DNA of 64,000 nt, from the NCBI RefSeq assembly GCF_001586215.1, contig NZ_CP014634.1:1302001-1366000 (forward strand), in the 5' to 3' direction. This stretch comes from Corynebacterium simulans (GTDB lineage: Bacteria; Actinomycetota; Actinomycetes; Mycobacteriales; Mycobacteriaceae). The notes under the pieces are model-generated. The model was not told the DNA's origin, searched no databases, and saw only the letters and a list, made by a program, of their open reading frames with translations. Below are positions 1-64,000 of the stretch, piece after piece; within the stretch, counting starts at the first letter, position 1, and the number at the start of each line of letters is the position of its first letter. The translations under genes and the position numbers were made by a program.

Positions 1-87
1 TGCTTCACCGCCGGTACCCACGAGGGAGGCCAGCTTGATGAACTGGCCGAGCTTAATGGAATCGCCCTTGATTGAGACTTCTAACAT
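1..87 (-). CDS. S4-domain RNA-binding protein, N-terminal part
   Basis: The ATG at 85-87 opens a frame that runs off the left edge after 29 codons. The visible part begins MLEVSIKGDSIKLGQFIKLA and continues with SLVGTGGEA, the pattern of the short single-domain S4 proteins (YbcJ/YaaA type) that bind structured RNA. It starts 10 bases after the stop of the lipoprotein hydrolase gene and is the last visible member of a minus-strand run. The family is clear from the N-terminus, but the cellular RNA target cannot be told. Confidence 0.75.
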   Translation of the reverse strand, partial: MLEVSIKGDSIKLGQFIKLASLVGTGGEA

Positions 88-97
88 GCGGCATAGC

Positions 98-1021
98 TTA
101 CCGAGAAGGCACCTTGCCGGGATACTCAACCTTGAAGAAGTCCAAAATGGAGTTGGTTGCCCAATCGTGCGGGACAAGCCCGCTGCGATCCGTTACGCCA
201 CCGTTCCAGGTGTGCGTGCCGCCCTTAATTTTGTAATTCACTGTGGGCACCGCGCAGGAACCCCACGTAAAGCGGGTGACTGCGTCTTCCCGGTGCTCGG
301 CGGGGAAAGGATCGCAGGCATTGTCCTCGGCGACTTCCGCCATGGTCTCCTCCACACCGCGGTAGTGGCCACCGTGGGCGGTGCCGCCACCGTAATTAAT
401 AACGACGTCGGCAGTGCCGTGCACCGCAAAATAAGGGGTGGGCTTTCCTCCACAGTTTTCATCCACGGCATCGTAGTTCGCCGCGGAAACCGTGGCGGCG
501 CCGTCCAACTGCCGGTTGCAGGCTAGGGCGCGCACGAAACCGCCGCCATTGGAAAAGCCTGCGGCAAAGACGCGGCCATCGGTGTTGTAATTCTGTTTAA
601 CCCAGGCCAAGGTGTCATCCACCAAAGCGAAGTCTTCCCCCAAGGAAGTCTGCGCATAAGGCGCAGGCGCCCAAGCCTCCCCAATACCCGCAGGAAAGAG
701 CGTGATGGCGTTGGCCTCATAGAGCTCAGTGTCCTGGAAGATGGTCGCGGGATCGCTGTTATATCCATGAAAGACCATGACCACCGGCGCGGGCTGCGCT
801 GCGTCATAGTTATCAGGTACGTGCGCTATGAAGCTTCTGCCGCTGGGCAGCTCGATCGTGCGGTAGTGGCCGGTCTGCGTTGCGCCCTGGGAAGGAAGCT
901 CGGCCTTTTCCGAGGCCGTTTCCATGTCCGCGGGATAATCATAGCGGCCGCGCCCCGGCTCATCGACGTGCGAGCACGCGCTCAAGCCTAGGCACAGCGC
1001 TATTAAAAGATACTTGCGCAC
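98..1021 (-). CDS. LpqC-like secreted lipoprotein esterase (alpha/beta hydrolase)
   Basis: A 307-residue protein with a lipoprotein signal peptide: hydrophobic residues 4-14 and lipobox LSAC with Cys16. The mature part is an alpha/beta hydrolase of the LpqC / polyhydroxybutyrate-depolymerase-like family. The nucleophile elbow GFSNGG places Ser at 157, HGTAD gives an acid near 205 and GGTHTW a histidine at 270, so the triad looks complete. HG near residue 85 fits the oxyanion loop. It should be anchored to the outer face of the membrane and hydrolyse an ester; the substrate is unknown. It lies 4 bases after the UPF0145 gene and is probably cotranscribed with it. Confidence 0.8.
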   Translation of the reverse strand: MRKYLLIALCLGLSACSHVDEPGRGRYDYPADMETASEKAELPSQGATQTGHYRTIELPSGRSFIAHVPDNYDAAQPAPVVMVFHGYNSDPATIFQDTELYEANAITLFPAGIGEAWAPAPYAQTSLGEDFALVDDTLAWVKQNYNTDGRVFAAGFSNGGGFVRALACNRQLDGAATVSAANYDAVDENCGGKPTPYFAVHGTADVVINYGGGTAHGGHYRGVEETMAEVAEDNACDPFPAEHREDAVTRFTWGSCAVPTVNYKIKGGTHTWNGGVTDRSGLVPHDWATNSILDFFKVEYPGKVPSR

Positions 1022-1025
1022 CTAT

Positions 1026-1352
1026 CTAGAGAGCGCGCAGCTTTACTGCTGTGCCGGTGGCGGTGACCATCAGCATGTCGTTGGCCTGGCCCATAGGCGA
1101 GTAATCAAAGCTGATGCCCACGACGGCGTCGGCGCCCAGCTCCTGGCCGCGGTTCCACAGCTCGTTAAGCGCTGCCTCGCGGGCCTTGACTGCCTCTTCC
1201 TCATAGCCAGCGGAGCGGCCGCCAGTGAAGCTGCGGAAGGAGGCGCCTAAGTCCTTGAGGAAGTTAATGCCGGTCACCGTCTCACCCGCAATGACGCGAA
1301 TGTACTCGGTGATTTCGTGACCATCGACGTTGTTGGTGGTGGTGAAAATCAT
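1026..1352 (-). CDS. UPF0145 (YbjQ-like) protein
   Basis: A 108-residue protein starting MIFTTTNNVDGHEI. It has the family's marks: the N-terminal strand plus a conserved GADAVVGISFDYSP segment near residues 73-86. Length is typical. These proteins are small, oligomeric and of unknown function. The start codon is 10 bases from the end of the DUF2218 gene upstream, so they likely share a transcript. Confidence 0.85.
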   Translation of the reverse strand: MIFTTTNNVDGHEITEYIRVIAGETVTGINFLKDLGASFRSFTGGRSAGYEEEAVKAREAALNELWNRGQELGADAVVGISFDYSPMGQANDMLMVTATGTAVKLRAL

Positions 1353-1362
1353 GAGCCCTAGA

Positions 1363-1716
1363 CTACCTGCGTTCTGGGGGAAGATCAGCGACGCTGAAGT
1401 ACACGCCCGGTGTGCCGTCGGCGCGGGTGAACTCGACCTTCAAGTCGTCCTTCTTGCCAAAGCCCACGAGGTGGCGGGCCACAACGTGCTCGACGGACTT
1501 GATGCTTTCTGAGTCTGCCTCGACGTTGAGGAGGAGGATGTTGGGCTCAACAGCAAGGTCGAGGGTACCGCGGGTGTTTTCGCGCTCGAAGACGCAGCGG
1601 CCAGTTTCGGTTTCTGGGTCCCAGTGGGCGTCAATCTTGGCAGAGAAATGCGATGCCAGCTGCTTGCCGTAGCGTGCCGGGCGATCGGTTGAAACGCGTG
1701 CGGTGGAATTGCTCAT
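1363..1716 (-). CDS. DUF2218 domain protein
   Basis: A 117-residue protein from the ATG at 1714-1716 (MSNSTARVSTDRPARYGKQL). The motif ARYGKQLASHFSAK and the later acidic segment match DUF2218, a small family often found beside siderophore or metal uptake genes in actinobacteria. A longer reading upstream would add 18 residues (MREYSRWLGKPKTRTVSG) that overlap the LysE stop and do not resemble the family, so the internal ATG is preferred. Function unknown. Confidence 0.75.
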   Translation of the reverse strand: MSNSTARVSTDRPARYGKQLASHFSAKIDAHWDPETETGRCVFERENTRGTLDLAVEPNILLLNVEADSESIKSVEHVVARHLVGFGKKDDLKVEFTRADGTPGVYFSVADLPPERR

Positions 1717-1741
1717 GCCGGACACTGTACGCGTTTTAGGT

Positions 1742-2452
1742 TTACCTAACCAGCGCGAGTATTCCCTCATAAATCATCACGCAGCCCAAGGCGCCGAAGA
1801 TGAGGCCCGAGCCGATATCGAGATGGGCCGAATACTTCGTGAGGAAACGCGCCGCCGCGCGGACGATGAGCGCGAAGGTAGAAAACCACGCCACGGAGAC
1901 CACAGTCAGGATGATGGCGATGAACACGGTCCATTCAAGCCCCATGTCAGGGCGAATGAACTGGGCAAAGACGGCACCAAAGAAGACAAGCGCCTTCGGG
2001 TTGGAAAGGTTGGTGAGCATGCCCAGCTTGTAGGCGCGGCCAGCGGTGATGTCCTCGACGTCGCCAGTGCTCACTGCCTGCTCGATGTGCTCCTCATCGA
2101 AGCTTCCCGCGCTTTCCGCTGAGTCCTGTGAAGTACTGCGGGCAGAGTTAAGGGCAGAGCGCCGTTGCGTCAGGCCCGAGCGGATAGAGCCATAGGCCAT
2201 CCAGAGAAGGAAGCCCCCGCCCACCAGCTGCAGCAAACCGAGCAGACTGGGGCGAGCGGCGATAAGAGCAGATAGCCCTGCCAGGGAGGCGGTGAGCCAG
2301 ACGACGATGCCGGTGCAGATGCCCAGCGCACACATGATTCCGGCACGCATGGACCGCGGGGCGACGCGGATGACCTGCACTACATCAGGGCCGGGAGCGA
2401 CGATCATCGCCACCCACACTCCTAGCAGCGAAACTAATGCAGCTAAAGTCAT
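1742..2452 (-). CDS. LysE/RhtB family amino-acid exporter
   Basis: A 236-residue membrane protein. It starts with a hydrophobic helix and the family motif GVWVAMIVAPGPDVVQV (residues 11-27), then further membrane segments around 40-65, 67-90, and near 160-185, 190-215 and 215-234. The NLSNPKA motif near residue 150 is typical of LysE/RhtB exporters. The central cytoplasmic loop (about residues 95-140) is longer and more acidic than usual. The substrate is not predictable. It begins 21 bases after the betA stop, so it may be read through from that gene. Confidence 0.85.
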   Translation of the reverse strand: MTLAALVSLLGVWVAMIVAPGPDVVQVIRVAPRSMRAGIMCALGICTGIVVWLTASLAGLSALIAARPSLLGLLQLVGGGFLLWMAYGSIRSGLTQRRSALNSARSTSQDSAESAGSFDEEHIEQAVSTGDVEDITAGRAYKLGMLTNLSNPKALVFFGAVFAQFIRPDMGLEWTVFIAIILTVVSVAWFSTFALIVRAAARFLTKYSAHLDIGSGLIFGALGCVMIYEGILALVR

Positions 2453-2473
2453 CCGACCCTTCTCTTGGCTCTT

Positions 2474-4249
2474 CTAGTAAGCACCCTTTACGGCCTGCTT
2501 GTGATCGCGCACTGCCTCGCCTGGGGCGTACAGCGGCATATCCTCGCCAGCCTTGTACCAGGTTACGTCGTTAAGCGGTGCCAAAGGCTTCTTTCCGGCA
2601 ATCAGATCGGCGGCCTTCTCGCCCACCATCATCGTTGGCGAGTAGATGTTGCCGTTGGTCACGGACGGGAAGACGCCAGCATCAGCGATGTAGAGGCCCT
2701 CAATGCCCCAGACCTGCATGGTTTCTGGATCCACAACCGCCATTGGGTCATCCTTGGAACCCATCTTGGTGGTGCACGACGGGTGCAGTGCGGTCTCACC
2801 GTCGTTACGTACCCATTCGAGGATCTCCTCGTCGGTCTGCACGTCAGGGCCCGGGCTGAACTCGCGGGCGCCCACCTCAGCCATGGCTTCGGTGTCCAGC
2901 AGAGAACGCGCAACGCGCACTGCCTCGACCCACTCGCGGCGATCCTGGTCGGTCTTCAGGTAGTTGAAGAGAATCTCCGGCTTTTCGTGGATATCGGCGC
3001 TCTTGATGCGGACATGGCCCTTGGTATCGGAGAACATCGGGCCAACGTGCCACTGGAAGCCGTGCTTGACGTCGGCCTTCTGGCCGTCGTAGCGCACTGC
3101 CATCGGCAGGAAGTGGAACATCAGGTTCGGGTATTCCTCGTTCTCGTTGGAACGAACGAATCCGCCACCCTCGAAGTGGGAGGTTGCAACCGGGCCCTTC
3201 TTGGTGAGAATCCACTGCAGGCCCATAAATGGCCAGCGCCACTTGTCCAGGTAAGGCTGGGAAGAAGCGGTGGACTTGGTGGTCTCGTACTGGATGTAGA
3301 CCTCGAGGTGATCCTGCAGGTTCTCGCCCACGCCTGGCAGGTGCTTGACGACGTCGATTCCGTGCTTGCGCAGCAACTCCTCGTCACCGACACCGGAGAC
3401 CTGCAGCAGCTGCGGGGTGTTGATGGCGCCAGCGGAAAGGACGATCTTCTCGGCGAATACGCGGTGGACGCCGCCCTTCCACTCGTATTCCACGCCGACG
3501 GCCTTCTGGCCTTCGAAGAGAACCTTGGTGGTAAAAGCGCGAGTACGAACCTCGAGGTTCTCGCGGTCTAGGTTCGGGTGCAGGTATGCACGCGCGGCGG
3601 ACCAGCGCTTGCCGTGCTTGATGTTGCGGTCGAAAGGAGCAAAGCCTTCCTGGCGGTAACCGTTAACGTCGTTGGTCAGGTGGTAGCCGGCCTGCTGCAC
3701 GGACTTGAACAGGGCCTGGAAGAGCTCGCTGGTTGCAGGACCGCGGGAAAGGTAGAGCGGGCCGTCGTGGCCGCGGCGCGGATCGTTATCTTCTGCCGCG
3801 GCGGCGTTTTCCATGCGGTTGAAATAAGGCAGGCAGTGCGCGAAGTCCCAGTTTTCCATGCCCGGGTTCTTGGCCCACTTCTCGTAGTCCATGGGGTTGC
3901 CACGCTGGTAAATCATGCCGTTGACGGAAGAAGAGCCACCCAGCAGCTTGCCACGGGCGTGGTAGATGCGGCGGCCATTCATCTCTGGCTCCGGCTCGGA
4001 TTCGTACATCCAGTCGTAGTTCTTTGCACCAATCGGGAAAGAGAATGCGGAAGGCATGTGGACGAAGAGATCCCACAGGGAATCGTTGCGTCCGGCCTCA
4101 AGGACCAGCACACGAGTGTTCTTGTCTTCGGTCAGGCGTTCGGCGATGACGGAGCCTGCGGAGCCACCGCCAACGACGACTACGTCGCTTACTTCATCGG
4201 TGACCTTCTTAGCGGAACGCTTCTTGGTCAGCTTGTCCATAAAACCCAT
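2474..4249 (-). CDS. betA: Choline dehydrogenase (GMC flavoprotein)
   Basis: Oxidises choline to betaine aldehyde with FAD. The protein of about 591 residues has the N-terminal dinucleotide motif [11 protein letters not shown], the GMC signatures [14 protein letters not shown] and [13 protein letters not shown], and the C-terminal catalytic region ([11 protein letters not shown] and GNIYSPTMM). The start chosen is the ATG at 4247-4249, preceded by AAGGGGA at good spacing; an in-frame ATG 30 bases further up has no such site and lies inside the operator palindrome. The gene is divergent from betT and betB, so one control region could serve the choline-to-betaine pathway. An N-terminal lysine-rich stretch precedes the flavin domain. 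Confidence 0.9.
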
Positions 4250-4264
4250 AAATCCCCTTCTTTC

Positions 4265-4280
4265 TGTGAAATATTTCACA
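4265..4280. promoter_or_regulatory. 16-bp perfect palindrome before betA
   Basis: TGTGAAATATTTCACA is an exact inverted repeat 15 bases before the chosen betA start. Its position between promoter and ribosome-binding site fits a repressor operator. The regulator is not in this window; a BetI/TetR- or GntR-type protein is possible but unproven. Related half-sites (GTGAAA near 4301 and TTTCAC near 4488) occur in the same intergenic region. Confidence 0.5.
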
Positions 4281-4582
4281 CGTCAAGATTGTCCCACCGG
4301 AAGTGAAAACATTGTAATTTATACAAAAGTCTGTATTTATTCACATCGCCTCATGTGCGGGCACTACCTTCAGAGTACACATCCTTCTAGAAGTTTGCCC
4401 ATCTTAATGTATATTTACCTTGTCCGGATGGATGTCTCTGGAGATGAAATCCGAAGTCTTTGCACATAGGTTGCCCGAATATGATTCATTTCACTCACCT
4501 TTCTCTCCCTGCGATCTTGTGAGCATTTTGGGGCACCCGTGCGAAAGATTCGGCCCAAACCAACCAACATTAGGAGAAGTAG
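4281..4582. promoter_or_regulatory. Divergent betA / betT control region
   Basis: About 300 AT-rich bases between the two divergent choline genes, without a credible gene. It holds the probable promoters of both units and half-sites related to the 4265 palindrome. A purine-rich ribosome-binding site (AGGAGA, about 4572-4577) serves betT. Confidence 0.55.
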
Positions 4583-6832
4583 ATGGCTAACTTTGACCCT
4601 CACGATCCTGAGGAGTCTCACACTTCAAGTAAAGTCCCCCAAGAAGGGGGTAAAAACACCTCTCTCGCAACCCCATCTGGAGAGCCCAAGAAGCGCAGCC
4701 CACGCTACCAAGTTCGTGCCCTCGTCGGCAGCTACAAGGCTGAAACCGGCGATGCCGTAGGCGCGGATCAGGTCCCTGCTCCCAAGACAAACTGGCCGGT
4801 ATTTATCATCTCCGGCGTCCTCATTATTGCCATGGCGCTCTATGCCGGGCTCGGCCGCGATTCCGCGGCGGAAACCCTCGCCAGCGTCACCGGCTGGATC
4901 GGCCACAACCTCGGCTGGTTCTATGTCCTCACCGCCACCATCGCCGTGGTCTTCGTGCTCTATATTGCCTTTTCCAATGCCGGCAATATCCGCCTCGGCC
5001 CGGACCACTCGCGGCCGAAATTCAACACCTTCTCTTGGGCGTCCATGCTCTTTGCCGCCGGCATCGGCGTGGACCTCATGTTCTTCGCTGTCGCAGAACC
5101 CGTGACCATGTACGTCACCCCACCGGTCGGGGAAGGCGAAAACATGGAGGCCGCCAAGGAGGCCGTGGTGTGGGCGATGTTCCACTACGGCATCACCGGT
5201 TGGGCGCTTTATGCACTGATGGGCATGGCCTTCGGTTACTTCGCCTACCGCCTCAATATGCCGCTGGCTATCCGCTCCGCGCTGTATCCGCTCATCGGCA
5301 AGCGCGTACACGGCCCAGTTGGTGATGCAGTCGATATCGCTGCCATGCTGGGCACCGTCTTCGGTGTGACCGCCTCCCTGGGCATCGGTGTGGTGCAGCT
5401 GTCCTACGGCTTCCACCTCATCTTCGGCATCGAGCAGGGCCTTGGTCTGCAGTCCGCTCTCATCATTATTGCGGTGGCCATTGCCACACTGTCGGCTGTA
5501 TCCGGTGTGGATAAGGGCATTCGCTTCCTCTCCGAGCTGAACGTCTATTTGGCCATCGCGCTGATGGTCTACGTCGTGGTCTTTGGCAAGACCGCCTACC
5601 TCTTCGATGCCATCGTGACCAATATCGGTGACTACGTCTCGAAGTTCCCATCCTGGACCATGGAGACCTTCGCCTTCGCCGAAGACCAAGCCAACGTAGA
5701 CACTTGGATGCAGTCCTGGACCCTCTTCTTCTGGGCATGGTGGATTGCCTGGGCTACCTTCGTCGGCCTGTTCCTCGCCCGTATTTCCCGCGGCCGCACC
5801 CTGCGGCAGTTCATCTTCGGCGTGCTGACCTTCCCCTTCCTGTTCATCCTGATGTGGATGTCCTTCTTCGGCAACACCGCTTTGGACATGGTTCGTTCCG
5901 GCGAATACCCCGACTTTGCCGAAGCCGCAATCAATACACCGGAGCAAGGCTTCTACGACATGCTGGCCGAGTTCCCCGGCGCATCCATCGTCATCTTCTT
6001 GACCACGTTCATCGGTCTGCTGCTCTACATCACCTCAGCCGACTCTGGTGCGCTGGTGATGTCCAACTTCACCTCGAAGATTACGGATAGCCGCCAGGAC
6101 GGCCCGAAGTGGATGCGCATCTTCTGGTCCGTCACCGTGGGCGCACTAACCCTGGCGCTTTTGCAGATCGATGGCATCACCACAGTCCAGTCCGCCACCG
6201 TGGTCATGGGCCTGCCTTTCGCCTTCGTGGTCTACCTCATTATGTTCTCCCTGTGGAAGTCCCTGCGCCTAGAAAACGTGCAGCGCGAAGCCCGCACCAC
6301 CGCTATGCACGGAGTGATTTCCTCCCGTACCGAGCGCGAACCGGCCAATGCCGACCTCTGGAAGAACCGCCTCGACCGGGCCAATACCTTCCCCTCTAAG
6401 CAGGAGATGGATACCTATTTGCGCGAAACCGCCACCTACGCCCTCCAGCAGGTGGCAACGCACATGCGTACCCGCGGCTACGACGCCATCTTGCTCACCA
6501 GTGAGCTTCCCGACGTCGAACTGCCCCAACTCGACCTAGAAGTAAAGCTGCACAATGAGCGCATGTTCCGCTACCAGCTTTTCCCGGTAGCGGCCGAGCG
6601 CCCCGATTTCAGCGCGGGCGAAGGCGACGAGTACTACCGCCTCGAGGTCTACGATATGACCGGTTCGCTGGGCTATGACGTCTACGGCTATTCCGAGAAC
6701 CAAATCATCAATAACGTGCTGGACCTCTACGAGCGCCACCTGGCCTTCCTCTACATGCAGCAGACCCAGCCGGGTGACTCCGATGTCTCTGATGGCGCCG
6801 AGCCCGAGCGCACCTGGCGCGAAGATAGCTAA
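4583..6832 (+). CDS. betT: BCCT-family choline transporter
   Basis: A 749-residue secondary transporter of the betaine/choline/carnitine family, probably importing choline with sodium or protons. The first ~70 residues are hydrophilic; about twelve membrane segments follow. The tryptophan-rich FFWAWWIAWATFVGLF segment near residues 380-395, which lines the substrate site in BCCT proteins, is present. After the last helix, about 170 C-terminal residues form a cytoplasmic domain ending near YERHLAFLYMQQ, as in BetT-type osmosensing choline carriers. betB follows after 45 bases, so both are likely one transcript, divergent from betA. Confidence 0.9.
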   Translation: MANFDPHDPEESHTSSKVPQEGGKNTSLATPSGEPKKRSPRYQVRALVGSYKAETGDAVGADQVPAPKTNWPVFIISGVLIIAMALYAGLGRDSAAETLASVTGWIGHNLGWFYVLTATIAVVFVLYIAFSNAGNIRLGPDHSRPKFNTFSWASMLFAAGIGVDLMFFAVAEPVTMYVTPPVGEGENMEAAKEAVVWAMFHYGITGWALYALMGMAFGYFAYRLNMPLAIRSALYPLIGKRVHGPVGDAVDIAAMLGTVFGVTASLGIGVVQLSYGFHLIFGIEQGLGLQSALIIIAVAIATLSAVSGVDKGIRFLSELNVYLAIALMVYVVVFGKTAYLFDAIVTNIGDYVSKFPSWTMETFAFAEDQANVDTWMQSWTLFFWAWWIAWATFVGLFLARISRGRTLRQFIFGVLTFPFLFILMWMSFFGNTALDMVRSGEYPDFAEAAINTPEQGFYDMLAEFPGASIVIFLTTFIGLLLYITSADSGALVMSNFTSKITDSRQDGPKWMRIFWSVTVGALTLALLQIDGITTVQSATVVMGLPFAFVVYLIMFSLWKSLRLENVQREARTTAMHGVISSRTEREPANADLWKNRLDRANTFPSKQEMDTYLRETATYALQQVATHMRTRGYDAILLTSELPDVELPQLDLEVKLHNERMFRYQLFPVAAERPDFSAGEGDEYYRLEVYDMTGSLGYDVYGYSENQIINNVLDLYERHLAFLYMQQTQPGDSDVSDGAEPERTWREDS

Positions 6833-6877
6833 GCTGGCCACTACAACTACCTCTATGAGAGAAAGGTTGCTTTTCAC

Positions 6878-8455
6878 TTGAGCACCCAGAACACTTTGTT
6901 CGACCCCACCCAGACCGACCTGCTGAAGGGCGTGCATGCTGATGGCGCCCCGAAGTCCCTGTTCATCAACGGTAAGTGGGAAGCCGCCCAAAGCGGCGAC
7001 ACCCGCACCATCATTTGCCCGGCCGATGGTTCCACCGTCGGTTTAGTCTCCGAGGCATCCGACGAGGACACCGAGCGCGCCATCAAGGTTGCCCGTGAAA
7101 GCTTTGATAACGGCGAGTGGGCTAATACCCCGGCCGCCGAGCGCGGCAAGCTGGTCATCCGCGTGGCCGATTTCATCCGCGAGCACAAGGAACTTTTCGC
7201 TTCCGCCGAGTCCGCTGATACCGGCAAGCGCTATGAGGAGTCCTTCGGCGATATGGATGACATCGCCAACGCCTTTGAGTACTTCGGCACCCTGGCCCAG
7301 CACCAGGCCGGCCGCGTAGTCGACCCGCAGGATCCCAACCTGCGATCGCGCATCGACGCCGAGCCCGTTGGCGTCTGCGGACTGATTACCCCGTGGAACT
7401 ACCCGCTTCTGCAGGTCTCCTGGAAGGTCGGCCCGGCCCTGGCCGCCGGCAATACCTTCGTCCTCAAGCAGGCGGAACTCACTCCGCACACCGCGATGCT
7501 GCTCATGGCCGCCCTCAAGGAATGCGGATTGCCAGACGGTGTGGGCAACCTCATCACCGGCGCCGGTGCCAACTGCGGCAACCCACTGTCCCAGCATCCT
7601 GACGTCGATATGGTCTCCTTCACCGGCGGCCTGGTCACCGGCAAGATCATCGCAAAGAACGCTGCGGAGACCGTCAAGCGCACCGCGCTGGAGCTCGGTG
7701 GCAAGAACCCGAACGTCATCTTCGCCGACGCGGACTTCGACGTCGCTGTAGATAACGCCCTCAACGGCGCTTTCTTCCACTCCGGCCAGGTCTGCTCCGC
7801 GGGTTCCCGCATCATCGTGGAAGAATCCCTGCACGATAAGTTCATCGAGGCACTGGTGGCGCGCACCAACAACATCAAGATCGGCGGTCCGACCGACGAT
7901 AAGGCGGAGACCGGCCCGCTCATCTCCGCCGATCACCGCGAGAAGGTCGCCGCTTACGTGGACAAGGCCCGCGAGCAGGGCGCCAAGATCCTCACCGGCG
8001 GCCGTGCCGCTACCAGTGAGGACACCAATGGCCAGCACGGTACCGGCAACACGGACCTGGGCAAGGGCGTGTACTACCTGCCGACCATCATCGATGGCGC
8101 CACCAAGGACATGGAGTGTGTCCACGACGAGGCCTTCGGCCCTACCGTGACCATCGAGACCTTCACCACCGAGGAGGAGGCCATCGCCATCGCGAATGAC
8201 ACCGAGTACGGCCTGGCTGGCGCCGTCTACACTTCCGACGCCGGCCGCGCCGAGCGCGTTGCCCGCGCCCTGCGCCATGGCACCATCTGGATCAACGACT
8301 TCCACCCGTACCTGCCGCAGGCAGAGTGGGGCGGCTTCAAGCAGTCCGGCAATGGCCGCGAGCTTGGCCCCACCGGCTTGGCCGAGTACCAGGAGCACAA
8401 GCACGTCTACCAGAACCTGGCCCCTGCGGCTTGGGACCAGTTCGGTTTGCAGTAA
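6878..8455 (+). CDS. betB: Betaine-aldehyde dehydrogenase
   Basis: NAD(P)-dependent aldehyde dehydrogenase, 525 residues, completing choline oxidation to glycine betaine. The catalytic glutamate lies in LELGGKNPN and the catalytic cysteine in GQVCSAGSR; the cofactor loop SFTGG and the C-terminal WGGFKQSGNGRE motif are intact. The start is a TTG at 6878-6880 behind GAGAAAGG, with no nearer ATG. Neighbouring betT and betA support the BetB assignment over other aldehyde dehydrogenases. Confidence 0.88.
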   Translation: MSTQNTLFDPTQTDLLKGVHADGAPKSLFINGKWEAAQSGDTRTIICPADGSTVGLVSEASDEDTERAIKVARESFDNGEWANTPAAERGKLVIRVADFIREHKELFASAESADTGKRYEESFGDMDDIANAFEYFGTLAQHQAGRVVDPQDPNLRSRIDAEPVGVCGLITPWNYPLLQVSWKVGPALAAGNTFVLKQAELTPHTAMLLMAALKECGLPDGVGNLITGAGANCGNPLSQHPDVDMVSFTGGLVTGKIIAKNAAETVKRTALELGGKNPNVIFADADFDVAVDNALNGAFFHSGQVCSAGSRIIVEESLHDKFIEALVARTNNIKIGGPTDDKAETGPLISADHREKVAAYVDKAREQGAKILTGGRAATSEDTNGQHGTGNTDLGKGVYYLPTIIDGATKDMECVHDEAFGPTVTIETFTTEEEAIAIANDTEYGLAGAVYTSDAGRAERVARALRHGTIWINDFHPYLPQAEWGGFKQSGNGRELGPTGLAEYQEHKHVYQNLAPAAWDQFGLQ

Positions 8456-8581
8456 TTAACTCTGCGTGCGTGGCTTGATGGTCATCGTGTCGATGTTGAC
8501 GTGCGCTGGAAGCGAAGCCACCCAGCGCACCGTCGAGCACGCAGGCTTCCCGCGAGATAGTGACCGCGGAAGGATCGGTTT
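8456..8581 (-). pseudogene. C-terminal remnant of a short-chain dehydrogenase/reductase
   Basis: On the minus strand, the frame ending at TAA (8456-8458) reads ...STVRWVASLPAHVNIDTM followed by TIKPRTQS. This is the typical C-terminal tail of SDR proteins (an 'A-x-x-V-x-W-x-x-S-L-P-x-x-V-x-I' pattern). Nothing before it in any frame rebuilds the Rossmann domain, and the gene directly upstream is intact. I read it as the stump of a deleted gene. Confidence 0.45.
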
Positions 8582-9127
8582 CTAGCTCGCGATGGAATCC
8601 TCAAGCTCAGCCAGCATGTTGTCAACGAGGCCAATCTTGAAGTCAGCTGGCGCGAAGGCGCCCTCGTTCATGTCGGTGATGAGGTTGACCTCTACCTGAG
8701 TGCGCAGCTGCTTCATGGAGAAGTTAGCCACTGCCAGGCGCCATGCCTCAACTGCGCGAATGCCGCCGGAGAAGCTGTACCCCACGAAAGCGATGGACTT
8801 GTTTACCCACTCGGCGCCCAAGGAATCGAAGGCGTTCTTGAACGGACCCGGCACGGAGTGGTTGTACTCAGGGGTGACAAAGACGTAGCCATCGCAAGAA
8901 TCGATGGCATCGGACCAAGCCTGAACGTTGGCGTCGTCATAGCTCTTGTTCGCCGCCATCGGGATGACGGAGGTGGTCATGATCGGAACGTTGAATGCCT
9001 TGAGATCAATTACTTCGTATTCAACGCCGGTGTTGCGGCCTTTAGCCAAGTCACCAACCCAGTTTGCGATTGCCTCGCCTGCACGATCGTCGCGAGTAGA
9101 GCCGAGAACGATGCCAATCTTTGCCAT
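8582..9127 (-). CDS. NADPH-dependent FMN reductase
   Basis: A 181-residue flavodoxin-fold protein beginning MAKIGIVLGSTRDDRAGEAI. The GSTR phosphate-binding loop (residues 9-12), the VTPEYNHSVPG motif (about 84-94) and GYSFSGG near residue 115 are characteristic of NADPH-dependent FMN/quinone/azo reductases. Such proteins reduce flavins, quinones or metals in the cytoplasm. The gene has its own control region with an 18-bp inverted repeat. Confidence 0.88.
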   Translation of the reverse strand: MAKIGIVLGSTRDDRAGEAIANWVGDLAKGRNTGVEYEVIDLKAFNVPIMTTSVIPMAANKSYDDANVQAWSDAIDSCDGYVFVTPEYNHSVPGPFKNAFDSLGAEWVNKSIAFVGYSFSGGIRAVEAWRLAVANFSMKQLRTQVEVNLITDMNEGAFAPADFKIGLVDNMLAELEDSIAS

Positions 9128-9147
9128 GGGAATAACCCTCTTTCGTT

Positions 9148-9165
9148 TTGTTGATTAGTCAACAA
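9148..9165. promoter_or_regulatory. Inverted repeat before the FMN reductase gene
   Basis: TTGTTGA, four bases, then TCAACAA: 7-bp perfect arms 21 bases upstream of the reductase ATG and overlapping the end of alkB. The TTG-x-TTAGTCAA type of sequence is common for MarR-family operators controlling redox enzymes; the cognate regulator is not in the window. Confidence 0.5.
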
Positions 9166-9848
9166 GAAAGACTAGCACGCGCGTCAACTTGGCGAATAGT
9201 GATATTGATTCGCCCTTCCCGCAAACCACATCCTTCTGGCAACGTTGCGTCATTAACCCGCACCACACCGTGATAGGCCAGCCGCTTCGGTCCGCCAAAG
9301 ACAATCAGATCCCCTGAACCAAGCAGAACGTCATCCCAGGGCTTATTGCGGTTTTCCGTATTGCCCATCCGAAACAGCGCTTCATCACCAATGGATAGAG
9401 AAATTACCGGCGCCAAGGATTCCTCAAAATCGTCGACGTGCATGCCCATCCCCGAGCCCGGTGGATAGTAATTCACCAACGCCATCTCAGGAACAAAGCT
9501 CTCAGCCCATGGCGCTAACTCGGGCGCGACCTCGGCAGCCGCGCGCAGTGCCGGAGACGCCAGCTCCCGCAACGATTCCAGCATCGGCGGCACTCGAGTC
9601 CCCTCAATATTGTCCACGTAACGATAGGTCTCGTAATGCCAGAACCTGCCCAAATGCAGCTGATGCACGCTCATCTGCCCCGACTTCAAACGTGGGCGAT
9701 ACATCGCCATCGGCGTGCCCGCATAAGCCCGCGCCACCTCACGAACAGCAGAAACCAACGCTTCTTGGCTGCTCACGGACAACCATCCTGGCAGATGCGC
9801 CACGCCCGGCGCGACCTGGACGGCGGGGCGAGAGACGTCGAAAAGCAT
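9159..9848 (-). CDS. alkB: AlkB-type 2-oxoglutarate/Fe(II) dioxygenase
   Basis: A 229-residue DNA-repair dioxygenase that removes alkyl groups from damaged bases by oxidative demethylation. NYYPPGSGMGMHVDDFE carries the iron-binding H-x-D; the distal iron histidine is in LAYHGV and the 2-oxoglutarate-binding arginines are in EGRINITIRQ at the C-terminus. Start taken at the ATG 9846-9848 (MLFDVSRPAVQ); an ATG 15 bases upstream is an alternative. The stop overlaps the operator of the reductase gene downstream. Confidence 0.85.
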   Translation of the reverse strand: MLFDVSRPAVQVAPGVAHLPGWLSVSSQEALVSAVREVARAYAGTPMAMYRPRLKSGQMSVHQLHLGRFWHYETYRYVDNIEGTRVPPMLESLRELASPALRAAAEVAPELAPWAESFVPEMALVNYYPPGSGMGMHVDDFEESLAPVISLSIGDEALFRMGNTENRNKPWDDVLLGSGDLIVFGGPKRLAYHGVVRVNDATLPEGCGLREGRINITIRQVDARASLSC

Positions 9849-9915
9849 GGCCCAAGAGTACATGTCCGTCCGCAGCACACAAGACGTCCCTTTCACGCGA
9901 CTAGACTAAATCCCC

Positions 9916-10548
9916 ATGAACCTCGAGCAATTCGGCACCTGGGAAAAAATGTCCGGCGGGCACTGGCACCTGCCGGGGCAGACGGAACAAGTACGCGCGG
10001 AGCACGCCCGTACTTTCCGCTTGATCAAGCAGTTCAACGAGTTAGGTAGCACCGATCAAGACAAAGCACGGGAAATTCTGCGGGAGCTGCTTCCGGAGGA
10101 ATCCCATGTGCCGGGCTGGTTCGGGCCGGCCAACGTGGAGTTCGGTTGCAACCTCATCATAGGTGAGCATGTTTTCATCAATTTTAATGCCACCATCTTG
10201 GCCCAGGCCAAGGTCACGCTGGGGGATCGCGTGATGATTGGGCCCAATTGCTCCTTTATCACCGTGAGCCATCCGGTCAATGACCACGAGATGCGCGAGG
10301 GAGGTTGGGAGATTGCCAAACCGATCACCGTGGGCCGCAACACCTGGTTCGGGGCCAACGTCACCGTCATGCCCGGTGTCACCATTGGCGAGGATTGCGT
10401 CATTGGTGCGGGCACGCTCGTCACCCGCGATATCCCGGATAAGTCGCTGGTACTGGGCACTCCCGGCCGCGTGGTGCGCAAGCTCAATGGAGACAACCTC
10501 GAGCGCGAAGATCTCGAAGGCCCAGTGGAAGGCTTCGGGCTGACGTAG
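9916..10548 (+). CDS. Hexapeptide-repeat acetyltransferase (maltose/galactoside O-acetyltransferase type)
   Basis: A 210-residue acyltransferase of the Maa/LacA group. An N-terminal helical segment (residues 1-70) is followed by left-handed beta-helix repeats: GEHVFINFNATILAQAKVTLGD, then the catalytic-histidine region TVSHPVND and repeats such as GRNTWFGANVTVMPGVTIGE split over residues 135-160. It transfers acetyl from acetyl-CoA to a sugar or similar acceptor. Its stop directly abuts the ATG of the helicase gene, so the two are translationally linked. Confidence 0.87.
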   Translation: MNLEQFGTWEKMSGGHWHLPGQTEQVRAEHARTFRLIKQFNELGSTDQDKAREILRELLPEESHVPGWFGPANVEFGCNLIIGEHVFINFNATILAQAKVTLGDRVMIGPNCSFITVSHPVNDHEMREGGWEIAKPITVGRNTWFGANVTVMPGVTIGEDCVIGAGTLVTRDIPDKSLVLGTPGRVVRKLNGDNLEREDLEGPVEGFGLT

Positions 10549-12783
10549 ATGTTCGATCTCGCACGCATCGGCGCGGGCCTGCCCGTTGCCGAAACCATCG
10601 ATAGCCTGCCCAAGACCGGAAACATAGTGGTGCAGGCCCCGCCTGGCACCGGCAAGACCACGCTAGTTCCGCCGGCCTTGGCAAACATGGATGGCAAAGT
10701 CATCGTCACTGCCCCACGCCGCGTCGCAGTCCGCGCGGCAGCCAACCGCCTCCAAGCGCTGTCCGGCCAGCAGATCGGCTACGCGGTGCGCGGTGATTCC
10801 CGCAAAGGTCAGGACGTAGAGTTCGTCACCCCGGGCGTGCTGCTGCGCCGCCTCCTTAAAGATCCCGAGCTCACCGGCGTTGCCGCAGTAGCCATCGACG
10901 AGGTTCACGAACGCCAGCTCGACACGGACTTGGTCCTTGGCATGTGTCTCGAATTGGCGCAGCTGCGCGACGATTTCCGCGTCGTCGCCATGTCCGCGAC
11001 CGTTGATGCGCAGCGTTTCTCGCAGCTTATGGACGCCCCGGTTCATGTCACCGAGGCGGTCACTCATCCCCTCGATATTCACTATCGCCCAGCGCCTGGA
11101 CGTGCTTCCGGCGACCGCGATTTTTATGCTCACGTAGCCCGCCAAGCCATGGGGCATACAGGTTCCACACTGGTCTTTGTCCCCGGCGTGCGCGAGGTGG
11201 AGCTGGTCTGCAAGATGCTGCCGGAGGCCTATCCGCTCCACGGTAGGCAGAGCACGGCTGAGCAGGATGCTGCGTTGTACACGGATGCCGATCGCATCGT
11301 TGTCGCGACATCCATCGCGGAATCCTCCCTGACGGTGCCCGGCGTGCGCACCGTGGTCGACGCTGGTCTCTCGCGCACCCCGCGCCGCGACGCCCAGCGC
11401 GGAATGTCCGGTCTGGTTACCGTATCCACCTCCAAGTCGAGCGCGGATCAGCGCGCCGGACGTGCAGGCCGTGAGGCCCCGGGTACCGTCATCCGCTGCT
11501 ATTCCCAAGAGGATTACCAGCACTTTGCCCCGCACATCACCCCGGAGATCTTGAGCGCCGACCTCACTCAAGCCGCGCTATTCCTGGATTGCTGGGGCGC
11601 CGGTCCGGATTTCCCGTTGCTGGATCAGCCACCTGCACGCGCGCTTGCCGACGCCCACCGTACCCTCACCGCGATTGGCGCCACCCCGGAGCTCGCGACC
11701 ATGCCTACCGACCCACGCCTCGGGGCTGCACTTTTGAAATACGGCTCCCAAGCTGCCCCAGCCGTGGCGGCGCTGAGCGATTCCCCGCGCGGGGATATCA
11801 CCCGCATCGCTCCGGCCAAACGCGAGGTCCAGCGCCTCGCGCGCCTCGTGCCGGATAAGGGCAGCGTCGATCCCAGCCGCGTTGTGGCCGCCGCATTCCC
11901 CGATCAGGTGGCAAAGAGAATGGGCGATGACTACCTTCTGGCCAGCGGTACCCGCGCCCGATTATTAGAGGACAATGGTGCCGCATGGCTGGCCGTAGCG
12001 GAAGTGTCTCTTTCTAACGCTGGCAACGCCATCATCCGCGCCTTTACCCGCATCGACGAAGAGGCAGCGCTTGCAGCCATCGGCACCACTGAAGAAGTAA
12101 CTGCGACCTTAAAGGATGGGAAAATCCGCGGGCGCAAAGTAACCCGCGCCGGCGCGATCGAGCTAAGTTCTACCCCCATCAAGGTCACCGGTGCCGCCGC
12201 CGAAGAAGCCCTTGCTGCCGGCATCCGCGAGCAGGGCCTAGGTCTTTTCTCTTTCAGCGAGAAAGCCCAGATCCTGCGCGATCGCCTTCGTCACCTCTAC
12301 CGCAACTACGGCGCGCCTTGGCCAGACGTGGAGCAGGCGGATCCTGCCGAGTGGCTCGGCCCCGAGCTGCACCAGATTGCAGAAGGCACGCCTGCCTCCG
12401 CTATCGACGTCTACCCTGCTCTACAGCGACTTCTGCCCTGGCCGGAGGCAAGCAAGCTCGACGAACTCGCACCTGAGCGCCTACCCGTTCCTTCCGGCAG
12501 GGATGCAAAGATCGACTGGAGTGGCGAGCGTCCCGTGGTCTCCATCAAGCTGCAAGAGTGCTTTGGCTTGGCCGAATCCCCCGTATATTGCGGCCACCGC
12601 GTGCAATTCCACCTGCTCTCGCCTGCCGGCCGGCCGCTTGCCGTCACCGATGATCTGGCCAGCTTCTGGGCCGGGCCCTACCAGGGCGTGCGCGCCGATA
12701 TGCGCGGGCGCTACCCCAAGCACCCGTGGCCCGAGGACCCGTGGACCGCACCTGCCACCGCCAAGACTAAAAAGCGGATGTAG
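10549..12783 (+). CDS. hrpB: ATP-dependent helicase HrpB
   Basis: A 744-residue DEAH-box helicase. Walker A is APPGTGKTT (residues 27-35), the DEVH box is IDEVHERQLD, motif III is MSATVDAQRF, and motifs V and VI (VATSIAESSLTVPGV and DQRAGRAGREAPGTV) are complete. The C-terminal HrpB domain extends to the end (PWPEDPWTA is family-like). Length is a little shorter than the enterobacterial enzyme. Its biological role in actinobacteria is not settled. The stop overlaps the end of the convergent transporter gene by 17 bases. Confidence 0.9.
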   Translation: MFDLARIGAGLPVAETIDSLPKTGNIVVQAPPGTGKTTLVPPALANMDGKVIVTAPRRVAVRAAANRLQALSGQQIGYAVRGDSRKGQDVEFVTPGVLLRRLLKDPELTGVAAVAIDEVHERQLDTDLVLGMCLELAQLRDDFRVVAMSATVDAQRFSQLMDAPVHVTEAVTHPLDIHYRPAPGRASGDRDFYAHVARQAMGHTGSTLVFVPGVREVELVCKMLPEAYPLHGRQSTAEQDAALYTDADRIVVATSIAESSLTVPGVRTVVDAGLSRTPRRDAQRGMSGLVTVSTSKSSADQRAGRAGREAPGTVIRCYSQEDYQHFAPHITPEILSADLTQAALFLDCWGAGPDFPLLDQPPARALADAHRTLTAIGATPELATMPTDPRLGAALLKYGSQAAPAVAALSDSPRGDITRIAPAKREVQRLARLVPDKGSVDPSRVVAAAFPDQVAKRMGDDYLLASGTRARLLEDNGAAWLAVAEVSLSNAGNAIIRAFTRIDEEAALAAIGTTEEVTATLKDGKIRGRKVTRAGAIELSSTPIKVTGAAAEEALAAGIREQGLGLFSFSEKAQILRDRLRHLYRNYGAPWPDVEQADPAEWLGPELHQIAEGTPASAIDVYPALQRLLPWPEASKLDELAPERLPVPSGRDAKIDWSGERPVVSIKLQECFGLAESPVYCGHRVQFHLLSPAGRPLAVTDDLASFWAGPYQGVRADMRGRYPKHPWPEDPWTAPATAKTKKRM

Positions 12784-13561
12784 GCCCCCACTGCTGGATG
12801 CCCAGGTAGATGCTCATCACCACCACGAGGGTAAGCAGAGCATAACGAATCAGCTTGGTGCCGCCGCCTAGGACCGTGCGGGCACCGAGCTGCGCGCCAA
12901 TGACGTTAGCCACGGCCAAGACTAGGGCCAGCGCCCAAATGACGTGCCCTCCCAAGATGAACACGCAGAGCGCGCCGACGTTCGTGCAGGTGTTGACCAC
13001 CTTCGCCATCGCCGCTGACTTGAGGAAGTTCTGGGAGAAGATGCCCGTAAACGCCATGATGAGAAACATGCCGGTGCCGGGGCCAAAGATGCCGTCATAG
13101 AAAGCGATGCAGGCCACCGCTGCCAACGCAGCCCACGTGCGCCATCCGCCACGGATGCCTTCGCTTTCATTCGTGCCAAAGCTGGGGCGAAAGGCCACGA
13201 AGGCACCGGCGCAGACCATCAACACGATAATCAGCGGGCGCATCACGTCCTTATCAATCATCGCCGCAGCGCCCGCGCCGATGCCGGAGCACACCAGCGC
13301 TACCAGGCTTAAGCGGACAAGCTCCCCCGCCGGTGGCCGAACCTTGCGCACCATCGTCACTGCAGCCGAGGCCGTGCCCGAGACTGCCGCAACTTTATTC
13401 GTGGCCAGCGCCGTCGCCGGCGCCAGTTGCGGTGCCACCGCCATGATGAGCGGAATTAATACGAGTCCCCCGCCGCCAATGACGGCATCGATCCATCCCG
13501 CTACCGCAGCTCCTGACGTCAAAATTGCCCAACCGCTAAATCCCAGGTCCAACAACTCCAT
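12767..13561 (-). CDS. TauE/SafE family sulfite/anion exporter
   Basis: A 264-residue membrane protein from the ATG at 13559-13561. It has two repeats with the family's glycine-rich first-helix motif GWIDAVIGGGGLVLIP and the later FGPGTGMFLI, and about eight membrane segments. TauE/SafE proteins move sulfite, sulfoacetate or other organic anions; the substrate here is unknown. A longer start would overlap the divergent gene. It shares a very short divergent promoter region with the AbrB-like gene. Confidence 0.85.
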   Translation of the reverse strand: MELLDLGFSGWAILTSGAAVAGWIDAVIGGGGLVLIPLIMAVAPQLAPATALATNKVAAVSGTASAAVTMVRKVRPPAGELVRLSLVALVCSGIGAGAAAMIDKDVMRPLIIVLMVCAGAFVAFRPSFGTNESEGIRGGWRTWAALAAVACIAFYDGIFGPGTGMFLIMAFTGIFSQNFLKSAAMAKVVNTCTNVGALCVFILGGHVIWALALVLAVANVIGAQLGARTVLGGGTKLIRYALLTLVVVMSIYLGIQQWGPTSAF

Positions 13562-13583
13562 GCGTGTTATTAAACTCGACGCT

Positions 13584-14630
13584 ATGTCTGTTCGTGCACA
13601 GTGGGCCATCATTGCGCCAGGGTCTGTGGCCCTCGGCGCGCTTTTTACTTACCTGCACGTGCCCGCCGCCTGGATCCTGGCAGCCATCGTGGTCTCCGGT
13701 GCGATGGCGCTTATCACCGGGCAAGAACTCACCGTCAACAAGCACTTCTACGCCGTGGCCCGCGGCTTCATCGGCATCATGGCGGCCATCCCCCTCACGC
13801 TGGTACCGGCCTCGCTACTTCTTGGCTTTCTTCCCGCCGCCATCACGATGTCCCTCATCACCGTCGTCGTCGGCATGGCAGGCGGAATGTTGCTGCACCG
13901 CTCGCAGCCCAAAGAGATCTCCTGGGAGACCGGCATTTTATCCATGCTGCCCGGCGGCGCCTCCCTTATGCCGGCGCTTGCCAGCGAGCTCGGCGCCGAC
14001 TACCGCTACGTGGCGCTGACCCAATACCTGCGCCTGCTCGCGGTTTCGGTCTCTCTGCCTTTTATGGTCAGCTTCATGACCACTGAATCCGGTGGCACGG
14101 ATGCATCCGTCCACGTCGATAGCGCCTGGTGGGTCATTGCGCTGACCGTAGCTATTGCGGTCCTCGGCGAGCGCCTAGGCAAGCTCGCGCACCTGCCCGC
14201 CTCAGCCGTCTTGGGCCCGCTCATCCTCACCGTCATCGTCGCGCAATTCCTGCCCGCCGGGCACACACTGGAGCCGCACTCCATCTTCAAGATCATGGCA
14301 TTCATGTCCATCGGTTGGGTCTGCGGCGGCGGACTGTCCATCCCCGCGCTGCGTTCCTTTGCCAAGCAGCTCCCGGCCACAATCGCCTTCATCATTATCG
14401 TCATCGGCGTCTGCGCGCTTACCGCCTGGCCGCTGACGGCCTGGCTGGATATCTCCTATTTCGAGGCCTACCTCGCCACCTCGCCCGGCGCTCTCGAGAC
14501 AGTTCTTGCGCTATCTTCCGAAGGCGGCGCGGGACCTGCAGTGGTCGCGGTGCAGATCGTCCGCCTCATCATCGTGCTCGTTATCGCAGGCTATCTGCCC
14601 CAAATTTTGCGCCTTATAACCAAAAAGTAA
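13584..14630 (+). CDS. AbrB-family membrane protein
   Basis: A 348-residue integral membrane protein from the ATG at 13584 (MSVRAQWAIIAPGSVALGAL), with about ten hydrophobic segments in two halves. The repeated motifs GMAGGMLLHRSQPKEISWETG and ATSPGALETVLALS are typical of the AbrB (ammonia-monooxygenase-associated) putative transporter family. The open frame extends 477 bases further up, but that part is antisense to the TauE gene and is not credible. No ribosome-binding site is visible, so the mRNA is probably leaderless. Function unknown. Confidence 0.8.
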   Translation: MSVRAQWAIIAPGSVALGALFTYLHVPAAWILAAIVVSGAMALITGQELTVNKHFYAVARGFIGIMAAIPLTLVPASLLLGFLPAAITMSLITVVVGMAGGMLLHRSQPKEISWETGILSMLPGGASLMPALASELGADYRYVALTQYLRLLAVSVSLPFMVSFMTTESGGTDASVHVDSAWWVIALTVAIAVLGERLGKLAHLPASAVLGPLILTVIVAQFLPAGHTLEPHSIFKIMAFMSIGWVCGGGLSIPALRSFAKQLPATIAFIIIVIGVCALTAWPLTAWLDISYFEAYLATSPGALETVLALSSEGGAGPAVVAVQIVRLIIVLVIAGYLPQILRLITKK

Positions 14631-14684
14631 GTGACCATCAAGCGCTCCGCTGCTATCAAATGGCTAAGACTGAAAACTCAGGCT

Positions 14685-16346
14685 TTAGTTCAAGATGGTC
14701 TGCCGCAGAATCGACATAGGAACAGATCCTAGCGCCAAGGCCTCGGAGTGGAAGTCCCGTACGCTCATTCCCTGCTCCACGGCCTCCTGCCTGGTCTGCT
14801 GCCATAGGCGCTCGCCCAAGGCATAGGAAGGCGCCTGCCCCGGCCAGCCCAGGTAGCGGTTGACCTCAAAGTTGAGGTTCGCGTCATCCATCGCGGTGTT
14901 TTCGCGCATGAAGGTCTTCACGTGGGCCTTATCCCACTTGCCAGAGTTGCTGCAGTCCGGCAGCTTCTTGCCCAAGTGCAATCCGATGTCCACCACAACG
15001 CGGGCGGCGCGGAAACGCTGGGCGTCGAGAAGCCCCATGCGGAATCCCGGATCCTCCATATAACCCAGCTCCGCCATGAGCGCCTCAGCGTAAAGCGCCC
15101 AGCCTTCGCCGTGGCCCGAGTTCCAGGTCACCGCACGGCGCCACAGGTTGAGATCATCTTGGACCAGCGCAGAACCCAGCTGCAGATGATGGCCCGGCAC
15201 GCCCTCGTGGTGAACCGTGGTCAGCTCTTGCCAGGTGTGGAAACGCTCCTGGCCAGCCGGAACTGACCACCACATGCGGCCGGGACGCGAGAAATCATCT
15301 GAAGGCGGGGTATAAAAGATGCCGCCTGTACCGGCAGGATCGATGCAGCATTCGATATCGCGGATCTGCTCCGGAATGTCGAACTCGGTGCCATCCAAAT
15401 CCTTGATGACTTTCTCCGCCGTGCCCTGCATCCATTCCACGAGCGCATCGGTGCCCTCCAGCACGTAGCGCTCCTCTTGGTTGAGGTTGCGCATCGCGGC
15501 CTTCACGGTGCATTCAGAGCCATACAACTCGTGCGCGATCTTTTCCTGCTCAGCACGGATTTCTTGGACGCGCTCCAGGCCCCACTCGTAGGCCTCATCA
15601 AGATCGACGGTATCGCCGACGAAAAGCTTGGAAAACCGCTCATAGCGGTCACGGCCCACCGCATCCTCGGTGGAAGCCTGCGGCTGTAGTTCGTTGGAGA
15701 GCCAATCAGCGAACTGCCCAAAAGCGCTCTTTGCCGCCTCGACCTCAGTACCCTCGACGCCAAGGCCCTCCAGCATGGAACCGGCGTCGGCAAGCCGCTC
15801 ACACTGGACGAAGACTTCGTTGATCTGGCGATGCGGCGGAATCAGGCCATGTGCCGCCGACTCCTGCAAGGAATCCTTGTATCCGCTTAGTGCGCCACCG
15901 ACCTTGGACAGGCGCGAGCGAATGGCATCAAGCTGCTCAGGGGTATCCTGCGGCATCAGCAGCAAAGTATCGCGAATGGTCTGCACCGGGGAGGCGATGT
16001 TGTTGAGGCTGCGCATATCCTCGCCGTGGTGGTGCAAGTCCAGCTCTAGGCAAAGGCGATCGCGCAAGACGGCTGCGGTCACGTAATCCACATCGTCGAA
16101 GTCATCTTCATCATCGGACTCGTCAGTGGTGTCATCCAGAGCATCGACGTCAGCGACCATGTCACGGGTGCGGTCAGCAATAGCCGCGTAGTACTCCGGC
16201 GAGAAATCCTGCAGCTCGCCTTCGAATCCCGGGATGCCCCACGCCGTTGCTTCGGTAGGGCTTAGCTCCGCAAGATCGTGCACAAAGTTATCGCAGGCCG
16301 CGTCCAAGAGGGAAGGATGGCGGCTCTGGTTTGGCTCTGAACTCAT
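14685..16346 (-). CDS. DUF885 family protein, putative metallopeptidase
   Basis: A 553-residue cytoplasmic protein without signal peptide. The segment TTVHHEGVPGHHLQLG near residues 381-396 is the hallmark of DUF885, with a zinc-binding H-E-x-x-x-x-H-like arrangement; GHGEGWALYAEALMAELG follows and contributes a further metal ligand. Length and the C-terminal YLGWPGQAPSYALG segment match the family. Probably a zinc-dependent peptidase of unknown substrate. Residues 95-110 form a short strongly acidic loop. Confidence 0.85.
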   Translation of the reverse strand: MSSEPNQSRHPSLLDAACDNFVHDLAELSPTEATAWGIPGFEGELQDFSPEYYAAIADRTRDMVADVDALDDTTDESDDEDDFDDVDYVTAAVLRDRLCLELDLHHHGEDMRSLNNIASPVQTIRDTLLLMPQDTPEQLDAIRSRLSKVGGALSGYKDSLQESAAHGLIPPHRQINEVFVQCERLADAGSMLEGLGVEGTEVEAAKSAFGQFADWLSNELQPQASTEDAVGRDRYERFSKLFVGDTVDLDEAYEWGLERVQEIRAEQEKIAHELYGSECTVKAAMRNLNQEERYVLEGTDALVEWMQGTAEKVIKDLDGTEFDIPEQIRDIECCIDPAGTGGIFYTPPSDDFSRPGRMWWSVPAGQERFHTWQELTTVHHEGVPGHHLQLGSALVQDDLNLWRRAVTWNSGHGEGWALYAEALMAELGYMEDPGFRMGLLDAQRFRAARVVVDIGLHLGKKLPDCSNSGKWDKAHVKTFMRENTAMDDANLNFEVNRYLGWPGQAPSYALGERLWQQTRQEAVEQGMSVRDFHSEALALGSVPMSILRQTILN

Positions 16347-16373
16347 GAGGGTGAAGTCTATCCTTTACCTGGA

Positions 16374-16392
16374 GCCTAGGGCCAACCTAGGC
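16374..16392. repeat. Short inverted repeat downstream of the LOG-type gene
   Basis: GCCTAGG, five bases, CCTAGGC. It lies 24 bases after the stop of the LOG-type gene and before the DUF885 gene. A small hairpin could form in the transcript, but no U-run follows, so it is at most a weak terminator. Confidence 0.3.
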
Positions 16393-16415
16393 GCCAAACG
16401 TTGTCAGCTTGTTAG

Positions 16416-16985
16416 CTACTTGTTATCCCACTTCATCCCGGGATTAGTCCAACCCGCAAAGGCATCCAGAACCTGCGCTGGCGTTGGCTCAAGCACGATC
16501 GCATCCACAAAGCGGCGCTGCACGAAGCCCGCCTCTGACATGCCCGCGTACATGTCCACGAAAGGACGCCAGAATCCGGCGACGTCCACCAAGCCAACGG
16601 GGCCGTCGACGTGGCCTAGTTGCTGCATGGTCAGCACCTCCGCGAGCTCTTCGAGGGTGCCCACGCCGCCCGGCAGACACACGTAGCCATCTGCCAAGTC
16701 CTCCATGCGGGTCTTGCGCTGCGCCATGGTCTCCACCACTTCAAGTGAGGTCAGGCCAGGATGTGAAAGCTCTAGGTCCACCAGCTGTTCGGGGATCACG
16801 CCGGTGACCGTTCCGCCTCCTGCCAGACATGCATCCGCTACCACGCCCATGAGCCCCACGTTGCCGCCGCCGTAAACCAAGTTGATTCCACGATCTGCCA
16901 GCTGCCCGCCCAGCTGACGGGCTGCTTCGATATATGCTTCCGAGTTACCGGTGGCCGAGCCGCAATAAACCGCAATTGAATCCAT
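16416..16985 (-). CDS. LOG-family nucleotide hydrolase (TIGR00730)
   Basis: A 189-residue Rossmann-like protein starting MDSIAVYCGSATGNSEAYIE. The two signature motifs are intact: GGGNVGLMGVVAD (residues 38-50) and PGGVGTLEEL (about 107-116). Proteins of this family release the base from nucleoside 5'-monophosphates, best known as cytokinin-activating LOG enzymes. The ATG at 16983-16985 is preferred to one three codons up because it aligns with the family start. It is divergent from the ROK regulator. Confidence 0.87.
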   Translation of the reverse strand: MDSIAVYCGSATGNSEAYIEAARQLGGQLADRGINLVYGGGNVGLMGVVADACLAGGGTVTGVIPEQLVDLELSHPGLTSLEVVETMAQRKTRMEDLADGYVCLPGGVGTLEELAEVLTMQQLGHVDGPVGLVDVAGFWRPFVDMYAGMSEAGFVQRRFVDAIVLEPTPAQVLDAFAGWTNPGMKWDNK

Positions 16986-17011
16986 GGACACCACACTATA
17001 GAAAGAAGTCC

Positions 17012-17081
17012 TTAGACAATGTTGTCTAATCTTGCGAATACCTGCTAGACAATACGGTCTAGAAAATCTATACTTCTAATT
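17012..17081 (+). promoter_or_regulatory. Promoter and paired operators of the ROK regulator gene
   Basis: Two related inverted repeats stand in tandem: TTAGACAATGTTGTCTAA at 17012-17029 (perfect) and CTAGACAATACGGTCTAG at 17045-17062 (6-bp arms). A -10 like TATACT follows at 17069-17074, and the ATG at 17082 is where transcription would start, so the message is probably leaderless. The arrangement suggests autoregulation by the ROK protein and possibly control of the divergent LOG-type gene. Confidence 0.6.
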
Positions 17082-18143
17082 ATGCTCAAACCTGGCCCCG
17101 TGTTCACTCGCCCGCGCACCCCAGCGGCTAAGTGCCTTCACCTCGTGCGTTTAAACCCCATCATCACGCGCAGTGAGCTCGTCGAGGCAACAGGACTTTC
17201 CCAGCCCACCATCACCCGCGCCACCGCAGCACTGCTCCAGGCGGGCCTCATCCAGGAAAGAAACGATCTCACCCGTTCCCGAGGCCGCGGGCGCCCCACG
17301 GTTCCGCTCGAAGTTGCCGAAAATGACTGGATCCTGGCCGGAATTGCCGTGGGTACCTCGCAGACCCACATCGGCTTCTACGACACGCTCGGGCGCACCA
17401 TCCGCGAAGATGACGTACCTACCCCCGTCGCGCAGCTGAGCGAGGAGGACTTCATCGAGCACATCATGGCCGGCGTCCATCGCCTAAGCGCAGGCCTCGA
17501 CCGCAAACTGGTCTCCGTGGGCATTACCACCTCCGGCACTGTCGACGCCGCGGGCCGCGTCACCGCCGCAAACCTGGGCTGGGTCGACGTCGACATCGCA
17601 GAGCGCCTGCGCTATCAGTTCAGCGTGCCCGTTGTGGTTTCCTCCGCCGTGCCCGCAATCTTGGGCTCCGAAACCCAAGCCGCGGAACTTGGAAATACCG
17701 ATCCGGTTCTAGTGCTTTTTGCGGATGACTCGATCGGCGCCGCGCTTTCCACCGGCGACGAAGTCTCCCAGATCATCCCCCTGCCTTCCATCGCAGAGGT
17801 GCCCCACCCAGAGGAAACCTTAACTACCGCCGCCGTACAGAAAAAGCTAGACAGCGTCGATACCTCCGCGCACCGCGAGATCCTCGATGAACGCGCTCGC
17901 CATCTAGGCCTTGTCGCGGCACAGCTCATCAAGGAGCATGAGCCCACCACCGTTGTGCTCGCCGGTGGAGCATTCCTTGATGACCCTGCAGCGCCGAAAC
18001 GTTTCGCGGCAGTCGTACGAGAAAAAGCCGGAAAGTCCACCCAGCTACGTCTCATCCCCTCACATCAGGAGATCGTGGGGGCGATTACCCGCGCAATTGC
18101 GCTCGATCCCCTGCTGCGCGTGCCGCTCGAGCTAAAGGCTTAG
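17082..18143 (+). CDS. ROK-family transcriptional regulator
   Basis: A 353-residue protein with an N-terminal winged helix-turn-helix (about residues 25-65, ITRSELVEATGLSQPTITRA) and a ROK sugar-kinase-like domain (GIAVGTSQTHIGFYD as first phosphate loop near residue 87, GITTSGTVDAAG near 147). The zinc-binding cysteine cluster of many ROK kinases is not evident, as is usual in pure regulators. Two palindromes before the gene are likely its own targets. The inducer and regulon are unknown. It overlaps the convergent ferritin gene by four bases. Confidence 0.87.
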   Translation: MLKPGPVFTRPRTPAAKCLHLVRLNPIITRSELVEATGLSQPTITRATAALLQAGLIQERNDLTRSRGRGRPTVPLEVAENDWILAGIAVGTSQTHIGFYDTLGRTIREDDVPTPVAQLSEEDFIEHIMAGVHRLSAGLDRKLVSVGITTSGTVDAAGRVTAANLGWVDVDIAERLRYQFSVPVVVSSAVPAILGSETQAAELGNTDPVLVLFADDSIGAALSTGDEVSQIIPLPSIAEVPHPEETLTTAAVQKKLDSVDTSAHREILDERARHLGLVAAQLIKEHEPTTVVLAGGAFLDDPAAPKRFAAVVREKAGKSTQLRLIPSHQEIVGAITRAIALDPLLRVPLELKA

Positions 18144-18625
18144 CCGCGGGAGGAAAGCTCTGCGTCGATGCGCAGGAGGCCGGAGCCATCGTTGCCCACG
18201 AGCTTGATCTGGTCGATGATCTCGCTGACGGTGGACTCCTCCTCGATCTGCTCCTCTAGGAACCAGTTGATCATGGAGCGGGACTCCAGATCGCCGGCCG
18301 CATCAGCGGTGCGCGCGATCTCGCGAATCTGCTCGGAGACCTTCTGCTCGTGCGCGAAAGCCGCCTCGAAAGCATCCAGCGGGGTAGCTGCCTTGATGGA
18401 AGGAACTGAGATGTCAGAAAGCTCAACGCGGTAGCCGCGGTCCAGCAGGTGCTGCGCGAACTTCTGCGCGTGCGCGCGCTCCTCTTCTGCCTGCGCGTAG
18501 AACCAGTCGCGCATACCTGGGAAGGAGAGGTTATCCATCTCGTATGCCAGCTGGGTGTAAATAAGAGCAGCGCCGTGCTCGTTGTTGACCTGATTGTTCA
18601 GGAGGGTTTGCAACTTCTCGTCCAT
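18140..18625 (-). CDS. ftn: Ferritin
   Basis: A 161-residue non-heme ferritin storing iron as a ferric core. It begins MDEKLQTLLNNQVNNEHGAA; the di-iron ligands appear in NEHGAALIYTQ (Glu near 17), EEERAHAQKF (Glu and His near 50-53) and the later LEEQIEEE stretch. Length is that of bacterial FtnA rather than Dps or bacterioferritin. Its neighbours downstream on the map are heme acquisition genes, so it fits an iron module. Confidence 0.92.
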   Translation of the reverse strand: MDEKLQTLLNNQVNNEHGAALIYTQLAYEMDNLSFPGMRDWFYAQAEEERAHAQKFAQHLLDRGYRVELSDISVPSIKAATPLDAFEAAFAHEQKVSEQIREIARTADAAGDLESRSMINWFLEEQIEEESTVSEIIDQIKLVGNDGSGLLRIDAELSSRG

Positions 18626-18873
18626 GTCAGGAACCTTTCTCTAAGACACCCCGGAAAGTACAATTGCCTATCAAACCGGGGCGATTCATTAAGTGCAACA
18701 CCAACAATACAGATTTATTTCCGTCGCGCTAGGAAGGTTTGCTTTAGCAAACATGCCGGTCAAGGCAACTTTTTGGGTTGGATCTCCTAACTTTGCTCAG
18801 GATATCCACCACTGCATTCCCCCTTAGGACAACCGCGACACAACCAAGCCACGCTTGACGACGCCGCCCTTGC
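18626..18873. other. Intergenic region before ferritin
   Basis: About 250 bases with the ferritin promoter on its left and the 3' end of the HtaA-domain gene on its right. The sequence CCCCGG...CCGGGG (about 18650-18684, imperfect) could fold. I find no open frame or RNA gene here. Confidence 0.35.
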
Positions 18874-19692
18874 CTAGAACAGCTTCGGCAGTTTCAGGCC
18901 CGGAATCGCACCAGAGAAGGCAGCACCGACTGCAGCCAGAATCGCAACAATCGCGGCTACAATGCCGCCGATTGCACCCGCGGAAGAACCCGCGTCAGGC
19001 TTTGGATCTGGTTTCGACTCTGGCTTCGGCTCTGGCTTCACTTCTGGCTCAGCAGCCGCCTTGCCATAGGTGACAGTGAGGTCAGTGTTTCCGTCCTCTA
19101 GCGGTCCCGGCTCGTAGAAGCCCAGCATCGCGTCGGAGCCAACCTTGGTGATGGACGTCTGCGCATCTGTGGTGGTGTAGGTCTTCTCTGCTGCCGGAAC
19201 AATTGCTTCGCTCAACTTAAAGGTGGAGATTTCTGCGTCATCCAGGTCGGTTTCAATTGCCTCCTTGCTGCCTGGCCCCTTGGCACCGGTGGTCTTCAAG
19301 TCCGCCGTGATGGTGGCATCAGTGCCGGAAACCACCACCTTGATGTCGCTGAACGTCATATCGAGGCCATAGCCGCCATCTGGGCCCATGCCCGGGTGTG
19401 CTTTGAAGTGCAGCGAGCCATCAGTGTCGATGGTTCCGTTACCCTTTTCGTCAACCGTGGATGCGGAAGCATTCACTGGAAGCTTGAAAGAATTGTCAGC
19501 GAAGACGGCACCATCAGTGGTCTTAATCTCACCCTGCGCAAAAGGCTTTTGCAGGTAGGAAATGAAGGACTCCTTGATGGGCCAGCTGAGCTCACCGGAA
19601 GCGAGGGCAGGAATTTCCGCAGCGGAAGCAGTGGGTACTGCGAGAGCACCGGCCACGAGAGTGGTGGCGGTGAGTACAGAGATTGGCTTCAT
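18874..19692 (-). CDS. Secreted, membrane-anchored single HtaA-domain heme-binding protein
   Basis: A 272-residue surface protein. Residues 1-24 are a Sec signal peptide ending PTASA. The HtaA domain covers about 32-208: it opens SGELSWPIKESFISYLQKP and closes with GFYEPG; a histidine in LHFKAHPGMG and tyrosines fit heme ligands. A proline/lysine/glutamate repeat (KPEPKPESKPDPKPDAG) spans the wall, followed by a C-terminal membrane helix. It is like HtaB/HtaC of C. diphtheriae, which pass heme to HtaA or HmuT. A DtxR-like box precedes it. Confidence 0.85.
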   Translation of the reverse strand: MKPISVLTATTLVAGALAVPTASAAEIPALASGELSWPIKESFISYLQKPFAQGEIKTTDGAVFADNSFKLPVNASASTVDEKGNGTIDTDGSLHFKAHPGMGPDGGYGLDMTFSDIKVVVSGTDATITADLKTTGAKGPGSKEAIETDLDDAEISTFKLSEAIVPAAEKTYTTTDAQTSITKVGSDAMLGFYEPGPLEDGNTDLTVTYGKAAAEPEVKPEPKPESKPDPKPDAGSSAGAIGGIVAAIVAILAAVGAAFSGAIPGLKLPKLF

Positions 19693-19761
19693 TTAGTTCT
19701 CCGAATCAGAAAGAGTGTAGATGAGAGTATGCAAACTGAGCTTTGCTATACCTAACAGAGG

Positions 19762-19780
19762 TTAGGCAAGGCTAAGCTTA
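19762..19780. promoter_or_regulatory. DtxR-like iron box before the HtaA-domain gene
   Basis: TTAGGCAAGGCTAAGCTTA agrees with the DtxR consensus TTAGGTTAGGCTAACCTAA at 15 of 19 positions by direct comparison. It lies about 70 bases upstream of the start codon, so iron-bound DtxR probably represses the gene. Confidence 0.7.
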
Positions 19781-19795
19781 AAGTCAAGACCTGTT

Positions 19796-20443
19796 TTAGT
19801 GTCGCCGATCTAACTCAGCAAAGATGCCCGAATTAAACGCAAAGGCCGCCTGGGCCTCAGAGATAAGCGCCGCCCGCTCTGCTTCTGCCAATCGCATCTC
19901 ATCAATACGCTGTCGGTAACCATTGCGGTAAGGAGGAATCTTCCCGATCGCGGTGAAGTCGTAGAAGTTAAGCGCATCCGGATCAATCCCATACAGTGCA
20001 CCCAACCGCGCCGCAATAACCTGGCCGCCGGAAATGTCACCGAGGTAGCGCACATAGTGATGCGCCACAACCTCAACTGCATGCTCAGGTGTAGCCAACT
20101 GCTCAAGGCGGGCCACATAAGCCGCGGTAGCCGGCAAGATGCGAACCTTATCACGCCAATCCCCTCCCAGCTGCTGAGTCAGATCGACCTCGAGAGCATC
20201 GCGGCGCTCCAAACGCGGATCGGCCACAGCGCCCGCGGTGGCCGTTTCCGCCACAGCACGCACTGTTCGCTCCAATGTCTCATACACAAACCACAGCTGA
20301 CCGGTCAGATCGGCGACAGCTTTGGCATCTAGCTCTCCCGCCATGAGCCGCTGCATAAAGCTCGATCCCTCCGCCGCCTCGTGGGCACGCGCAGTCTCCT
20401 CGCGCAAAGCCAGCGATAACGGTCGATCCAGCGCAATGGTCAT
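19796..20443 (-). CDS. hmuO: Heme oxygenase
   Basis: A 215-residue cytoplasmic enzyme opening heme to biliverdin, carbon monoxide and iron. The proximal heme ligand is His21 in ETARAHEAAEGSSFM, and the distal glycine-rich helix is YLGDISGGQVIAARL (about 134-148), both as in HmuO of C. diphtheriae. Length is standard. It works downstream of the HmuTUV importer found 5-8 kb away. A DtxR-like box lies upstream. Confidence 0.95.
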   Translation of the reverse strand: MTIALDRPLSLALREETARAHEAAEGSSFMQRLMAGELDAKAVADLTGQLWFVYETLERTVRAVAETATAGAVADPRLERRDALEVDLTQQLGGDWRDKVRILPATAAYVARLEQLATPEHAVEVVAHHYVRYLGDISGGQVIAARLGALYGIDPDALNFYDFTAIGKIPPYRNGYRQRIDEMRLAEAERAALISEAQAAFAFNSGIFAELDRRH

Positions 20444-20491
20444 AAATTCTCCTTAGAAAAGTAATGCTTACCTAACTTACCGAAACCAACT

Positions 20492-20510
20492 TAAAGTTAG
20501 GGTTACCTAA
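20492..20510. promoter_or_regulatory. DtxR-like iron box before hmuO
   Basis: TAAAGTTAGGGTTACCTAA matches the DtxR consensus at 15 of 19 positions by eye. It sits about 50 bases upstream of the hmuO start, within the promoter; a second related sequence (TTACCTAACTTACC) lies about 25 bases closer to the gene. Confidence 0.7.
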
Positions 20511-20545
20511 AAATCAATATTTAAGGAGAAAATCAACCAAAAGAA

Positions 20546-22021
20546 CTACCTGTCTAACTTGCCGCTCAGACGCTCCAAGCGCTGCAAGCTCGCACCATCC
20601 AAGCCCCGGAATTCCACCTCGACCCCGCGGTCGGCATACTTTTCCTGCACCGAATCCAGCGTCGCCACCGTGGAGGCATCCCAAATTTCGGCGCCATTTA
20701 GGTCAATAACCACGTGCTCTTCCGGCAACGTGTAGTCGAAGGCATAAACCAGATCGTTCGAGGACGCGAAGAAAAGCTGCCCACGCACAAAGTAGGTGTT
20801 TCCCTCCAAGTCCACCGACACGAAATGCGCCACGCGGCGAGCAAAAGCCACCGACGCCGCCAGCACACCGGCGACCACACCCACTGCCAAGTTGTGGGTA
20901 AGCAAGGTGCCCACCACGGTTACCAGCATGACCACTGTTTCCGAAAGCGGCATAAGCCGCAGCGTGCGCGGGTTAATCGAATGCCAATCCACGGTCGTAC
21001 CAGCGACAATAATCATCACCGCTACCAACGCCGCCATAGGAATGCGGCCGACGGTCTCCCCCAAGACCACGACGAGGATGAGCAGGAAGACGCCGGCGAG
21101 GACCGTCGACAAGCGCGTGCGTGCCTGCGCGCCCTTCACATTGATCATGGTCTGGCCAATCATCGCGCACACACCCATTCCACCAATCAGTGCGGACAAG
21201 ATGTTTCCCACGCCTTGGCCTAAGGACTCGCGCGTCTTATCGGAGTGCGTGTCCGTAATGTCGTCGACGAGCTTCGCCGTCAGCAGCGATTCCATCAGTC
21301 CCACCAGAGCCACGCCAACCACGTAAGGAGCGATGAGCTCGAGCGTCTCCAGATTCAGCGGCACGTTCGGAATAAACAATCCCGGCAGGCTCGTAGGCAG
21401 CTCACCTTGGTCGGCCACGTCCGGGACCTTCCACCCGAAAGCAATAGCCAACACCGTGACCACCAGGATGGTCACCAAAGGCGCAGGGATCACCGTGGTC
21501 AGCCGCGGCAGCACCAGCATGATCACCAGCCCCATTGCCACCAGCACGTATACCATCCACGGCACATGCTTAAGATGCGGCAGCTGCGCGGTAAACATCA
21601 TGATGCCCAAAGCGTTGACGAATCCGGTCATCACCGAGCGCGGGATGAAACGCATAAGCTTGGCGACGCCCAGCATCGCCAAGATGATCTGCAAGATGCC
21701 GGCCAGCATGATGGTGGCCACCACATAGTCAAGGCCGTGACTGTGCGACAACGGCGCAATAACCAAGGCCACCGCGCCCGCCGCCGCAGAAACCATCGCG
21801 GGGCGTCCGCCGGTGAACGCGATGGAGATTGCCATGATCACCGAGGCAAACAAACCTACGCGCGGATCGAGCCCCGCTAAGATGGAAAAACTGAGAACCT
21901 CAGGAATCAGCGCCAGCGCTACCGCGAGGCCGCCGAAGACCTCCATACGAAAGCGCGCTGGCGAAGAAAATGCGTATTTAAAACTGCCGAGAACAGAAGT
22001 AGGTGCGGGTTGTTGAGACAC
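20546..22021 (-). CDS. SulP-family anion transporter with STAS domain
   Basis: A 491-residue SLC26/SulP protein with about ten or more membrane segments from residue 25 to about 400 and a cytoplasmic STAS domain at the C-terminus (about 395-485; VVIDLNGAEIWDASTVATL). Family motifs GLDPRVGLFASV and GGRPAMVSAAAG are present. Substrates of bacterial relatives include bicarbonate, sulfate and dicarboxylates; here it is undetermined. The start codon is a GTG at 22019-22021. Confidence 0.88.
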   Translation of the reverse strand: MSQQPAPTSVLGSFKYAFSSPARFRMEVFGGLAVALALIPEVLSFSILAGLDPRVGLFASVIMAISIAFTGGRPAMVSAAAGAVALVIAPLSHSHGLDYVVATIMLAGILQIILAMLGVAKLMRFIPRSVMTGFVNALGIMMFTAQLPHLKHVPWMVYVLVAMGLVIMLVLPRLTTVIPAPLVTILVVTVLAIAFGWKVPDVADQGELPTSLPGLFIPNVPLNLETLELIAPYVVGVALVGLMESLLTAKLVDDITDTHSDKTRESLGQGVGNILSALIGGMGVCAMIGQTMINVKGAQARTRLSTVLAGVFLLILVVVLGETVGRIPMAALVAVMIIVAGTTVDWHSINPRTLRLMPLSETVVMLVTVVGTLLTHNLAVGVVAGVLAASVAFARRVAHFVSVDLEGNTYFVRGQLFFASSNDLVYAFDYTLPEEHVVIDLNGAEIWDASTVATLDSVQEKYADRGVEVEFRGLDGASLQRLERLSGKLDR

Positions 22022-22041
22022 CGCACATACTCTAGCGGCCC

Positions 22042-22557
22042 CTAGGCCCCTTCCCTAAAAGAACCGTCAACAGTGATAACAGGCAGAACCGACCACGCAA
22101 AATTGATCCAGGCATCTGTCTTTTTCCACGAGAAATCCGGCTCAAAGATGGTCGTGGGCTTGGTGTAAATAACGGCTGACTTCACCTCAGCGGCCGTTTC
22201 CGCCAGCAGGTTGACCACGAGATCGAGGGTCTTTCCAGAATCGGCCACGTCATCGACCACCAGAACCTTCTTGCCCTGCAAGGATTCGATATCCAGCTGC
22301 GGGTTAAGCAGAACTGGCTCGGGCAAGGTCGCACCGATGTCGGTGTAGAACTCCACGTTGATTGCGCCCATTTCTTTGACGCCGATTGCATAGCCGATGG
22401 CGCCTGCTGGGATGAGGCCGCCACGGGCCACGCCCACGATGAGATCAGGGAACCACCCAGAATCAATGACTTGTTGGGAGAGCGCTCGGCTTGCCTCGCC
22501 GAATGTTTCCCACGTGAGGTTCTCGCGTTCTGAGTTAAACCATTCTGGGACGCTCAT
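22042..22557 (-). CDS. Purine phosphoribosyltransferase family protein (Gpt-like)
   Basis: A 171-residue type I phosphoribosyltransferase. The PRPP-binding loop VLVVDDVADSGKTLDLV (residues 96-112) and the earlier GVARGGLIPAG loop (about 43-53) are intact. Such proteins add ribose phosphate to xanthine, guanine or hypoxanthine. Its neighbour AMP nucleosidase releases adenine from AMP, so both point to purine salvage. Confidence 0.85.
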   Translation of the reverse strand: MSVPEWFNSERENLTWETFGEASRALSQQVIDSGWFPDLIVGVARGGLIPAGAIGYAIGVKEMGAINVEFYTDIGATLPEPVLLNPQLDIESLQGKKVLVVDDVADSGKTLDLVVNLLAETAAEVKSAVIYTKPTTIFEPDFSWKKTDAWINFAWSVLPVITVDGSFREGA

Positions 22558-22600
22558 GCGGCTTGCCTGCTCCTTCGACCGACGAATCTTTTCGTATAGT

Positions 22601-24004
22601 CTATCGGAAAGGAACCTCGCCCAAAGTTCTTCTGAGCTTTCTTGTGTGCAAACGGGAGGGATTTCCTGCTAGCTGCTCCACTGCGCGCACCGCGCACATC
22701 ACGTGCGCTTCCTTAGAGTTCGAGTAAAAGGCCTGCGCTTGTGCGGGCAGCTTGGGGACGGCATGCAAAGGCAAATCGGAGACGGACAGAAGCGTGCCAT
22801 AAGGAACGCGGTAGCGGTAACCGTTTGCCGCCAGCGTGCAGGACTCCATATCCACCGCCACAGCGGTGGAGTGCTGTAGCCACTCCCACAGGTCGCGGGA
22901 GGTGCGCCATTCCCAGTTGCGGTCGTCGGTCGAGAGCACCGTGCCGGTACGCATCAAAGGATTATCGTCACCGTAGACCTCTCGCACGGAGGCCTCCAGC
23001 ATGCGCTGCACTTCAGGGATAGCGGGAATCGGATTCCCCGCGCCCACCTTGCGGTTGAGAATGTGGTCCTCGCGCTGATAGGCGTTACCCAGGATGAGGT
23101 CGCCGATACGCATGCGGCCGTCCAGTCCAGCGCAGTGCCCGATCATGATCCACGCCTCGGGGCGCAGGACAGCAAGGCAGTCCGTGATTGTCTTGGCGTT
23201 GGATGGACCAACGCCAATGTTGATCATCGTGATTCCGTCCCCGCTGGCCGTGATGAGGTCAAAGCGTGGCATCTGATAGCGGGAGGTTAGGGTGAGCTCG
23301 TCGACGTCGAGAAGCACGGCGTCATTCGAGTGGATCGTCTCCCCAGTAGGCAACACCAGCGCCGTGTAGCGGGAATCCTCTTTGGTGAGCTCGCGCAGGC
23401 CAAACTTCACAAACTCCGTGGTGTGCATGGCATAGTTGGTGAACAGGATGTACTTCTGCACCGTGTCGACCTCGATGCCGGTGTAGTGCTCGATGCGCGC
23501 GCACGCGATGTCGAAGCGCTGCGGGCCAAAGTGGAAGAGCGGTTTTTCCTTACCGTGGAAGGCCTTCCACTCGCCGTCGATGATGGCATCGTTGACCTCG
23601 TCCAGAGTGGGGCGCGGTATCTCACCGCGGTTCTCGGGCACTGAGCCGGCGTCACGGATGTACTCCGGTGGAATGAGCTCATTCGACTGGCCTACGTAAA
23701 TGTCACAGGGATAGTTCTCCGTCAGCCTTGATAGCTGCTCCGTGAGGTAATCACGCAGGAGCTGAGGTTTGGAAATGACGGCAGAAAAGCGGCCAGCTTG
23801 GTCCACATATCCAAAGGGTTCGGAACGGTCGATGGGCTGCCATTCGCGCACGTGCACAGTGATTTTGGGATAGACCACGTGCCTATAACGATCGAAATCC
23901 CCCGTCGCGAGGGATTTACGCGCGACGGAGCACGAGCTGTCATAGAGCTCGATGAGACGGCATACTGCCTCTTCAACAAAGTGGGCATGCTGCAGGTCAG
24001 TCAT
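22601..24004 (-). CDS. amn: AMP nucleosidase
   Basis: A 467-residue enzyme hydrolysing AMP to adenine and ribose 5-phosphate. The N-terminal AMP-nucleosidase domain (to about 170) is followed by a nucleoside-phosphorylase-like domain with INIGVGPSNAKTITD, WIMIGHCAGLDGRMRIGD and DMESCTLAANGYRYRVPYG. The ATG at 24002-24004 is chosen since the 14 residues of the longer frame are not family-like. It follows, in the same direction, a long leader containing a GC-rich hairpin. Confidence 0.9.
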   Translation of the reverse strand: MTDLQHAHFVEEAVCRLIELYDSSCSVARKSLATGDFDRYRHVVYPKITVHVREWQPIDRSEPFGYVDQAGRFSAVISKPQLLRDYLTEQLSRLTENYPCDIYVGQSNELIPPEYIRDAGSVPENRGEIPRPTLDEVNDAIIDGEWKAFHGKEKPLFHFGPQRFDIACARIEHYTGIEVDTVQKYILFTNYAMHTTEFVKFGLRELTKEDSRYTALVLPTGETIHSNDAVLLDVDELTLTSRYQMPRFDLITASGDGITMINIGVGPSNAKTITDCLAVLRPEAWIMIGHCAGLDGRMRIGDLILGNAYQREDHILNRKVGAGNPIPAIPEVQRMLEASVREVYGDDNPLMRTGTVLSTDDRNWEWRTSRDLWEWLQHSTAVAVDMESCTLAANGYRYRVPYGTLLSVSDLPLHAVPKLPAQAQAFYSNSKEAHVMCAVRAVEQLAGNPSRLHTRKLRRTLGEVPFR

Positions 24005-24102
24005 GCCAGCGAGTGTAATTCGGGTACACCATTTCGGCAGCTTCAACGGTGCCGGGAAACCGTCGAGGGACCGCTAGACTGCCCCAAGGCTATTGAATTA
24101 AC

Positions 24103-24135
24103 GAGGGCCCGCCAGCTGCGCACTGGCGGGCCCTC
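24103..24135. repeat. Strong GC-rich hairpin between amn and the lipase gene
   Basis: GAGGGCCCGCCAG (24103-24115) and CTGGCGGGCCCTC (24123-24135) are perfect 13-base complements around a 7-base loop. No U-run follows on either strand, so it is not a textbook terminator. It lies about 100 bases upstream of amn and 190 upstream of the lipase gene and could be part of a leader, a small RNA or a transcription barrier between divergent genes. Confidence 0.6.
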
Positions 24136-24202
24136 TCCCCATGACTAATCTTCGGCACCTGGTAAAGAAGTGGAGCGCATCTTCCCAAGTAACCGCCCGT
24201 GA

Positions 24203-24221
24203 TTAGGCAAGCCTTAGTTTA
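24203..24221. promoter_or_regulatory. Weaker DtxR-like box before the lipase gene
   Basis: TTAGGCAAGCCTTAGTTTA agrees with the DtxR consensus at 13 of 19 positions. It is about 100 bases before the lipase start. It may bring this gene into the iron regulon, but the match is poorer than for the heme genes. Confidence 0.4.
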
Positions 24222-24323
24222 TAAAACTTTTGGATGATGGTCAAGCGTTTTCCAAAATTTTTAAACTGCTTCATAAAACTGCCCATGACGTGCATAAATG
24301 GATCAAGGGTACAATTTTGACAC

Positions 24324-25301
24324 ATGGCACCAGATCCGATCGTTGAATTGCGAAACTCAATCTCCGCGCAACTCGGGAAGTTTTGGCGCCCCAGTGAAGA
24401 CTCACCGCGCTATGGAATCGCAACCCCTGCAACCGCAATCGCGTTGCGCGAGGACGTCTCCCAAGAAATCGCCTCGCGCCTCCACGCACGCCCCGACTCC
24501 ACGCCCGGAGAAAAGATCCTAGAAGCGGACACCGCAGCCACCCTCCCCCTCGGCGCACGCATCAAACCCCGCGGCATCTTCGAGGACGATTGGTCCGCCC
24601 GCCCAACGCCGGAGCGGCCCTGGCCAGTAATCCTCATTCACGGCACCTGCGACACTAAAGGCATCTGGCAGCTGCTCGGCACCCAACTCCGCGAGGACGG
24701 ATGGGCAGTTTTTGCCCCTGACTACGGCAACCGAGCAACCCAGCCCATCCCTGAGTCTTCTCAACAACTGGGCTCCTACATTGATGCAGTCCTCAACGTT
24801 ACCGGCGTAGAAAAAGCTATCCTCGTCGGTCACTCTCAGGGTGGGCTGTTAGCCCGTTACTGGATGCGCATCGATGGCGGCGCCGAAAAGGTCCGCCATC
24901 TCATCTGCCTAAGCTCCCCCAACCACGGCACGACGCAGGGCGGAATCGTCAGCCGACTTGTGCGCAGCGGACGCCAAGAAGCGGTGATGCGCTCCATCAT
25001 TGATGGTTGGTTCGGACCAGCCGGCATGCAGCAAATCGTCGGAAGTAAGATCCTCCTCGATACAAACGTCGACGGCGACCTCGAGCCCGGCGTGACCTAC
25101 ACGTGCATCGCCACGAAGAACGACGCCGTGGTGGTTCCTCCCGAGACGTGCTTCCTAGACGGCAGCAAGGTCAAGGACGGCACCGTGCGCAACATCTACG
25201 TTCAGGACTTCGACAAACGCGCCGTCGTCATGCACGAGGACATGCCACTGGACAAGCGTGTGCACGCCATCGTACGCACGCTCCTTAAGCTCATTAACTA
25301 G
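24324..25301 (+). CDS. Triacylglycerol lipase-like alpha/beta hydrolase
   Basis: A 325-residue lipase-family protein. HGTCDTKGIW (about residues 108-117) forms the oxyanion region and GHSQGG near residue 172 carries the nucleophile; SSPNHGTTQGG follows as in EstA/LipA-type lipases. Asp in KNDAVV and a C-terminal His in RVHAIV are plausible triad partners. No clear signal peptide is visible, so it may act in the cytoplasm or start elsewhere. It overlaps a convergent small gene by four bases. Confidence 0.82.
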   Translation: MAPDPIVELRNSISAQLGKFWRPSEDSPRYGIATPATAIALREDVSQEIASRLHARPDSTPGEKILEADTAATLPLGARIKPRGIFEDDWSARPTPERPWPVILIHGTCDTKGIWQLLGTQLREDGWAVFAPDYGNRATQPIPESSQQLGSYIDAVLNVTGVEKAILVGHSQGGLLARYWMRIDGGAEKVRHLICLSSPNHGTTQGGIVSRLVRSGRQEAVMRSIIDGWFGPAGMQQIVGSKILLDTNVDGDLEPGVTYTCIATKNDAVVVPPETCFLDGSKVKDGTVRNIYVQDFDKRAVVMHEDMPLDKRVHAIVRTLLKLIN

Positions 25302-25546
25302 ATGCTCGGCAGCGCTGGCATTGCGGGAAGTAGCCCCGATTTCATGATCGCATGACCGATGATGGCAAACATTCCACCGAGCGCGGTCAAACCCAAGATG
25401 TAATTCCATGCTTCAGCGAAGCTGGAGGTCTGTTGCTGTGCTGGTTCCGCACAGGTTTGGGTGGGGTCGCATGTTTGCTCGGCGCTCGCCTGCGGTGCCA
25501 AGAGAAGGGAGCTGGAGAGCGCGACAACAAGGGCTAGTTTTCGCAT
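25298..25546 (-). CDS. Small secreted membrane-anchored protein
   Basis: An 82-residue protein with a signal peptide (MRKLALVVALSSSLLLAPQA, cleavage near ASA at 22), two cysteines in EQTCDPTQTCAEP and a C-terminal hydrophobic helix (about 50-70). No known family is recognised. Its place between the heme genes and the similarity in architecture (exported, one membrane anchor) suggest a minor role at the cell surface, but there is no direct evidence. It is 44 bases downstream of hmuV in the same direction, so it may be the last gene of the heme operon. Confidence 0.6.
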   Translation of the reverse strand: MRKLALVVALSSSLLLAPQASAEQTCDPTQTCAEPAQQQTSSFAEAWNYILGLTALGGMFAIIGHAIMKSGLLPAMPALPSI

Positions 25547-25590
25547 GATTTTTCCTTAGACAAAGTGTTGAGATTTGAGTATTGATCGAT

Positions 25591-26400
25591 TTAAATGTTG
25601 GACAATTTGTATGTGGAGATAAGTGAGTCGATGCCCGTGGGCGGACAGCGCTGCGGCAACACGCACAGCCGGCCATCGATCTCAGCTACCGTGATGTCCC
25701 ATCCATAAACCTCGGACAAGACCGCATCGGCGTAGACCTCCGGCACGGTTCCGTGGGCCACCACCTTCCCGTCCGCCATGCACACGATGTGATCGCAATA
25801 CGCGGCAGCAGCGTTGAGGTCATGCAGCACCACAAGGACTGCAATTCCGCCTTGCTTAGCCAGTGCTTGGGCCAAGGAAAGTACCTGCTCCTGATGGTGG
25901 ATATCCAGGGCAGCGGTGGGTTCATCGAGCAAGATAACCGGGGTTTGCTGCGCGAGCACACGGGCCAAAGCAACCCGTGCCCGCTCACCGCCCGACAGCG
26001 TAACGACGTCACGGCCGGCCAGATGCGCGACGTCGGCAGCAGCTAAGGCCGCGGCGACGATCTCTTCATCCTCAGCCTCAGATGAAGTGCCCGCCCACGG
26101 ACTTCGGCCCATCGCAACCACGTCGCGCACTAAGAACTCGAAGGACACTCCAACATCCTGCAGCATCACTGCCCGCAGACGGGCCAGTTCGTTTGGGGAA
26201 AGCCCCGTGGGGTCAAGCCCAGCCAGCTGTACGCTTCCGGAGTATTCAAGGTCTCCCGCGACCGCGGCCAATACCGTCGATTTGCCGGCGCCATTCGGCC
26301 CGATGAGACCCGTAACCTCGCCAGGTTGCGCGTCGAAAGAAACGGCGTCGACAAGCTTGCGGTGCCCAATTTCAACAGTAAGTCCCCGCACCGAAATCAT
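25591..26400 (-). CDS. hmuV: Heme ABC importer, ATPase
   Basis: A 269-residue ATP-binding subunit. Walker A is GPNGAGKST (residues 35-43), signature LSGGERARVALARVL (about 135-149) and Walker B VILLDEPTAALD. It energises HmuU in the membrane. The gene overlaps hmuU by four bases (ATGA), typical of coupled translation. Confidence 0.93.
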   Translation of the reverse strand: MISVRGLTVEIGHRKLVDAVSFDAQPGEVTGLIGPNGAGKSTVLAAVAGDLEYSGSVQLAGLDPTGLSPNELARLRAVMLQDVGVSFEFLVRDVVAMGRSPWAGTSSEAEDEEIVAAALAAADVAHLAGRDVVTLSGGERARVALARVLAQQTPVILLDEPTAALDIHHQEQVLSLAQALAKQGGIAVLVVLHDLNAAAAYCDHIVCMADGKVVAHGTVPEVYADAVLSEVYGWDITVAEIDGRLCVLPQRCPPTGIDSLISTYKLSNI

Positions 26401-27461
26401 GAGTGCATCCCTTTTCGCATCATCCGCCGCAACAACACAAAGAAACAGGGGCCACCCACTAGCGCGGTGAAGATTCCGATGGGCAAGTCCGCAAAGGGAA
26501 TCAGCGTACGTGCAGCAACGTCGGCAAACCCGATGAGTACCGCGCCAGCAAGAGCCGAGGCTGGTAACAAGATTTTGTTCGCAGGCCCCACGATGGTGCG
26601 CAACAGGTGCGGCACGATGAGTCCCACGAAACCGATGAGGCCAGCGAAGGACACTGCGCCCGCGGTCAGCACCGCAGAAGCAACGATCGCGGCGATACGC
26701 AACCTTTGGACGTTGATGCCGATATGCCCCGCCGCGCGTTCGCCCAAGGCTAAGGCGTCGAGCTGCTCACCCAAGCGGAAAGCCACGAACGCTCCTAATG
26801 CAGCCACTGGTAGCACCACCCAGACGTGCTTCCACTGCGCGCCGTTGAGGGATCCCATTTGCCAGAAAATGATCTGCTCCCGGTTGGCGGTGGGCGCCAG
26901 ATAAACCATGAAGGAGATGACCGCATTGCACACTGCGTTAATAGCGATGCCGGTCAGGATCAGGTTGACAACGGCCACGCGTCCGCCATGGCGAGCGAGT
27001 TGATAGATCAACGCGGTAACGGCAAGTGCCGTGAGAAAAGCTGCGGCAGGCACGATGAAGGTGCCCAGCAAGGAGACGTTGAAGACGATGACCACGGCGG
27101 CGCCCACGCCAGCGCCGGAGGTCACGCCGATGATGGAGGGCTCTGCCAAGGGGTTGGCAAAGACGGCCTGCATCAAGGTGCCAGCCACGCCAAGCGACGC
27201 CCCGACCAAAAAGCCCAGTGCGATTCGTGGAAGGCGAATCTCCCACACCACATTGGCGGACAAGGCCTCTTGGTGCGGACCGCCGGCAAGGATTGGAAAC
27301 AGATCCTGCACAGGCACGTAGTACTGGCCCAACACGATGGAGACCAGCGCAGCGGCACACAGCAGCACCGCCAGGACGATGAAGACCCACGTTCTTTTGC
27401 GCTGGCGCTTCTCAAAAACGTCAGGCTGTGCGTTCAGCGTTGTATTAAGCGTCTGGAGCAT
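26397..27461 (-). CDS. hmuU: Heme ABC importer, permease
   Basis: A 354-residue FecCD-type permease with about ten membrane segments. The motifs RLPRIALGFLVGASLGVAGT (residues 75-94) and LALGERAAGHIG (coupling helix region) followed by FAGLIGFVGLIVPH are diagnostic. It forms the membrane channel for heme taken from HmuT. It overlaps hmuT by 17 bases. Confidence 0.93.
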   Translation of the reverse strand: MLQTLNTTLNAQPDVFEKRQRKRTWVFIVLAVLLCAAALVSIVLGQYYVPVQDLFPILAGGPHQEALSANVVWEIRLPRIALGFLVGASLGVAGTLMQAVFANPLAEPSIIGVTSGAGVGAAVVIVFNVSLLGTFIVPAAAFLTALAVTALIYQLARHGGRVAVVNLILTGIAINAVCNAVISFMVYLAPTANREQIIFWQMGSLNGAQWKHVWVVLPVAALGAFVAFRLGEQLDALALGERAAGHIGINVQRLRIAAIVASAVLTAGAVSFAGLIGFVGLIVPHLLRTIVGPANKILLPASALAGAVLIGFADVAARTLIPFADLPIGIFTALVGGPCFFVLLRRMMRKGMHS

Positions 27462-28497
27462 AAACTGCCTTCGCCAATTTGATGAGCGTCTGCCCCGTCA
27501 TCGGCCCGAAAGCCAAGGATTGCCCATCCGGGATGGTGACGATTCTCTGCTTCTTTCCGGCAGTGGTCTGTGCGACACCTGGGCGCTGCATGAGGCCGTC
27601 GATTCCGCCGGTCGACTCCAAGCCGTTGGTCATCATGATGATCACCTCGGGGTCGATCTTGGCCAAGGCCTCGGCGTTTGCTGGTTCGGCGTAGGACAGA
27701 TGGTTTTCGGTTCCGAGATCCACGCCACCGACTCCCTCGATGAGGTCGCGGGCGCCCGTGCCCTCTCCCATGATGAAGAAGACACCACCGTTGCCACGCG
27801 CGTAGAGGAATGCCATGCGCATGGGCTCGTCTGGCACCAGCTCGGCGATGGCGGCCTTCGCCTCATCGATTTCCTTAATTGACCTCTCCCCCAGCTCCTT
27901 TGCTTCTTCGGGCAGGCCGACGACCCCGCCAAGCTTCGCAATGTCCTCGCCAACCGAATCGATGGTGCGCTGCGGTTCCATGACCACAGTGGTCACGCCA
28001 GCGGCGCGAATCTGATCGATTGCGTCGCGCGGCCCGATGGAGTGATCGACAATCACCAGCGTGGGCTCGAGCGAGAGAACAGCCTCAACATTGATATTGT
28101 GTCCGCCTTCGGTAACCACCGGCAGATCCTGTAGGTTGGGTTCGGTTGAGGAAACAGTGCGACCGACGATCTTGTCCGCTAGGCCTAAGCCAGTCAGCGA
28201 TTTGGTGTAGGTGCCATAGATGTCGAGAGCCAAGATGCGCGAGACGTCATTGACGGTCACATCGTTGCCGTCAGCGTCCGTGAGTTCTACTGGCAGCTGC
28301 GGTTCCACGGAATCCGCCACTGGTTCGATGTCTTTGAAGTCGCTGACGTTACTTAGTCCGGTAAAGGAACGAGGGTCGCTCACGCTATCTGCTGCGGGCA
28401 GTTCGCTCGTGAGGTCCTCATACCCGCCTTGGACGCCACACGCGCCGAGAGTCAGCGCGCACACCAGCGTCAGAAAAATAGAGGAGAACTTTTTCAT
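27445..28497 (-). CDS. hmuT: Heme-binding lipoprotein of the HmuTUV importer
   Basis: A 350-residue substrate-binding lipoprotein. The signal has lipobox LGAC with Cys20. The TroA/BtuF-type fold is shown by SRILALDIYGTYTKSLTGLG and LGGVVGLPEEAKELGE. A His in TEGGHNINVEAVLSLEP (about 150) and a Tyr in HLSYAEP (about 265) match the heme ligand pair known for C. diphtheriae HmuT. Upstream htaA is 29 bases away. Confidence 0.93.
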   Translation of the reverse strand: MKKFSSIFLTLVCALTLGACGVQGGYEDLTSELPAADSVSDPRSFTGLSNVSDFKDIEPVADSVEPQLPVELTDADGNDVTVNDVSRILALDIYGTYTKSLTGLGLADKIVGRTVSSTEPNLQDLPVVTEGGHNINVEAVLSLEPTLVIVDHSIGPRDAIDQIRAAGVTTVVMEPQRTIDSVGEDIAKLGGVVGLPEEAKELGERSIKEIDEAKAAIAELVPDEPMRMAFLYARGNGGVFFIMGEGTGARDLIEGVGGVDLGTENHLSYAEPANAEALAKIDPEVIIMMTNGLESTGGIDGLMQRPGVAQTTAGKKQRIVTIPDGQSLAFGPMTGQTLIKLAKAVYAPDA

Positions 28498-28526
28498 GTT
28501 TTAGGTCTTTTCTCTTTTTAAGCTGG

Positions 28527-30314
28527 TTAAGCCGGGTTCTGCATGACCAAGCGGCTAGTAGAGCCGCCCGCGATCACGAGTCCGGCGATGAGCAGCAGCA
28601 GGTAGGTGCGGGAGTCGCCCCACTCAAAGCCCTTGTCCTGCGCTGCGGCAGACTTGATCTTGAAGTTGCCAGATCCGTCCTGGTAGCCCTGCGACTCGCC
28701 GCCTGTCAGCGATGCTGCGTCTGCGTTCTTGCCTGCCGCGCCAGCACCAGTAGATCCGGATTTAGATCCGCCGGAGGTGCCCGCGACGCCAGAGCCACCG
28801 CCTGTGACGGCAGCGCAATCTGCGCTGCCTCCTAGGTCTGCACTGATGGAGAGCGGATCCAGCTGTGTGCCTGGCTCATAGAAACCAGCAAAAGCCTCGG
28901 AGCCGGTCTCGCTCAGGGCCACGCTCGCCTCACCTTGTAGGGAGTTTTCTCCCACGTCGAGGGAGCTGAAGCTGAGATCACCGATTACGGTTCGGCCAAA
29001 GTCCTTCTTTTCGCCTTCCATGTTGGAAGAGCTGACGTCACCAATCAGCTGCCCGGAGTTGCCGTTGAAGGTGACCGCGAGATTGGAGATATTAAGATCG
29101 AGTTTGCCGTGGTGACCGCTAAAGTGCATCGAGCCGGAGTACTGAATGCTGCCTGCGTTCCCGTTTACAGCGCCGGAGTTGCCGTTAAAGGTGAAGCGCT
29201 CATTTTCGTAACCCACTGCGTTAAGGTCCCAGCGGCCCTGCGCAATCGAGCCAGTGATGTAGGACTGGAAGGACTTCTTTACACCCCATGCAGCGCTAGC
29301 TTGGGTAACGCCAGTGGCCTCGCACTTCTCGTCCCCGTTGCCAGCGCTTCCTGCAGCCGCAGCTCCTGCAGCCTGCGTTCCCGTTTCGGCCTTGGTTCCT
29401 GCGGACTGGCTTCCGTTTCCGGAAGCTGTAGACGCACCCGTACTCTTGGTGTCACCACCTTTTTGCGCTGCGCTGTGCGATGCCCCGTTGGAGCCGCCTG
29501 CCGCAGTACCACCGGAATTACCAGCGGAATCGCCATAAAAGGACTTGAGCTGGCTCAAGAATTTCTCGGTGTTACCCATGAACGTGGTGATGCCATTCAT
29601 GGTGTCGTTAGTCTCGGACAGGATTGCCATGGCCTCTTTGTTGAAGCCGGTAAATTTACCAGTGATCGACGTTGGGACATCGCCGGTGCCTTTGCCTGCC
29701 GCGCAACTACCATCAAGGCCCACAGTTCCCGAGGAAGGATCCAAGGCTTCGCCGGGCTCGTAGAAGCCGGTGAAGAGGCGATTTCCGCCCTGCGTCAAAG
29801 TGGTGGAGCCGGTGAGGTTGACCGAGCCGCTCTCGGGTTTGACCGGATTCTGCAGGTCAATAATCGCAATGACTTCATTGTCACCCCGGATTTCCTGGCC
29901 TCGGGCCATGGCGGATCTATCGAGCTCGTAAGAGACGTAGTCCACCGAGATCTCTGCGCGGTTTCCCGAGGCGTGGACTTGGAAGTCGGACAAGTTCATG
30001 TCAAGGACGCCGTTGTGCCCCTTGAAACTGAGGTTTCCGTTGAAGGGGATCACCACCGAGTCCCCTTCCACACTGGCCTTTGTCGGCGTGAAGGTAAACG
30101 CACCCTGACCGCGTTCATCACCTGTGAAACCAATGCCATTTGCGCCCCACGAACCATGTGCAATGTTGCCTTTGATGTAGTTGCGGAATGATTGCTTAAT
30201 TCCCCAGTTCCAGGTGCAGTTTTCTGCCGCATGGGCTGTTTGGGGTGTCAGCGCAGCGGCCGGACCTGCAACCAAGAACGCGGAGGCAAGGCATGCAAGA
30301 AGGGTTCTTTTCAT
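28527..30314 (-). CDS. htaA: Cell-surface heme receptor HtaA, two HtaA domains
   Basis: A 595-residue protein. The signal peptide ends near AHA at residue 29. HtaA domain 1 opens at CTWNWGIKQSFRNYIKG (about 33) and domain 2 at ASAAWGVKKSFQSYITG (about 340); each has a His-containing FKGHNG / FSGHHG segment and ends in GFYEPG. A long Ser/Gly/Ala/Thr-rich linker (about 255-330) and a second Gly-rich stretch separate them from the C-terminal membrane helix and short tail. It takes heme from hemoglobin and passes it to HmuT in C. diphtheriae. First gene of htaA-hmuTUV. Confidence 0.93.
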   Translation of the reverse strand: MKRTLLACLASAFLVAGPAAALTPQTAHAAENCTWNWGIKQSFRNYIKGNIAHGSWGANGIGFTGDERGQGAFTFTPTKASVEGDSVVIPFNGNLSFKGHNGVLDMNLSDFQVHASGNRAEISVDYVSYELDRSAMARGQEIRGDNEVIAIIDLQNPVKPESGSVNLTGSTTLTQGGNRLFTGFYEPGEALDPSSGTVGLDGSCAAGKGTGDVPTSITGKFTGFNKEAMAILSETNDTMNGITTFMGNTEKFLSQLKSFYGDSAGNSGGTAAGGSNGASHSAAQKGGDTKSTGASTASGNGSQSAGTKAETGTQAAGAAAAGSAGNGDEKCEATGVTQASAAWGVKKSFQSYITGSIAQGRWDLNAVGYENERFTFNGNSGAVNGNAGSIQYSGSMHFSGHHGKLDLNISNLAVTFNGNSGQLIGDVSSSNMEGEKKDFGRTVIGDLSFSSLDVGENSLQGEASVALSETGSEAFAGFYEPGTQLDPLSISADLGGSADCAAVTGGGSGVAGTSGGSKSGSTGAGAAGKNADAASLTGGESQGYQDGSGNFKIKSAAAQDKGFEWGDSRTYLLLLIAGLVIAGGSTSRLVMQNPA

Positions 30315-30345
30315 GAGAGTGAGTCACCTTAACGAAGAGATTTAG

Positions 30346-30364
30346 ATAGGCTAGGCTTACTTAA
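30346..30364. promoter_or_regulatory. DtxR-like iron box before htaA
   Basis: ATAGGCTAGGCTTACTTAA matches the DtxR consensus at 15 of 19 positions. It is about 30 bases before the htaA start; another partial copy (TTACCTAACTTAAAAGG) lies at 30376-30392, so both htaA-hmuTUV and the divergent membrane-protein gene could be iron-controlled. Confidence 0.7.
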
Positions 30365-30405
30365 TGCATGTTATACTTACCTAACTTAAAAGGCAGGCGT
30401 CAACC

Positions 30406-30957
30406 GTGTACCCCTCTTTGACCACAGAAAACACCCCCTCCGTGGACGCTTTCCGCAACATTTACCCCGATGTAGATCCAGCAGTCGGCCTACCGCTCAC
30501 GGTAGGCGAACGCATCGCCATCGCCGTGGCCGTAGCCACTCTCGTATTCGGCGGAGCAACCGGGAACCTCATCGTTGGGGCCGCTGGGCTCGCATTTGTC
30601 CTTTTCTGCGCCGTGGCTCAAACGCACAAACCGCAGCGCCGCATCCGCGCGGAAGCACGCGGGCGCTTCCCCAACCTCAATTGGTATGAAAACACCACCG
30701 TGGCATCCGGCTACGTCATCCCCTCCCTGTGGTTGTTGATCATCGCGGGCACGCTGGCGGCGTGGTGGTTCACGCCGGTCAAGTACTTACTTCACGTAGG
30801 TGTACTCAGTGCACTCGTTGCGGCACTCATCATTTGGTTTATGCCGGGACTGAACCCTATATGGACAGCTCGTCGAGCAGCTCGTCAAAAGCCGGACCAA
30901 CCTGCGTCCGCCACAGCGTATCCACACGATTATCCCCACGCCCCGGACCACCGTTAA
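30406..30957 (+). CDS. Small membrane protein divergent from htaA
   Basis: A 183-residue protein from a GTG at 30406. Hydrophobic pairs lie at about residues 42-68 and 102-150, giving roughly four membrane helices, with a short basic C-terminus. I recognise no family. The promoter region shared with htaA carries iron-box-like sequences, so a role in iron metabolism is possible. The last ~100 bases overlap the convergent sirtuin gene, which is unusually long; the true C-terminus cannot be checked here. Confidence 0.6.
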   Translation: MYPSLTTENTPSVDAFRNIYPDVDPAVGLPLTVGERIAIAVAVATLVFGGATGNLIVGAAGLAFVLFCAVAQTHKPQRRIRAEARGRFPNLNWYENTTVASGYVIPSLWLLIIAGTLAAWWFTPVKYLLHVGVLSALVAALIIWFMPGLNPIWTARRAARQKPDQPASATAYPHDYPHAPDHR

Positions 30958-31780
30958 TCACGGATACCCGCTTACCCGCTTTCTTGGCGTCGAGCACAAA
31001 ACGGAAACCGCTCATCACGGCCAGCGAGGAGCCCACCACCAGCAGGGAGCGCGATCCAGCCAGAATCTCATAGGCCGCATCCTTCTTCGCGGCCGGAACC
31101 GGTTCCCCAAAGTAGACCACGTCCGGCTTGAGGAGCAGTGAGCCGCACACAACGCAGGGCGGCATCACAAACTCATCGACGGCCTCCTGCGAAAGCGCCA
31201 CGTCACCGTCCGGGTTGACCTGGTCCTCGCTGACCCCCCAGCGCGCTAAGAAGCCCGGGTTGAGGGTCTCCGCGCGGACGTCGAAAAGCTCGCGCTCTTC
31301 CACGTTCCCGCAGTTCAGGCAAACCACGTGCTTCATGTCACCGTGCAAGGCAACGACATTTTTCTGCCCCGCCTCCTTGTGGAGGCCATCGACGTTCTGC
31401 GTGACAAGCCCACTGAGCAGCCCGGCGCGCTCGAGCTCCACCAAGGCGTAGTGCGTGCGATTCGGGCGCGCAGTATCCATCACGCGCCAGCCCACAAAGG
31501 CACGCGCCCAGTAGCGGTGCGAGGCCGCGGGATCGTGCCGAAACTCCTGGTAAGTCATGGGTCGATGCCTGCTCAACGAACCTTTCGGGCCGCGATAATC
31601 CGGCACGCCCGACTCCGTGGACACCCCCGCCCCCGTGAGCACCATGACGCCACCTGCACGCAGTTGCTTGGCGACGTCGCTAAGCGCAAGCCCTGGCTGC
31701 GTCGGTTCCGCGGTCTCCGTGACGACGCGCTCAATAGAACGCAACGCGGACTTGTGGGCTAATTCAACGGCGGGATCCAT
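30857..31780 (-). CDS. cobB: NAD-dependent protein deacylase, Sir2 family
   Basis: A 307-residue sirtuin. NAD-binding motifs GAGVSTESGVPDYRG (about residues 51-65), TQNVDGLH and the catalytic HGDMK are present, with a zinc site formed by CLNCG and CVVCG and the late VVGSSLAVMSGF. It removes acyl groups from lysines using NAD. Length exceeds the minimal bacterial sirtuin because of an N-terminal extension of about 40 residues. Confidence 0.92.
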   Translation of the reverse strand: MDPAVELAHKSALRSIERVVTETAEPTQPGLALSDVAKQLRAGGVMVLTGAGVSTESGVPDYRGPKGSLSRHRPMTYQEFRHDPAASHRYWARAFVGWRVMDTARPNRTHYALVELERAGLLSGLVTQNVDGLHKEAGQKNVVALHGDMKHVVCLNCGNVEERELFDVRAETLNPGFLARWGVSEDQVNPDGDVALSQEAVDEFVMPPCVVCGSLLLKPDVVYFGEPVPAAKKDAAYEILAGSRSLLVVGSSLAVMSGFRFVLDAKKAGKRVSVINGGPGRGDNRVDTLWRTQVGPAFDELLDELSI

Positions 31781-31809
31781 GCCTCCAATTTAGGACAACT
31801 CGGGCCAAG

Positions 31810-32052
31810 CTAGGGAAGGGTCTCCACGTAGAGCCAATCCGAATCCAACTCTCCGTGGCGCGAACACTTCGTACTCCAACCGTCCGGGCGGACCTGCGCC
31901 ACCATGCGCCGCCCGCAGATCTGGCAAAAACGCGGCACGTCCAAGCCGGCTGCCGCCGCTGGATGCAGGTGCGCGTCTTTAAACGGCTCGCCGGTATTCG
32001 GATGGAAGATTGGCTCCTCCCCTGCCAATACGGCAGCAGCCAACTCATCCAT
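31810..32052 (-). CDS. bsaP: Biotin synthase auxiliary protein (BsaP-like)
   Basis: An 80-residue protein whose ATG overlaps the bioB stop in TAATG. It has a cysteine group CQICGRRMVAQVRP ... KCSRHGELD, i.e. C-x2-C and C-x2-H, suited to a metal or iron-sulfur centre. Small proteins of this kind directly after actinobacterial bioB have been reported as BsaP, supporting iron-sulfur renewal in biotin synthase. The overlap with bioB and the Cys pattern support the name; the activity is inferred. Confidence 0.7.
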   Translation of the reverse strand: MDELAAAVLAGEEPIFHPNTGEPFKDAHLHPAAAAGLDVPRFCQICGRRMVAQVRPDGWSTKCSRHGELDSDWLYVETLP

Positions 32053-33032
32053 TACAGAGCCTTGATCGGCAGATCGATGCGGCCCAGCATGTCGACGTCC
32101 TTTTCAATCTGACGGCCAAGCGTGGTCAGGTAGTTGCCCGCAATGATCGCGTTGATGCCGCCGAGCAGACCCTTCTCCGTACCGTCGTCGCCAAGCGAAA
32201 GCTCGCGGCCGCCTGCAAAGCGCAAGGTCACAGACGGCATCGCCAAGCGGAAAGCGGCAACGGCGCGCAGCGCTTCACCCAGCGGAACCAACGGGTAATC
32301 CGCGAATGGGGTGCCGGGGCGCGGATCGAGGAAGTTCATCGGAACCTCGCATGGGTTTAGCTGCGCGAGCTGGTACGCGAACTCGGCGCGATCCTCCAAG
32401 GACTCACCCATGCCGATGATGCCGCCGGAGCATACTTCCATGCCCACCGCGCGCACGTTCTCCAGGGTCTCCTTGCGTTCATCCCAGGTATGCGTAGTCA
32501 CCACGTTGGGGAAGAAGGAACGAGAGGTCTCCAGGTTGTGGTTATAGCGCTGGGCACCCATGTCCTTCAGGCGCTGCGCCTGTTCGCGGGTCAGCGTGCC
32601 AAGGGAACAAGAAATCTCGATATCGACTTCATCCAAAATCGCCGGGATTGCCTCCGCGACCTGGGAAAGCAAGTTCTCATCCGGCGACTTTACAGCGGCA
32701 ACGATGCAAAACTCCGTCGCACCAGTCTTGGCGGTCTTCTTGGCGGCCTCCACCAACTCCGGAATGTTCAGGCGGGCCGCACGCACCGGGGACTCAAAAA
32801 GACCGGACTGCGAGCAGAAATGACAATCCTCCGGGCAACCGCCGGTCTTAATCGAGATGATTCCCTCCACGGAAACATCCGGGCCACACCACTTCAGGCG
32901 AGTCTGGTGCGCAATGTCTGCGATTTCCTCGAGCTGCTCATCCGGAACCTGCAGCACTTCCAGCAATTCTTCTTGGCTAAGACCAATTCCCTGGCCTAGG
33001 GCTTTATCACGGGCGATATCGATAATGCTCAT
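32052..33032 (-). CDS. bioB: Biotin synthase
   Basis: A 326-residue radical SAM enzyme inserting sulfur into dethiobiotin. The CxxxCxxC iron-sulfur site is in [14 protein letters not shown] (about residues 67-80); [12 protein letters not shown] and [14 protein letters not shown] are family motifs, the last with the arginine that holds the auxiliary cluster. bioA and bioD lie 13 kb away, each unit having a BioQ-like operator. Confidence 0.95.
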
Positions 33033-33046
33033 GGAGAGCAGCGTAC

Positions 33047-33061
33047 TTGAACGTCGTTCAA
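33047..33061. promoter_or_regulatory. BioQ-like operator before bioB
   Basis: TTGAACGTCGTTCAA is a 6-3-6 inverted repeat 15 bases upstream of bioB. The motif TGAAC-N3-GTT is the known corynebacterial BioQ target for biotin genes. The same motif occurs at bioA. Confidence 0.8.
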
Positions 33062-33109
33062 TTTTTGTTAAAAGAACCGAAATTTCACCCGGCGACTACC
33101 CTTAAACGC

Positions 33110-34417
33110 ATGACGCTTTACGACGACACCCTGGAACTACTGCAAGAACTCATCCGCAATGCCTGCGTCAATGACCTCACGCCGGACTCCGGCAACGAGG
33201 TGCGCAACGCCGACACCTTGGAGAAGTTCTTCGCGGGCACCGACGTCTCCATCGCGCGTTATGAATCCCACCCCTCGCGCGTAAGCATCGTTGTCACCGT
33301 CCCAGGCGATCCAGAAAAAGAGCCGCTTACCCTCATGGGACACACGGACGTGGTTCCCGTTGACGAGCCGAAGTGGACCAAGCCGCCTTTCGACGCCCTC
33401 ATTGAAGACGGCAAGCTCTACGGCCGCGGCGCCGTCGACATGCTCTTTATTACCGCCTCCATGGCGGCGGTCACCCGCAAGATTGCTCAGGAGGGCAACC
33501 CGGGCGGCACCCTTGCATTCGTAGGCATGGCCGACGAAGAAGCCCGCGGCGGGCTCGGCGTGAAGTTCATGTCGGAGCAGCACCCGGATGCGTTTTCGTG
33601 GAAGAACTGCCTGTCCGAGACCGGCGGCAGCCACCTACCCGACGCGGTGGGCTTTAATGTGGGCGAAAAGGGCGCCGGCCAGCGCCGCATCCACGTGCAT
33701 GGCGACGCCGGCCACGGATCCACGCCCTATGGCAAGGACTTTGCAATTTTGAAGATCGGCGAGGTCGCACGCCGCATCGCCGCTGCTGAACCGCCGGTTG
33801 CTTCGAATGAGATCTGGGAGGGATTCGTCAAGACCTTCAAGTTCGATCCAGAAACAGAGGCGGCACTAATTGCAGGTACCGGCGATTACTCGAAGTTCGG
33901 CGATCTTGCCGCGTACGCTCACGCCTTTAGCCACACCACCATCGCCGAGACCGTCCTACGTGCTGGCGGCGCAATCAACGTGCTGCCTTCCCACGCCTAC
34001 CTGGAGATGGATATCCGCCCCTTCCCAGGCCAGACCCAGGATGAGCTCGATGACTTCCTGCGCGAGGCGCTAGGAGATCTTGCAGACGAGGTTGAAATCG
34101 AGCACCTGATTACGGAAGACGCCACGCAATCTTCTACCGATACGAAGCTCTGGCACGCGATTGAGGCAACCTCCAAAGAGTTCTTCCCCGATAAAGATGT
34201 GGTTCCAGTCCACGCCACGGGTGGTTCCGATCTGCGTTTCGCGCGCCGTATGGGCGGCAACGCTTATGGCTTTGCCATGCATGCCGAAGCCCGCGATATG
34301 GCGAGCGCCAACTCCCAGCTACACAGCCACGACGAGCATCTTTATCTCGAGGATTTGGAGCTTACAGTGCGCGCTTATGACTCACTTGTAACGCGGTTCC
34401 TCTCTTCCGAAAAGTAG
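33110..34417 (+). CDS. M20-family metallopeptidase
   Basis: A 435-residue zinc peptidase from the ATG at 33110 (MTLYDDTLELLQELIRNACV). Metal-ligand motifs are MGHTDVVPVD (about residues 77-86), GRGAVDM (about 108-114) and ADEEARGG; the later histidine is in LHSHDEHL near the C-terminus. The family includes ArgE/DapE-type deacylases and dipeptidases; the substrate is undefined. Divergent from bioB; the first 21 codons of the longer frame overlap the BioQ operator and are rejected. Confidence 0.87.
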   Translation: MTLYDDTLELLQELIRNACVNDLTPDSGNEVRNADTLEKFFAGTDVSIARYESHPSRVSIVVTVPGDPEKEPLTLMGHTDVVPVDEPKWTKPPFDALIEDGKLYGRGAVDMLFITASMAAVTRKIAQEGNPGGTLAFVGMADEEARGGLGVKFMSEQHPDAFSWKNCLSETGGSHLPDAVGFNVGEKGAGQRRIHVHGDAGHGSTPYGKDFAILKIGEVARRIAAAEPPVASNEIWEGFVKTFKFDPETEAALIAGTGDYSKFGDLAAYAHAFSHTTIAETVLRAGGAINVLPSHAYLEMDIRPFPGQTQDELDDFLREALGDLADEVEIEHLITEDATQSSTDTKLWHAIEATSKEFFPDKDVVPVHATGGSDLRFARRMGGNAYGFAMHAEARDMASANSQLHSHDEHLYLEDLELTVRAYDSLVTRFLSSEK

Positions 34418-34524
34418 GACACTACCTGGTAAAAGTCGGCGTCGGCAAGCCGTTTCCGGGGCATGTTTTAAAGTGTGATTCGTAAGTTAGTTCGAAACAC
34501 TTTAACGGTGAGGAACCTCTTGCT

Positions 34525-35668
34525 ATGAAAGTGCCCTACCACTCTCACACCAACCCCGAAGACGAAATAGCCCAAGCCGCCGCACAAATCCGGCATGCAG
34601 AGCTGCGCTTCTGGCGCGAGCATCTGCCGGAGTTCGATAACGATATTGAGCTCGCGGTGCAGAGAATGTTTTCTGCCACCGGTGTTAGCCCGGCGCGCAT
34701 ATCCAAAATTTTCATGGCTTTAGATCGTCTCGAATCCATGCCAGAACTACATGCTCTCCAAGAGCGCTATCTCCACCTAGATTTAGATCGGCTTATCGCC
34801 ATCAACGAGTCCTTAGACAAGCTTGGGGGAGCCGCTTGCCGGCGCCCTTGCCCGCATCGACGCAGGCATCACCAAGTACCTCACGCCAAAGCGTGCGAAC
34901 CAAGTCCCGCCCACGCAAGCAAATATCAAGCGCAAACTCAATGAGCTCATTAGCGCCGAAGATGACACGATTGCCCTGCAAGATACGCGCCGCCGTGGTC
35001 GATACAGCACCGACCCATTCTCCGTAACGCTGGAAGCAGATCCAGAAACCATCGCGAGCGTCGACCAGGCGGTACGCGCCTTCGCCGAGGCCGAGCAGAT
35101 TCCACTCGCCCAGGCCATGACGCGCCTCATCCTCGGCGAGGCCCAACCAAAGGTTATCCTGCACACCTACCAAGCAACTGACATCCCCGGCGCGCCAACC
35201 TTCATCCAAGGCCACGGTTGGTCCCGTACTCCCGTTTCCCCTTCGGAGGTCCACGAGGTCGACCCATACGCCGAGAGCAAGAACTACATCACTCCGGCGA
35301 ACATTCGAAAATACGTCGAAGGCCGCGACGGAACCTGCCGCTACCCGGGCTGCAACCATCCGGCCTATAAATGCCAAACGGACCATCGCGTCAATTTCGC
35401 CGACGGTGGCCCAACAACCCCCGCAAACCTTGCTTGCTTGTGCCAACACCACCACAACATCAAGACGGATGGCACAGCCTTCTACATCATGGACCCATAC
35501 ACCGGGGATATCTTCTGGCTCTTCGAAGATGGGACGTGGAAAGCCACCGAGCCCACCGGCCCCATCGCGGAGAAGAACTGGACGCAGACTTTCGCGCAGG
35601 CCATCGCAAGTAGGCGCCGCCGTGCCCACGAGCAGGCCGCTGCTTTAAAGGAGGAGATAAAGAGCTAG
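34525..35668 (+). pseudogene. DUF222 / HNH endonuclease gene broken by a frameshift
   Basis: Two frames together give one ordinary protein of the actinobacterial 13E12-repeat-type family: an N-terminal DUF222 part from ATG 34525 and a C-terminal part ending in an HNH nuclease domain (CRYPGCNHPAYKCQTDHRVN, then NLACLCQHHHN). They meet at a run of five G (34825-34829): removing one G joins ...ESLDKLG to EPLAGALARIDAG. No other lesion is seen, so this may be a recent mutation, a sequencing error or a phase-variable tract. Such genes occur in several copies and are probably mobile. Confidence 0.8.
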
Positions 35669-35676
35669 TCACAACC

Positions 35677-36198
35677 ATGCCTCGCACACTGCTCATTAAT
35701 TCCACCCTCGCCGCCATCATCGGAACCACCATCATGGTGTTTCTGCACGAGTGCGCGCATTTCCTCACCACCTTGGCGTTGGGACATTCCGCCAGCCTCT
35801 CTGCGTTCGCGGTGACCCATAGCGAAGATATCCCAACGCACACCGCTTTGATTGCGGCCGCCGGGCCTATCTTTAGCCTGCTCAGCGGTATCATCTGCTC
35901 GCTGCTACAACCAAGACGCCTGGTGTGGATCTGGTTCAGCTTTGCTTCCATCATGGAAGGCGTGTGTTATTTCGTCATCACGCCCGCTGGCGCTGGTGAC
36001 ACAGCAACGGTTGTGGATGCACTCGGTTGGCCCGCATGGGTGCAATTAGTCATGTGCGCGGTGGGTGTGGCAGGCATGTTCGCCACCGCTTGGCACTTTG
36101 CGCCGTACATCAAGCGCTTTGCCGGCGATGATCGCAAAGCCCAGTGGGCAATGGCATTCTGGCCGTGGCTCATTGGCGCCGCAGCGATGTATCGCTGA
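35677..36198 (+). CDS. Membrane protein with HExxH motif (M50-like)
   Basis: A 173-residue protein with about five hydrophobic segments. The first helix leads into FLHECAHFLTTLALGH: HECAH is an HExxH zinc motif placed as in small M50-type membrane peptidases, and a second motif such as PxxxL/NxxPxxxxDG is not clear. AAGPIFSLLSG (about 64-74) resembles the AGP segment found after the zinc helix in M50 proteins. A function as intramembrane protease is possible but unproven. Confidence 0.6.
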   Translation: MPRTLLINSTLAAIIGTTIMVFLHECAHFLTTLALGHSASLSAFAVTHSEDIPTHTALIAAAGPIFSLLSGIICSLLQPRRLVWIWFSFASIMEGVCYFVITPAGAGDTATVVDALGWPAWVQLVMCAVGVAGMFATAWHFAPYIKRFAGDDRKAQWAMAFWPWLIGAAAMYR

Positions 36199-36453
36199 GT
36201 ATCGGCGAAAAATCCTCGTCGGCATTTCCGACTTCGGCGTGCTCACCTTCGCCCCGATGGGTTTCATCTTCCGCGGCCGGTGGAGCGAGGTTGAACAAGA
36301 ACCGCTGCGAACCCGCTAGTCGGTGAACCTGGCGAGAGCGAATTCGTGGCGCACGCGCTTGTCGACGGCGCCGTCGTCAGCGTCAGCTCGCACGATGAGC
36401 AAGCACTCCGCCAGCTCATGGAAAAGCAAGTAAATAAGGTGGCAAACCGCTAA
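36199..36453 (+). pseudogene. Remnant of a decayed gene
   Basis: In one frame GRKILVGISDFGVLTFAPMG continues to a TAG at 36317-36319. In another frame, starting about 36316, GEPGESEFVAHALVDGAVV and then HDEQALRQLMEKQVNKVANR runs to TAA at 36451-36453. The two pieces probably belonged to one small protein broken by a frameshift. Its family is not recognised, and no start is visible. Confidence 0.35.
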
Positions 36454-36674
36454 GACAACGGCGGGAATTCATCCAAGGAAAAAACGGATTCCACCGACAC
36501 TCCAAAATACTGCGCAATACGCAAAGCAAGATGCAACGACGGTGCAGACTCGCCGCGCTCTAGGTACCCAATCGTCTGATAGTGAATGCCTAGGGCCTCG
36601 GCGAGTTCACGCCGGCTGATTCGCCGGTCAGTACGCATCACAGCGATGCGGTTGTGAACTATGTCTTCAGTCAT
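36450..36674 (-). CDS. XRE-family small regulator
   Basis: A 74-residue helix-turn-helix protein: VMRTDRRISRRELAEALGIH then YQTIGYLERGESAPSLHLAL, the Cro/CI fold filling almost the whole chain. It is the third gene after an ABC ATPase and a permease, two bases after the permease, so it probably controls this operon. Confidence 0.88.
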   Translation of the reverse strand: MTEDIVHNRIAVMRTDRRISRRELAEALGIHYQTIGYLERGESAPSLHLALRIAQYFGVSVESVFSLDEFPPLS

Positions 36675-36676
36675 TT

Positions 36677-37498
36677 CTAAATTCCGATTTGGGCCCGAGT
36701 CTTGGATTGGATATTGGCGAGGGAGCCAAAAGTCTCCTTGCGGAAGCTATAGCGTAGCAAGGCAATAACAACTATAAATCCAACGATGATCCAAGTAAGA
36801 AGAACCCCCACAGCTAGCACAGGGGTGAATTCTCCGCCGTACTCCCACTGCGCAGGATTATCCGAGATCCACCGCGATAGGTGTCCGGACCAGTAGAAGG
36901 GCAGGATGAGCTGCGGAATCTGTATCCAGCGAGGAACGTCAGCCAAGGAGATAAAGCTGCCGCTGGTAGAAAACAGCGCTATGACGATGGCATAACCGAC
37001 AAGCTGTGAATATGTCCCACGCATGAACGCACCGAGCACCAGCCCCAAAGGTGCTGCGGCTAGATTCGAGAGCAAAGCGATGCCCAGCATGGGAACAATA
37101 CGACCCCATGAAATTTCTAGGTTCGGCAAGATAAAAAGTGCGGCAAAGAGCAGTACTGCCTGCATGATGAATACGACGCTTACACAAGAGATTGTCTTGC
37201 CGATTGCCCACACCCACGAGCCATTAGGCAACATTCGCGCGCGCACTAAGGCGCCGCCTAATCTGTCGCTATAGAACTCGGCAGCAATCTGCATTATCAC
37301 GAACGTCGAAAAGCTGCCGACCAAACCAGCGAGAATTACCGACGAAGTCGAAGTTTGCTCAATCATCTCCTGCGAGCTTTGGCGAACCATCACCACGATA
37401 AACAGAACGGGCGCGAACACCATGAACGCTCCGACGCCTACAAGCTGCGGCCGAATGTCACTTGCCGCCTGGCGGAGGGCTGCTTTGAAGATTTTCAT
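36677..37498 (-). CDS. ABC-2 type permease
   Basis: A 273-residue membrane protein with about six hydrophobic segments (near residues 20-40, 55-78, 105-130, 145-165, 170-190 and 230-258). It partners with the ATPase whose stop touches its start codon. ABC-2 exporters with XRE regulators commonly export antibiotics or lipids; the substrate is unknown. Confidence 0.83.
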   Translation of the reverse strand: MKIFKAALRQAASDIRPQLVGVGAFMVFAPVLFIVVMVRQSSQEMIEQTSTSSVILAGLVGSFSTFVIMQIAAEFYSDRLGGALVRARMLPNGSWVWAIGKTISCVSVVFIMQAVLLFAALFILPNLEISWGRIVPMLGIALLSNLAAAPLGLVLGAFMRGTYSQLVGYAIVIALFSTSGSFISLADVPRWIQIPQLILPFYWSGHLSRWISDNPAQWEYGGEFTPVLAVGVLLTWIIVGFIVVIALLRYSFRKETFGSLANIQSKTRAQIGI

Positions 37499-38349
37499 TA
37501 CTGTTCCCCATTCTTTTTCACGATGGAAAGGTAGGCATCCTCTAGCGTCGGACGCGTCACGGTTAATTCAGAGATGGAACTAAGAGGAAGGCTCTGCAGA
37601 AATTTCTCTGGCGTTTCCGTGGCATGAACGTTGCGCACCCCATCTGCAACCCACGAGACCTCCGCAGTTCCCAAATGTGCTGAGCGCAGCTGCATAGGGC
37701 TGCCGTTTGCTAGGACTTTTCCCTCACCCAAGATGATGATTCTGCTGGCGAGCTTTTCAGCTTCTGCAAGGTCATGGGTGGTCATAAGGACCGTGGTGGA
37801 ACGATCCACGTGGTCCATAATCACGTCGTGCATTTGTGTCTTCGAGACCGGATCGAGCCCCGTCGTCGGCTCATCTAGGAGTAACAACTCAGGCCCACCG
37901 ATGAGCGCTGCCGCAAAATCTAGGCGACGCCGCTCGCCACCGGACAGGCTCGAAATCTTCTGATTTTCCTTATCCCCTAAAGACACCAACTCAAGCGCCT
38001 GCTCAACCCCCATTGCTGCCGGTGAGTGGGTTTCATGGATGCCCGCAACCCATGCCAACTGGTCTTTAACGCGCCACTTGGGGTGGTCGGACCAATTCTG
38101 CTGAACCAAACCCACACGAGACCAGAACCCGGCCTTTACCCTGCGAGGGTCCTGCCCGAAAACACGAACCCTGCCGGCAGTTGGAGTCAACGTGCCCACA
38201 ATGTTTTCCAGCAGCGTGGTCTTTCCCACACCGTTTGGGCCAAGCAAGCACACCACCTCGCCGGGGTCAACATGCAAGTCCACTCCGCCCAGAACTTTCT
38301 TCGCACCATAGGAGAAAGCCAGGCCGTCGATTTCAATTACTCGAGTCAT
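37498..38349 (-). CDS. ABC exporter ATPase
   Basis: A 283-residue ATPase: Walker A GPNGVGKTT (about residues 35-43), signature SSLSGGERRRLDFAAAL (about 136-152), Walker B LLLLDEPTTGLD, H-loop MTTHDLAEAE. The C-terminal ~70 residues are of the kind seen in drug-exporting ABC proteins. SD-like AAGGGAG precedes the ATG. It is the first gene of an ATPase-permease-XRE operon. Confidence 0.9.
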   Translation of the reverse strand: MTRVIEIDGLAFSYGAKKVLGGVDLHVDPGEVVCLLGPNGVGKTTLLENIVGTLTPTAGRVRVFGQDPRRVKAGFWSRVGLVQQNWSDHPKWRVKDQLAWVAGIHETHSPAAMGVEQALELVSLGDKENQKISSLSGGERRRLDFAAALIGGPELLLLDEPTTGLDPVSKTQMHDVIMDHVDRSTTVLMTTHDLAEAEKLASRIIILGEGKVLANGSPMQLRSAHLGTAEVSWVADGVRNVHATETPEKFLQSLPLSSISELTVTRPTLEDAYLSIVKKNGEQ

Positions 38350-38390
38350 TACACTCCCTTCGGTTCAATCCTCACTAAAGAAGATAGCAC

Positions 38391-38401
38391 ATGTACTACA
38401 T
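38391..38401. promoter_or_regulatory. Operator-like palindrome before the ABC/XRE operon
   Basis: ATGTACTACAT (ATGTA-N-TACAT) lies about 40 bases upstream of the ATPase start and just before a minus-strand -10-like TATCTT. It could be the target of the XRE protein encoded by the operon's last gene. Confidence 0.45.
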
Positions 38402-38442
38402 ATTGGAAGGGGGTTACTTCATGTCCTGATAAGCTCGTCTCC

Positions 38443-38838
38443 ATGCCAACACAAGAAATTCACGTAAGCGCTGTCATTTTCCACAACTCAGAAGGCCATG
38501 TCCTTTGCGTGCGAAAGAAAAACACCACCGCGTTTCAGTTTCCGGGTGGTAAACCAGACCCCGACGAAACGCCCCTCCAAGCTGCAGTGCGCGAGGTAGG
38601 AGAGGAAATTGGCGTCACGCTTGATGGTGCCCTACTTAGCCCACGCGGCACCTTCCGCGCAGCCGCCGCCAACGAGGAAAATCATGAGGTCATTGCAGAT
38701 GTCTTCAGCTATCCATCCCCTGTCATCCCAAACATTGCAGCGGAGATTGCCGAGTACGCATGGGTAGATTTGGCCGAACCTCACGTTGAACTCGCACCGC
38801 TTCTGAAAACCCCTGCACTACGCGAGAAGCATTGTTAG
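38443..38838 (+). CDS. NUDIX hydrolase
   Basis: A 131-residue protein from ATG 38443 (MPTQEIHVSAVIFHNSEGHV). The Nudix box is complete: GGKPDPDETPLQAAVREVGE followed by EIGV (about residues 35-58). It hydrolyses a nucleoside-diphosphate-linked compound of unknown identity. The long upstream open frame is antisense to the ABC ATPase gene and is rejected. Confidence 0.9.
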   Translation: MPTQEIHVSAVIFHNSEGHVLCVRKKNTTAFQFPGGKPDPDETPLQAAVREVGEEIGVTLDGALLSPRGTFRAAAANEENHEVIADVFSYPSPVIPNIAAEIAEYAWVDLAEPHVELAPLLKTPALREKHC

Positions 38839-38935
38839 ATTGCGGTCATGAGCAGCACAGAGCGATATGTTGAAGATGCTGTCCTTGGCCGAGTAAACCT
38901 TCCACTTACTGCACTTTCATGGCACAATGGCCTGC

Positions 38936-39424
38936 ATGAGCAAAGTACGTAAGTCCGCACTGTTGACTGCAGCCACCGCAATCACCGTTTCCCTTGCCAC
39001 CCCAGCCGCCTCCGCCGACATGGTGGATGACTACCTCGCGAAGGTTCCTGCGGGCCAGATCTCCTGCGATCAGGCAAGCCGCTATTACACCAACGCTTCC
39101 GACTACAACTCCAAGAAGTCCCAGGCGCTCGCCGCTGCTAATTTCCACCCGCGTGGTGGCGAAATCCGCGATGCCATCGCGCGCGCGGATGAGGCGATCG
39201 CGCGTTGTGGTCTAAATGGTGGCGCTCCGGCTCCAAAACCAGCACCTGCCCCAAAACCAGCACCTGCCCCAGCAAACGTAATTTCGGTTGGTGTGGTTCC
39301 GGGTCAGCCTACGGTTGATGTGCCGGTTGGCCCGCAGGTCTTCCGCATTCCGGACATCAACAAGATCATCCAGGATCTCTTCTCCCAGGCACAGTCCCAG
39401 GTTTCGCAGCTTTCTTCCTTCTAG
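38936..39424 (+). CDS. Secreted alanine/proline-rich protein
   Basis: A 162-residue protein from ATG 38936: signal peptide MSKVRKSALLTAATAITVSL ending ASA near residue 28, then a helical domain with two cysteines (ISCDQAS and IARCGLN, probably one disulfide), a proline repeat (PAPKPAPAPKPAPAPA, about 95-112) and a C-terminal segment rich in Gln and Ser. A -10-like CACAAT just upstream makes a leaderless start likely. No family is recognised; the layout fits a small cell-wall-associated protein. Confidence 0.65.
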   Translation: MSKVRKSALLTAATAITVSLATPAASADMVDDYLAKVPAGQISCDQASRYYTNASDYNSKKSQALAAANFHPRGGEIRDAIARADEAIARCGLNGGAPAPKPAPAPKPAPAPANVISVGVVPGQPTVDVPVGPQVFRIPDINKIIQDLFSQAQSQVSQLSSF

Positions 39425-39521
39425 AAGGGCAGAAAGTACTCGTCCGCGTGCAGGCGAACCACTCGCGGCAGGTAGCGCACTTGTTTGCCACGACGTCGAC
39501 AAGCGAGTGCCCCATGAATCA

Positions 39522-40352
39522 TTAGCGGGTAAGACCCCACATAACCTGATCGAGCGCGCAAGAATCGTGCGGCAGATCTGGATGCGCTGCTGGGGCCTCA
39601 CAGACGTCGCCCAAGCTGACGTTTTCAACGTCGGCGCCTGGTACCGCAGTAAGCTTCGAGGTTTCGTTCGGCGTGACGGTGGTATCCGCCGGGCTATAGA
39701 TCGAGGTGTACTTAACCCCCGGCGCGGTATCGGGCAGTTTGTTCATTTTCTCAATAAAATCCGAGCCCTGCAGCTGCTGAATGCCGGCCGTAGTGCCCAA
39801 GAAGGCAGCCAGCTTCGGCATAACCTTGGCAATATCACTCAACGCAGGTCCCATACCGTTCAGCGTAGTGCCGTGATAGTCGCCACCGATTGCGACAACA
39901 CGGGAGACCTCCTCTGGGGAACCGTAGAGCTGCGTGAAAGTCTTGGTGTGCAGCCCGCCCTGGGAATGGCCCACGAGGTTGACCTTGTCAGAGCCAGTAG
40001 CGGACCGAACATACTCGATTTGCTCTGCAATCTCGCGAGCAGAAGCATCAAGATCCCCAATCGCCTTCATGGCCGGGATAGCATTCTGCAACGTGACATC
40101 GTCCGCGCCGTAGTCGAATGCCCACACGCACATGTTTTGCTCCTGCAGCCGCGGAATCAGATCCGTCCAGGCCGAGGAATTATCGCTGGTGCCATGAATG
40201 AGAACCACTGGCTCAACATCAGAAACGCAGCTCGGATCGTTGATGCCATAGCTCTCTGGCACTGAGGTCTCAAAAGTGGCAGCTTGAGCAGGTGCGATGG
40301 ACACGGTAGCGGCTAGAAAAGAAGCCGTGAGGAAGGTGGTAATTCGACGCAT
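39522..40352 (-). CDS. Secreted lipase (alpha/beta hydrolase)
   Basis: A 276-residue protein with a Sec signal peptide (MRRITTFLTASFLAATVSIA, cleavage near AQA at 24). Oxyanion motif LIHGTSDNS (about 51-59) and nucleophile motif VGHSQGG (about 126-132) are clear; Asp in YSPADTTV and a late His near the C-terminus (DLPHDSC) may complete the triad. Four cysteines suggest disulfides. Exported lipases feed lipid-requiring corynebacteria with fatty acids; that use is inference. Confidence 0.87.
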   Translation of the reverse strand: MRRITTFLTASFLAATVSIAPAQAATFETSVPESYGINDPSCVSDVEPVVLIHGTSDNSSAWTDLIPRLQEQNMCVWAFDYGADDVTLQNAIPAMKAIGDLDASAREIAEQIEYVRSATGSDKVNLVGHSQGGLHTKTFTQLYGSPEEVSRVVAIGGDYHGTTLNGMGPALSDIAKVMPKLAAFLGTTAGIQQLQGSDFIEKMNKLPDTAPGVKYTSIYSPADTTVTPNETSKLTAVPGADVENVSLGDVCEAPAAHPDLPHDSCALDQVMWGLTR

Positions 40353-40433
40353 GCCCCACAGAATAGACCCTGCTCACGGATTTTATTCAAGATAGGGTAG
40401 CCGGGTGTGTACGTTCGGACAATACTCAAAGTG

Positions 40434-41840
40434 TCAGAAACTCGAGGCACCACCAGCGCCGGAGAACCCCGAGCTAAAGTTGCTGCTCACGTTGGGTGAA
40501 GAAGCTACGGAAGCGCTGTTCCATGAGCTGATCGCCATAAAGGGTACGAATCCGTGATAACCCACTCCCGGATAGAAGGAAGACTCGTCAATACGCGGGC
40601 GCGCCGCCAATTCATCCGCTTCGTTTTCCTTTTGTAACTGCGTTTGGATCTGCCCAAAGAGCGTGGCTGCGCGCTCCACTAGCTCGAGGTAACGATCCAT
40701 AAATTCAGGCGCGGCCGCATCGATCTCCTCGGAAACGGCAATCAGCCGGGATGCTTCTTCCGCGACCCCGCCCGTGGATTCCGTGCGCGCCTCAATCAGG
40801 TCCTTGCGTAGCTCATAGAGTTCCTTGCGGCGCGCGTTAATGTCAGCATGCTCGACGGCATACAGACGGTCGATGTTGTGTTCTGCGGTATCTACGCGGT
40901 CACAGATGGATTTCGCTTCCTCGATTCCACTCGCCGCTTGTTCGAATTTCTCGTCGGAGGACTGCTCGTTCAGGCTGGCAAAAGCGCTAACTTTATCGTC
41001 GAGATTGAGGAACTCGTCGCGCAATTGCTCCCATTCCTCGCGCATCCGGGCGTCGACAAGCGCTGATTGCAAAGAGTGGGCACGCACGTCGATGGCATTC
41101 AAGCGTTGAGCGATATCCCCATAAGCCCGTGAAACGTATTTCCAATCCTCACGGGCGGTCGCAATACGCTGCGCTTTCCGACGCCGCGTAGCGCCCACCG
41201 CAGCCACGATCCCTCCGGCAGCCGCACCTGCGCCGAAACCACCAAAGCCAATACCGAGACCGCGGTTAGCCTTAGCATCGGAATAAAGCTCCTCACTGAC
41301 CTTGTCTGCATCGGCAGCATAGTCAGCGCCAGCGAAAAGACCTGCCGGGATATTTCCTGCCTTCACGCCCAGTTTGATCTCTTCGATTGCGTCTTCCAAA
41401 TGACCATCTTCTAGTTCCAGGGACAGGTCCTTCCCCACATCGTTGCCCGCGAAGATGAAAGCTTGACGTGGATCGAGGCCCACGCCAACGAAGAGCTGGC
41501 CATCGGTGAAATGGTCATCGCCAATGAGGTCTGGGTGATTATCGCGTAGATACTCTTCGACGGAATCTTCTACCTCGTCTTTGTTCTTTTTGAAGACAAG
41601 GTAGTTCAGCTGCTTGACCGGAGCCGCGAAGTGGATTCGCTCAACGTCACGACGCATGCGTGCTTCGTCATCGGGGTTTAAGACATCTTCGGGATCCATG
41701 ATCTCGACCTTGACGTCTGCGGACCGCTCGACGGAATAATCTGCTTGCTCCGGAGATTCCACAAACGTGGCAGCGCCGAAAGCAGTGCCGCCGCCAACCA
41801 AAAGCGCTGCTGCTGCAGATGCCGCCAGAATCTTTTTCAT
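40434..41840 (-). CDS. DUF5129-type membrane protein of Corynebacterium
   Basis: About 468 residues from the ATG at 41838-41840, which overlaps the response-regulator stop (ATGA) and follows GGAG at good spacing. A signal/anchor helix leads to an extracytoplasmic domain resembling TPM (about 30-175), then a Gly-rich membrane helix (GLGIGFGGFGAGAAAGGIVA) and a long coiled-coil-like cytoplasmic part, ending in a Ser/Gly-rich tail. It is the third gene of a kinase-regulator operon; its function is unknown and may relate to envelope stress. Confidence 0.7.
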   Translation of the reverse strand: MKKILAASAAAALLVGGGTAFGAATFVESPEQADYSVERSADVKVEIMDPEDVLNPDDEARMRRDVERIHFAAPVKQLNYLVFKKNKDEVEDSVEEYLRDNHPDLIGDDHFTDGQLFVGVGLDPRQAFIFAGNDVGKDLSLELEDGHLEDAIEEIKLGVKAGNIPAGLFAGADYAADADKVSEELYSDAKANRGLGIGFGGFGAGAAAGGIVAAVGATRRRKAQRIATAREDWKYVSRAYGDIAQRLNAIDVRAHSLQSALVDARMREEWEQLRDEFLNLDDKVSAFASLNEQSSDEKFEQAASGIEEAKSICDRVDTAEHNIDRLYAVEHADINARRKELYELRKDLIEARTESTGGVAEEASRLIAVSEEIDAAAPEFMDRYLELVERAATLFGQIQTQLQKENEADELAARPRIDESSFYPGVGYHGFVPFMAISSWNSASVASSPNVSSNFSSGFSGAGGASSF

Positions 41841-42478
41841 TCCAATCTCCATTCTCGCTTGGTGCGCAGCCATGCCAGGACTGCCTTGACGCGGCGGTTT
41901 TCGTCTTCGGGGCTGAACCCGAGCTTCATGAAAACATTCGCCACGTGCTTGCTTACTGCACCGGCAGTGAGCACGAGCTTGCCTTCGATCTCGCGATTGC
42001 TGGCGCCTTGTGCCATCAAGGCTAGTACCTCGCGTTCTCGGGGCGTGAGCTTATCGACGCCCATCTTCCGGGAGGAGAGCAAAGTGCTCACGACTTCCGG
42101 ATCTACCACGGTGCCACCTGCAGAGACCGTATCCAGTGCATGGATGAACTCATCCACATCGGCGATTCTTTCCTTGAGAAGATAGCCGAATCCGCCGTGT
42201 TCGATGAGTCCGTCCAGGTAGCTGGCGGCGACGTATTGGCTCAACACCACGACGGGCTGCTCAGGCGTACGTTTGCGAATCTCATTGACTGCTCGCAGGC
42301 CGTCGTCCTGCAAAAGCGGCGGCATCCTGACGTCGGTGACAATGATGTCGAATCCTTCCGCCGCAGCACGCAATTGATCAGCATCTTCGACCGTGGTGAC
42401 CTCATGGTCCAAGGAACGCAGGAGTTGTTCGATTGCCGCACGCAGCAGGGCGGAGTCTTCAGCAAGCAAAATTTTCAT
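41837..42478 (-). CDS. Response regulator, NarL/LuxR type
   Basis: A 213-residue regulator: receiver domain with acidic pocket (KILLAEDSALL) and phospho-acceptor Asp in DIIVTDVRMPP (about residue 53), Lys in YLLKERI near 103, and a C-terminal LuxR helix-turn-helix (LTPREREVLALMAQGASNRE). It overlaps the kinase stop by four bases and is in operon with it. Confidence 0.93.
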   Translation of the reverse strand: MKILLAEDSALLRAAIEQLLRSLDHEVTTVEDADQLRAAAEGFDIIVTDVRMPPLLQDDGLRAVNEIRKRTPEQPVVVLSQYVAASYLDGLIEHGGFGYLLKERIADVDEFIHALDTVSAGGTVVDPEVVSTLLSSRKMGVDKLTPREREVLALMAQGASNREIEGKLVLTAGAVSKHVANVFMKLGFSPEDENRRVKAVLAWLRTKREWRLE

Positions 42479-43509
42479 GGCAGTCTCATCCTTAACCGTG
42501 CGCCCTGATCAGTGTCTTCTAGTTTCACGCTTCCGCCCAGGGCTATGGCGCGCTCTTCCAGGCCGGCGATGCCGGTTCCCTCGCCCGCGGTTAACCCATG
42601 TCCGTTATCGGTGATGGAAATTTTTATCCCTTCTCGGTAATCCAGCTTCACAGTCGCTGCGGTGGCCTCACCGTGCTTTACGGCGTTGGTTAGCCCCTCT
42701 GCCACGCAGTGATAGGCCAACAAGGCGCTGGTTTCATCAAGGGAGCGTTCTACGCCCTTGCATTCGAGGGTGATCTCCAGCCCGGAATGGACGAGGAGTT
42801 CTTCGAGAGCCGCAATCAGGCCATTATCGAAGAGGACCTGCGGTGCGATGCCGCGGACCGTGTCGCGCAAGGCGGAGAGAGCAAGGCTGGCGTTGTGGTC
42901 GGCGGCGTCGAGAGCCGCGGTGTCTCCCCTTTTCGCCGCGGCTAGGTTGAGCTTGAGCGCGGTGAGGTACTGCTGCGGGCCGTCGTGTAGCTCTCGTTCG
43001 ATGCGGCGGCGCTCGCCGGAGAAGGCGTCGATAAGCGTGGCTCGCGCATCGCTCTCCAACGCCAGGCGAGTGGTGCTCACGGAAAGAAAGGTCAAAAACT
43101 TCGCGCCGAAGATAAGGACCAGCAAGCACAGGCAGCCAAACGTCCAGCTCACCACGATAGCCAGGGCTCGATTTTCAATGACGAGGCTACCGATGTTGAA
43201 CCTATCCGTGAAGAAAGGAGCGATGAAGAATACCACCGTCATAGACCCCACGAACAGCCACAACGCCATGCTCAAAATCGAGAGCAAAAGCTGAATCAGA
43301 AGGTGATAAAATTGCTGCCAATCAAACCAGCGATGTGGGGTGCGGTAGCGAATCTTCACGCCCAACCACCGTGCGCCGCCGCGGGTAATGACGGCCATGA
43401 GGGACGCAACGAGCGGAATCCATGGCAGCATGACAACGGAAACCACAACAGCGGGAATACACAGCAGCGCTAGCACTAGATTCCACGCCACGGATTTGAA
43501 AGTTGCCAT
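42475..43509 (-). CDS. Sensor histidine kinase (NarX/DesK type)
   Basis: A 344-residue kinase from ATG 43507-43509 (MATFKSVAWNLVLALLCIPA). Membrane segments fill most of residues 8-160. The phosphorylated histidine is in ERRRIERELHDGPQQYLTAL (about 184-203), followed by the HATPase domain with DNGHGL and GTGIAGLEERAIALGG. It senses an envelope signal of unknown nature and passes phosphate to the downstream regulator; it faces a divergent ABC transporter. Confidence 0.9.
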   Translation of the reverse strand: MATFKSVAWNLVLALLCIPAVVVSVVMLPWIPLVASLMAVITRGGARWLGVKIRYRTPHRWFDWQQFYHLLIQLLLSILSMALWLFVGSMTVVFFIAPFFTDRFNIGSLVIENRALAIVVSWTFGCLCLLVLIFGAKFLTFLSVSTTRLALESDARATLIDAFSGERRRIERELHDGPQQYLTALKLNLAAAKRGDTAALDAADHNASLALSALRDTVRGIAPQVLFDNGLIAALEELLVHSGLEITLECKGVERSLDETSALLAYHCVAEGLTNAVKHGEATAATVKLDYREGIKISITDNGHGLTAGEGTGIAGLEERAIALGGSVKLEDTDQGARLRMRLP

Positions 43510-43620
43510 AGAGTACAACCCTAATCCGCACTTCGGACACACGCAGTGGAGCTAGCTCCCCTAAATTTCTGGGAGTCTCCCCCATCGGAATACTGCGCCT
43601 TTCAACGTGAAATCGAAAGC

Positions 43621-44217
43621 ATGACACTCATCGCAAAAAATCTCACGAAGAAATACGGCAAGAATCTGGTGCTAGACCATCTCTCGCTGCGCATTGAACC
43701 GGGCGAGTTCGTGGCCATCATGGGCCCTTCCGGCAGCGGCAAGTCAACACTCCTCGGCCTGCTTTCTGGCCTCGACAAACCTACAACCGGCAAGGTCAAT
43801 GCACCGGGGCGCAAGCACCGCGCTTTCGTGTTCCAAGACTATAACCTCCTGGAATCGCTTAACGCCCAGCAGAACGCGGAACTTACGGCGAAGTTCTCTG
43901 GCCGCAAATGCGGCCCGGCGAAGCTGCACCAGACCTTTGAGAGCTTGGGCATCGGCGGGCTGGAAAAGCGCTTACCGGCACAGCTTTCGGGCGGACAGCA
44001 GCAACGCGTCGCGGTGGCGCGAGCATTGCTTGCCGACGCCCCCTTCATCTTCGCCGACGAGCCCACCGGTGCGTTGGACGACGACACGGCGGACGTGGTC
44101 ATGGATCATCTCGTCCGCGTACCCAGCACGGTGGTAATGGTCACCCACTCGCACGCGGCCGCCGCGAAGGCCGATCGCATCTACAAGCTGGAGGAACACC
44201 ATGTCCGTATGGCTTAA
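43621..44217 (+). CDS. ABC transporter ATPase (MacB/LolD type)
   Basis: A 198-residue ATPase from ATG 43621: Walker [10 protein letters not shown] (about 37-45), signature [17 protein letters not shown], Walker [13 protein letters not shown]. It overlaps the FtsX-like permease by 17 bases. With the divergent two-component system it resembles peptide-sensing or detoxifying TCS-ABC modules; the substrate is unknown. Confidence 0.92.
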
Positions 44218-45412
44218 GGATCTACACAGCAATTGGCCTTCCTGGCTGGCGGTGGCGCTGACGTGTTTTATCTCCGGAATGGGATTCTCGCTCGCCGTAG
44301 CGCTCATTAACGCAACCGGTGATGACACAACTTCTCTGGGCGGAACCATCCTCGGGCTGGCTATCTGCTCCAATATTCTCGTCATTTTCTCGCAGATGAA
44401 GCTCATCATCGACGAGCACATCCACATCTACCGCAGCTGGCGCATGGTGGGCATGCCCAATTGGCTCATCTTTGTACTCGTGCTGGGTCAGATTGCGGCG
44501 GTCTCTACGTGCGGTGCGGTTCCTGGCGCCTTTTGCGCTACATTTCTCACGGACTTCGCACTCGATGCTTTCCACCGCGACAACATTCGAGTGGACGGTA
44601 TCTCCGTGACGATGGGCGGTGTTGTGCTTGCTAGTGCGGTGTGCGTACTTGCCGCAGTACTGGGTGGATTCTTGTCATTGCGGCGTATCTACCGTTCGGG
44701 GATGCCACGGTGGACAGCTGCCAAGTGTGCGCTCGCTTTAATCCTTGGTGCCGGGATCTTGTTTGCCTGCACCTTGATCGAAGATCCGATAGATGCAATG
44801 TCCGCGTGTTTGGGCCTTATCCCCTTGTTCGCATTCCTGGTTCCATGGATGTTGCCACTGCTTATGCAGTGGACCCGACCTCTCGGCATCGCTGGCGCGA
44901 ACGTGCGCGTACGCAGCAACTTCACCGCACCACATATCATGCCGTGGATCTTGTTCGGCGGCCTCATCATCGCCGTGGGCTCAGGTCTCCGCGCCATGTT
45001 GAGCATGGAGGAGGAGTTTACGATGTCGCCGTGGCAGGTGTTCGTAGTGGTACTCGGGCCGACGATCGCGCCGAGCGTGATGGCGGCGTTTACTACTTCG
45101 CTGTTAATGCGCAAGCGGATCGCTCACGACGCAGGGGCGCTAACTTTGGCGGGTGCTGCCAGGAACAGCATTTTCCGGGTACAAATCGGTGAAGCCTTCG
45201 CGCTGACAGCAACCACGACGGGATTACTGTCCGCGCTCACGCTCTTCATCGTCTTGCTCATGAACCACGGGATGACAGGAGAATACGCGCTCACCGGCTT
45301 CTGGTGGCAGGCGTTACTTGTGCAAGCTTGCGTGATGTTTATGGGTCTTTCCGGCTTCAAATGCGGGTTGGCCACAAACTTTAGGGATACAGCTGCGCAC
45401 GTCCGTCCGTAA
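44201..45412 (+). CDS. ABC transporter permease (FtsX-like)
   Basis: A 403-residue membrane protein. Hydrophobic segments lie near residues 15-38, 48-68, 86-110, 140-165, 170-195, 200-225, 240-262, 280-305, 335-360 and 370-390, so about eight to ten helices. It overlaps the ATPase gene and forms a transporter with it. Large extracytoplasmic domains are absent, unlike MacB. It overlaps the convergent lipoprotein gene by 32 bases. Confidence 0.85.
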   Translation: MSVWLKDLHSNWPSWLAVALTCFISGMGFSLAVALINATGDDTTSLGGTILGLAICSNILVIFSQMKLIIDEHIHIYRSWRMVGMPNWLIFVLVLGQIAAVSTCGAVPGAFCATFLTDFALDAFHRDNIRVDGISVTMGGVVLASAVCVLAAVLGGFLSLRRIYRSGMPRWTAAKCALALILGAGILFACTLIEDPIDAMSACLGLIPLFAFLVPWMLPLLMQWTRPLGIAGANVRVRSNFTAPHIMPWILFGGLIIAVGSGLRAMLSMEEEFTMSPWQVFVVVLGPTIAPSVMAAFTTSLLMRKRIAHDAGALTLAGAARNSIFRVQIGEAFALTATTTGLLSALTLFIVLLMNHGMTGEYALTGFWWQALLVQACVMFMGLSGFKCGLATNFRDTAAHVRP

Positions 45413-46076
45413 AGGACTTGTACTGCTCAATGTCTCCGCCAACTGGGACCAATTGATCATCTTCAACCTCTAGGCGCACGCGTGCGGTTTCGGTAATTCC
45501 CTCTGCGGTAGAACGGCCGCGATTGCCCACGGTGAGCTCGATTTCATCGTCTCCCACCACGGAAGCCTCTTCCACGGAACTGGCGGTAATACCGTGGCCG
45601 CCGATCAATTCACCCTCGGACCAAATGAGGATTCCGTCTGCGATTGATGCACCCGTTCCGGCAGGACCGCTTTCATCACCGAAGGCGCCATCCAGTACGG
45701 CGTAGCTAAGCTCCGCGCACGGATCATAGGTGCCGTCACTGACCGTGTAGTGGAACTTAAAATTATCTTTATCCGTGTTGAGGACGCCCTTTGCGCCGTT
45801 GGCGAATCGCTTCTGCAAATCAGAGCCGCCGTCCGCGCACTCTTCCTCTTCATTTTCTTTATTTTCCGCAGTTACCGTTTCGGTTACTACCGGCTGCGGG
45901 TCTGCTTGCTGCTGGGTCTGTTCTGTGGACTCAGTTTTCTCAGTGGACTCGGTTTGTTGTTCGGCAGTCTCACGGAAGACCGGCTTCGGAGAATCGCTTT
46001 CGGATTCCGATGAACAACCAGCAACGCTCAACGCAACTACAGCTACAGCACTCGAAACGGCAACAAATTTCCACAT
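45381..46076 (-). CDS. LppP/LprE-like lipoprotein
   Basis: A 231-residue lipoprotein with lipobox VAGCSS (Cys21). A Ser/Thr/Glu/Gln-rich linker (about 22-75) precedes a globular domain with cysteines in EECADGG and DPCAELSYAVLDG, as in the LppP/LprE family of actinobacterial lipoproteins. Function unknown; probably held on the outer side of the membrane. Confidence 0.75.
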   Translation of the reverse strand: MWKFVAVSSAVAVVALSVAGCSSESESDSPKPVFRETAEQQTESTEKTESTEQTQQQADPQPVVTETVTAENKENEEEECADGGSDLQKRFANGAKGVLNTDKDNFKFHYTVSDGTYDPCAELSYAVLDGAFGDESGPAGTGASIADGILIWSEGELIGGHGITASSVEEASVVGDDEIELTVGNRGRSTAEGITETARVRLEVEDDQLVPVGGDIEQYKSFTDGRAQLYP

Positions 46077-46157
46077 GATTTCAAGATACTTGACTGCCTG
46101 CTAGAGAAGTTCCGATAACCAAGGAAAGAAAGAACAGCGCAGGAGCTACACCCAGCC

Positions 46158-46172
46158 TTGAACGTTGTTCAA
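46158..46172. promoter_or_regulatory. BioQ-like operator upstream of bioA
   Basis: TTGAACGTTGTTCAA, the same 6-3-6 repeat as at bioB, about 45 bases before the bioA start. It most likely binds BioQ. Confidence 0.8.
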
Positions 46173-46215
46173 TTACAGTCATAAAAGAGATTATTGCTGT
46201 GGTAGAGATAATTCC

Positions 46216-47457
46216 ATGCCTTTTTTGAACAGTGTTCAAGTCGCTGCGATCGACTCCACCCACATCTGGCATCCCTATGCCGCGCCCGGCGCGCCAGCCT
46301 TGCAGGTGCTGCGCACCGATGGTGCCTATTTAGAACTCGCGAATGGCCAACGCGTCATCGACGGCATGAGCTCCTGGTGGGCGGCATGCCACGGCCATTC
46401 GCACCCGCGGCTGGTGGCGGCGGCGAAGGATCAGATCGATAGGTTCAGCCACGTCATGTTCGGCGGGCTCACTCACGAACCGGCGGCGCGGCTTACCGCA
46501 AACCTCATGGAGTTGACCAACCACCAGTACGCGCAGGTCTTCTACTCCGATTCCGGATCCGTCGCGGTGGAAGTGGCAGTAAAGATGGCGCTGCAGTGCT
46601 CGCCGCCCGGCCGCACCAAGCTTTTGACCTGGCGCTCGGGCTATCACGGCGATACCTTCGCCGCGATGAGCGTGTGCGATCCGGAAGGCGGCATGCACAC
46701 TATGTGGAAGGGCATCCTTGCCGAGCAGATCTTTGCCCCAGCTCCGCCCACGGAAGGCGCCTCGGCTAAGCAGCGGGCGGAATACTTGGATAAGTTCGAG
46801 TCCTTTATCACCGAAGAAGTCGCCGCGGTCATCATCGAACCCGGCGTGCAGGGCGCGGGCGGGATGCGCTTCCACGACCTAGAGCTGGTCGCAGGCGTGC
46901 GGGAGCTATGCGATAAGCACGGAATCTTGCTCATCGCGGATGAAATCGCCACCGGGTTTGGTCGCGCAGGTGAGCTCTTCATGACGCAGGCGGCAGGAAT
47001 CACGCCCGACATCATGTGCGTGGGCAAGGCGCTAACGGGCGGGTTTGTCTCGTTGGCAGCAACCCTGGCCACGCAAAAGGTGGCGGAGACGATGCAGCCA
47101 CGCGCATTGATGCATGGGCCGACGTTCATGGCCAATCCCCTGTCCTGCGCGGTGGCGGCCGAGTCCACCGCCATGATTGCAGAAGGCACCTGGCGCGCGG
47201 ACGTCGCACGCATTGAGCAAGGTTTACGCGCAGGGCTTAGCGACGCCCCCGGCATCACCCGCGTGCGCGGCGCCATCGGTGTACTGGAAATGGACCATGA
47301 CGTGGACATGGAAGCGACCACCGCGGCGGCCCTTGAAGAAGGCGTATGGCTGCGCCCATTCGGCAGGCTCATCTACACGATGCCGCCATATATCTGTACC
47401 GATGAGGAAGTAGCGCGTATTTGCCGCGCCGTCGTTGCCGCCGGGGAGGTCGCATGA
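46216..47457 (+). CDS. bioA: Adenosylmethionine-8-amino-7-oxononanoate aminotransferase
   Basis: A 413-residue PLP enzyme making 7,8-diaminopelargonate. STHIWHPYAAPGAP is the family's N-terminal signature; the PLP lysine is in CVGKALTGGF (about 274) and the aspartate in LLIADEIATGFG. The ATG at 46216 fits the homologous N-terminus; the open frame reaches 46165 but the extra residues are not conserved. A second operator copy lies over codons 4-8, so repression could act at the start of the gene. Confidence 0.95.
   Translation: MPFLNSVQVAAIDSTHIWHPYAAPGAPALQVLRTDGAYLELANGQRVIDGMSSWWAACHGHSHPRLVAAAKDQIDRFSHVMFGGLTHEPAARLTANLMELTNHQYAQVFYSDSGSVAVEVAVKMALQCSPPGRTKLLTWRSGYHGDTFAAMSVCDPEGGMHTMWKGILAEQIFAPAPPTEGASAKQRAEYLDKFESFITEEVAAVIIEPGVQGAGGMRFHDLELVAGVRELCDKHGILLIADEIATGFGRAGELFMTQAAGITPDIMCVGKALTGGFVSLAATLATQKVAETMQPRALMHGPTFMANPLSCAVAAESTAMIAEGTWRADVARIEQGLRAGLSDAPGITRVRGAIGVLEMDHDVDMEATTAAALEEGVWLRPFGRLIYTMPPYICTDEEVARICRAVVAAGEVA
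46225..46239. promoter_or_regulatory. Second BioQ-like operator, inside bioA
   Basis: TTGAACAGTGTTCAA lies within the first codons of bioA, 67 bases from the first operator. Two sites of the same type around the start suggest cooperative repression or a loop. Confidence 0.7.
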
Positions 47458-48101
47458 TCTATTGCATCACCGGAACCAATACGGATGTGGGAAAGACCAT
47501 TGCCACGGCGGCCCTGGCCGCGCAGTACCAGGCGGCGGGCAAGCATGTGGTGGTGGCGAAACCGCTGCAAACAGGAGATACGAGCGATTGCGCCACGGTC
47601 ACACGCCTTACCGGCGTGGAATCCCGGCAATTCAAGCACTATCCGGAGCCTCTAGCGCCGAACCTTTCTGCCCGGCGCGCGGGATTACCGCAGGCCGAAA
47701 AAGAGGAGGTGCTGGCGTGGATTCGCAGCATCGATGCAGACGTCGTACTCGTGGAGGGCGCGGGCGGCCTGCTGGTTAGGCTCGCAGATAGCTTCACGCT
47801 TGCCGACGTCGCCCGTGACCTCGGCGCCGAACTTTTCATAGTCACCAGCTTGATGTTGGGAAGCCTCAACGCCGCTGAGCTCACCGTGGAAGCTGCCCGC
47901 GCCCGCGGCATTCACGTCAAAGGGCTGATTGGCGGCATGCTGCCACAAGAGCCGGACCTCGCCACTCTCCTCAATATCGCGGAGCTTCCCAAGGTCACCG
48001 GCGTGCCACTGCTCGGCTGTATTCCTGCCGGCGCAGGCTCGTTAAGCAAGGAGGAATTCTGCGCCCAAGCAGCGCAGTGGGATCTCTTAGGCGGCCTCTA
48101 G
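47454..48101 (+). CDS. bioD: Dethiobiotin synthetase
   Basis: A 215-residue ATP-dependent carboxylase. It starts MIYCITGTNTDVGKTIATAA, which carries the P-loop (TGTNTDVGKT); VLVEGAGGLLVRL is the second nucleotide motif. The ATG overlaps the bioA stop (ATGA), so it is translationally coupled. It makes dethiobiotin for BioB. Confidence 0.95.
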   Translation: MIYCITGTNTDVGKTIATAALAAQYQAAGKHVVVAKPLQTGDTSDCATVTRLTGVESRQFKHYPEPLAPNLSARRAGLPQAEKEEVLAWIRSIDADVVLVEGAGGLLVRLADSFTLADVARDLGAELFIVTSLMLGSLNAAELTVEAARARGIHVKGLIGGMLPQEPDLATLLNIAELPKVTGVPLLGCIPAGAGSLSKEEFCAQAAQWDLLGGL

Positions 48102-48129
48102 ATCGGCCCACGCAACCGGAACGGGTCTT

Positions 48130-48420
48130 TCATGACTCGGCCTCCTCATCCCCTGGAACAATCTTGCCGTCTATGGCACTCAAGATACAGCCAGCCAAAA
48201 TGTAACCACTCGCCTGCATATGGGTGGCCCAGTTGCCTCCGCCTCCGGCCACAACCAAAAAGATCATGAACCCCACAGCAATGAGACAATAAACAATGAA
48301 TCGACCATGCGCACCAAGCCGATATCTCCGCGCAGAAATGACGCTGATGACCCAGCTGAGCCCTAGGAGAATTGCATAAACTAGCCCTCCGGCCAACGCA
48401 CCCGGAACCATGTACAGCAT
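48130..48420 (-). CDS. Small membrane protein
   Basis: A 96-residue protein with hydrophobic segments at about 6-28, 42-62 and 68-84, so about three membrane helices, and a charged tail (GDEEAES). No known family is recognised. Convergent with bioD. Confidence 0.6.
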   Translation of the reverse strand: MLYMVPGALAGGLVYAILLGLSWVISVISARRYRLGAHGRFIVYCLIAVGFMIFLVVAGGGGNWATHMQASGYILAGCILSAIDGKIVPGDEEAES

Positions 48421-48769
48421 TCGCTACCCCTTCCAACAATCATCTGCGGGGCCTTGGAAGCACTTTCTAAAAGGTAAAACGAAAAGTCTTGAGACTTCAC
48501 AAGCGTGTGCAGGTCACAAATGCAGGTCAACATACCTTTCTGAAGATTTCTTCCCGGCCACACTAACAAAATCTCCCAAGGATTATTACCCCCTTGCCCC
48601 CCATTAAAAAATCCTAGTTTAACTGCAAAACATCAGGCCTAGATGCCGTTGAGACGAGACACCGTGACCAGTGGGCTACTTTTAACCGTCGTTAACACGA
48701 TAGCCCGACGGAACAAAAACACTCGACAAGGCCTTGTCGGCAAGAAACACACGTACTTTCTATGTTGCG
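48421..48769. other. Intergenic region with a 16-bp palindrome
   Basis: About 350 bases without a credible gene. CGACAAGGCCTTGTCG (48724-48739) is a perfect palindrome, 30 bases before the PadR operator; it may be a second regulator site or form a small hairpin. Confidence 0.45.
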
Positions 48770-48806
48770 ACACAACCTAGGTAGGTTTACAATCTAGGTT
48801 GTGTCC
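48770..48806. promoter_or_regulatory. Promoter/operator of the PadR gene
   Basis: ACACAACCTAG and CTAGGTTGTGT form an 11-bp perfect inverted repeat with a 13-base spacer (48770-48804). A -10-like TACAAT lies inside it (48788-48793), so transcription should begin near the GTG at 48801 or ATG at 48807 (leaderless). Binding of PadR here would block its own promoter. Confidence 0.65.
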
Positions 48807-49151
48807 ATGCATAGATCTTTCCCAAGCCACTGGTTACGAGCCGTACTACCTCTCGCAGTCATGCATGTCTTAGCTAAAGAGGCGACTTATGGCTACGAGA
48901 TAGCTGCGTCACTCAAGGAGTCAGGGTTTGGCGACATTAAAGGTGGCACTCTTTATCCGCTACTTGCGCGATTAGAGCGAGATGAATTGGTTTCACCACA
49001 ATGGCGCGCAGGGGAATCAGGACCAGGTCGGAAATATTACGAACTAACCGAACAGGGAAGAGCGCAACTAGACGAACAAACACAGCAGTGGCGCGAGTTT
49101 TCACAGATCGTCACAGCTCATTTTGCACACAACAAGGAGAAGCCGGCATGA
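48801..49151 (+). CDS. PadR-family transcriptional regulator
   Basis: A 116-residue winged-helix repressor. LPLAVMHVLAKEATYGYEIA is helix 1-2 and IKGGTLYPLLARLERDELVS the recognition helix with the PadR signature GTLYPLL; a C-terminal helix completes the family dimer form. The start is a GTG at 48801, or the ATG two codons later. It overlaps the next gene by four bases. Confidence 0.9.
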   Translation: MSMHRSFPSHWLRAVLPLAVMHVLAKEATYGYEIAASLKESGFGDIKGGTLYPLLARLERDELVSPQWRAGESGPGRKYYELTEQGRAQLDEQTQQWREFSQIVTAHFAHNKEKPA

Positions 49152-49894
49152 CACAATACGCAACCGAAAAAAGCTTAGCGCCTGACATCGATCCACGTTG
49201 GGCGGAAGAATTTATCCTCACCGCACGTCTCGAAGAAATTCCAGGAGACGTCATCGGAGATACGTTAGGCGAAGTAAACGATCACTGCCGTTCGGCCAAT
49301 GAAAGCGCACTTGAAGCCTTCGGCCCTGCACGAGACTACGTAGAACAGATCGCAGCCGACGTGAAAAAAGTTAAAAGCCCAAGCATTTTAATACTTTTAG
49401 GGCCTGCTTTTTCACAAATCGTAGGCGTGGTTTTGTGCCTGCAAGGAGTCTACGGCCTTGCCTCAGGAACGTCGCATCCCCTCGATTGGGCGACAATAGC
49501 AGTCTTTGGGATTGTAGGAGTACTACTGCTGTGTGCTGAAAAGCCTTTAGCATTCGTACTGCGACTGATAGTCCAAAAGCCAGTACTCGGCGCCGCTACC
49601 TTCGGATTACTTGCCCTGCTGTGCTGTGCACTGTTTTCTATTCCACTGTGGTGGTCAACCCCAGCCGCACCTATTCACAGTTCAATTGTGTTGTGCATTG
49701 GAATCGCTGCGATACTAGTTGCAACCATCCTTGAAATCAGATTCGATAGTTTCGGAGACTTTGACGATCCCCTCATCGTGGCCGGGCAGAAAGATAAGAC
49801 GCCCGAAAAGAAGTCAAAACTCTCATGGCTATCCAGCGGGTACGCCATTATTTGCGCGATTATTGGCTCGATAATCATCATGATATTTGCCTAA
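49148..49894 (+). CDS. PadR-associated membrane protein
   Basis: A 248-residue protein from the ATG at 49148, overlapping the PadR stop (ATGA). The N-terminal ~80 residues resemble the soluble DUF1700/HAAS-like domain (ARLEEIPGDVIGDTLGEVND), usual next to PadR genes, and six hydrophobic segments follow. Such pairs control envelope proteins or transporters in Gram-positives. Function unknown. Confidence 0.75.
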   Translation: MTQYATEKSLAPDIDPRWAEEFILTARLEEIPGDVIGDTLGEVNDHCRSANESALEAFGPARDYVEQIAADVKKVKSPSILILLGPAFSQIVGVVLCLQGVYGLASGTSHPLDWATIAVFGIVGVLLLCAEKPLAFVLRLIVQKPVLGAATFGLLALLCCALFSIPLWWSTPAAPIHSSIVLCIGIAAILVATILEIRFDSFGDFDDPLIVAGQKDKTPEKKSKLSWLSSGYAIICAIIGSIIIMIFA

Positions 49895-49972
49895 TTTCTG
49901 AGTTAGGCATCCGCTGAGAGTGTCTGATGGTTTGTGTGTGGGATTCCATCCCGCATAAGGAGATAAGCCAGA

Positions 49973-50085
49973 ATGACTACTGTGGCACGACGAGACCCGG
50001 CTGATAAGGCCAAGATTGACGCGATTGAGAAGAAGCTTCTTGCTAACCCTGAAATCGCGAAGCTAATTGACGAACTAGGCACGTT
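49973..50085 (+). pseudogene. N-terminal fragment of an IS256-family transposase
   Basis: MTTVARRDPADKAKIDAIEK followed by KLLANPEIAKLIDELGT is the start of IS256-family transposases of corynebacteria. The reading is then lost in sequence of another element. The rest of the transposase is missing. Confidence 0.6.
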
Positions 50086-50113
50086 GAAACCAAGCCCCAC
50101 ACACAAACAAACT

Positions 50114-50198
50114 TGACACGCTCTCCCAACGCCGCAGAGATGGCAGCATAGCTTCCCCCGTCCAAGCACATCGCCATGATGTCTTTGAAGTTGGCCAT
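50114..50198 (-). pseudogene. Fragment of a second IS transposase
   Basis: MANFKDIMAMCLDGGSYAAI followed by SAALGERVKF, preceded by AAGGAGG, is the N-terminus of an IstA-type (IS21) transposase on the opposite strand. It abuts the IS256 fragment. Sequence to about 50450 has IS-end-like features (GTGTCAAGGACCCC) but no complete gene. Confidence 0.45.
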
Positions 50199-50453
50199 GA
50201 AAGGCCCTCCTTAAGGTCATGAAAGGTGATGACGCGCCGACACAAGTTGTGCCAACACCACCTATACAATGACCAAAAACAAAGAGCCCTACCACCTATC
50301 CGGAAAACCCCGACCAACTACGCCGAAACGGCAGCCCAACGAGCGCAGCAAGGCGGGAGTAGTGGTTGGGCTGTGTCAAGGACCCCAATATCGTGTGTCA
50401 CGCCCGAACCCCCGGCGAACTAATCAATGCACTCTAAAACCGGAAGAGCCATT

Positions 50454-51146
50454 TTACAGTGATTTTCCCAATCCTGATTGGATCACCGTGATTGCGAGAC
50501 TGAGTCTTGAGGTTACGCCAAAACATGCGATGAGATGTGAGACGTGCTTTTTTACTGTCGCTTCGGAATACTTCATCGCAGAAGCTATTTCAGCATTGGA
50601 TAGCCCTTGGCATATATGTTGTAGGACGTGCGTCTCTGCTTCGGTAAGCCTTTCGTACACTGGGGAAAGGTTCGTTTGGGGAGATGCTGGTGTGAGAACT
50701 TTCCCCGGTATGTACTCAATGAGTCTGCTTAAGGCCTGCGGGGAAACTGTTGTGCCACCGGTCATCGCCTCTCGGACCGCAGTGATAATTGCCTGTGGCT
50801 GTGAGCTTTTAATGATGTAGCCGACACCGCCACCTGCCAACACCTTGAGCATGGTTTCGTCACTGTCAAGCGCGGTGATGGCTACGAATACAGGAGGACT
50901 CAGTCGACGTTGGACTTCGTGCAGTAACGTCACCCCGTCCATCTCCGGCATGTGGATGTCAGCTAGAATGATATCGACGTTAACACTGTCGATCGCAGTG
51001 AGTGCCTCGATTCCATTGCGTGCTTCCGCTACGACACGGATGTCCTCAGTGGTAGCGAAATATTGTCGAAACGAGTGCAGGACCAGCGGGTCATCATCGA
51101 CAATAAGGACCCGTTTTTCCATGTCATGCTCGCTCATTGTTGGCAA
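50454..51146 (-). CDS. Orphan response regulator, LuxR type
   Basis: A 230-residue regulator: receiver with VLIVDDDPLVLHSF, phospho-Asp in DIILADIHMPEMDG (about 60) and Lys in GYIIKSSQP (about 110), then a LuxR helix-turn-helix (LTEAETHVLQHICQGLSNAE). No kinase gene is next to it; instead a small secreted protein gene ends two bases away on the same strand. IS remnants on both sides suggest a kinase lost by rearrangement. Confidence 0.9.
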   Translation of the reverse strand: MPTMSEHDMEKRVLIVDDDPLVLHSFRQYFATTEDIRVVAEARNGIEALTAIDSVNVDIILADIHMPEMDGVTLLHEVQRRLSPPVFVAITALDSDETMLKVLAGGGVGYIIKSSQPQAIITAVREAMTGGTTVSPQALSRLIEYIPGKVLTPASPQTNLSPVYERLTEAETHVLQHICQGLSNAEIASAMKYSEATVKKHVSHLIACFGVTSRLSLAITVIQSGLGKSL

Positions 51147-51147
51147 C

Positions 51148-51369
51148 TTAGTTGCACCACCGAAGGGCTGGATGATGTTCGCAAGAGAAGATATCGGTGA
51201 TAGAGCCGAGTGTTGTAATAACGTGACTTTCCGTGTGCGGCTCTTGAACTTGGGGAATCTGCGATATCGGGAAGGTCGGTTCAGCCGTTGCGGAAGGGGT
51301 GACTGTCAAAGTTAGGAACGTCGCCGCTGTGAGGGGGGCAATAAGTTGAAGGTATCGGAAAGGTGACAT
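51148..51369 (-). CDS. Small secreted peptide of unknown function
   Basis: A 73-residue protein from the ATG at 51367-51369 with AGGA before it. Signal peptide: MSPFRYLQLIAPLTAATFLT, cleavage near TAE at about 30. The mature part of about 43 residues ends SCEHHPALRWCN with two cysteines and His-His. It is in the same unit as the orphan response regulator, first gene. It could be a secreted signal or a truncated larger gene. Confidence 0.5.
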   Translation of the reverse strand: MSPFRYLQLIAPLTAATFLTLTVTPSATAEPTFPISQIPQVQEPHTESHVITTLGSITDIFSCEHHPALRWCN

Positions 51370-51639
51370 TTCCTGTCCTCTTCTATATCTAGGGGCCATC
51401 TCAGACATCTTATTGTCTCGTACTCGTTATTTAATCAAGTGATTTTCATTGAGGATTGTAGACGAAAGTGACCACCTCATTGGGGGGTGTTGGCGGACAT
51501 GAAAAGTTGACCAGTGGCGGACACGGGATTTAGGGGTTTGGGGAGTTTTTATCGGGGGTAGAAAACTAAGGGGGTCTTCATCCAGTGTTCGATAGAAGTG
51601 TCTAGCCGGACATATCTATCGAAAGGATGAAGACCCTTT

Positions 51640-53214
51640 ATGCAGTCTTCCAGAAGAAGCCAGAAAATTCTGGCTCGTTACGCCATTTTAAAAAATGCGC
51701 GTGCTGTCGCCGACGAACATAACGTCTCGCACAACACGGTTCTACGCGTGGTGCGCGCTCACGCTGACGCACCGCCAGTGCGTGGGCCACGTCCGTCGAT
51801 TACGGATGCGCACCGTGGATTCATCAAGGAACTGATCATCAACTCGGGCGGAAAGATCCGCGCTGACGTGGTCTATGAGGTTTTGCTGGACCGTGGTTTT
51901 GAAGGAAGCCAGCGCACCACGCATCGCATCGTCGCGACGCTCAAACAGGAATACCGCCTCTCGTCATCGCGGCGCGCACACCAGCGGTGGGTAACCGCAC
52001 CAGGCAAATGGCTCCAGTACGACTTCGGCGACGGCCCAGTAGTCGATGGCAAGAAGACCGTGTTGTTTGTGGCTTGGGTTGCCTACTCGCGATTCCACGT
52101 CGTCTTTGCTCTGCGTAACCGAAAGATGACTACCGTACTCGCCGCCTTAGACCGGTGCTTTCGGGCTATCGGCGGAGTACCCGACTTTGTGCTCACGGAT
52201 AATGAGAAAACCGTAGTTGTAGGCCGTCACGCAGGCCTGCCGGAGTTCAATCCGACAATGGAATCGTTCATGTCGCACTACCGCGTCAGTATCCAAGTCT
52301 GTGCACCGGCAGACCCTGCCACGAAAGGCGGAGTCGAATACGCCGTACGCCTAGCCAAAGACGACATTCTTCCCCGCGATACGAATCTCGTGGACGCCTA
52401 CGAGACCTTCGGCCAGTTCGAAGCAGCATGCCAGGCGTTTATGGACAAGATCAACGCCCGACCACACCGTACAACCGGGCTTGTTCCTGCAGAAGTACTG
52501 CGTGAAGTCGAAGCTAAACACCTCGGGCCACTGCCGGTGGACACGCATCCGAGTGTCTTCGGTGAACTGCGGAAAGTGCCGGCGAATACGCCCATGATCA
52601 CCTACCAGCACGCGGTGTACTCAGTGCCTGAAGAACTCATGGGCCAGCAATTCTACATCACAGAACAATCCAGCCCAGACGTCGATGAGGTCGTAATCTA
52701 CTTCCACGACATCGACGGGGTGGAAGAAGTCGCACGCCATGTCAAAGGAGCCCGCGGCGACAGCCGCATCGACCCGAACCATTTCTCCTTCCAACGGCCT
52801 GAGCCTGGCCACTACAAGGTCAATCCTCGCTCGAAACTAGAAAAAGACTTCCTTGCCATCGGACCTGGTGCCGAAGCGTGGCTGCGCTTTGGGGTTACCC
52901 ACCACGCACCGCAAATCAAACACACCATGAGTTTGTTCGTCACGCTGGCCGCTACGCGCGGGAAGTGGTTCGCTGATGACATCGCTCGCGCCGCGATCGA
53001 CGCGGGCCTTATCACCAGCACCGATATCGAAGCCATGGCAGATAACTACCCAGTCAACGCCCTAGCAGCCAAAATCGGCACGGCCTTTGATATCGAGGGC
53101 CCAGAACCTGAAACCATCGAACATGCCTCGAACTCCTGGGACGGGTTCTACACACCCACACCACCTAAGACCTCACACCACAAGGCCGACGCGCACGAGG
53201 AGGAATGGTTCTAA
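51640..53214 (+). CDS. istA: IS21 transposase IstA
   Basis: A 524-residue DDE transposase. An N-terminal helix-turn-helix (ARYAILKNARAVADEHNVSH) precedes the rve integrase core with QYDFGDGPVVDGKKTVLFVA, FVLTDNEKTVV and TKGGVEYAVRLAK, giving the D-D-E set. A C-terminal extension follows. The gene looks intact. istB starts directly after its stop. Confidence 0.93.
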   Translation: MQSSRRSQKILARYAILKNARAVADEHNVSHNTVLRVVRAHADAPPVRGPRPSITDAHRGFIKELIINSGGKIRADVVYEVLLDRGFEGSQRTTHRIVATLKQEYRLSSSRRAHQRWVTAPGKWLQYDFGDGPVVDGKKTVLFVAWVAYSRFHVVFALRNRKMTTVLAALDRCFRAIGGVPDFVLTDNEKTVVVGRHAGLPEFNPTMESFMSHYRVSIQVCAPADPATKGGVEYAVRLAKDDILPRDTNLVDAYETFGQFEAACQAFMDKINARPHRTTGLVPAEVLREVEAKHLGPLPVDTHPSVFGELRKVPANTPMITYQHAVYSVPEELMGQQFYITEQSSPDVDEVVIYFHDIDGVEEVARHVKGARGDSRIDPNHFSFQRPEPGHYKVNPRSKLEKDFLAIGPGAEAWLRFGVTHHAPQIKHTMSLFVTLAATRGKWFADDIARAAIDAGLITSTDIEAMADNYPVNALAAKIGTAFDIEGPEPETIEHASNSWDGFYTPTPPKTSHHKADAHEEEWF

Positions 53215-53904
53215 ATGAGCGCACCCAACTACCAGCTTCCCGCAGGGCTTTCCGCACAACTAACCAGGCTTCGAGTACCCGGGCTTAAAAGTGCCGCCAT
53301 TGACTACTTTCAATCATGTGACAATGACGCTCACCGCCGGCACCTGGAAGATTTTCTAGGCACCATTGTCGAAGCAGAAGCACTCAGCAGGGCCAAGTCA
53401 GCTCTAGTCACCAGGCGTAAAAATGCTGGACTTCCTACCGGGGTAAGTTTCGACGCGTGGGACCCAGCCAGGTCTACCATCCCAGTAGAACGCCAAGAAC
53501 ACCTCAAAGCCCTGAACTGGGTGGACCGCCACGACACCCTCGTTTTGTGCGGGCCACAAGGCACTGGCAAATCCATGCTCACCGAAGCACTTGCAGTCGA
53601 GCTGATTAAACGCGGCAAGAAGGTCAAGTGGCTCACAATGAAAAACCTCGGCCAACTCATTAACCGGCACGCTGCGGACTTGGACCCGCATAAAGGCTTT
53701 TCGAAACTCGCCAAACTGGACTTAGTCATCCTTGACGACGTGGGATACTTCGACGTTACCGTCGCTGAAGCCAACGGATTCCTCGCGCTTATTGAAGCGA
53801 CCTACCAGCACACCTCGCTGGCGATTACCCCAAACTCGCATCCGTCACGGTTCGCCGACCTCATGCCACAGGTACGCCCCACACAGATCAACGCCGCCAT
53901 CGAC
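53215..53904 (+). pseudogene. istB: IstB ATP-binding helper, truncated
   Basis: About 230 residues of an IS21 AAA+ ATPase: Walker A GPQGTGKSM (about 113-121) and Walker B LVILDDVGY (about 167-175). The frame is cut near INAAID, where normal IstB proteins continue with ~20-30 residues of the helical lid, and the TGA used as stop is from the IS3-type element. So transposition is probably impaired. Confidence 0.8.
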
Positions 53905-53954
53905 TGAAGTGCCCCAGGTTTTGTTCCGTTTGAGTAGATGGGAAAATTTGGAAC

Positions 53955-54254
53955 ATGCCAAAGAAGTTTGATCAGGAGGCGAAGGACCGTATGGTCCGTC
54001 TTGTAGAGGATCGTATTCTGGCGGAGAATATTTCGACGCAGGAAGCGTGCAAGATAGTGGCGCCGAAACTGGGCGTGTCGTGGCACACAGCCCGGCAGTG
54101 GACGCAGGCTGCTCGTCGTGAAGGACGCGTTGTCGATCCGATGCCTGAGGATCTGGCTGCGGAGAATGCACGGTTACGCCGTGAGAGTCAAGAGCTGCGG
54201 GATACCAACGAGCTATTGAAGGCTGCCTCGGCTTTTTCGCGTCGGAACTCGACC

Positions 54255-54284
<30 letters not shown>
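53955..54284 (+). CDS. IS3 OrfA (helix-turn-helix) protein
   Basis: A 109-residue protein: MPKKFDQEAKDRMVRLVEDR, helix-turn-helix (VSWHTARQWTQ) and leucine zipper-like ENARLRRESQELRDTN. The last ~17 residues are out of the family frame because the T-run in GCCTCGGCTTTTTCGCG is one T short of the usual ASAFFASELDP reading, so the OrfA-OrfB fusion is broken or this is the shift site. Confidence 0.75.
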
Positions 54285-55190
<906 letters not shown>

Positions 55191-55214
55191 GGGAACAAAA
55201 CCCGGGGCACTTCA

Positions 55215-55539
55215 CTTCTGGGCTCTCGCCGGTCAACCCCCGGCTGCGGTACCAACTACCCGCGCTCAGCACCCAGGTAGGAAGCGGGAAACGGGGCGAT
55301 GCCAATGAAGGATACGAGATTCAAAGCCGCTGCCGGAATCGTCCAGGGATTGGCGAAACTGTCAGGATGAAGGAAAAAATTTGCTGCCACTGCCAGGATT
55401 CCGATGAGCCCAGTCCACTAGGGCAGAGGGGAAGGTGATTGCGTTAGCTTAGCCCACGTGCTTATCAATGATACTGGCTTTCTAGACATTTGTTTCCCGA
55501 AATTTGTCAGCGCTCGCAATCAGCATAATGGCACGTCAG
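55215..55539. other. Relic sequence and putative end of the bacteriocin operon
   Basis: No credible gene. A short frame (MKDTRFKAAAGIVQGLAKLS) near 55300 may be an IS relic. AGCTTAGCCCACGTGC (55446-55461) and GCACGTCAGCTAAGCT (55531-55546) are imperfect inverted repeats, 14 of 16 pairing, around 69 bases, at the 3' side of the last operon gene; they may mark a transfer boundary or take part in termination. Confidence 0.4.
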
Positions 55540-55857
55540 CTAAGCTTCTAGGGACACTTCAAACACGGGGGTGTAATACTCCAGCACGGTAGGGCTAGAG
55601 TTTGTGCAAACCCCATTCACTTCAACCCATTCAGTCCACTCTGATTCGCTCTGATCTGGATAGCTCCGGCGTGCGATAATGATTCGGCACTCGATATCCT
55701 GTTCAGAAAATTTAGTAATAACGTATTGAGCTAGTGCCTCATCAAAGTGGCTCCCCTCGATTTCTGTAAGTAGATTCCGAGTAAAACGTTTTTGCCGTTT
55801 ACTTATAGGTGAAGGGATTCTAAAAGAATAAGGGTCAACTCGCAGGCCTTCTTTCAT
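55540..55857 (-). CDS. Unknown protein, last gene of the defensin operon
   Basis: A 105-residue, mostly polar protein without signal peptide or membrane helix. It begins MKEGLRVDPYSFRIPSPISK and contains EWTEWVEVNGVCTNSS near residue 75-90, with two cysteines in total. No family is recognised. Its ATG overlaps the stop of the hydrolase-like gene by four bases, so it is translated with the operon; immunity or maturation are possible roles. Confidence 0.65.
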   Translation of the reverse strand: MKEGLRVDPYSFRIPSPISKRQKRFTRNLLTEIEGSHFDEALAQYVITKFSEQDIECRIIIARRSYPDQSESEWTEWVEVNGVCTNSSPTVLEYYTPVFEVSLEA

Positions 55858-56519
55858 GATCTATCTCTTTCTTTTAACCAGGTTACCATCCGATGATGAA
55901 CGCCATCTGTCGATAAGCATGCGTAACCATGGGATGTCCCCCCTACTTGAATTAGAGTCACATCTCCTCGCTCTGACATGGTTCGTAAGAAAAACCCCCA
56001 CGCGTCCAAGAATGGGGTCGAAGGATTGAGATCTTGTGTTCCATGACAAACAAGCAAGTGGTGGCGGTTATCGACCGTGACCCCCCTCCAGTCGAACCAG
56101 GGGGGAGTGGGATTCAGTGAGGTTTCTAAACTTGGCGAAAGGGTAATAGAAAACGGGCTACCAAATGGTGTTCGGGCACGATCGAAACAAGCTGATACCA
56201 CCACAGCGTTGATCGGGGTATCGAGGGTGTTGTTCAGCATGAGCCTGATTACACCGCAGCTTTCGCTAACCCCTATCATGTTGACGGAAATTGTGGCTCC
56301 CACTGGCTTAGGCTCCTGTATTTTAATAAGCCTCTCCATAATGGCGTTAGCGCACTTTGTTGCCACGGAGGCTGAGGAGAGCGAGGAACTCGGCAGGCTA
56401 ATGATACATGGTCTGACCATGATCTCATCGTGGCCATCTTTTTCAGTATCGATAAATTTAATATCAGGGTCATCTTCAGAAGTGAAACCCGCAAATGAAA
56501 TTATAAATAATTCAATCAT
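55854..56519 (-). CDS. Alpha/beta-hydrolase-like protein of the defensin operon
   Basis: A 221-residue protein. IGVSESCGV (82-90) resembles a nucleophile elbow with Ser85 (G-x-S-x-S), LLVCHGTQDLNPS places Asp163 in the usual HG-x-x-D position, and GGTSHGY gives His197, so a serine-hydrolase triad can be drawn. It has no signal peptide and is shorter than prolyl oligopeptidases. It might remove the leader of the precursor peptide, since the exporter lacks a peptidase domain; this is a hypothesis. It overlaps both neighbours by four bases. Confidence 0.65.
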   Translation of the reverse strand: MIELFIISFAGFTSEDDPDIKFIDTEKDGHDEIMVRPCIISLPSSSLSSASVATKCANAIMERLIKIQEPKPVGATISVNMIGVSESCGVIRLMLNNTLDTPINAVVVSACFDRARTPFGSPFSITLSPSLETSLNPTPPWFDWRGVTVDNRHHLLVCHGTQDLNPSTPFLDAWGFFLRTMSERGDVTLIQVGGTSHGYACLSTDGVHHRMVTWLKERDRS

Positions 56520-56953
56520 CTTTTTTCCAGCAACTTTTTAGACATGTCGTCCATTGTGACAACTTCAATATCGTTATCTCTTGTTGTATCTGCTACGCAA
56601 TAACCACTCAAGAGTAGATCGTTAGTTCTATGGTCAACGATATCTACAAGCATGCTGCGGGACACTTGAGACAAAACATTATTTATCGTTGATGTTCTAG
56701 CGTCAAGTTCTATGAAACTGGGTATGGCGGCATGTTTGTTTTGTCGCAAGGAAACGAGTTTCCCGTTCCATTTCCACGGTCCGTACGGGTCTGGAAGGTG
56801 GGAGCTAGTGCATAACAATGCAGAGGTGGTTAGACGTTTTTCGCTATCAGGACTGGAAGCTATCTCCATAAAGTCATTGATAAACCTGTCACTCACCCAG
56901 CTATTTGTCTCGGTAAAAAAAGAATAAGAAAGAACCCTGAAAAAAGGTAGCAT
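56516..56953 (-). CDS. Unknown protein of the defensin operon
   Basis: A 145-residue protein (MLPFFRVLSYSFFTETNSWV...). It is soluble except for the N-terminus, and no motif or family is recognised. Its ATG overlaps the stop of the ABC exporter (TAATG) and its own stop overlaps the next gene, so it is an integral part of the operon. Confidence 0.65.
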   Translation of the reverse strand: MLPFFRVLSYSFFTETNSWVSDRFINDFMEIASSPDSEKRLTTSALLCTSSHLPDPYGPWKWNGKLVSLRQNKHAAIPSFIELDARTSTINNVLSQVSRSMLVDIVDHRTNDLLLSGYCVADTTRDNDIEVVTMDDMSKKLLEKR

Positions 56954-58458
56954 TAATCCCCTCTGAATTCTATGGTTTGAGCGGGTCGGTCGATTACGCC
57001 ACCTTGGTGGCTAACCTCTATGAAGGACTTTTTTAATGAAAGGTCGGAGAGCAGTTGCTGGGCACATTTCACATTGTCTTCGTCGAGACCATTTAATGGT
57101 TCGTCTAGTGCTATGACCAAGGGCTTCCCAATGATTGCCCGAGCCAGGGATATTCTGCGAGCTTGGCCCCCGGATATATCGGCGCCATTTCCGTCAATGA
57201 GCGCCTGTGAGCCACCTCGATCCTGAAGTTCTGAAGTGATGCCAAGGGCGTCTAGAAACTTGTCGACTTCTGCGGGAGATATATCCCGCCCCATTGCCAC
57301 GTTCTCTGCGATCGTGCCATCTAGGAAGGCATTGGCTTGGGGGCAGTATCCTACTTGACCAGAAAATTTTCTATCTAGGTCGAGGATGGCAGATTTTAGA
57401 TACGTACTTTTTCCGCTACCAGACGGCCCGGTTAGTCTGACTAGGCTGTTTGGGGATTCGAGCATTTCGTGGCAGTCACGCACCGGTTGAAAATCTCTTC
57501 TACGGAACAGCGAACCAAGCGTCTCTCGTGCTAGGGTTCCTCTCTTCACGATCTCGAAGCAGTCTCCTAGGCTCGATAGTGGGCGAGCGACTAGCGAAGC
57601 AAAGGTCATTACAGCCACTGTTGATGCAACATCATCCTGTTGGTCGAAGTAGAGGTACCAGAGAAGGATGAAAGCGGGTGAAAGATGGTTGATCAGAGAG
57701 GGGACGAACGTCGCGATACTGGAATAGCAAGATTGACGGACTGAAGTTCGAAAATAACTGTTACCGCTGTCCCGTGTTCGCTGATTCGCCCACGACTCGG
57801 TGGCAGCAGCTTCTACAACATCTGCGAAATCAGGGACAAAACGTTGACGCATTGTTTTTGAGAAATGGGCAAGGCAGTCCATGTTCTCCCGCCAAGCTAG
57901 AGAGGATTTTCCGGCCAACCATTTGGAGCTGAGGATTGCGCATAAGGATGTCGTGCTGATGATGACCATAGCGTTGACTGTCATATCGTCAAGGACAACA
58001 AATGCGCCCGTGAATGCCGCGATCGATGACAGGATGGTGTTTGGCAAGCTCCGCCATGTGTCAATAAGGGTGCCTCCATCGTTCATTAACCGGGATTGAA
58101 GTTTATCTGGATCAGGCCGCGCCGCTCCTCGTGAGGACAGTACTTCTAAGGCAGTGGAGAACATGGAGCTTAAATGAACGATGTTTGCTTTCAACGTGAC
58201 GAGCTGTCCGATGAACAGTGAGGCAGGACCGGCGACAGTGAATGCGATGAACAAGATGATGTCCTCGGTGTCCAGGTTTCCTTGGGCGTACCCGCCTAAA
58301 GCCAGCTCCAAGCCTTTAGCTGGAAGTACCATTAAGAGACCTTGGAGGAAAGACACTCCCCAACTAAATATCACCCAGGTCAGCGCTGACTTTCCTAAGC
58401 CGAAGGTCCAAGAAACAGGTTGGCCGAAATGTTGTTCTCCCGTTTTTCTCTGTCCCAT
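56953..58458 (-). CDS. ABC exporter (fused membrane and ATPase domains), candidate bacteriocin exporter
   Basis: A 501-residue half-transporter. Membrane segments lie in residues 25-45, 65-90, 140-190 and 245-290; the ATPase has Walker [10 protein letters not shown] (344-352), signature ISGGQARRISLARAI (428-442) and Walker B LVIALDEPLNGLD (447-459). No C39 peptidase domain precedes it, so it cannot cut a double-glycine leader. It probably moves the precursor or mature defensin across the membrane as a homodimer. The stop overlaps the next gene; its ATG directly follows the MauE-thioredoxin gene. Confidence 0.85.
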   Translation of the reverse strand: MGQRKTGEQHFGQPVSWTFGLGKSALTWVIFSWGVSFLQGLLMVLPAKGLELALGGYAQGNLDTEDIILFIAFTVAGPASLFIGQLVTLKANIVHLSSMFSTALEVLSSRGAARPDPDKLQSRLMNDGGTLIDTWRSLPNTILSSIAAFTGAFVVLDDMTVNAMVIISTTSLCAILSSKWLAGKSSLAWRENMDCLAHFSKTMRQRFVPDFADVVEAAATESWANQRTRDSGNSYFRTSVRQSCYSSIATFVPSLINHLSPAFILLWYLYFDQQDDVASTVAVMTFASLVARPLSSLGDCFEIVKRGTLARETLGSLFRRRDFQPVRDCHEMLESPNSLVRLTGPSGSGKSTYLKSAILDLDRKFSGQVGYCPQANAFLDGTIAENVAMGRDISPAEVDKFLDALGITSELQDRGGSQALIDGNGADISGGQARRISLARAIIGKPLVIALDEPLNGLDEDNVKCAQQLLSDLSLKKSFIEVSHQGGVIDRPAQTIEFRGD

Positions 58459-59238
58459 TTACCTTTGCCCCTTCGCAAGGAACCCGATGATCTCGGTGAT
58501 GCCATTCAGCTGTCGGCTTTGAGGGGGCGCGGAGTTCTCATGGAAATAGACCAACGCAGTAGGAAAACTGGCAATCCGGTGAGCGCGAGCCAAGTCACTG
58601 TGTTTTTCATCCTCAAAGACGAGTGGGACGAAGAAGTCTCGATCCTCGATAATGCTCTTCAACACACGGCAGGAGTTGCATCCCTGCTGTGTGAGAATGG
58701 TGATTTCGGAGACCCCTTCGAAATCTATTTCCCGGTCATCGGGTAAAGAATGCTTAAATTTAGGCGGTCTAGATGTTCGCTTACGCTGCCACATGATTAG
58801 AATGAAACCGCCTGCCAGCAGTCCTAACAAGACCGAACCGGTTGAACGTGAAGGATCCGTCACCAATATCGATACTAGGTTTGTAGACGAAATAATGGCT
58901 AGTAGCGAGAGATGTAATTTGTCGATACTATTTTCGGATATTCCGAAACAATTACACTGTGTCCCACGGAGTAGAGAAGCAACCGTCAACAATGCTAGGA
59001 AATAGAGTCCTATCAGCAAGTTTGAGTAGGGAAACGGAATCCATACCCCAATCCCTATGACAATGAACTCTGTCAGGATTACTAACCAGTCAGCGATTTC
59101 TAACCCGGCTAACTTAGTTTGTCCCGTCCGAATTGTTATATTTGCCCAGAGCTTCTTTATCGCTGAGATCGCAAGAATTACTATGCCTGCGGTCAGTACG
59201 ACAGAAGGCATGCTAGTCAACGCCGTCATTGGATCCAC
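58459..59238 (-). CDS. MauE-like membrane protein fused to a thioredoxin domain
   Basis: A 259-residue protein. Residues 12-150 form a four-helix MauE/DoxX-like membrane domain with C95-N-C97-F-G, the cysteine pair typical of MauE. A short basic linker leads to a thioredoxin-like domain with C187-N-S-C190 and a cis-proline in SFPTAL (226). Such pairs relay electrons in disulfide formation. In an operon with an eight-cysteine peptide it most likely oxidises that peptide outside or at the membrane. The 3' end directly abuts the ABC exporter start. Confidence 0.85.
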   Translation of the reverse strand: MDPMTALTSMPSVVLTAGIVILAISAIKKLWANITIRTGQTKLAGLEIADWLVILTEFIVIGIGVWIPFPYSNLLIGLYFLALLTVASLLRGTQCNCFGISENSIDKLHLSLLAIISSTNLVSILVTDPSRSTGSVLLGLLAGGFILIMWQRKRTSRPPKFKHSLPDDREIDFEGVSEITILTQQGCNSCRVLKSIIEDRDFFVPLVFEDEKHSDLARAHRIASFPTALVYFHENSAPPQSRQLNGITEIIGFLAKGQR

Positions 59239-59423
59239 CGTTCGATTTCCTCTCTCACCTCAGGCGAAACCCACTGACTGATGTTTTGTTCGCGCGTAAG
59301 GGGGGACTCCATTGCTTTTACCTCTAAGTAAACTTCATGGGGAATTTCATAGATTTCCCACTGGGAGAGGCTAAAAAGGAAAAAATTCTCCTCGTTTTTT
59401 GCTACGCTCGCTTTTTTAGCCAC
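59226..59423 (-). CDS. Small protein of the defensin operon
   Basis: A 65-residue protein from a GTG at 59421-59423 (MAKKASVAKNEENFFLFSLS). It overlaps the preceding gene by 22 bases and the MauE gene by 13. It is rich in Glu and aromatic residues and has neither cysteines nor a signal peptide. Small size and position would suit a chaperone or immunity protein, but nothing more can be seen. Confidence 0.55.
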   Translation of the reverse strand: MAKKASVAKNEENFFLFSLSQWEIYEIPHEVYLEVKAMESPLTREQNISQWVSPEVREEIERWIQ

Positions 59424-60514
59424 AACTCCAACTCCAGACTCCGAAAAATAAAAAAGCTCTCCTGTGCTACATTTCGGGGGTTTTTAAAGGTTTCCCCCAG
59501 CAGATCTTCATCAATGATGCCTTCGGAAATGAGATATCCGCCGCGTAGTTCGGAGAAGATGCGCGGAGAGTTGGACATGACGAAATGATGCTCTTCTTGG
59601 CTCCGTGTCGCAGAACCAGTTACGCCATTGAGCGCATGGCCCGAAAATCCGACCGGAACTTTCGTTACAATGTTTCGAAAACTGTCATATCTCATCCGAG
59701 AATAATCAGGCGTGCCAATAACTGATTTCAAGAAGTGTTCATCGGTGACCGCGAAATCGAGGACGTGCCCCATTCCCAACGCCACTTTCTGAAGGATGGT
59801 CAAGCGGGGATTCATTTTTTCCCACACGACGGCGCTCGCCATTTTAGGAAGTTCTTTGAGAGCGCTGGTCCAAATAGCAGTGGAGCGTAACGCTTCTTCT
59901 TGACATAATTTGAGAGCCGAATCAGTCCAGAAGGTCGGCATCCGGAACGACGTACGCCCTCCGAGCGGGGTATCGTCGCTAGAACTATTAGCTTCGCTTG
60001 TTTGTCCCGAATTTCTTTTTGTTCCGAGCGTTCTTCTTTGAAGAAGCTCTATCACGGATGGCTTGTAACGATCTTGCGTACTGATAGACAAGAGCCCCCG
60101 AACTCCAAGAAATGAAATGAGACGATGCTCGTCTTCCCTGGCCAAACGACTAATTGCTAAAATGGAACCGTCTTCCCGATAATTCATAGGAAAATCTGCG
60201 AGGGAAAAAGCTGTTGAGTTAAGCCATTCCTCTATTCTGATTCCGCGATGGTTCACAGACCGATTGGCGAGACTGAAACCTGTCGAGACGCCACCTGGGT
60301 TAGAAGACACCAAGAACAGGGATTTCCGTTCTGCTGCCCAGGCGTCGATGGATCGCTTGTTGATCACCCTCCGGCGCGGGGTTGAGTCTTCAATATGGGA
60401 GATACCTTCTTCCACTAACGCCGAAATCATCTCCAGGTCACTTAGCTCAGGATGAGTGACCTTGTCGGTAGTGCGAAGCCCCACCAGCTGGACTAACCAT
60501 GCGGGGTTAATCAT
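59402..60514 (-). CDS. Unknown ~370-residue protein of the defensin operon
   Basis: A cytoplasmic-looking protein from the ATG at 60512-60514 (MINPAWLVQLVGLRTTDKVT), which overlaps the permease stop by eight bases; in-frame starts at 60523 and 60565 are possible. It is rich in Arg, Ser and Leu, without membrane helices, ATP- or metal-binding motifs. It does not look like a known RiPP-modifying enzyme. Since it is in the middle of the operon it may have a specific role such as leader recognition or regulation. Confidence 0.65.
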   Translation of the reverse strand: MINPAWLVQLVGLRTTDKVTHPELSDLEMISALVEEGISHIEDSTPRRRVINKRSIDAWAAERKSLFLVSSNPGGVSTGFSLANRSVNHRGIRIEEWLNSTAFSLADFPMNYREDGSILAISRLAREDEHRLISFLGVRGLLSISTQDRYKPSVIELLQRRTLGTKRNSGQTSEANSSSDDTPLGGRTSFRMPTFWTDSALKLCQEEALRSTAIWTSALKELPKMASAVVWEKMNPRLTILQKVALGMGHVLDFAVTDEHFLKSVIGTPDYSRMRYDSFRNIVTKVPVGFSGHALNGVTGSATRSQEEHHFVMSNSPRIFSELRGGYLISEGIIDEDLLGETFKNPRNVAQESFFIFRSLELELWLKKRA

Positions 60515-61733
60515 ATGCGCCATCCGTTCTGCGAATCTGAATCTCGGTGATGATGGGTACTGCAATGACGTAAGCCGCCAATATCCCTAGTGCATGGGGA
60601 GTGAAAGCATCCCATGGATTTAGGCTTGATACTTGCGCGACTGCAGCGGCTAGAACAGTGCCACCGATACAACCAAATAGCACGAAGGGAAGCGTAAGAC
60701 TGATAGTTTCGATGCGGATCAGCTTCTTGGCCACTGCATGTTGAACTCCACGTAAAGTGAGAACCTTAATTAGCTTGGCCCGGTCTCTGATCGCTGCAAT
60801 AGCGATTCCGCTCACTGCAGCTAGACCGAAGAGCAGAATACTGAGTGTCAACGCAGATGCCGCTTCACGGTACCCGGATGACATTGCAGAGTTGACATTG
60901 TCGATTCTTTCCTGCGATGTCAATCCGGTCTGGGTTTGTGTGACTGCAGACAAGACAACGTCAGGAGGAAGTTGTTCCAGATCCGCGTATAGATATCTGC
61001 CTGCACTGTTGATTTCATTATTGGACGTTGAAATGAGAATTTCCGTGAGTCCAGGAACTTCTTGGATTTGTAATGGCGGCAGTTGTAGCTCGGTATCCGT
61101 GGCTGGGATAACAAATTGAGGGGATAAGGCTGCTGAATCCGTTCCCTCTGGGATCAGCAATGATTCGGAGTCATTGGCTGGGCATTTAGGGTCGTCAGTG
61201 GCCAGCTCTGCATATTCATAGCAGGGCATAACGAACGCGTTTACTGAACGTTGGTTCTCTCTCATAATCCGGCCTTGGCCAAAAGTTCCCATTATTCCCG
61301 GTGCAGCAAATTCTTCGTAGGCATCTTTAAAATTGGCGTCATTGCGAAGAGCTCCCCAGTGAATTCCCTGCTTCCAGTAACTCGTCCCCGAACTTACTTG
61401 CCCTAGTCCGGCGTTTGCTAAACCAACTGTCACAGTGGATACGGCGCAAATGCAGAATAAGAGCACCACGCTCAAACCTATGGAAGTGGAACGGTAGCGA
61501 AGGGAGGACGAGATTAGAGTTCCCTGGATCCCTCCGCCGAAGAGCTTTTCATAACACCAGCCAGCACTGATAGCGAGAAAAGGTGCAAGATACACTAATC
61601 CAGCAATGATAGGGAGGAAAGCTAGAGGGACCAAGATTGGTAGGGAAAATATCTCGGAGAAGATGACCATCACGAATGCTAGAACTATGCCAGCCGGAAA
61701 GGCGACTAATCGCCATTTATACAGTTTCCGCAA
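60507..61733 (-). CDS. FtsX-like ABC permease, C-terminal half
   Basis: A 408-residue membrane protein from a TTG at 61731-61733. Helices near residues 12-30, 32-60, 88-110, then an extracytoplasmic domain (about 110-290), then helices at about 300-325, 350-375 and 380-400. This is exactly the second half of a ten-helix FtsX-like transporter. It overlaps the preceding half by 17 bases in another frame. Confidence 0.8.
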   Translation of the reverse strand: MRKLYKWRLVAFPAGIVLAFVMVIFSEIFSLPILVPLAFLPIIAGLVYLAPFLAISAGWCYEKLFGGGIQGTLISSSLRYRSTSIGLSVVLLFCICAVSTVTVGLANAGLGQVSSGTSYWKQGIHWGALRNDANFKDAYEEFAAPGIMGTFGQGRIMRENQRSVNAFVMPCYEYAELATDDPKCPANDSESLLIPEGTDSAALSPQFVIPATDTELQLPPLQIQEVPGLTEILISTSNNEINSAGRYLYADLEQLPPDVVLSAVTQTQTGLTSQERIDNVNSAMSSGYREAASALTLSILLFGLAAVSGIAIAAIRDRAKLIKVLTLRGVQHAVAKKLIRIETISLTLPFVLFGCIGGTVLAAAVAQVSSLNPWDAFTPHALGILAAYVIAVPIITEIQIRRTDGAYD

Positions 61734-62607
61734 AGAGCTTCATCCTCCTCAGATACGTCGCCACCCCGACCATGAGGGTGATGAGAACACCACAGCTAAA
61801 CGCTCCTATTAGACCCGCGAGAGCATCTTCGGGGAGGAACCCACGGCCTTCCCAGATAACTCTTTCGAGAATGCGAGATACGAGATACAGGGGCACGGCT
61901 GAAAATACAACGCTGATGAGGAGGCCGGCCAGAGGCGCAGCCGACAACAGGATGGCCGCAGTCCCTTTTTTCGCTCCTCGAAGGGTAAGAATGCGAGCAG
62001 TTTCTGCCCACTTAGGGTCGAAAATCTTGGAAACATTCCAAAAACACACCAAGCAGGGAATCACAACAACAATTAGATAGACTAGAACTATGTACATGAC
62101 GGTCTGATCTACCGTGGGTGCTGAATCCTTGGTCACAGTGTCACTACTTTCCATCGATTCATCTGTGGGCATAACAATGTTTACCGTTCGGGAGTCCGTG
62201 ACCGCTGTATCTTTGAGTGAGGAAGTACAGTCCAGAGCTTCCGTGTAGTGAATGAACCTGATAGGAGCGTTGTCTCCTGCTCCTGTGGCGCAGTCGAAAG
62301 GCTGCGTCTGATCCTGAAAAGGAATTTTATTGAGTCGATCAGTAGTAACGGATGTCAGTTCCAGAACCCCGTCGCCGGAAGCGATTGACCATGTCGACAA
62401 GTTCTGCTGGTTAGCGGTATCATCCGGAGATTGCCAGTGGGTACGTTCATCTGCATTAGCAAGCATCATTATTCCCATGAGTGGGAGAAGAATGATCACT
62501 AGCAGCGCTAGGTTAAAGAAACCTACGACGAAAACTTCGCTTGTATTCCGCTTTGCTAAGTCACCGAGATACACGAGAACCACCGATCTCGTAGACGGCG
62601 GAGGCAT
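61717..62607 (-). CDS. FtsX-like ABC permease, N-terminal half
   Basis: A 296-residue membrane protein: one helix (about 28-50), an extracytoplasmic domain (to about 170), and three helices (about 173-195, 228-252 and 265-285). It forms the first half of an FtsX transporter and should work with the preceding ATPase. The true start may be a GTG at 62574 or 62583, after the end of the ATPase gene; the ATG at 62607 lies inside that gene. Confidence 0.8.
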   Translation of the reverse strand: MPPPSTRSVVLVYLGDLAKRNTSEVFVVGFFNLALLVIILLPLMGIMMLANADERTHWQSPDDTANQQNLSTWSIASGDGVLELTSVTTDRLNKIPFQDQTQPFDCATGAGDNAPIRFIHYTEALDCTSSLKDTAVTDSRTVNIVMPTDESMESSDTVTKDSAPTVDQTVMYIVLVYLIVVVIPCLVCFWNVSKIFDPKWAETARILTLRGAKKGTAAILLSAAPLAGLLISVVFSAVPLYLVSRILERVIWEGRGFLPEDALAGLIGAFSCGVLITLMVGVATYLRRMKLFAETV

Positions 62608-63214
62608 TTCTGGTTACTCGGGCATCGTGAGTAACCACTACCACCGGGATCTGGAACTGCTGAGCTAGCTCTAGAAATAGATCCATCACAGTCCTGGCAG
62701 CTTCATCGTCGAGGCTGGAAGTTGGTTCATCCGCAGCAATTAGTGAGGGGCGGTTAGCGAGTGCACACCCAATACTGATGCGCTGACGTTCGCCTCCTGA
62801 GAGAGAGCTCGGGTGACGGTCTTCATACGATCTCATGTTTAATCGTGTGAGAATTTCCCTCGCTGTAATGAAACTCTGCTTTCTCCCCCCTCTGGACATC
62901 TCAGCAATTAGCCGGATATTATCGCGGCAGGTCAAATCCTCTATTAGATGGTTCTCTTGATCTACCACGCCAATATTCTTGAGACGAAAGTCTCGGCGTT
63001 TTTGCTCAGGATACTTTGAGTAGTCCTTTCCTGAGAGTGAGATCGTTCCAGAGTCTGGTTGGTCGATTCCTATGATGCATCTAAGCAGGGTAGTCTTGCC
63101 ACTTCCGGAAGGTCCAGTGATAGCAATTAATTCGCCCTGGCCAACGGAAAGGTTAACCTTATCTAGGATAGATTTCCCCGAAATGCTCCTGCTGATGTCG
63201 CTAACTTCTAGCAT
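62561..63214 (-). CDS. ABC transporter ATPase of the defensin operon
   Basis: A 217-residue MacB/LolD-type ATPase from the ATG at 63212-63214 (MLEVSDISRSISGKSILDKV): Walker A GPSGSGKTT (about 35-43), signature LSGGERQRISIGCAL (about 140-154) and Walker B LIAADEPTSSLD. An earlier ATG lies inside the hairpin and is rejected. With the FtsX-like halves it forms an ABC transporter, plausibly for self-protection against, or export of, the peptide. Confidence 0.92.
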   Translation of the reverse strand: MLEVSDISRSISGKSILDKVNLSVGQGELIAITGPSGSGKTTLLRCIIGIDQPDSGTISLSGKDYSKYPEQKRRDFRLKNIGVVDQENHLIEDLTCRDNIRLIAEMSRGGRKQSFITAREILTRLNMRSYEDRHPSSLSGGERQRISIGCALANRPSLIAADEPTSSLDDEAARTVMDLFLELAQQFQIPVVVVTHDARVTRNASAVYEIGGSRVSR

Positions 63215-63235
63215 GTGTTCCGTACTCCTAAAATA

Positions 63236-63269
63236 AATAGTGTGTCGCCGATATCGGCGACACACTATT
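63236..63269 (-). terminator. 34-bp perfect palindrome after the defensin gene
   Basis: Perfect inverted repeat with 17-base arms, centre GCCGATATCGGC, lying 12 bases after the defensin stop. On the coding strand it is followed by TATTTATTTT. It can form a strong hairpin and act as a leaky terminator or RNA-stabilising stem, so that the short peptide message outnumbers the long operon message. Confidence 0.7.
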
Positions 63270-63280
63270 CCGTCTTTCTT

Positions 63281-63475
63281 TTACACGCAGACGCAGCGCA
63301 GATCGAGGAATCCCTCGCAGTAACCGCCGGCAGAGTTGTAGTTGTCTCGACAGTAAGCCGCACAGCGGCCTTCCGAAGGGCAGCCACAGCATTCTGCCGG
63401 AGCGGTGGTGGCGTGCAGGTTTAGGTTCCGGGCGGACTCAGTAGACTCAGTGCGAAGTGCGAATCCAGGCATCAT
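63281..63475 (-). CDS. Defensin-like (CS-alpha-beta) bacteriocin precursor
   Basis: A 64-residue peptide, stop TAA at 63281-63283. Two ATG codons stand in tandem at 63473-63475 and 63470-63472; AAGGAG is better spaced for the second. The leader (about 1-27) is polar with RTESTESARNLNL. The core has cysteines at 29, 30, 32, 38, 42, 53, 61 and 63: C-AAY-C (C-x3-C), ten residues, GGYC, seven residues, C-V-C. That is the CS-alpha-beta defensin pattern of fungal plectasin and of the bacterial bacteriocin actifensin (C-x3-C, GGYC, CxC). Eight cysteines would give four disulfides, one more than those. Antibacterial action is inferred. Confidence 0.85.
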   Translation of the reverse strand: MMPGFALRTESTESARNLNLHATTAPAECCGCPSEGRCAAYCRDNYNSAGGYCEGFLDLRCVCV

Positions 63476-63676
63476 TTCTCCTTCTTATCTGGAGCACAGC
63501 TGGTTTGCTATGCACTGTAGATGTTAGAGGAACTTGTTCGATCGCCAGGGCAAAAGAAGGAAACAGGATACAAAAGTCACCACCCCTTCGAGGGGTTGAA
63601 GAAAGAGCAAGAAAACGGGCTGGGCCGTCGAAGTAGCCGAGGATGCGCGTATAGACGAGTTGGACGGCATGGGGCC
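63476..63676. promoter_or_regulatory. Upstream region of the defensin gene
   Basis: About 200 bases of which the first ~80 should hold the promoter on the minus strand. No good -35/-10 pair can be fixed (TACAGT near 63514-63519 is a possible -10). CCCCTTCGAGGGG (about 63584-63596) is a hairpin that could stop transcription coming from the IS element. No gene is seen. Confidence 0.4.
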
Positions 63677-64000
63677 TGGCCCCCGGAAAGTGGACACGTC
63701 GGGGGTTAGCTATGCTGCTTTGGTCAGTGTAGCTGATGTGAGTGCTTCGAAGTCATCGGGAGCTAGAAGGTTGCACCACGAGTGTCGCCGGCGCGTGTTG
63801 TAGCGCATGCACCACCGGAAGACTTCCTGCCGGCAGATAATGGGATTGTCAAAGACTTTCCTATCACGCAAGACTTCCCGCTTTAAGGTGGCGTTAAAAG
63901 ATTCTGCTAGGGCGTTATCCGCACTCGTTCCTACCGCGCCCATGGATTGGCGCACACCCAACGACGAGCAATAGCTCCTAAAGGCTTGTGAGGTGTACAC
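63677..64000 (-). mobile_element. IS3-family element, end at 63677, runs off the window
   Basis: The likely terminal repeat TGGCCCCCGGAAAGTGGACA begins at 63677. It contains the 3' end of an OrfB transposase gene. The other end is outside the window. It forms the right border of the bacteriocin island. Confidence 0.75.
63710..64000 (-). CDS. IS3-type OrfB transposase, C-terminal part
   Basis: At least 96 residues at the C-terminus of an IS3 OrfB. The visible part includes GTSADNALAESFNATLKREV, with the catalytic glutamate of the DDE triad, and MRYNTRRRHSWCNLLAPDDF at the end. The N-terminal part, with the first catalytic aspartates, is beyond the right edge of the window. Confidence 0.9.
   Translation of the reverse strand: MYTSQAFRSYCSSLGVRQSMGAVGTSADNALAESFNATLKREVLRDRKVFDNPIICRQEVFRWCMRYNTRRRHSWCNLLAPDDFEALTSATLTKAA

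Follow-up and report, generated by a model that had tools for sequence, protein, structure and literature searches.

Organization of the locus

Near the end of the window (the whole 64,000-nucleotide stretch of Corynebacterium simulans DNA that was analyzed), the open reading frame at 63281-63475 encodes a defensin-type precursor of 64 codons with eight cysteines, recognized from the open reading frame list, a family profile, and a cysteine alignment. A preliminary description of this DNA, in which the strand was not given, had claimed this gene and its cysteine pattern, and both are present as claimed: the gene lies on the minus strand, cysteines occupy residues 29, 30, 32, 38, 42, 53, 61, and 63, the core reads C32-x5-C38-x3-C42-x10-C53-x7-C61-x-C63 with C29-C30 in front, the GGYC stretch is present, and a Gly-Gly cleavage site is missing before the core. 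In plectasin, the spacing between the third and fourth cysteines is ten residues. The 5' end of the gene carries a Shine-Dalgarno-like AAGGAG (63478-63483, minus strand; the same in the related locus L008) followed by two consecutive ATGs. The second ATG is where the closest homologues begin, so the precursor likely starts at 63472 and comprises 63 amino acids. A sequence scan found no sigma-70-like promoter 5' of the gene. We infer that the precursor would be cleaved after Glu28, since this residue is invariant among the homologues and maturation at an acidic residue has been published for bacterial defensins (available text of PMC8819291); this would separate a leader of residues 1-28 (63392-63475) from a predicted mature part C29-V64 (63284-63391). 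The calculated mass of unmodified C29-V64 is 3859 Da in reduced form and about 3851 Da with four disulfides.

The downstream genes lie on the same strand and most of them overlap or abut. Between the peptide gene and the next gene, a perfect 34-nucleotide palindrome (hairpin; 63236-63269) is perhaps an attenuator; the L008 version differs at three stem pairs, with both sides of each pair altered, and still forms a perfect palindrome, and in the related locus L006 it is absent. It is followed by genes for an ABC transporter ATPase of 217 amino acids (62561-63214; PF00005, E 2e-35; ATG shared with L006 and L008) and for two membrane proteins read as permeases, of which the first (61717-62607, 296 amino acids) was so read from its position and hydrophobic sequence, with no family over cut-off, and the second (60507-61733, 408 amino acids) from a weak match to the ABC permease YbbP (E 0.0087, under cut-off). 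Next are a 372-amino-acid relative of the actinodefensin-associated protein A (59402-60520), which is shorter than its full-length relatives, a 65-amino-acid open reading frame (59226-59423) that by position takes the place of protein B, and a MauE-like membrane protein with a thioredoxin-like end and CxC and CxxC motifs (58459-59238). The subsequent ABC transporter with a fused membrane part (56953-58458, 501 amino acids; PF00005, E 1.3e-14, over cut-off; PF00664 on the membrane domain, E 0.044) is likely the peptide exporter. Two short open reading frames conclude the cluster: one of 145 amino acids (56516-56953), which overlaps the next by ATGA and gave no match to the S9 peptidase profile, and one of 221 amino acids (55854-56519), which weakly matched three S9 peptidases (hhalign E 0.02, probability 2%) and is perhaps the end of an alpha/beta hydrolase and the counterpart of afnE.

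The order peptide, protein A, protein B, MauE/thioredoxin-like protein, and ABC transporter recurs in all four other actinobacterial loci read (L007, L009, L010, and L011). A divergent S9-peptidase-like gene, recognized by a Pfam match in L007 and by 40-43% identity in L009 and L011, precedes the peptide gene in these three loci and is absent from L010. Going by its published description, the actifensin operon, which comprises afnB to afnI and genes for an ABC transporter, may have equivalents of the transporters, of three unknown genes, and of a LuxR-type gene; no subtilisin gene was seen among the window open reading frames read.

Fold and classification of the peptide

The family profile matched the scorpion defensin BmKDfsin3 best among PDB sequences (E 1.1e-6) and also the mussel defensin MGD-1 (E 3.9e-5). 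The helix and two strands that had been anticipated were predicted by AlphaFold2 with moderate confidence (helix 35-46, strands 51-54 and 60-63), and the Foldseek matches listed were defensins and related CS-alpha-beta proteins. With a six-cysteine core and, in the predicted structure, a helix followed by two strands, the peptide is predicted to adopt the CS-alpha-beta fold of insect and fungal defensins, and its initial designation as a bacterial peptide of the defensin type is borne out by the profile, PDB, and AlphaFold2 results. The two animal defensins share with it the six-cysteine core, the x7 loop, and GGYC, but lack its ECC start; MGD-1 also has four disulfides, but its extra cysteines stand elsewhere in the alignment.

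The NCBIfam actinodefensin model NF038042 scored 33.1 bits (E 6.2e-8), below its curated cut-off of 65, placing the peptide as related but outside the limit of that model. The actifensin motif C-x5-12-C-x3-C-x9-10-C-x4-5-C-x-C, as given in the available part of Sugrue 2020 (PMC6989792), is matched in its other spacings but not in the fourth loop, which is x7. Actifensin and the NCBIfam actinodefensins share with the window peptide the six core cysteines, the Pro after the first of them, a Glu just before the mature part, ABC transporter genes alongside, and the CS-alpha-beta fold (predicted for the window peptide); in contrast to them, the window peptide has eight cysteines, is acidic, is conserved rather than diverse, has a spacing of x7 from core cysteine 4 to 5 where theirs is x4-5, and has its transporter set downstream instead of upstream. 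It also falls outside the GXGCP group of lipid II binders, which have Gly-aromatic-Gly before the first core cysteine, as Cys-Cys occupies the place of Gly-aromatic in these relatives. The adjacent cysteines N-terminal to the core place it in the vicinal-pair class of the CBSIN-2 type. An actifensin query found no match in 21 family genomes, in a search without positive control, and NF038042 detected only the own genome, under cut-off, among 396 phylum genomes and nothing in 19 genomes of another family, with the positive controls silent as well in both cases.

Conservation within the homologue family

Homologue searches yielded 9 proteins at first and 23 later. The alignment comprised 21 sequences, i.e., the window peptide, 19 of the 23 homologue proteins, and P0014 from L007; omitted were P0001 (the window's own protein), the frameshifted P0005 and P0009, and the six-cysteine P0033, and the six-cysteine peptide of the Nannocystis locus L012 was likewise outside it. 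All eight cysteines are kept in 20 of the 21 sequences, so that homologues with conserved cysteines do exist. The exception, P0003, has seven cysteines and lacks Cys32; Ser is found in its place, and C29 and C30 are both present. Given this loss and the total of seven, C29 or C30 may stand in for the missing core cysteine.

Invariant positions number 19, all from Glu28 on, and the leader is poorly conserved. The C29-C30 pair, and Cys-Cys-Gly before the first core cysteine position, occur in all 21 sequences, and conservation extends to Tyr46, to the GGYC stretch, and to the Pro that follows the first core cysteine. L007 and L009 encode the same mature peptide across all 38 codons; 49% of the synonymous sites differ and none of the differences is non-synonymous, and their leaders share 59% identity. 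As judged from this identity despite synonymous divergence, the mature part is under strong purifying selection. Together with the profile matches to solved defensins and the shared cysteines, this shows that the cysteine pattern is not due to chance. For Actinomyces defensins the opposite has been reported, namely diverse sequences under positive selection (PMC8819291, available text). Net charge counted from Glu28 is negative in 16 peptides, neutral in 4, and positive in 1; leaving out Glu28 shifts each peptide by +1, and 11 of the 21 are still negative.

Such strict conservation and acidity could reflect one fixed partner, in which case the exported eight-cysteine defensin-type peptide would have a target other than lipid II or serve as a signal peptide. 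The 19 invariant positions, set against the diversity in Actinomyces, the acidity combined with the loss of residues tied to lipid II binding, and a LuxR-type response regulator and a kinase fragment that adjoin the cluster agree with this reading. We nevertheless regard it as fairly unlikely, since Tyr46 and the GGYC stretch are kept, the nearest characterized relatives either bind lipid II or inhibit synthesis of the cell wall, and the transporters resemble a set for immunity and export.

The eight-cysteine type extends beyond corynebacteria into other actinobacterial genera, with homologues in Micromonospora rosaria, Saccharothrix algeriensis, Stackebrandtia albiflava, and an Actinomycetales MAG. 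Within the genus Corynebacterium, 4 of 242 genomes matched, one of which (G142) was a chance match on reading; among the other three, only the own genome, in which the peptide gave a single match, has an undamaged peptide gene. The weak matches in G142, G349, G410, and G499 (E 3.6e-5 to 9.1e-4) were all judged on reading the sequences to be due to chance. P0005 and P0009 have the family leader but a shifted frame in the mature part, representing further damaged gene copies. The Nannocystis locus holds a six-cysteine version, and the other cluster genes were unmatched there; its precursor (L012, 10001-10168) and P0033 are both six-cysteine and defensin-like, with GFGCP, a long N-terminal part, and a common EGFLDL loop. 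A plasmid-borne origin was rejected, as neither the peptide nor the cluster DNA matched any of 72,556 plasmid records, a collection from which records near the window's genome are possibly absent.

Proteins A and B

The window copy of protein A reached 15.4 bits with NF038043 (E 0.0084, under cut-off), matched the L009 protein by blastp (E 2.4e-10), and aligned to four full-length relatives over 178 amino acids (hhalign E 4.7e-6, probability 86%). The relatives too score below the NF038043 cut-off of 250 (L007 64.7 bits, L009 44.1, P0015 36.5, L010 19.7), and the model gave no match to P0021, a 370-amino-acid relative of the window's A. Across 394 class genomes it found one weak match (E 3.8e-4, under cut-off), the positive controls being silent too. 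For the full-length relative in L009, the predicted structure has the asparagine-synthetase fold with its two-domain arrangement overall, and matches lasso cyclases, TsnB9, beta-lactam synthetase, and AsnB at about 10-15% identity. Lasso cyclases, the enzymes that tie lasso antibiotics, and beta-lactam synthetases have this fold, and the proteins of which the window copy is a distant relative are predicted to share it. A protein A profile gave a single match, at E 1, against PDB sequences, and a Pfam scan of four A proteins (those of the window, L007, L009, and L010) yielded no family above cut-off.

Active asparagine-synthetase-type ligases carry a PP-loop with SGGxDS. Unlike the enzymes matched by fold, all five A proteins compared lack the Asp of this motif (variants SGGVAS, SGGLAS, SGGISS, and AGTAS), and the window copy, shorter than these enzymes, has no SGG. 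This loss, together with the actifensin mass, which equals that of the unmodified peptide minus six hydrogens (PMC6989792, available part), makes it highly improbable that A is an active ligase that amidates, cyclizes, or otherwise modifies the peptide into a modified RiPP, even though the predicted fold of the L009 relative is that of enzymes that close lasso peptides into rings and convert RiPP C-termini to amides or nitriles (PMC13060819, available part).

The protein B model NF038044 (cut-off 45) did not match the window's 65-amino-acid open reading frame, which shows 23% identity in the B alignment; the model scored 70.9 bits for L009, 70.1 for L011, 64.5 for L007, and 34.3 for L010. Four B proteins, the window frame not included, were compared with 29 PqqD and lasso segments (from 18 of 20 PqqD loci and 11 of 15 further loci), giving P 0.004 and probability 8%, with 0.038 as the best of 20 shuffles; the PqqD set alone gave 0.039. 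A protein B profile found nothing under E 0.33 in the PDB.

Redox protein and transporters

The MauE/thioredoxin-like protein scored E 0.0011 with PF07291 (MauE), under cut-off (19.6 for the window and 24.6 for L007, against 27; no match in L009), and matched its L007 counterpart by blastp (E 2.5e-8). CxC and CxxC are kept in all five MauE/thioredoxin-like proteins, and the protein likely forms the peptide disulfides.

Loci in two other Corynebacterium genomes (G160 and G161) have exactly the sequence of parts of Corynebacterium sp. NML130628 (L006) and NML140438 (L008). The L006 peptide gene lacks the segment that carries the Shine-Dalgarno site and the leader, and that of L008 is frameshifted, a different lesion; of protein A, only the first approximately 20 codons, counted from the window start at 60520, are recognizable in both, and the window's B and MauE/thioredoxin genes had no match at either locus. 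Full-length genes for the ATPase and for both membrane proteins persist in L006 and L008, and comparison with the window gives dN/dS values of 0.14-0.21. Retention of these genes where the peptide gene is broken suggests that the ATPase and the two likely permeases (60507-63214) probably provide immunity. Between L006 and L008, dN/dS is 0.44 for the ATPase and 0.33 and 0.19 for the membrane proteins, and constraint on the retained set is perhaps weaker in these strains.

Genomic context

Beyond the cluster lie a sensor kinase gene fragment (55274-55516, minus strand), corresponding to residues 40-120 of the 425-amino-acid L006 kinase at 56% identity, and a LuxR-type response regulator (50457-51218, minus strand; PF00072 and PF00196) that is 74% identical over 255 of 255 residues to the L006 protein. 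Regulator and kinase are side by side near the cluster remnant in L006, and are separated by transposase genes in the window, which from this comparison indicates that insertion sequences broke the kinase gene adjoining the cluster. IS21-like transposase genes (51640-53907) lie between regulator and kinase fragment, and 23-nucleotide inverted repeats (53905-53927 and 55192-55214) resemble the termini of an additional element. An integrase-core open reading frame (63710-64000, PF13683), part of an insertion sequence, lies directly upstream of the peptide gene, and more transposase-like frames were read past it, beyond the window. The own genome carries the gene that follows the remnants in L006 and L008 at a distance of about 330 kb, and the cluster is therefore at another place there. 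Elsewhere in the window, a second LuxR-type regulator (41837-42478, minus strand) and a kinase-like frame (42475-43542, minus strand) adjoin an ABC ATPase and a membrane protein (43546-45412, plus strand), all read from translations.

The transposase genes on both sides and the fragmentary kinase raise the question of whether this strain carries a nonfunctional locus in the course of decay, as would also fit the two different peptide-gene lesions in the genus, the frameshifted P0005 and P0009, and a hydrolase region reduced to two short frames. This is quite improbable, because the reading frames from the peptide gene to 56953 are uninterrupted and adjoin or overlap one another, and the identical protein (P0001) occurs in 37 contigs.

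Discussion

At the sequence level, the family, its conserved cysteines, the frozen mature part, the drifting leader, and the gene cluster are established. The explanation that we put forward, and that we consider to have about an even chance, is that the locus produces an eight-cysteine CS-alpha-beta peptide that is oxidized, exported, cleaved after Glu28, and acts as a bacteriocin. Proteins A and B would bind and present the precursor without modifying it, as suggested by the asparagine-synthetase fold without PP-loop Asp among the relatives of A and by the mass of actifensin, the product of a related cluster, as an unmodified disulfide peptide. The MauE/thioredoxin-like protein (58459-59238) would make the disulfides, the fused ABC transporter (56953-58458) would export the peptide, cleavage would free C29-V64, and the ATPase with the two likely permeases would protect the producer. 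The peptide would then bind lipid II and block cell-wall synthesis; this target is the weakest step, carried over by analogy from actifensin, which binds lipid II with a Kd of 30 nM (PMC12284004, available part), and from actinomycesin, which inhibits cell-wall synthesis (PMC8819291, available part).

Two expectations of novelty do not hold. Corynebacterium is not a new producer genus, as the available part of Sugrue 2020 (PMC6989792) already contains one Corynebacterium homologue, judged possibly non-functional because the operon is missing beside it, and the available part of PMC8819291 (2021, EMBO Mol Med) describes CBSIN-2 of Corynebacterium sp. KPL1995. Nor is the cysteine variant new, since the two adjacent N-terminal cysteines of CBSIN-2 were published there, modelled as a vicinal disulfide. 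CBSIN-2, according to its published description, shares with the window peptide the genus, the defensin type, and two adjacent cysteines before six core cysteines; its gene cluster is not given in the available part of that source. The gene cluster beside the peptide looks new, and more novel than the peptide itself: here, unlike beside the published homologue of PMC6989792, a cluster stands next to the Corynebacterium gene. The term actinodefensin was not found in the literature searched, which covers few subscription papers; defensins linked with asparagine-synthetase-type or MauE proteins were absent from the matches listed, subscription literature lying mostly outside, and none of the papers listed or read described an asparagine-synthetase fold for protein A, the redox partner, or the retained transporter.

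A further, somewhat doubtful proposal is that these defensins run on a hijacked lasso-peptide line, in which a pseudo-cyclase A and a leader-binding B would pass the precursor to a membrane disulfide machine and an exporter. If A is a scaffold with the lasso-cyclase fold, bacterial defensin production would be tied to RiPP pathways, and mining of asparagine-synthetase relatives based on Pfam would miss A, given that all four A proteins scanned stayed below the Pfam cut-offs.

The data reveal a strictly conserved, often acidic eight-cysteine branch of bacterial defensins in several actinobacterial genera, and two NCBIfam families named merely actinodefensin-associated gain a testable role. Should the lasso-peptide line be true, a defensin fold that also occurs in animals and fungi would be matured in bacteria by RiPP hardware.
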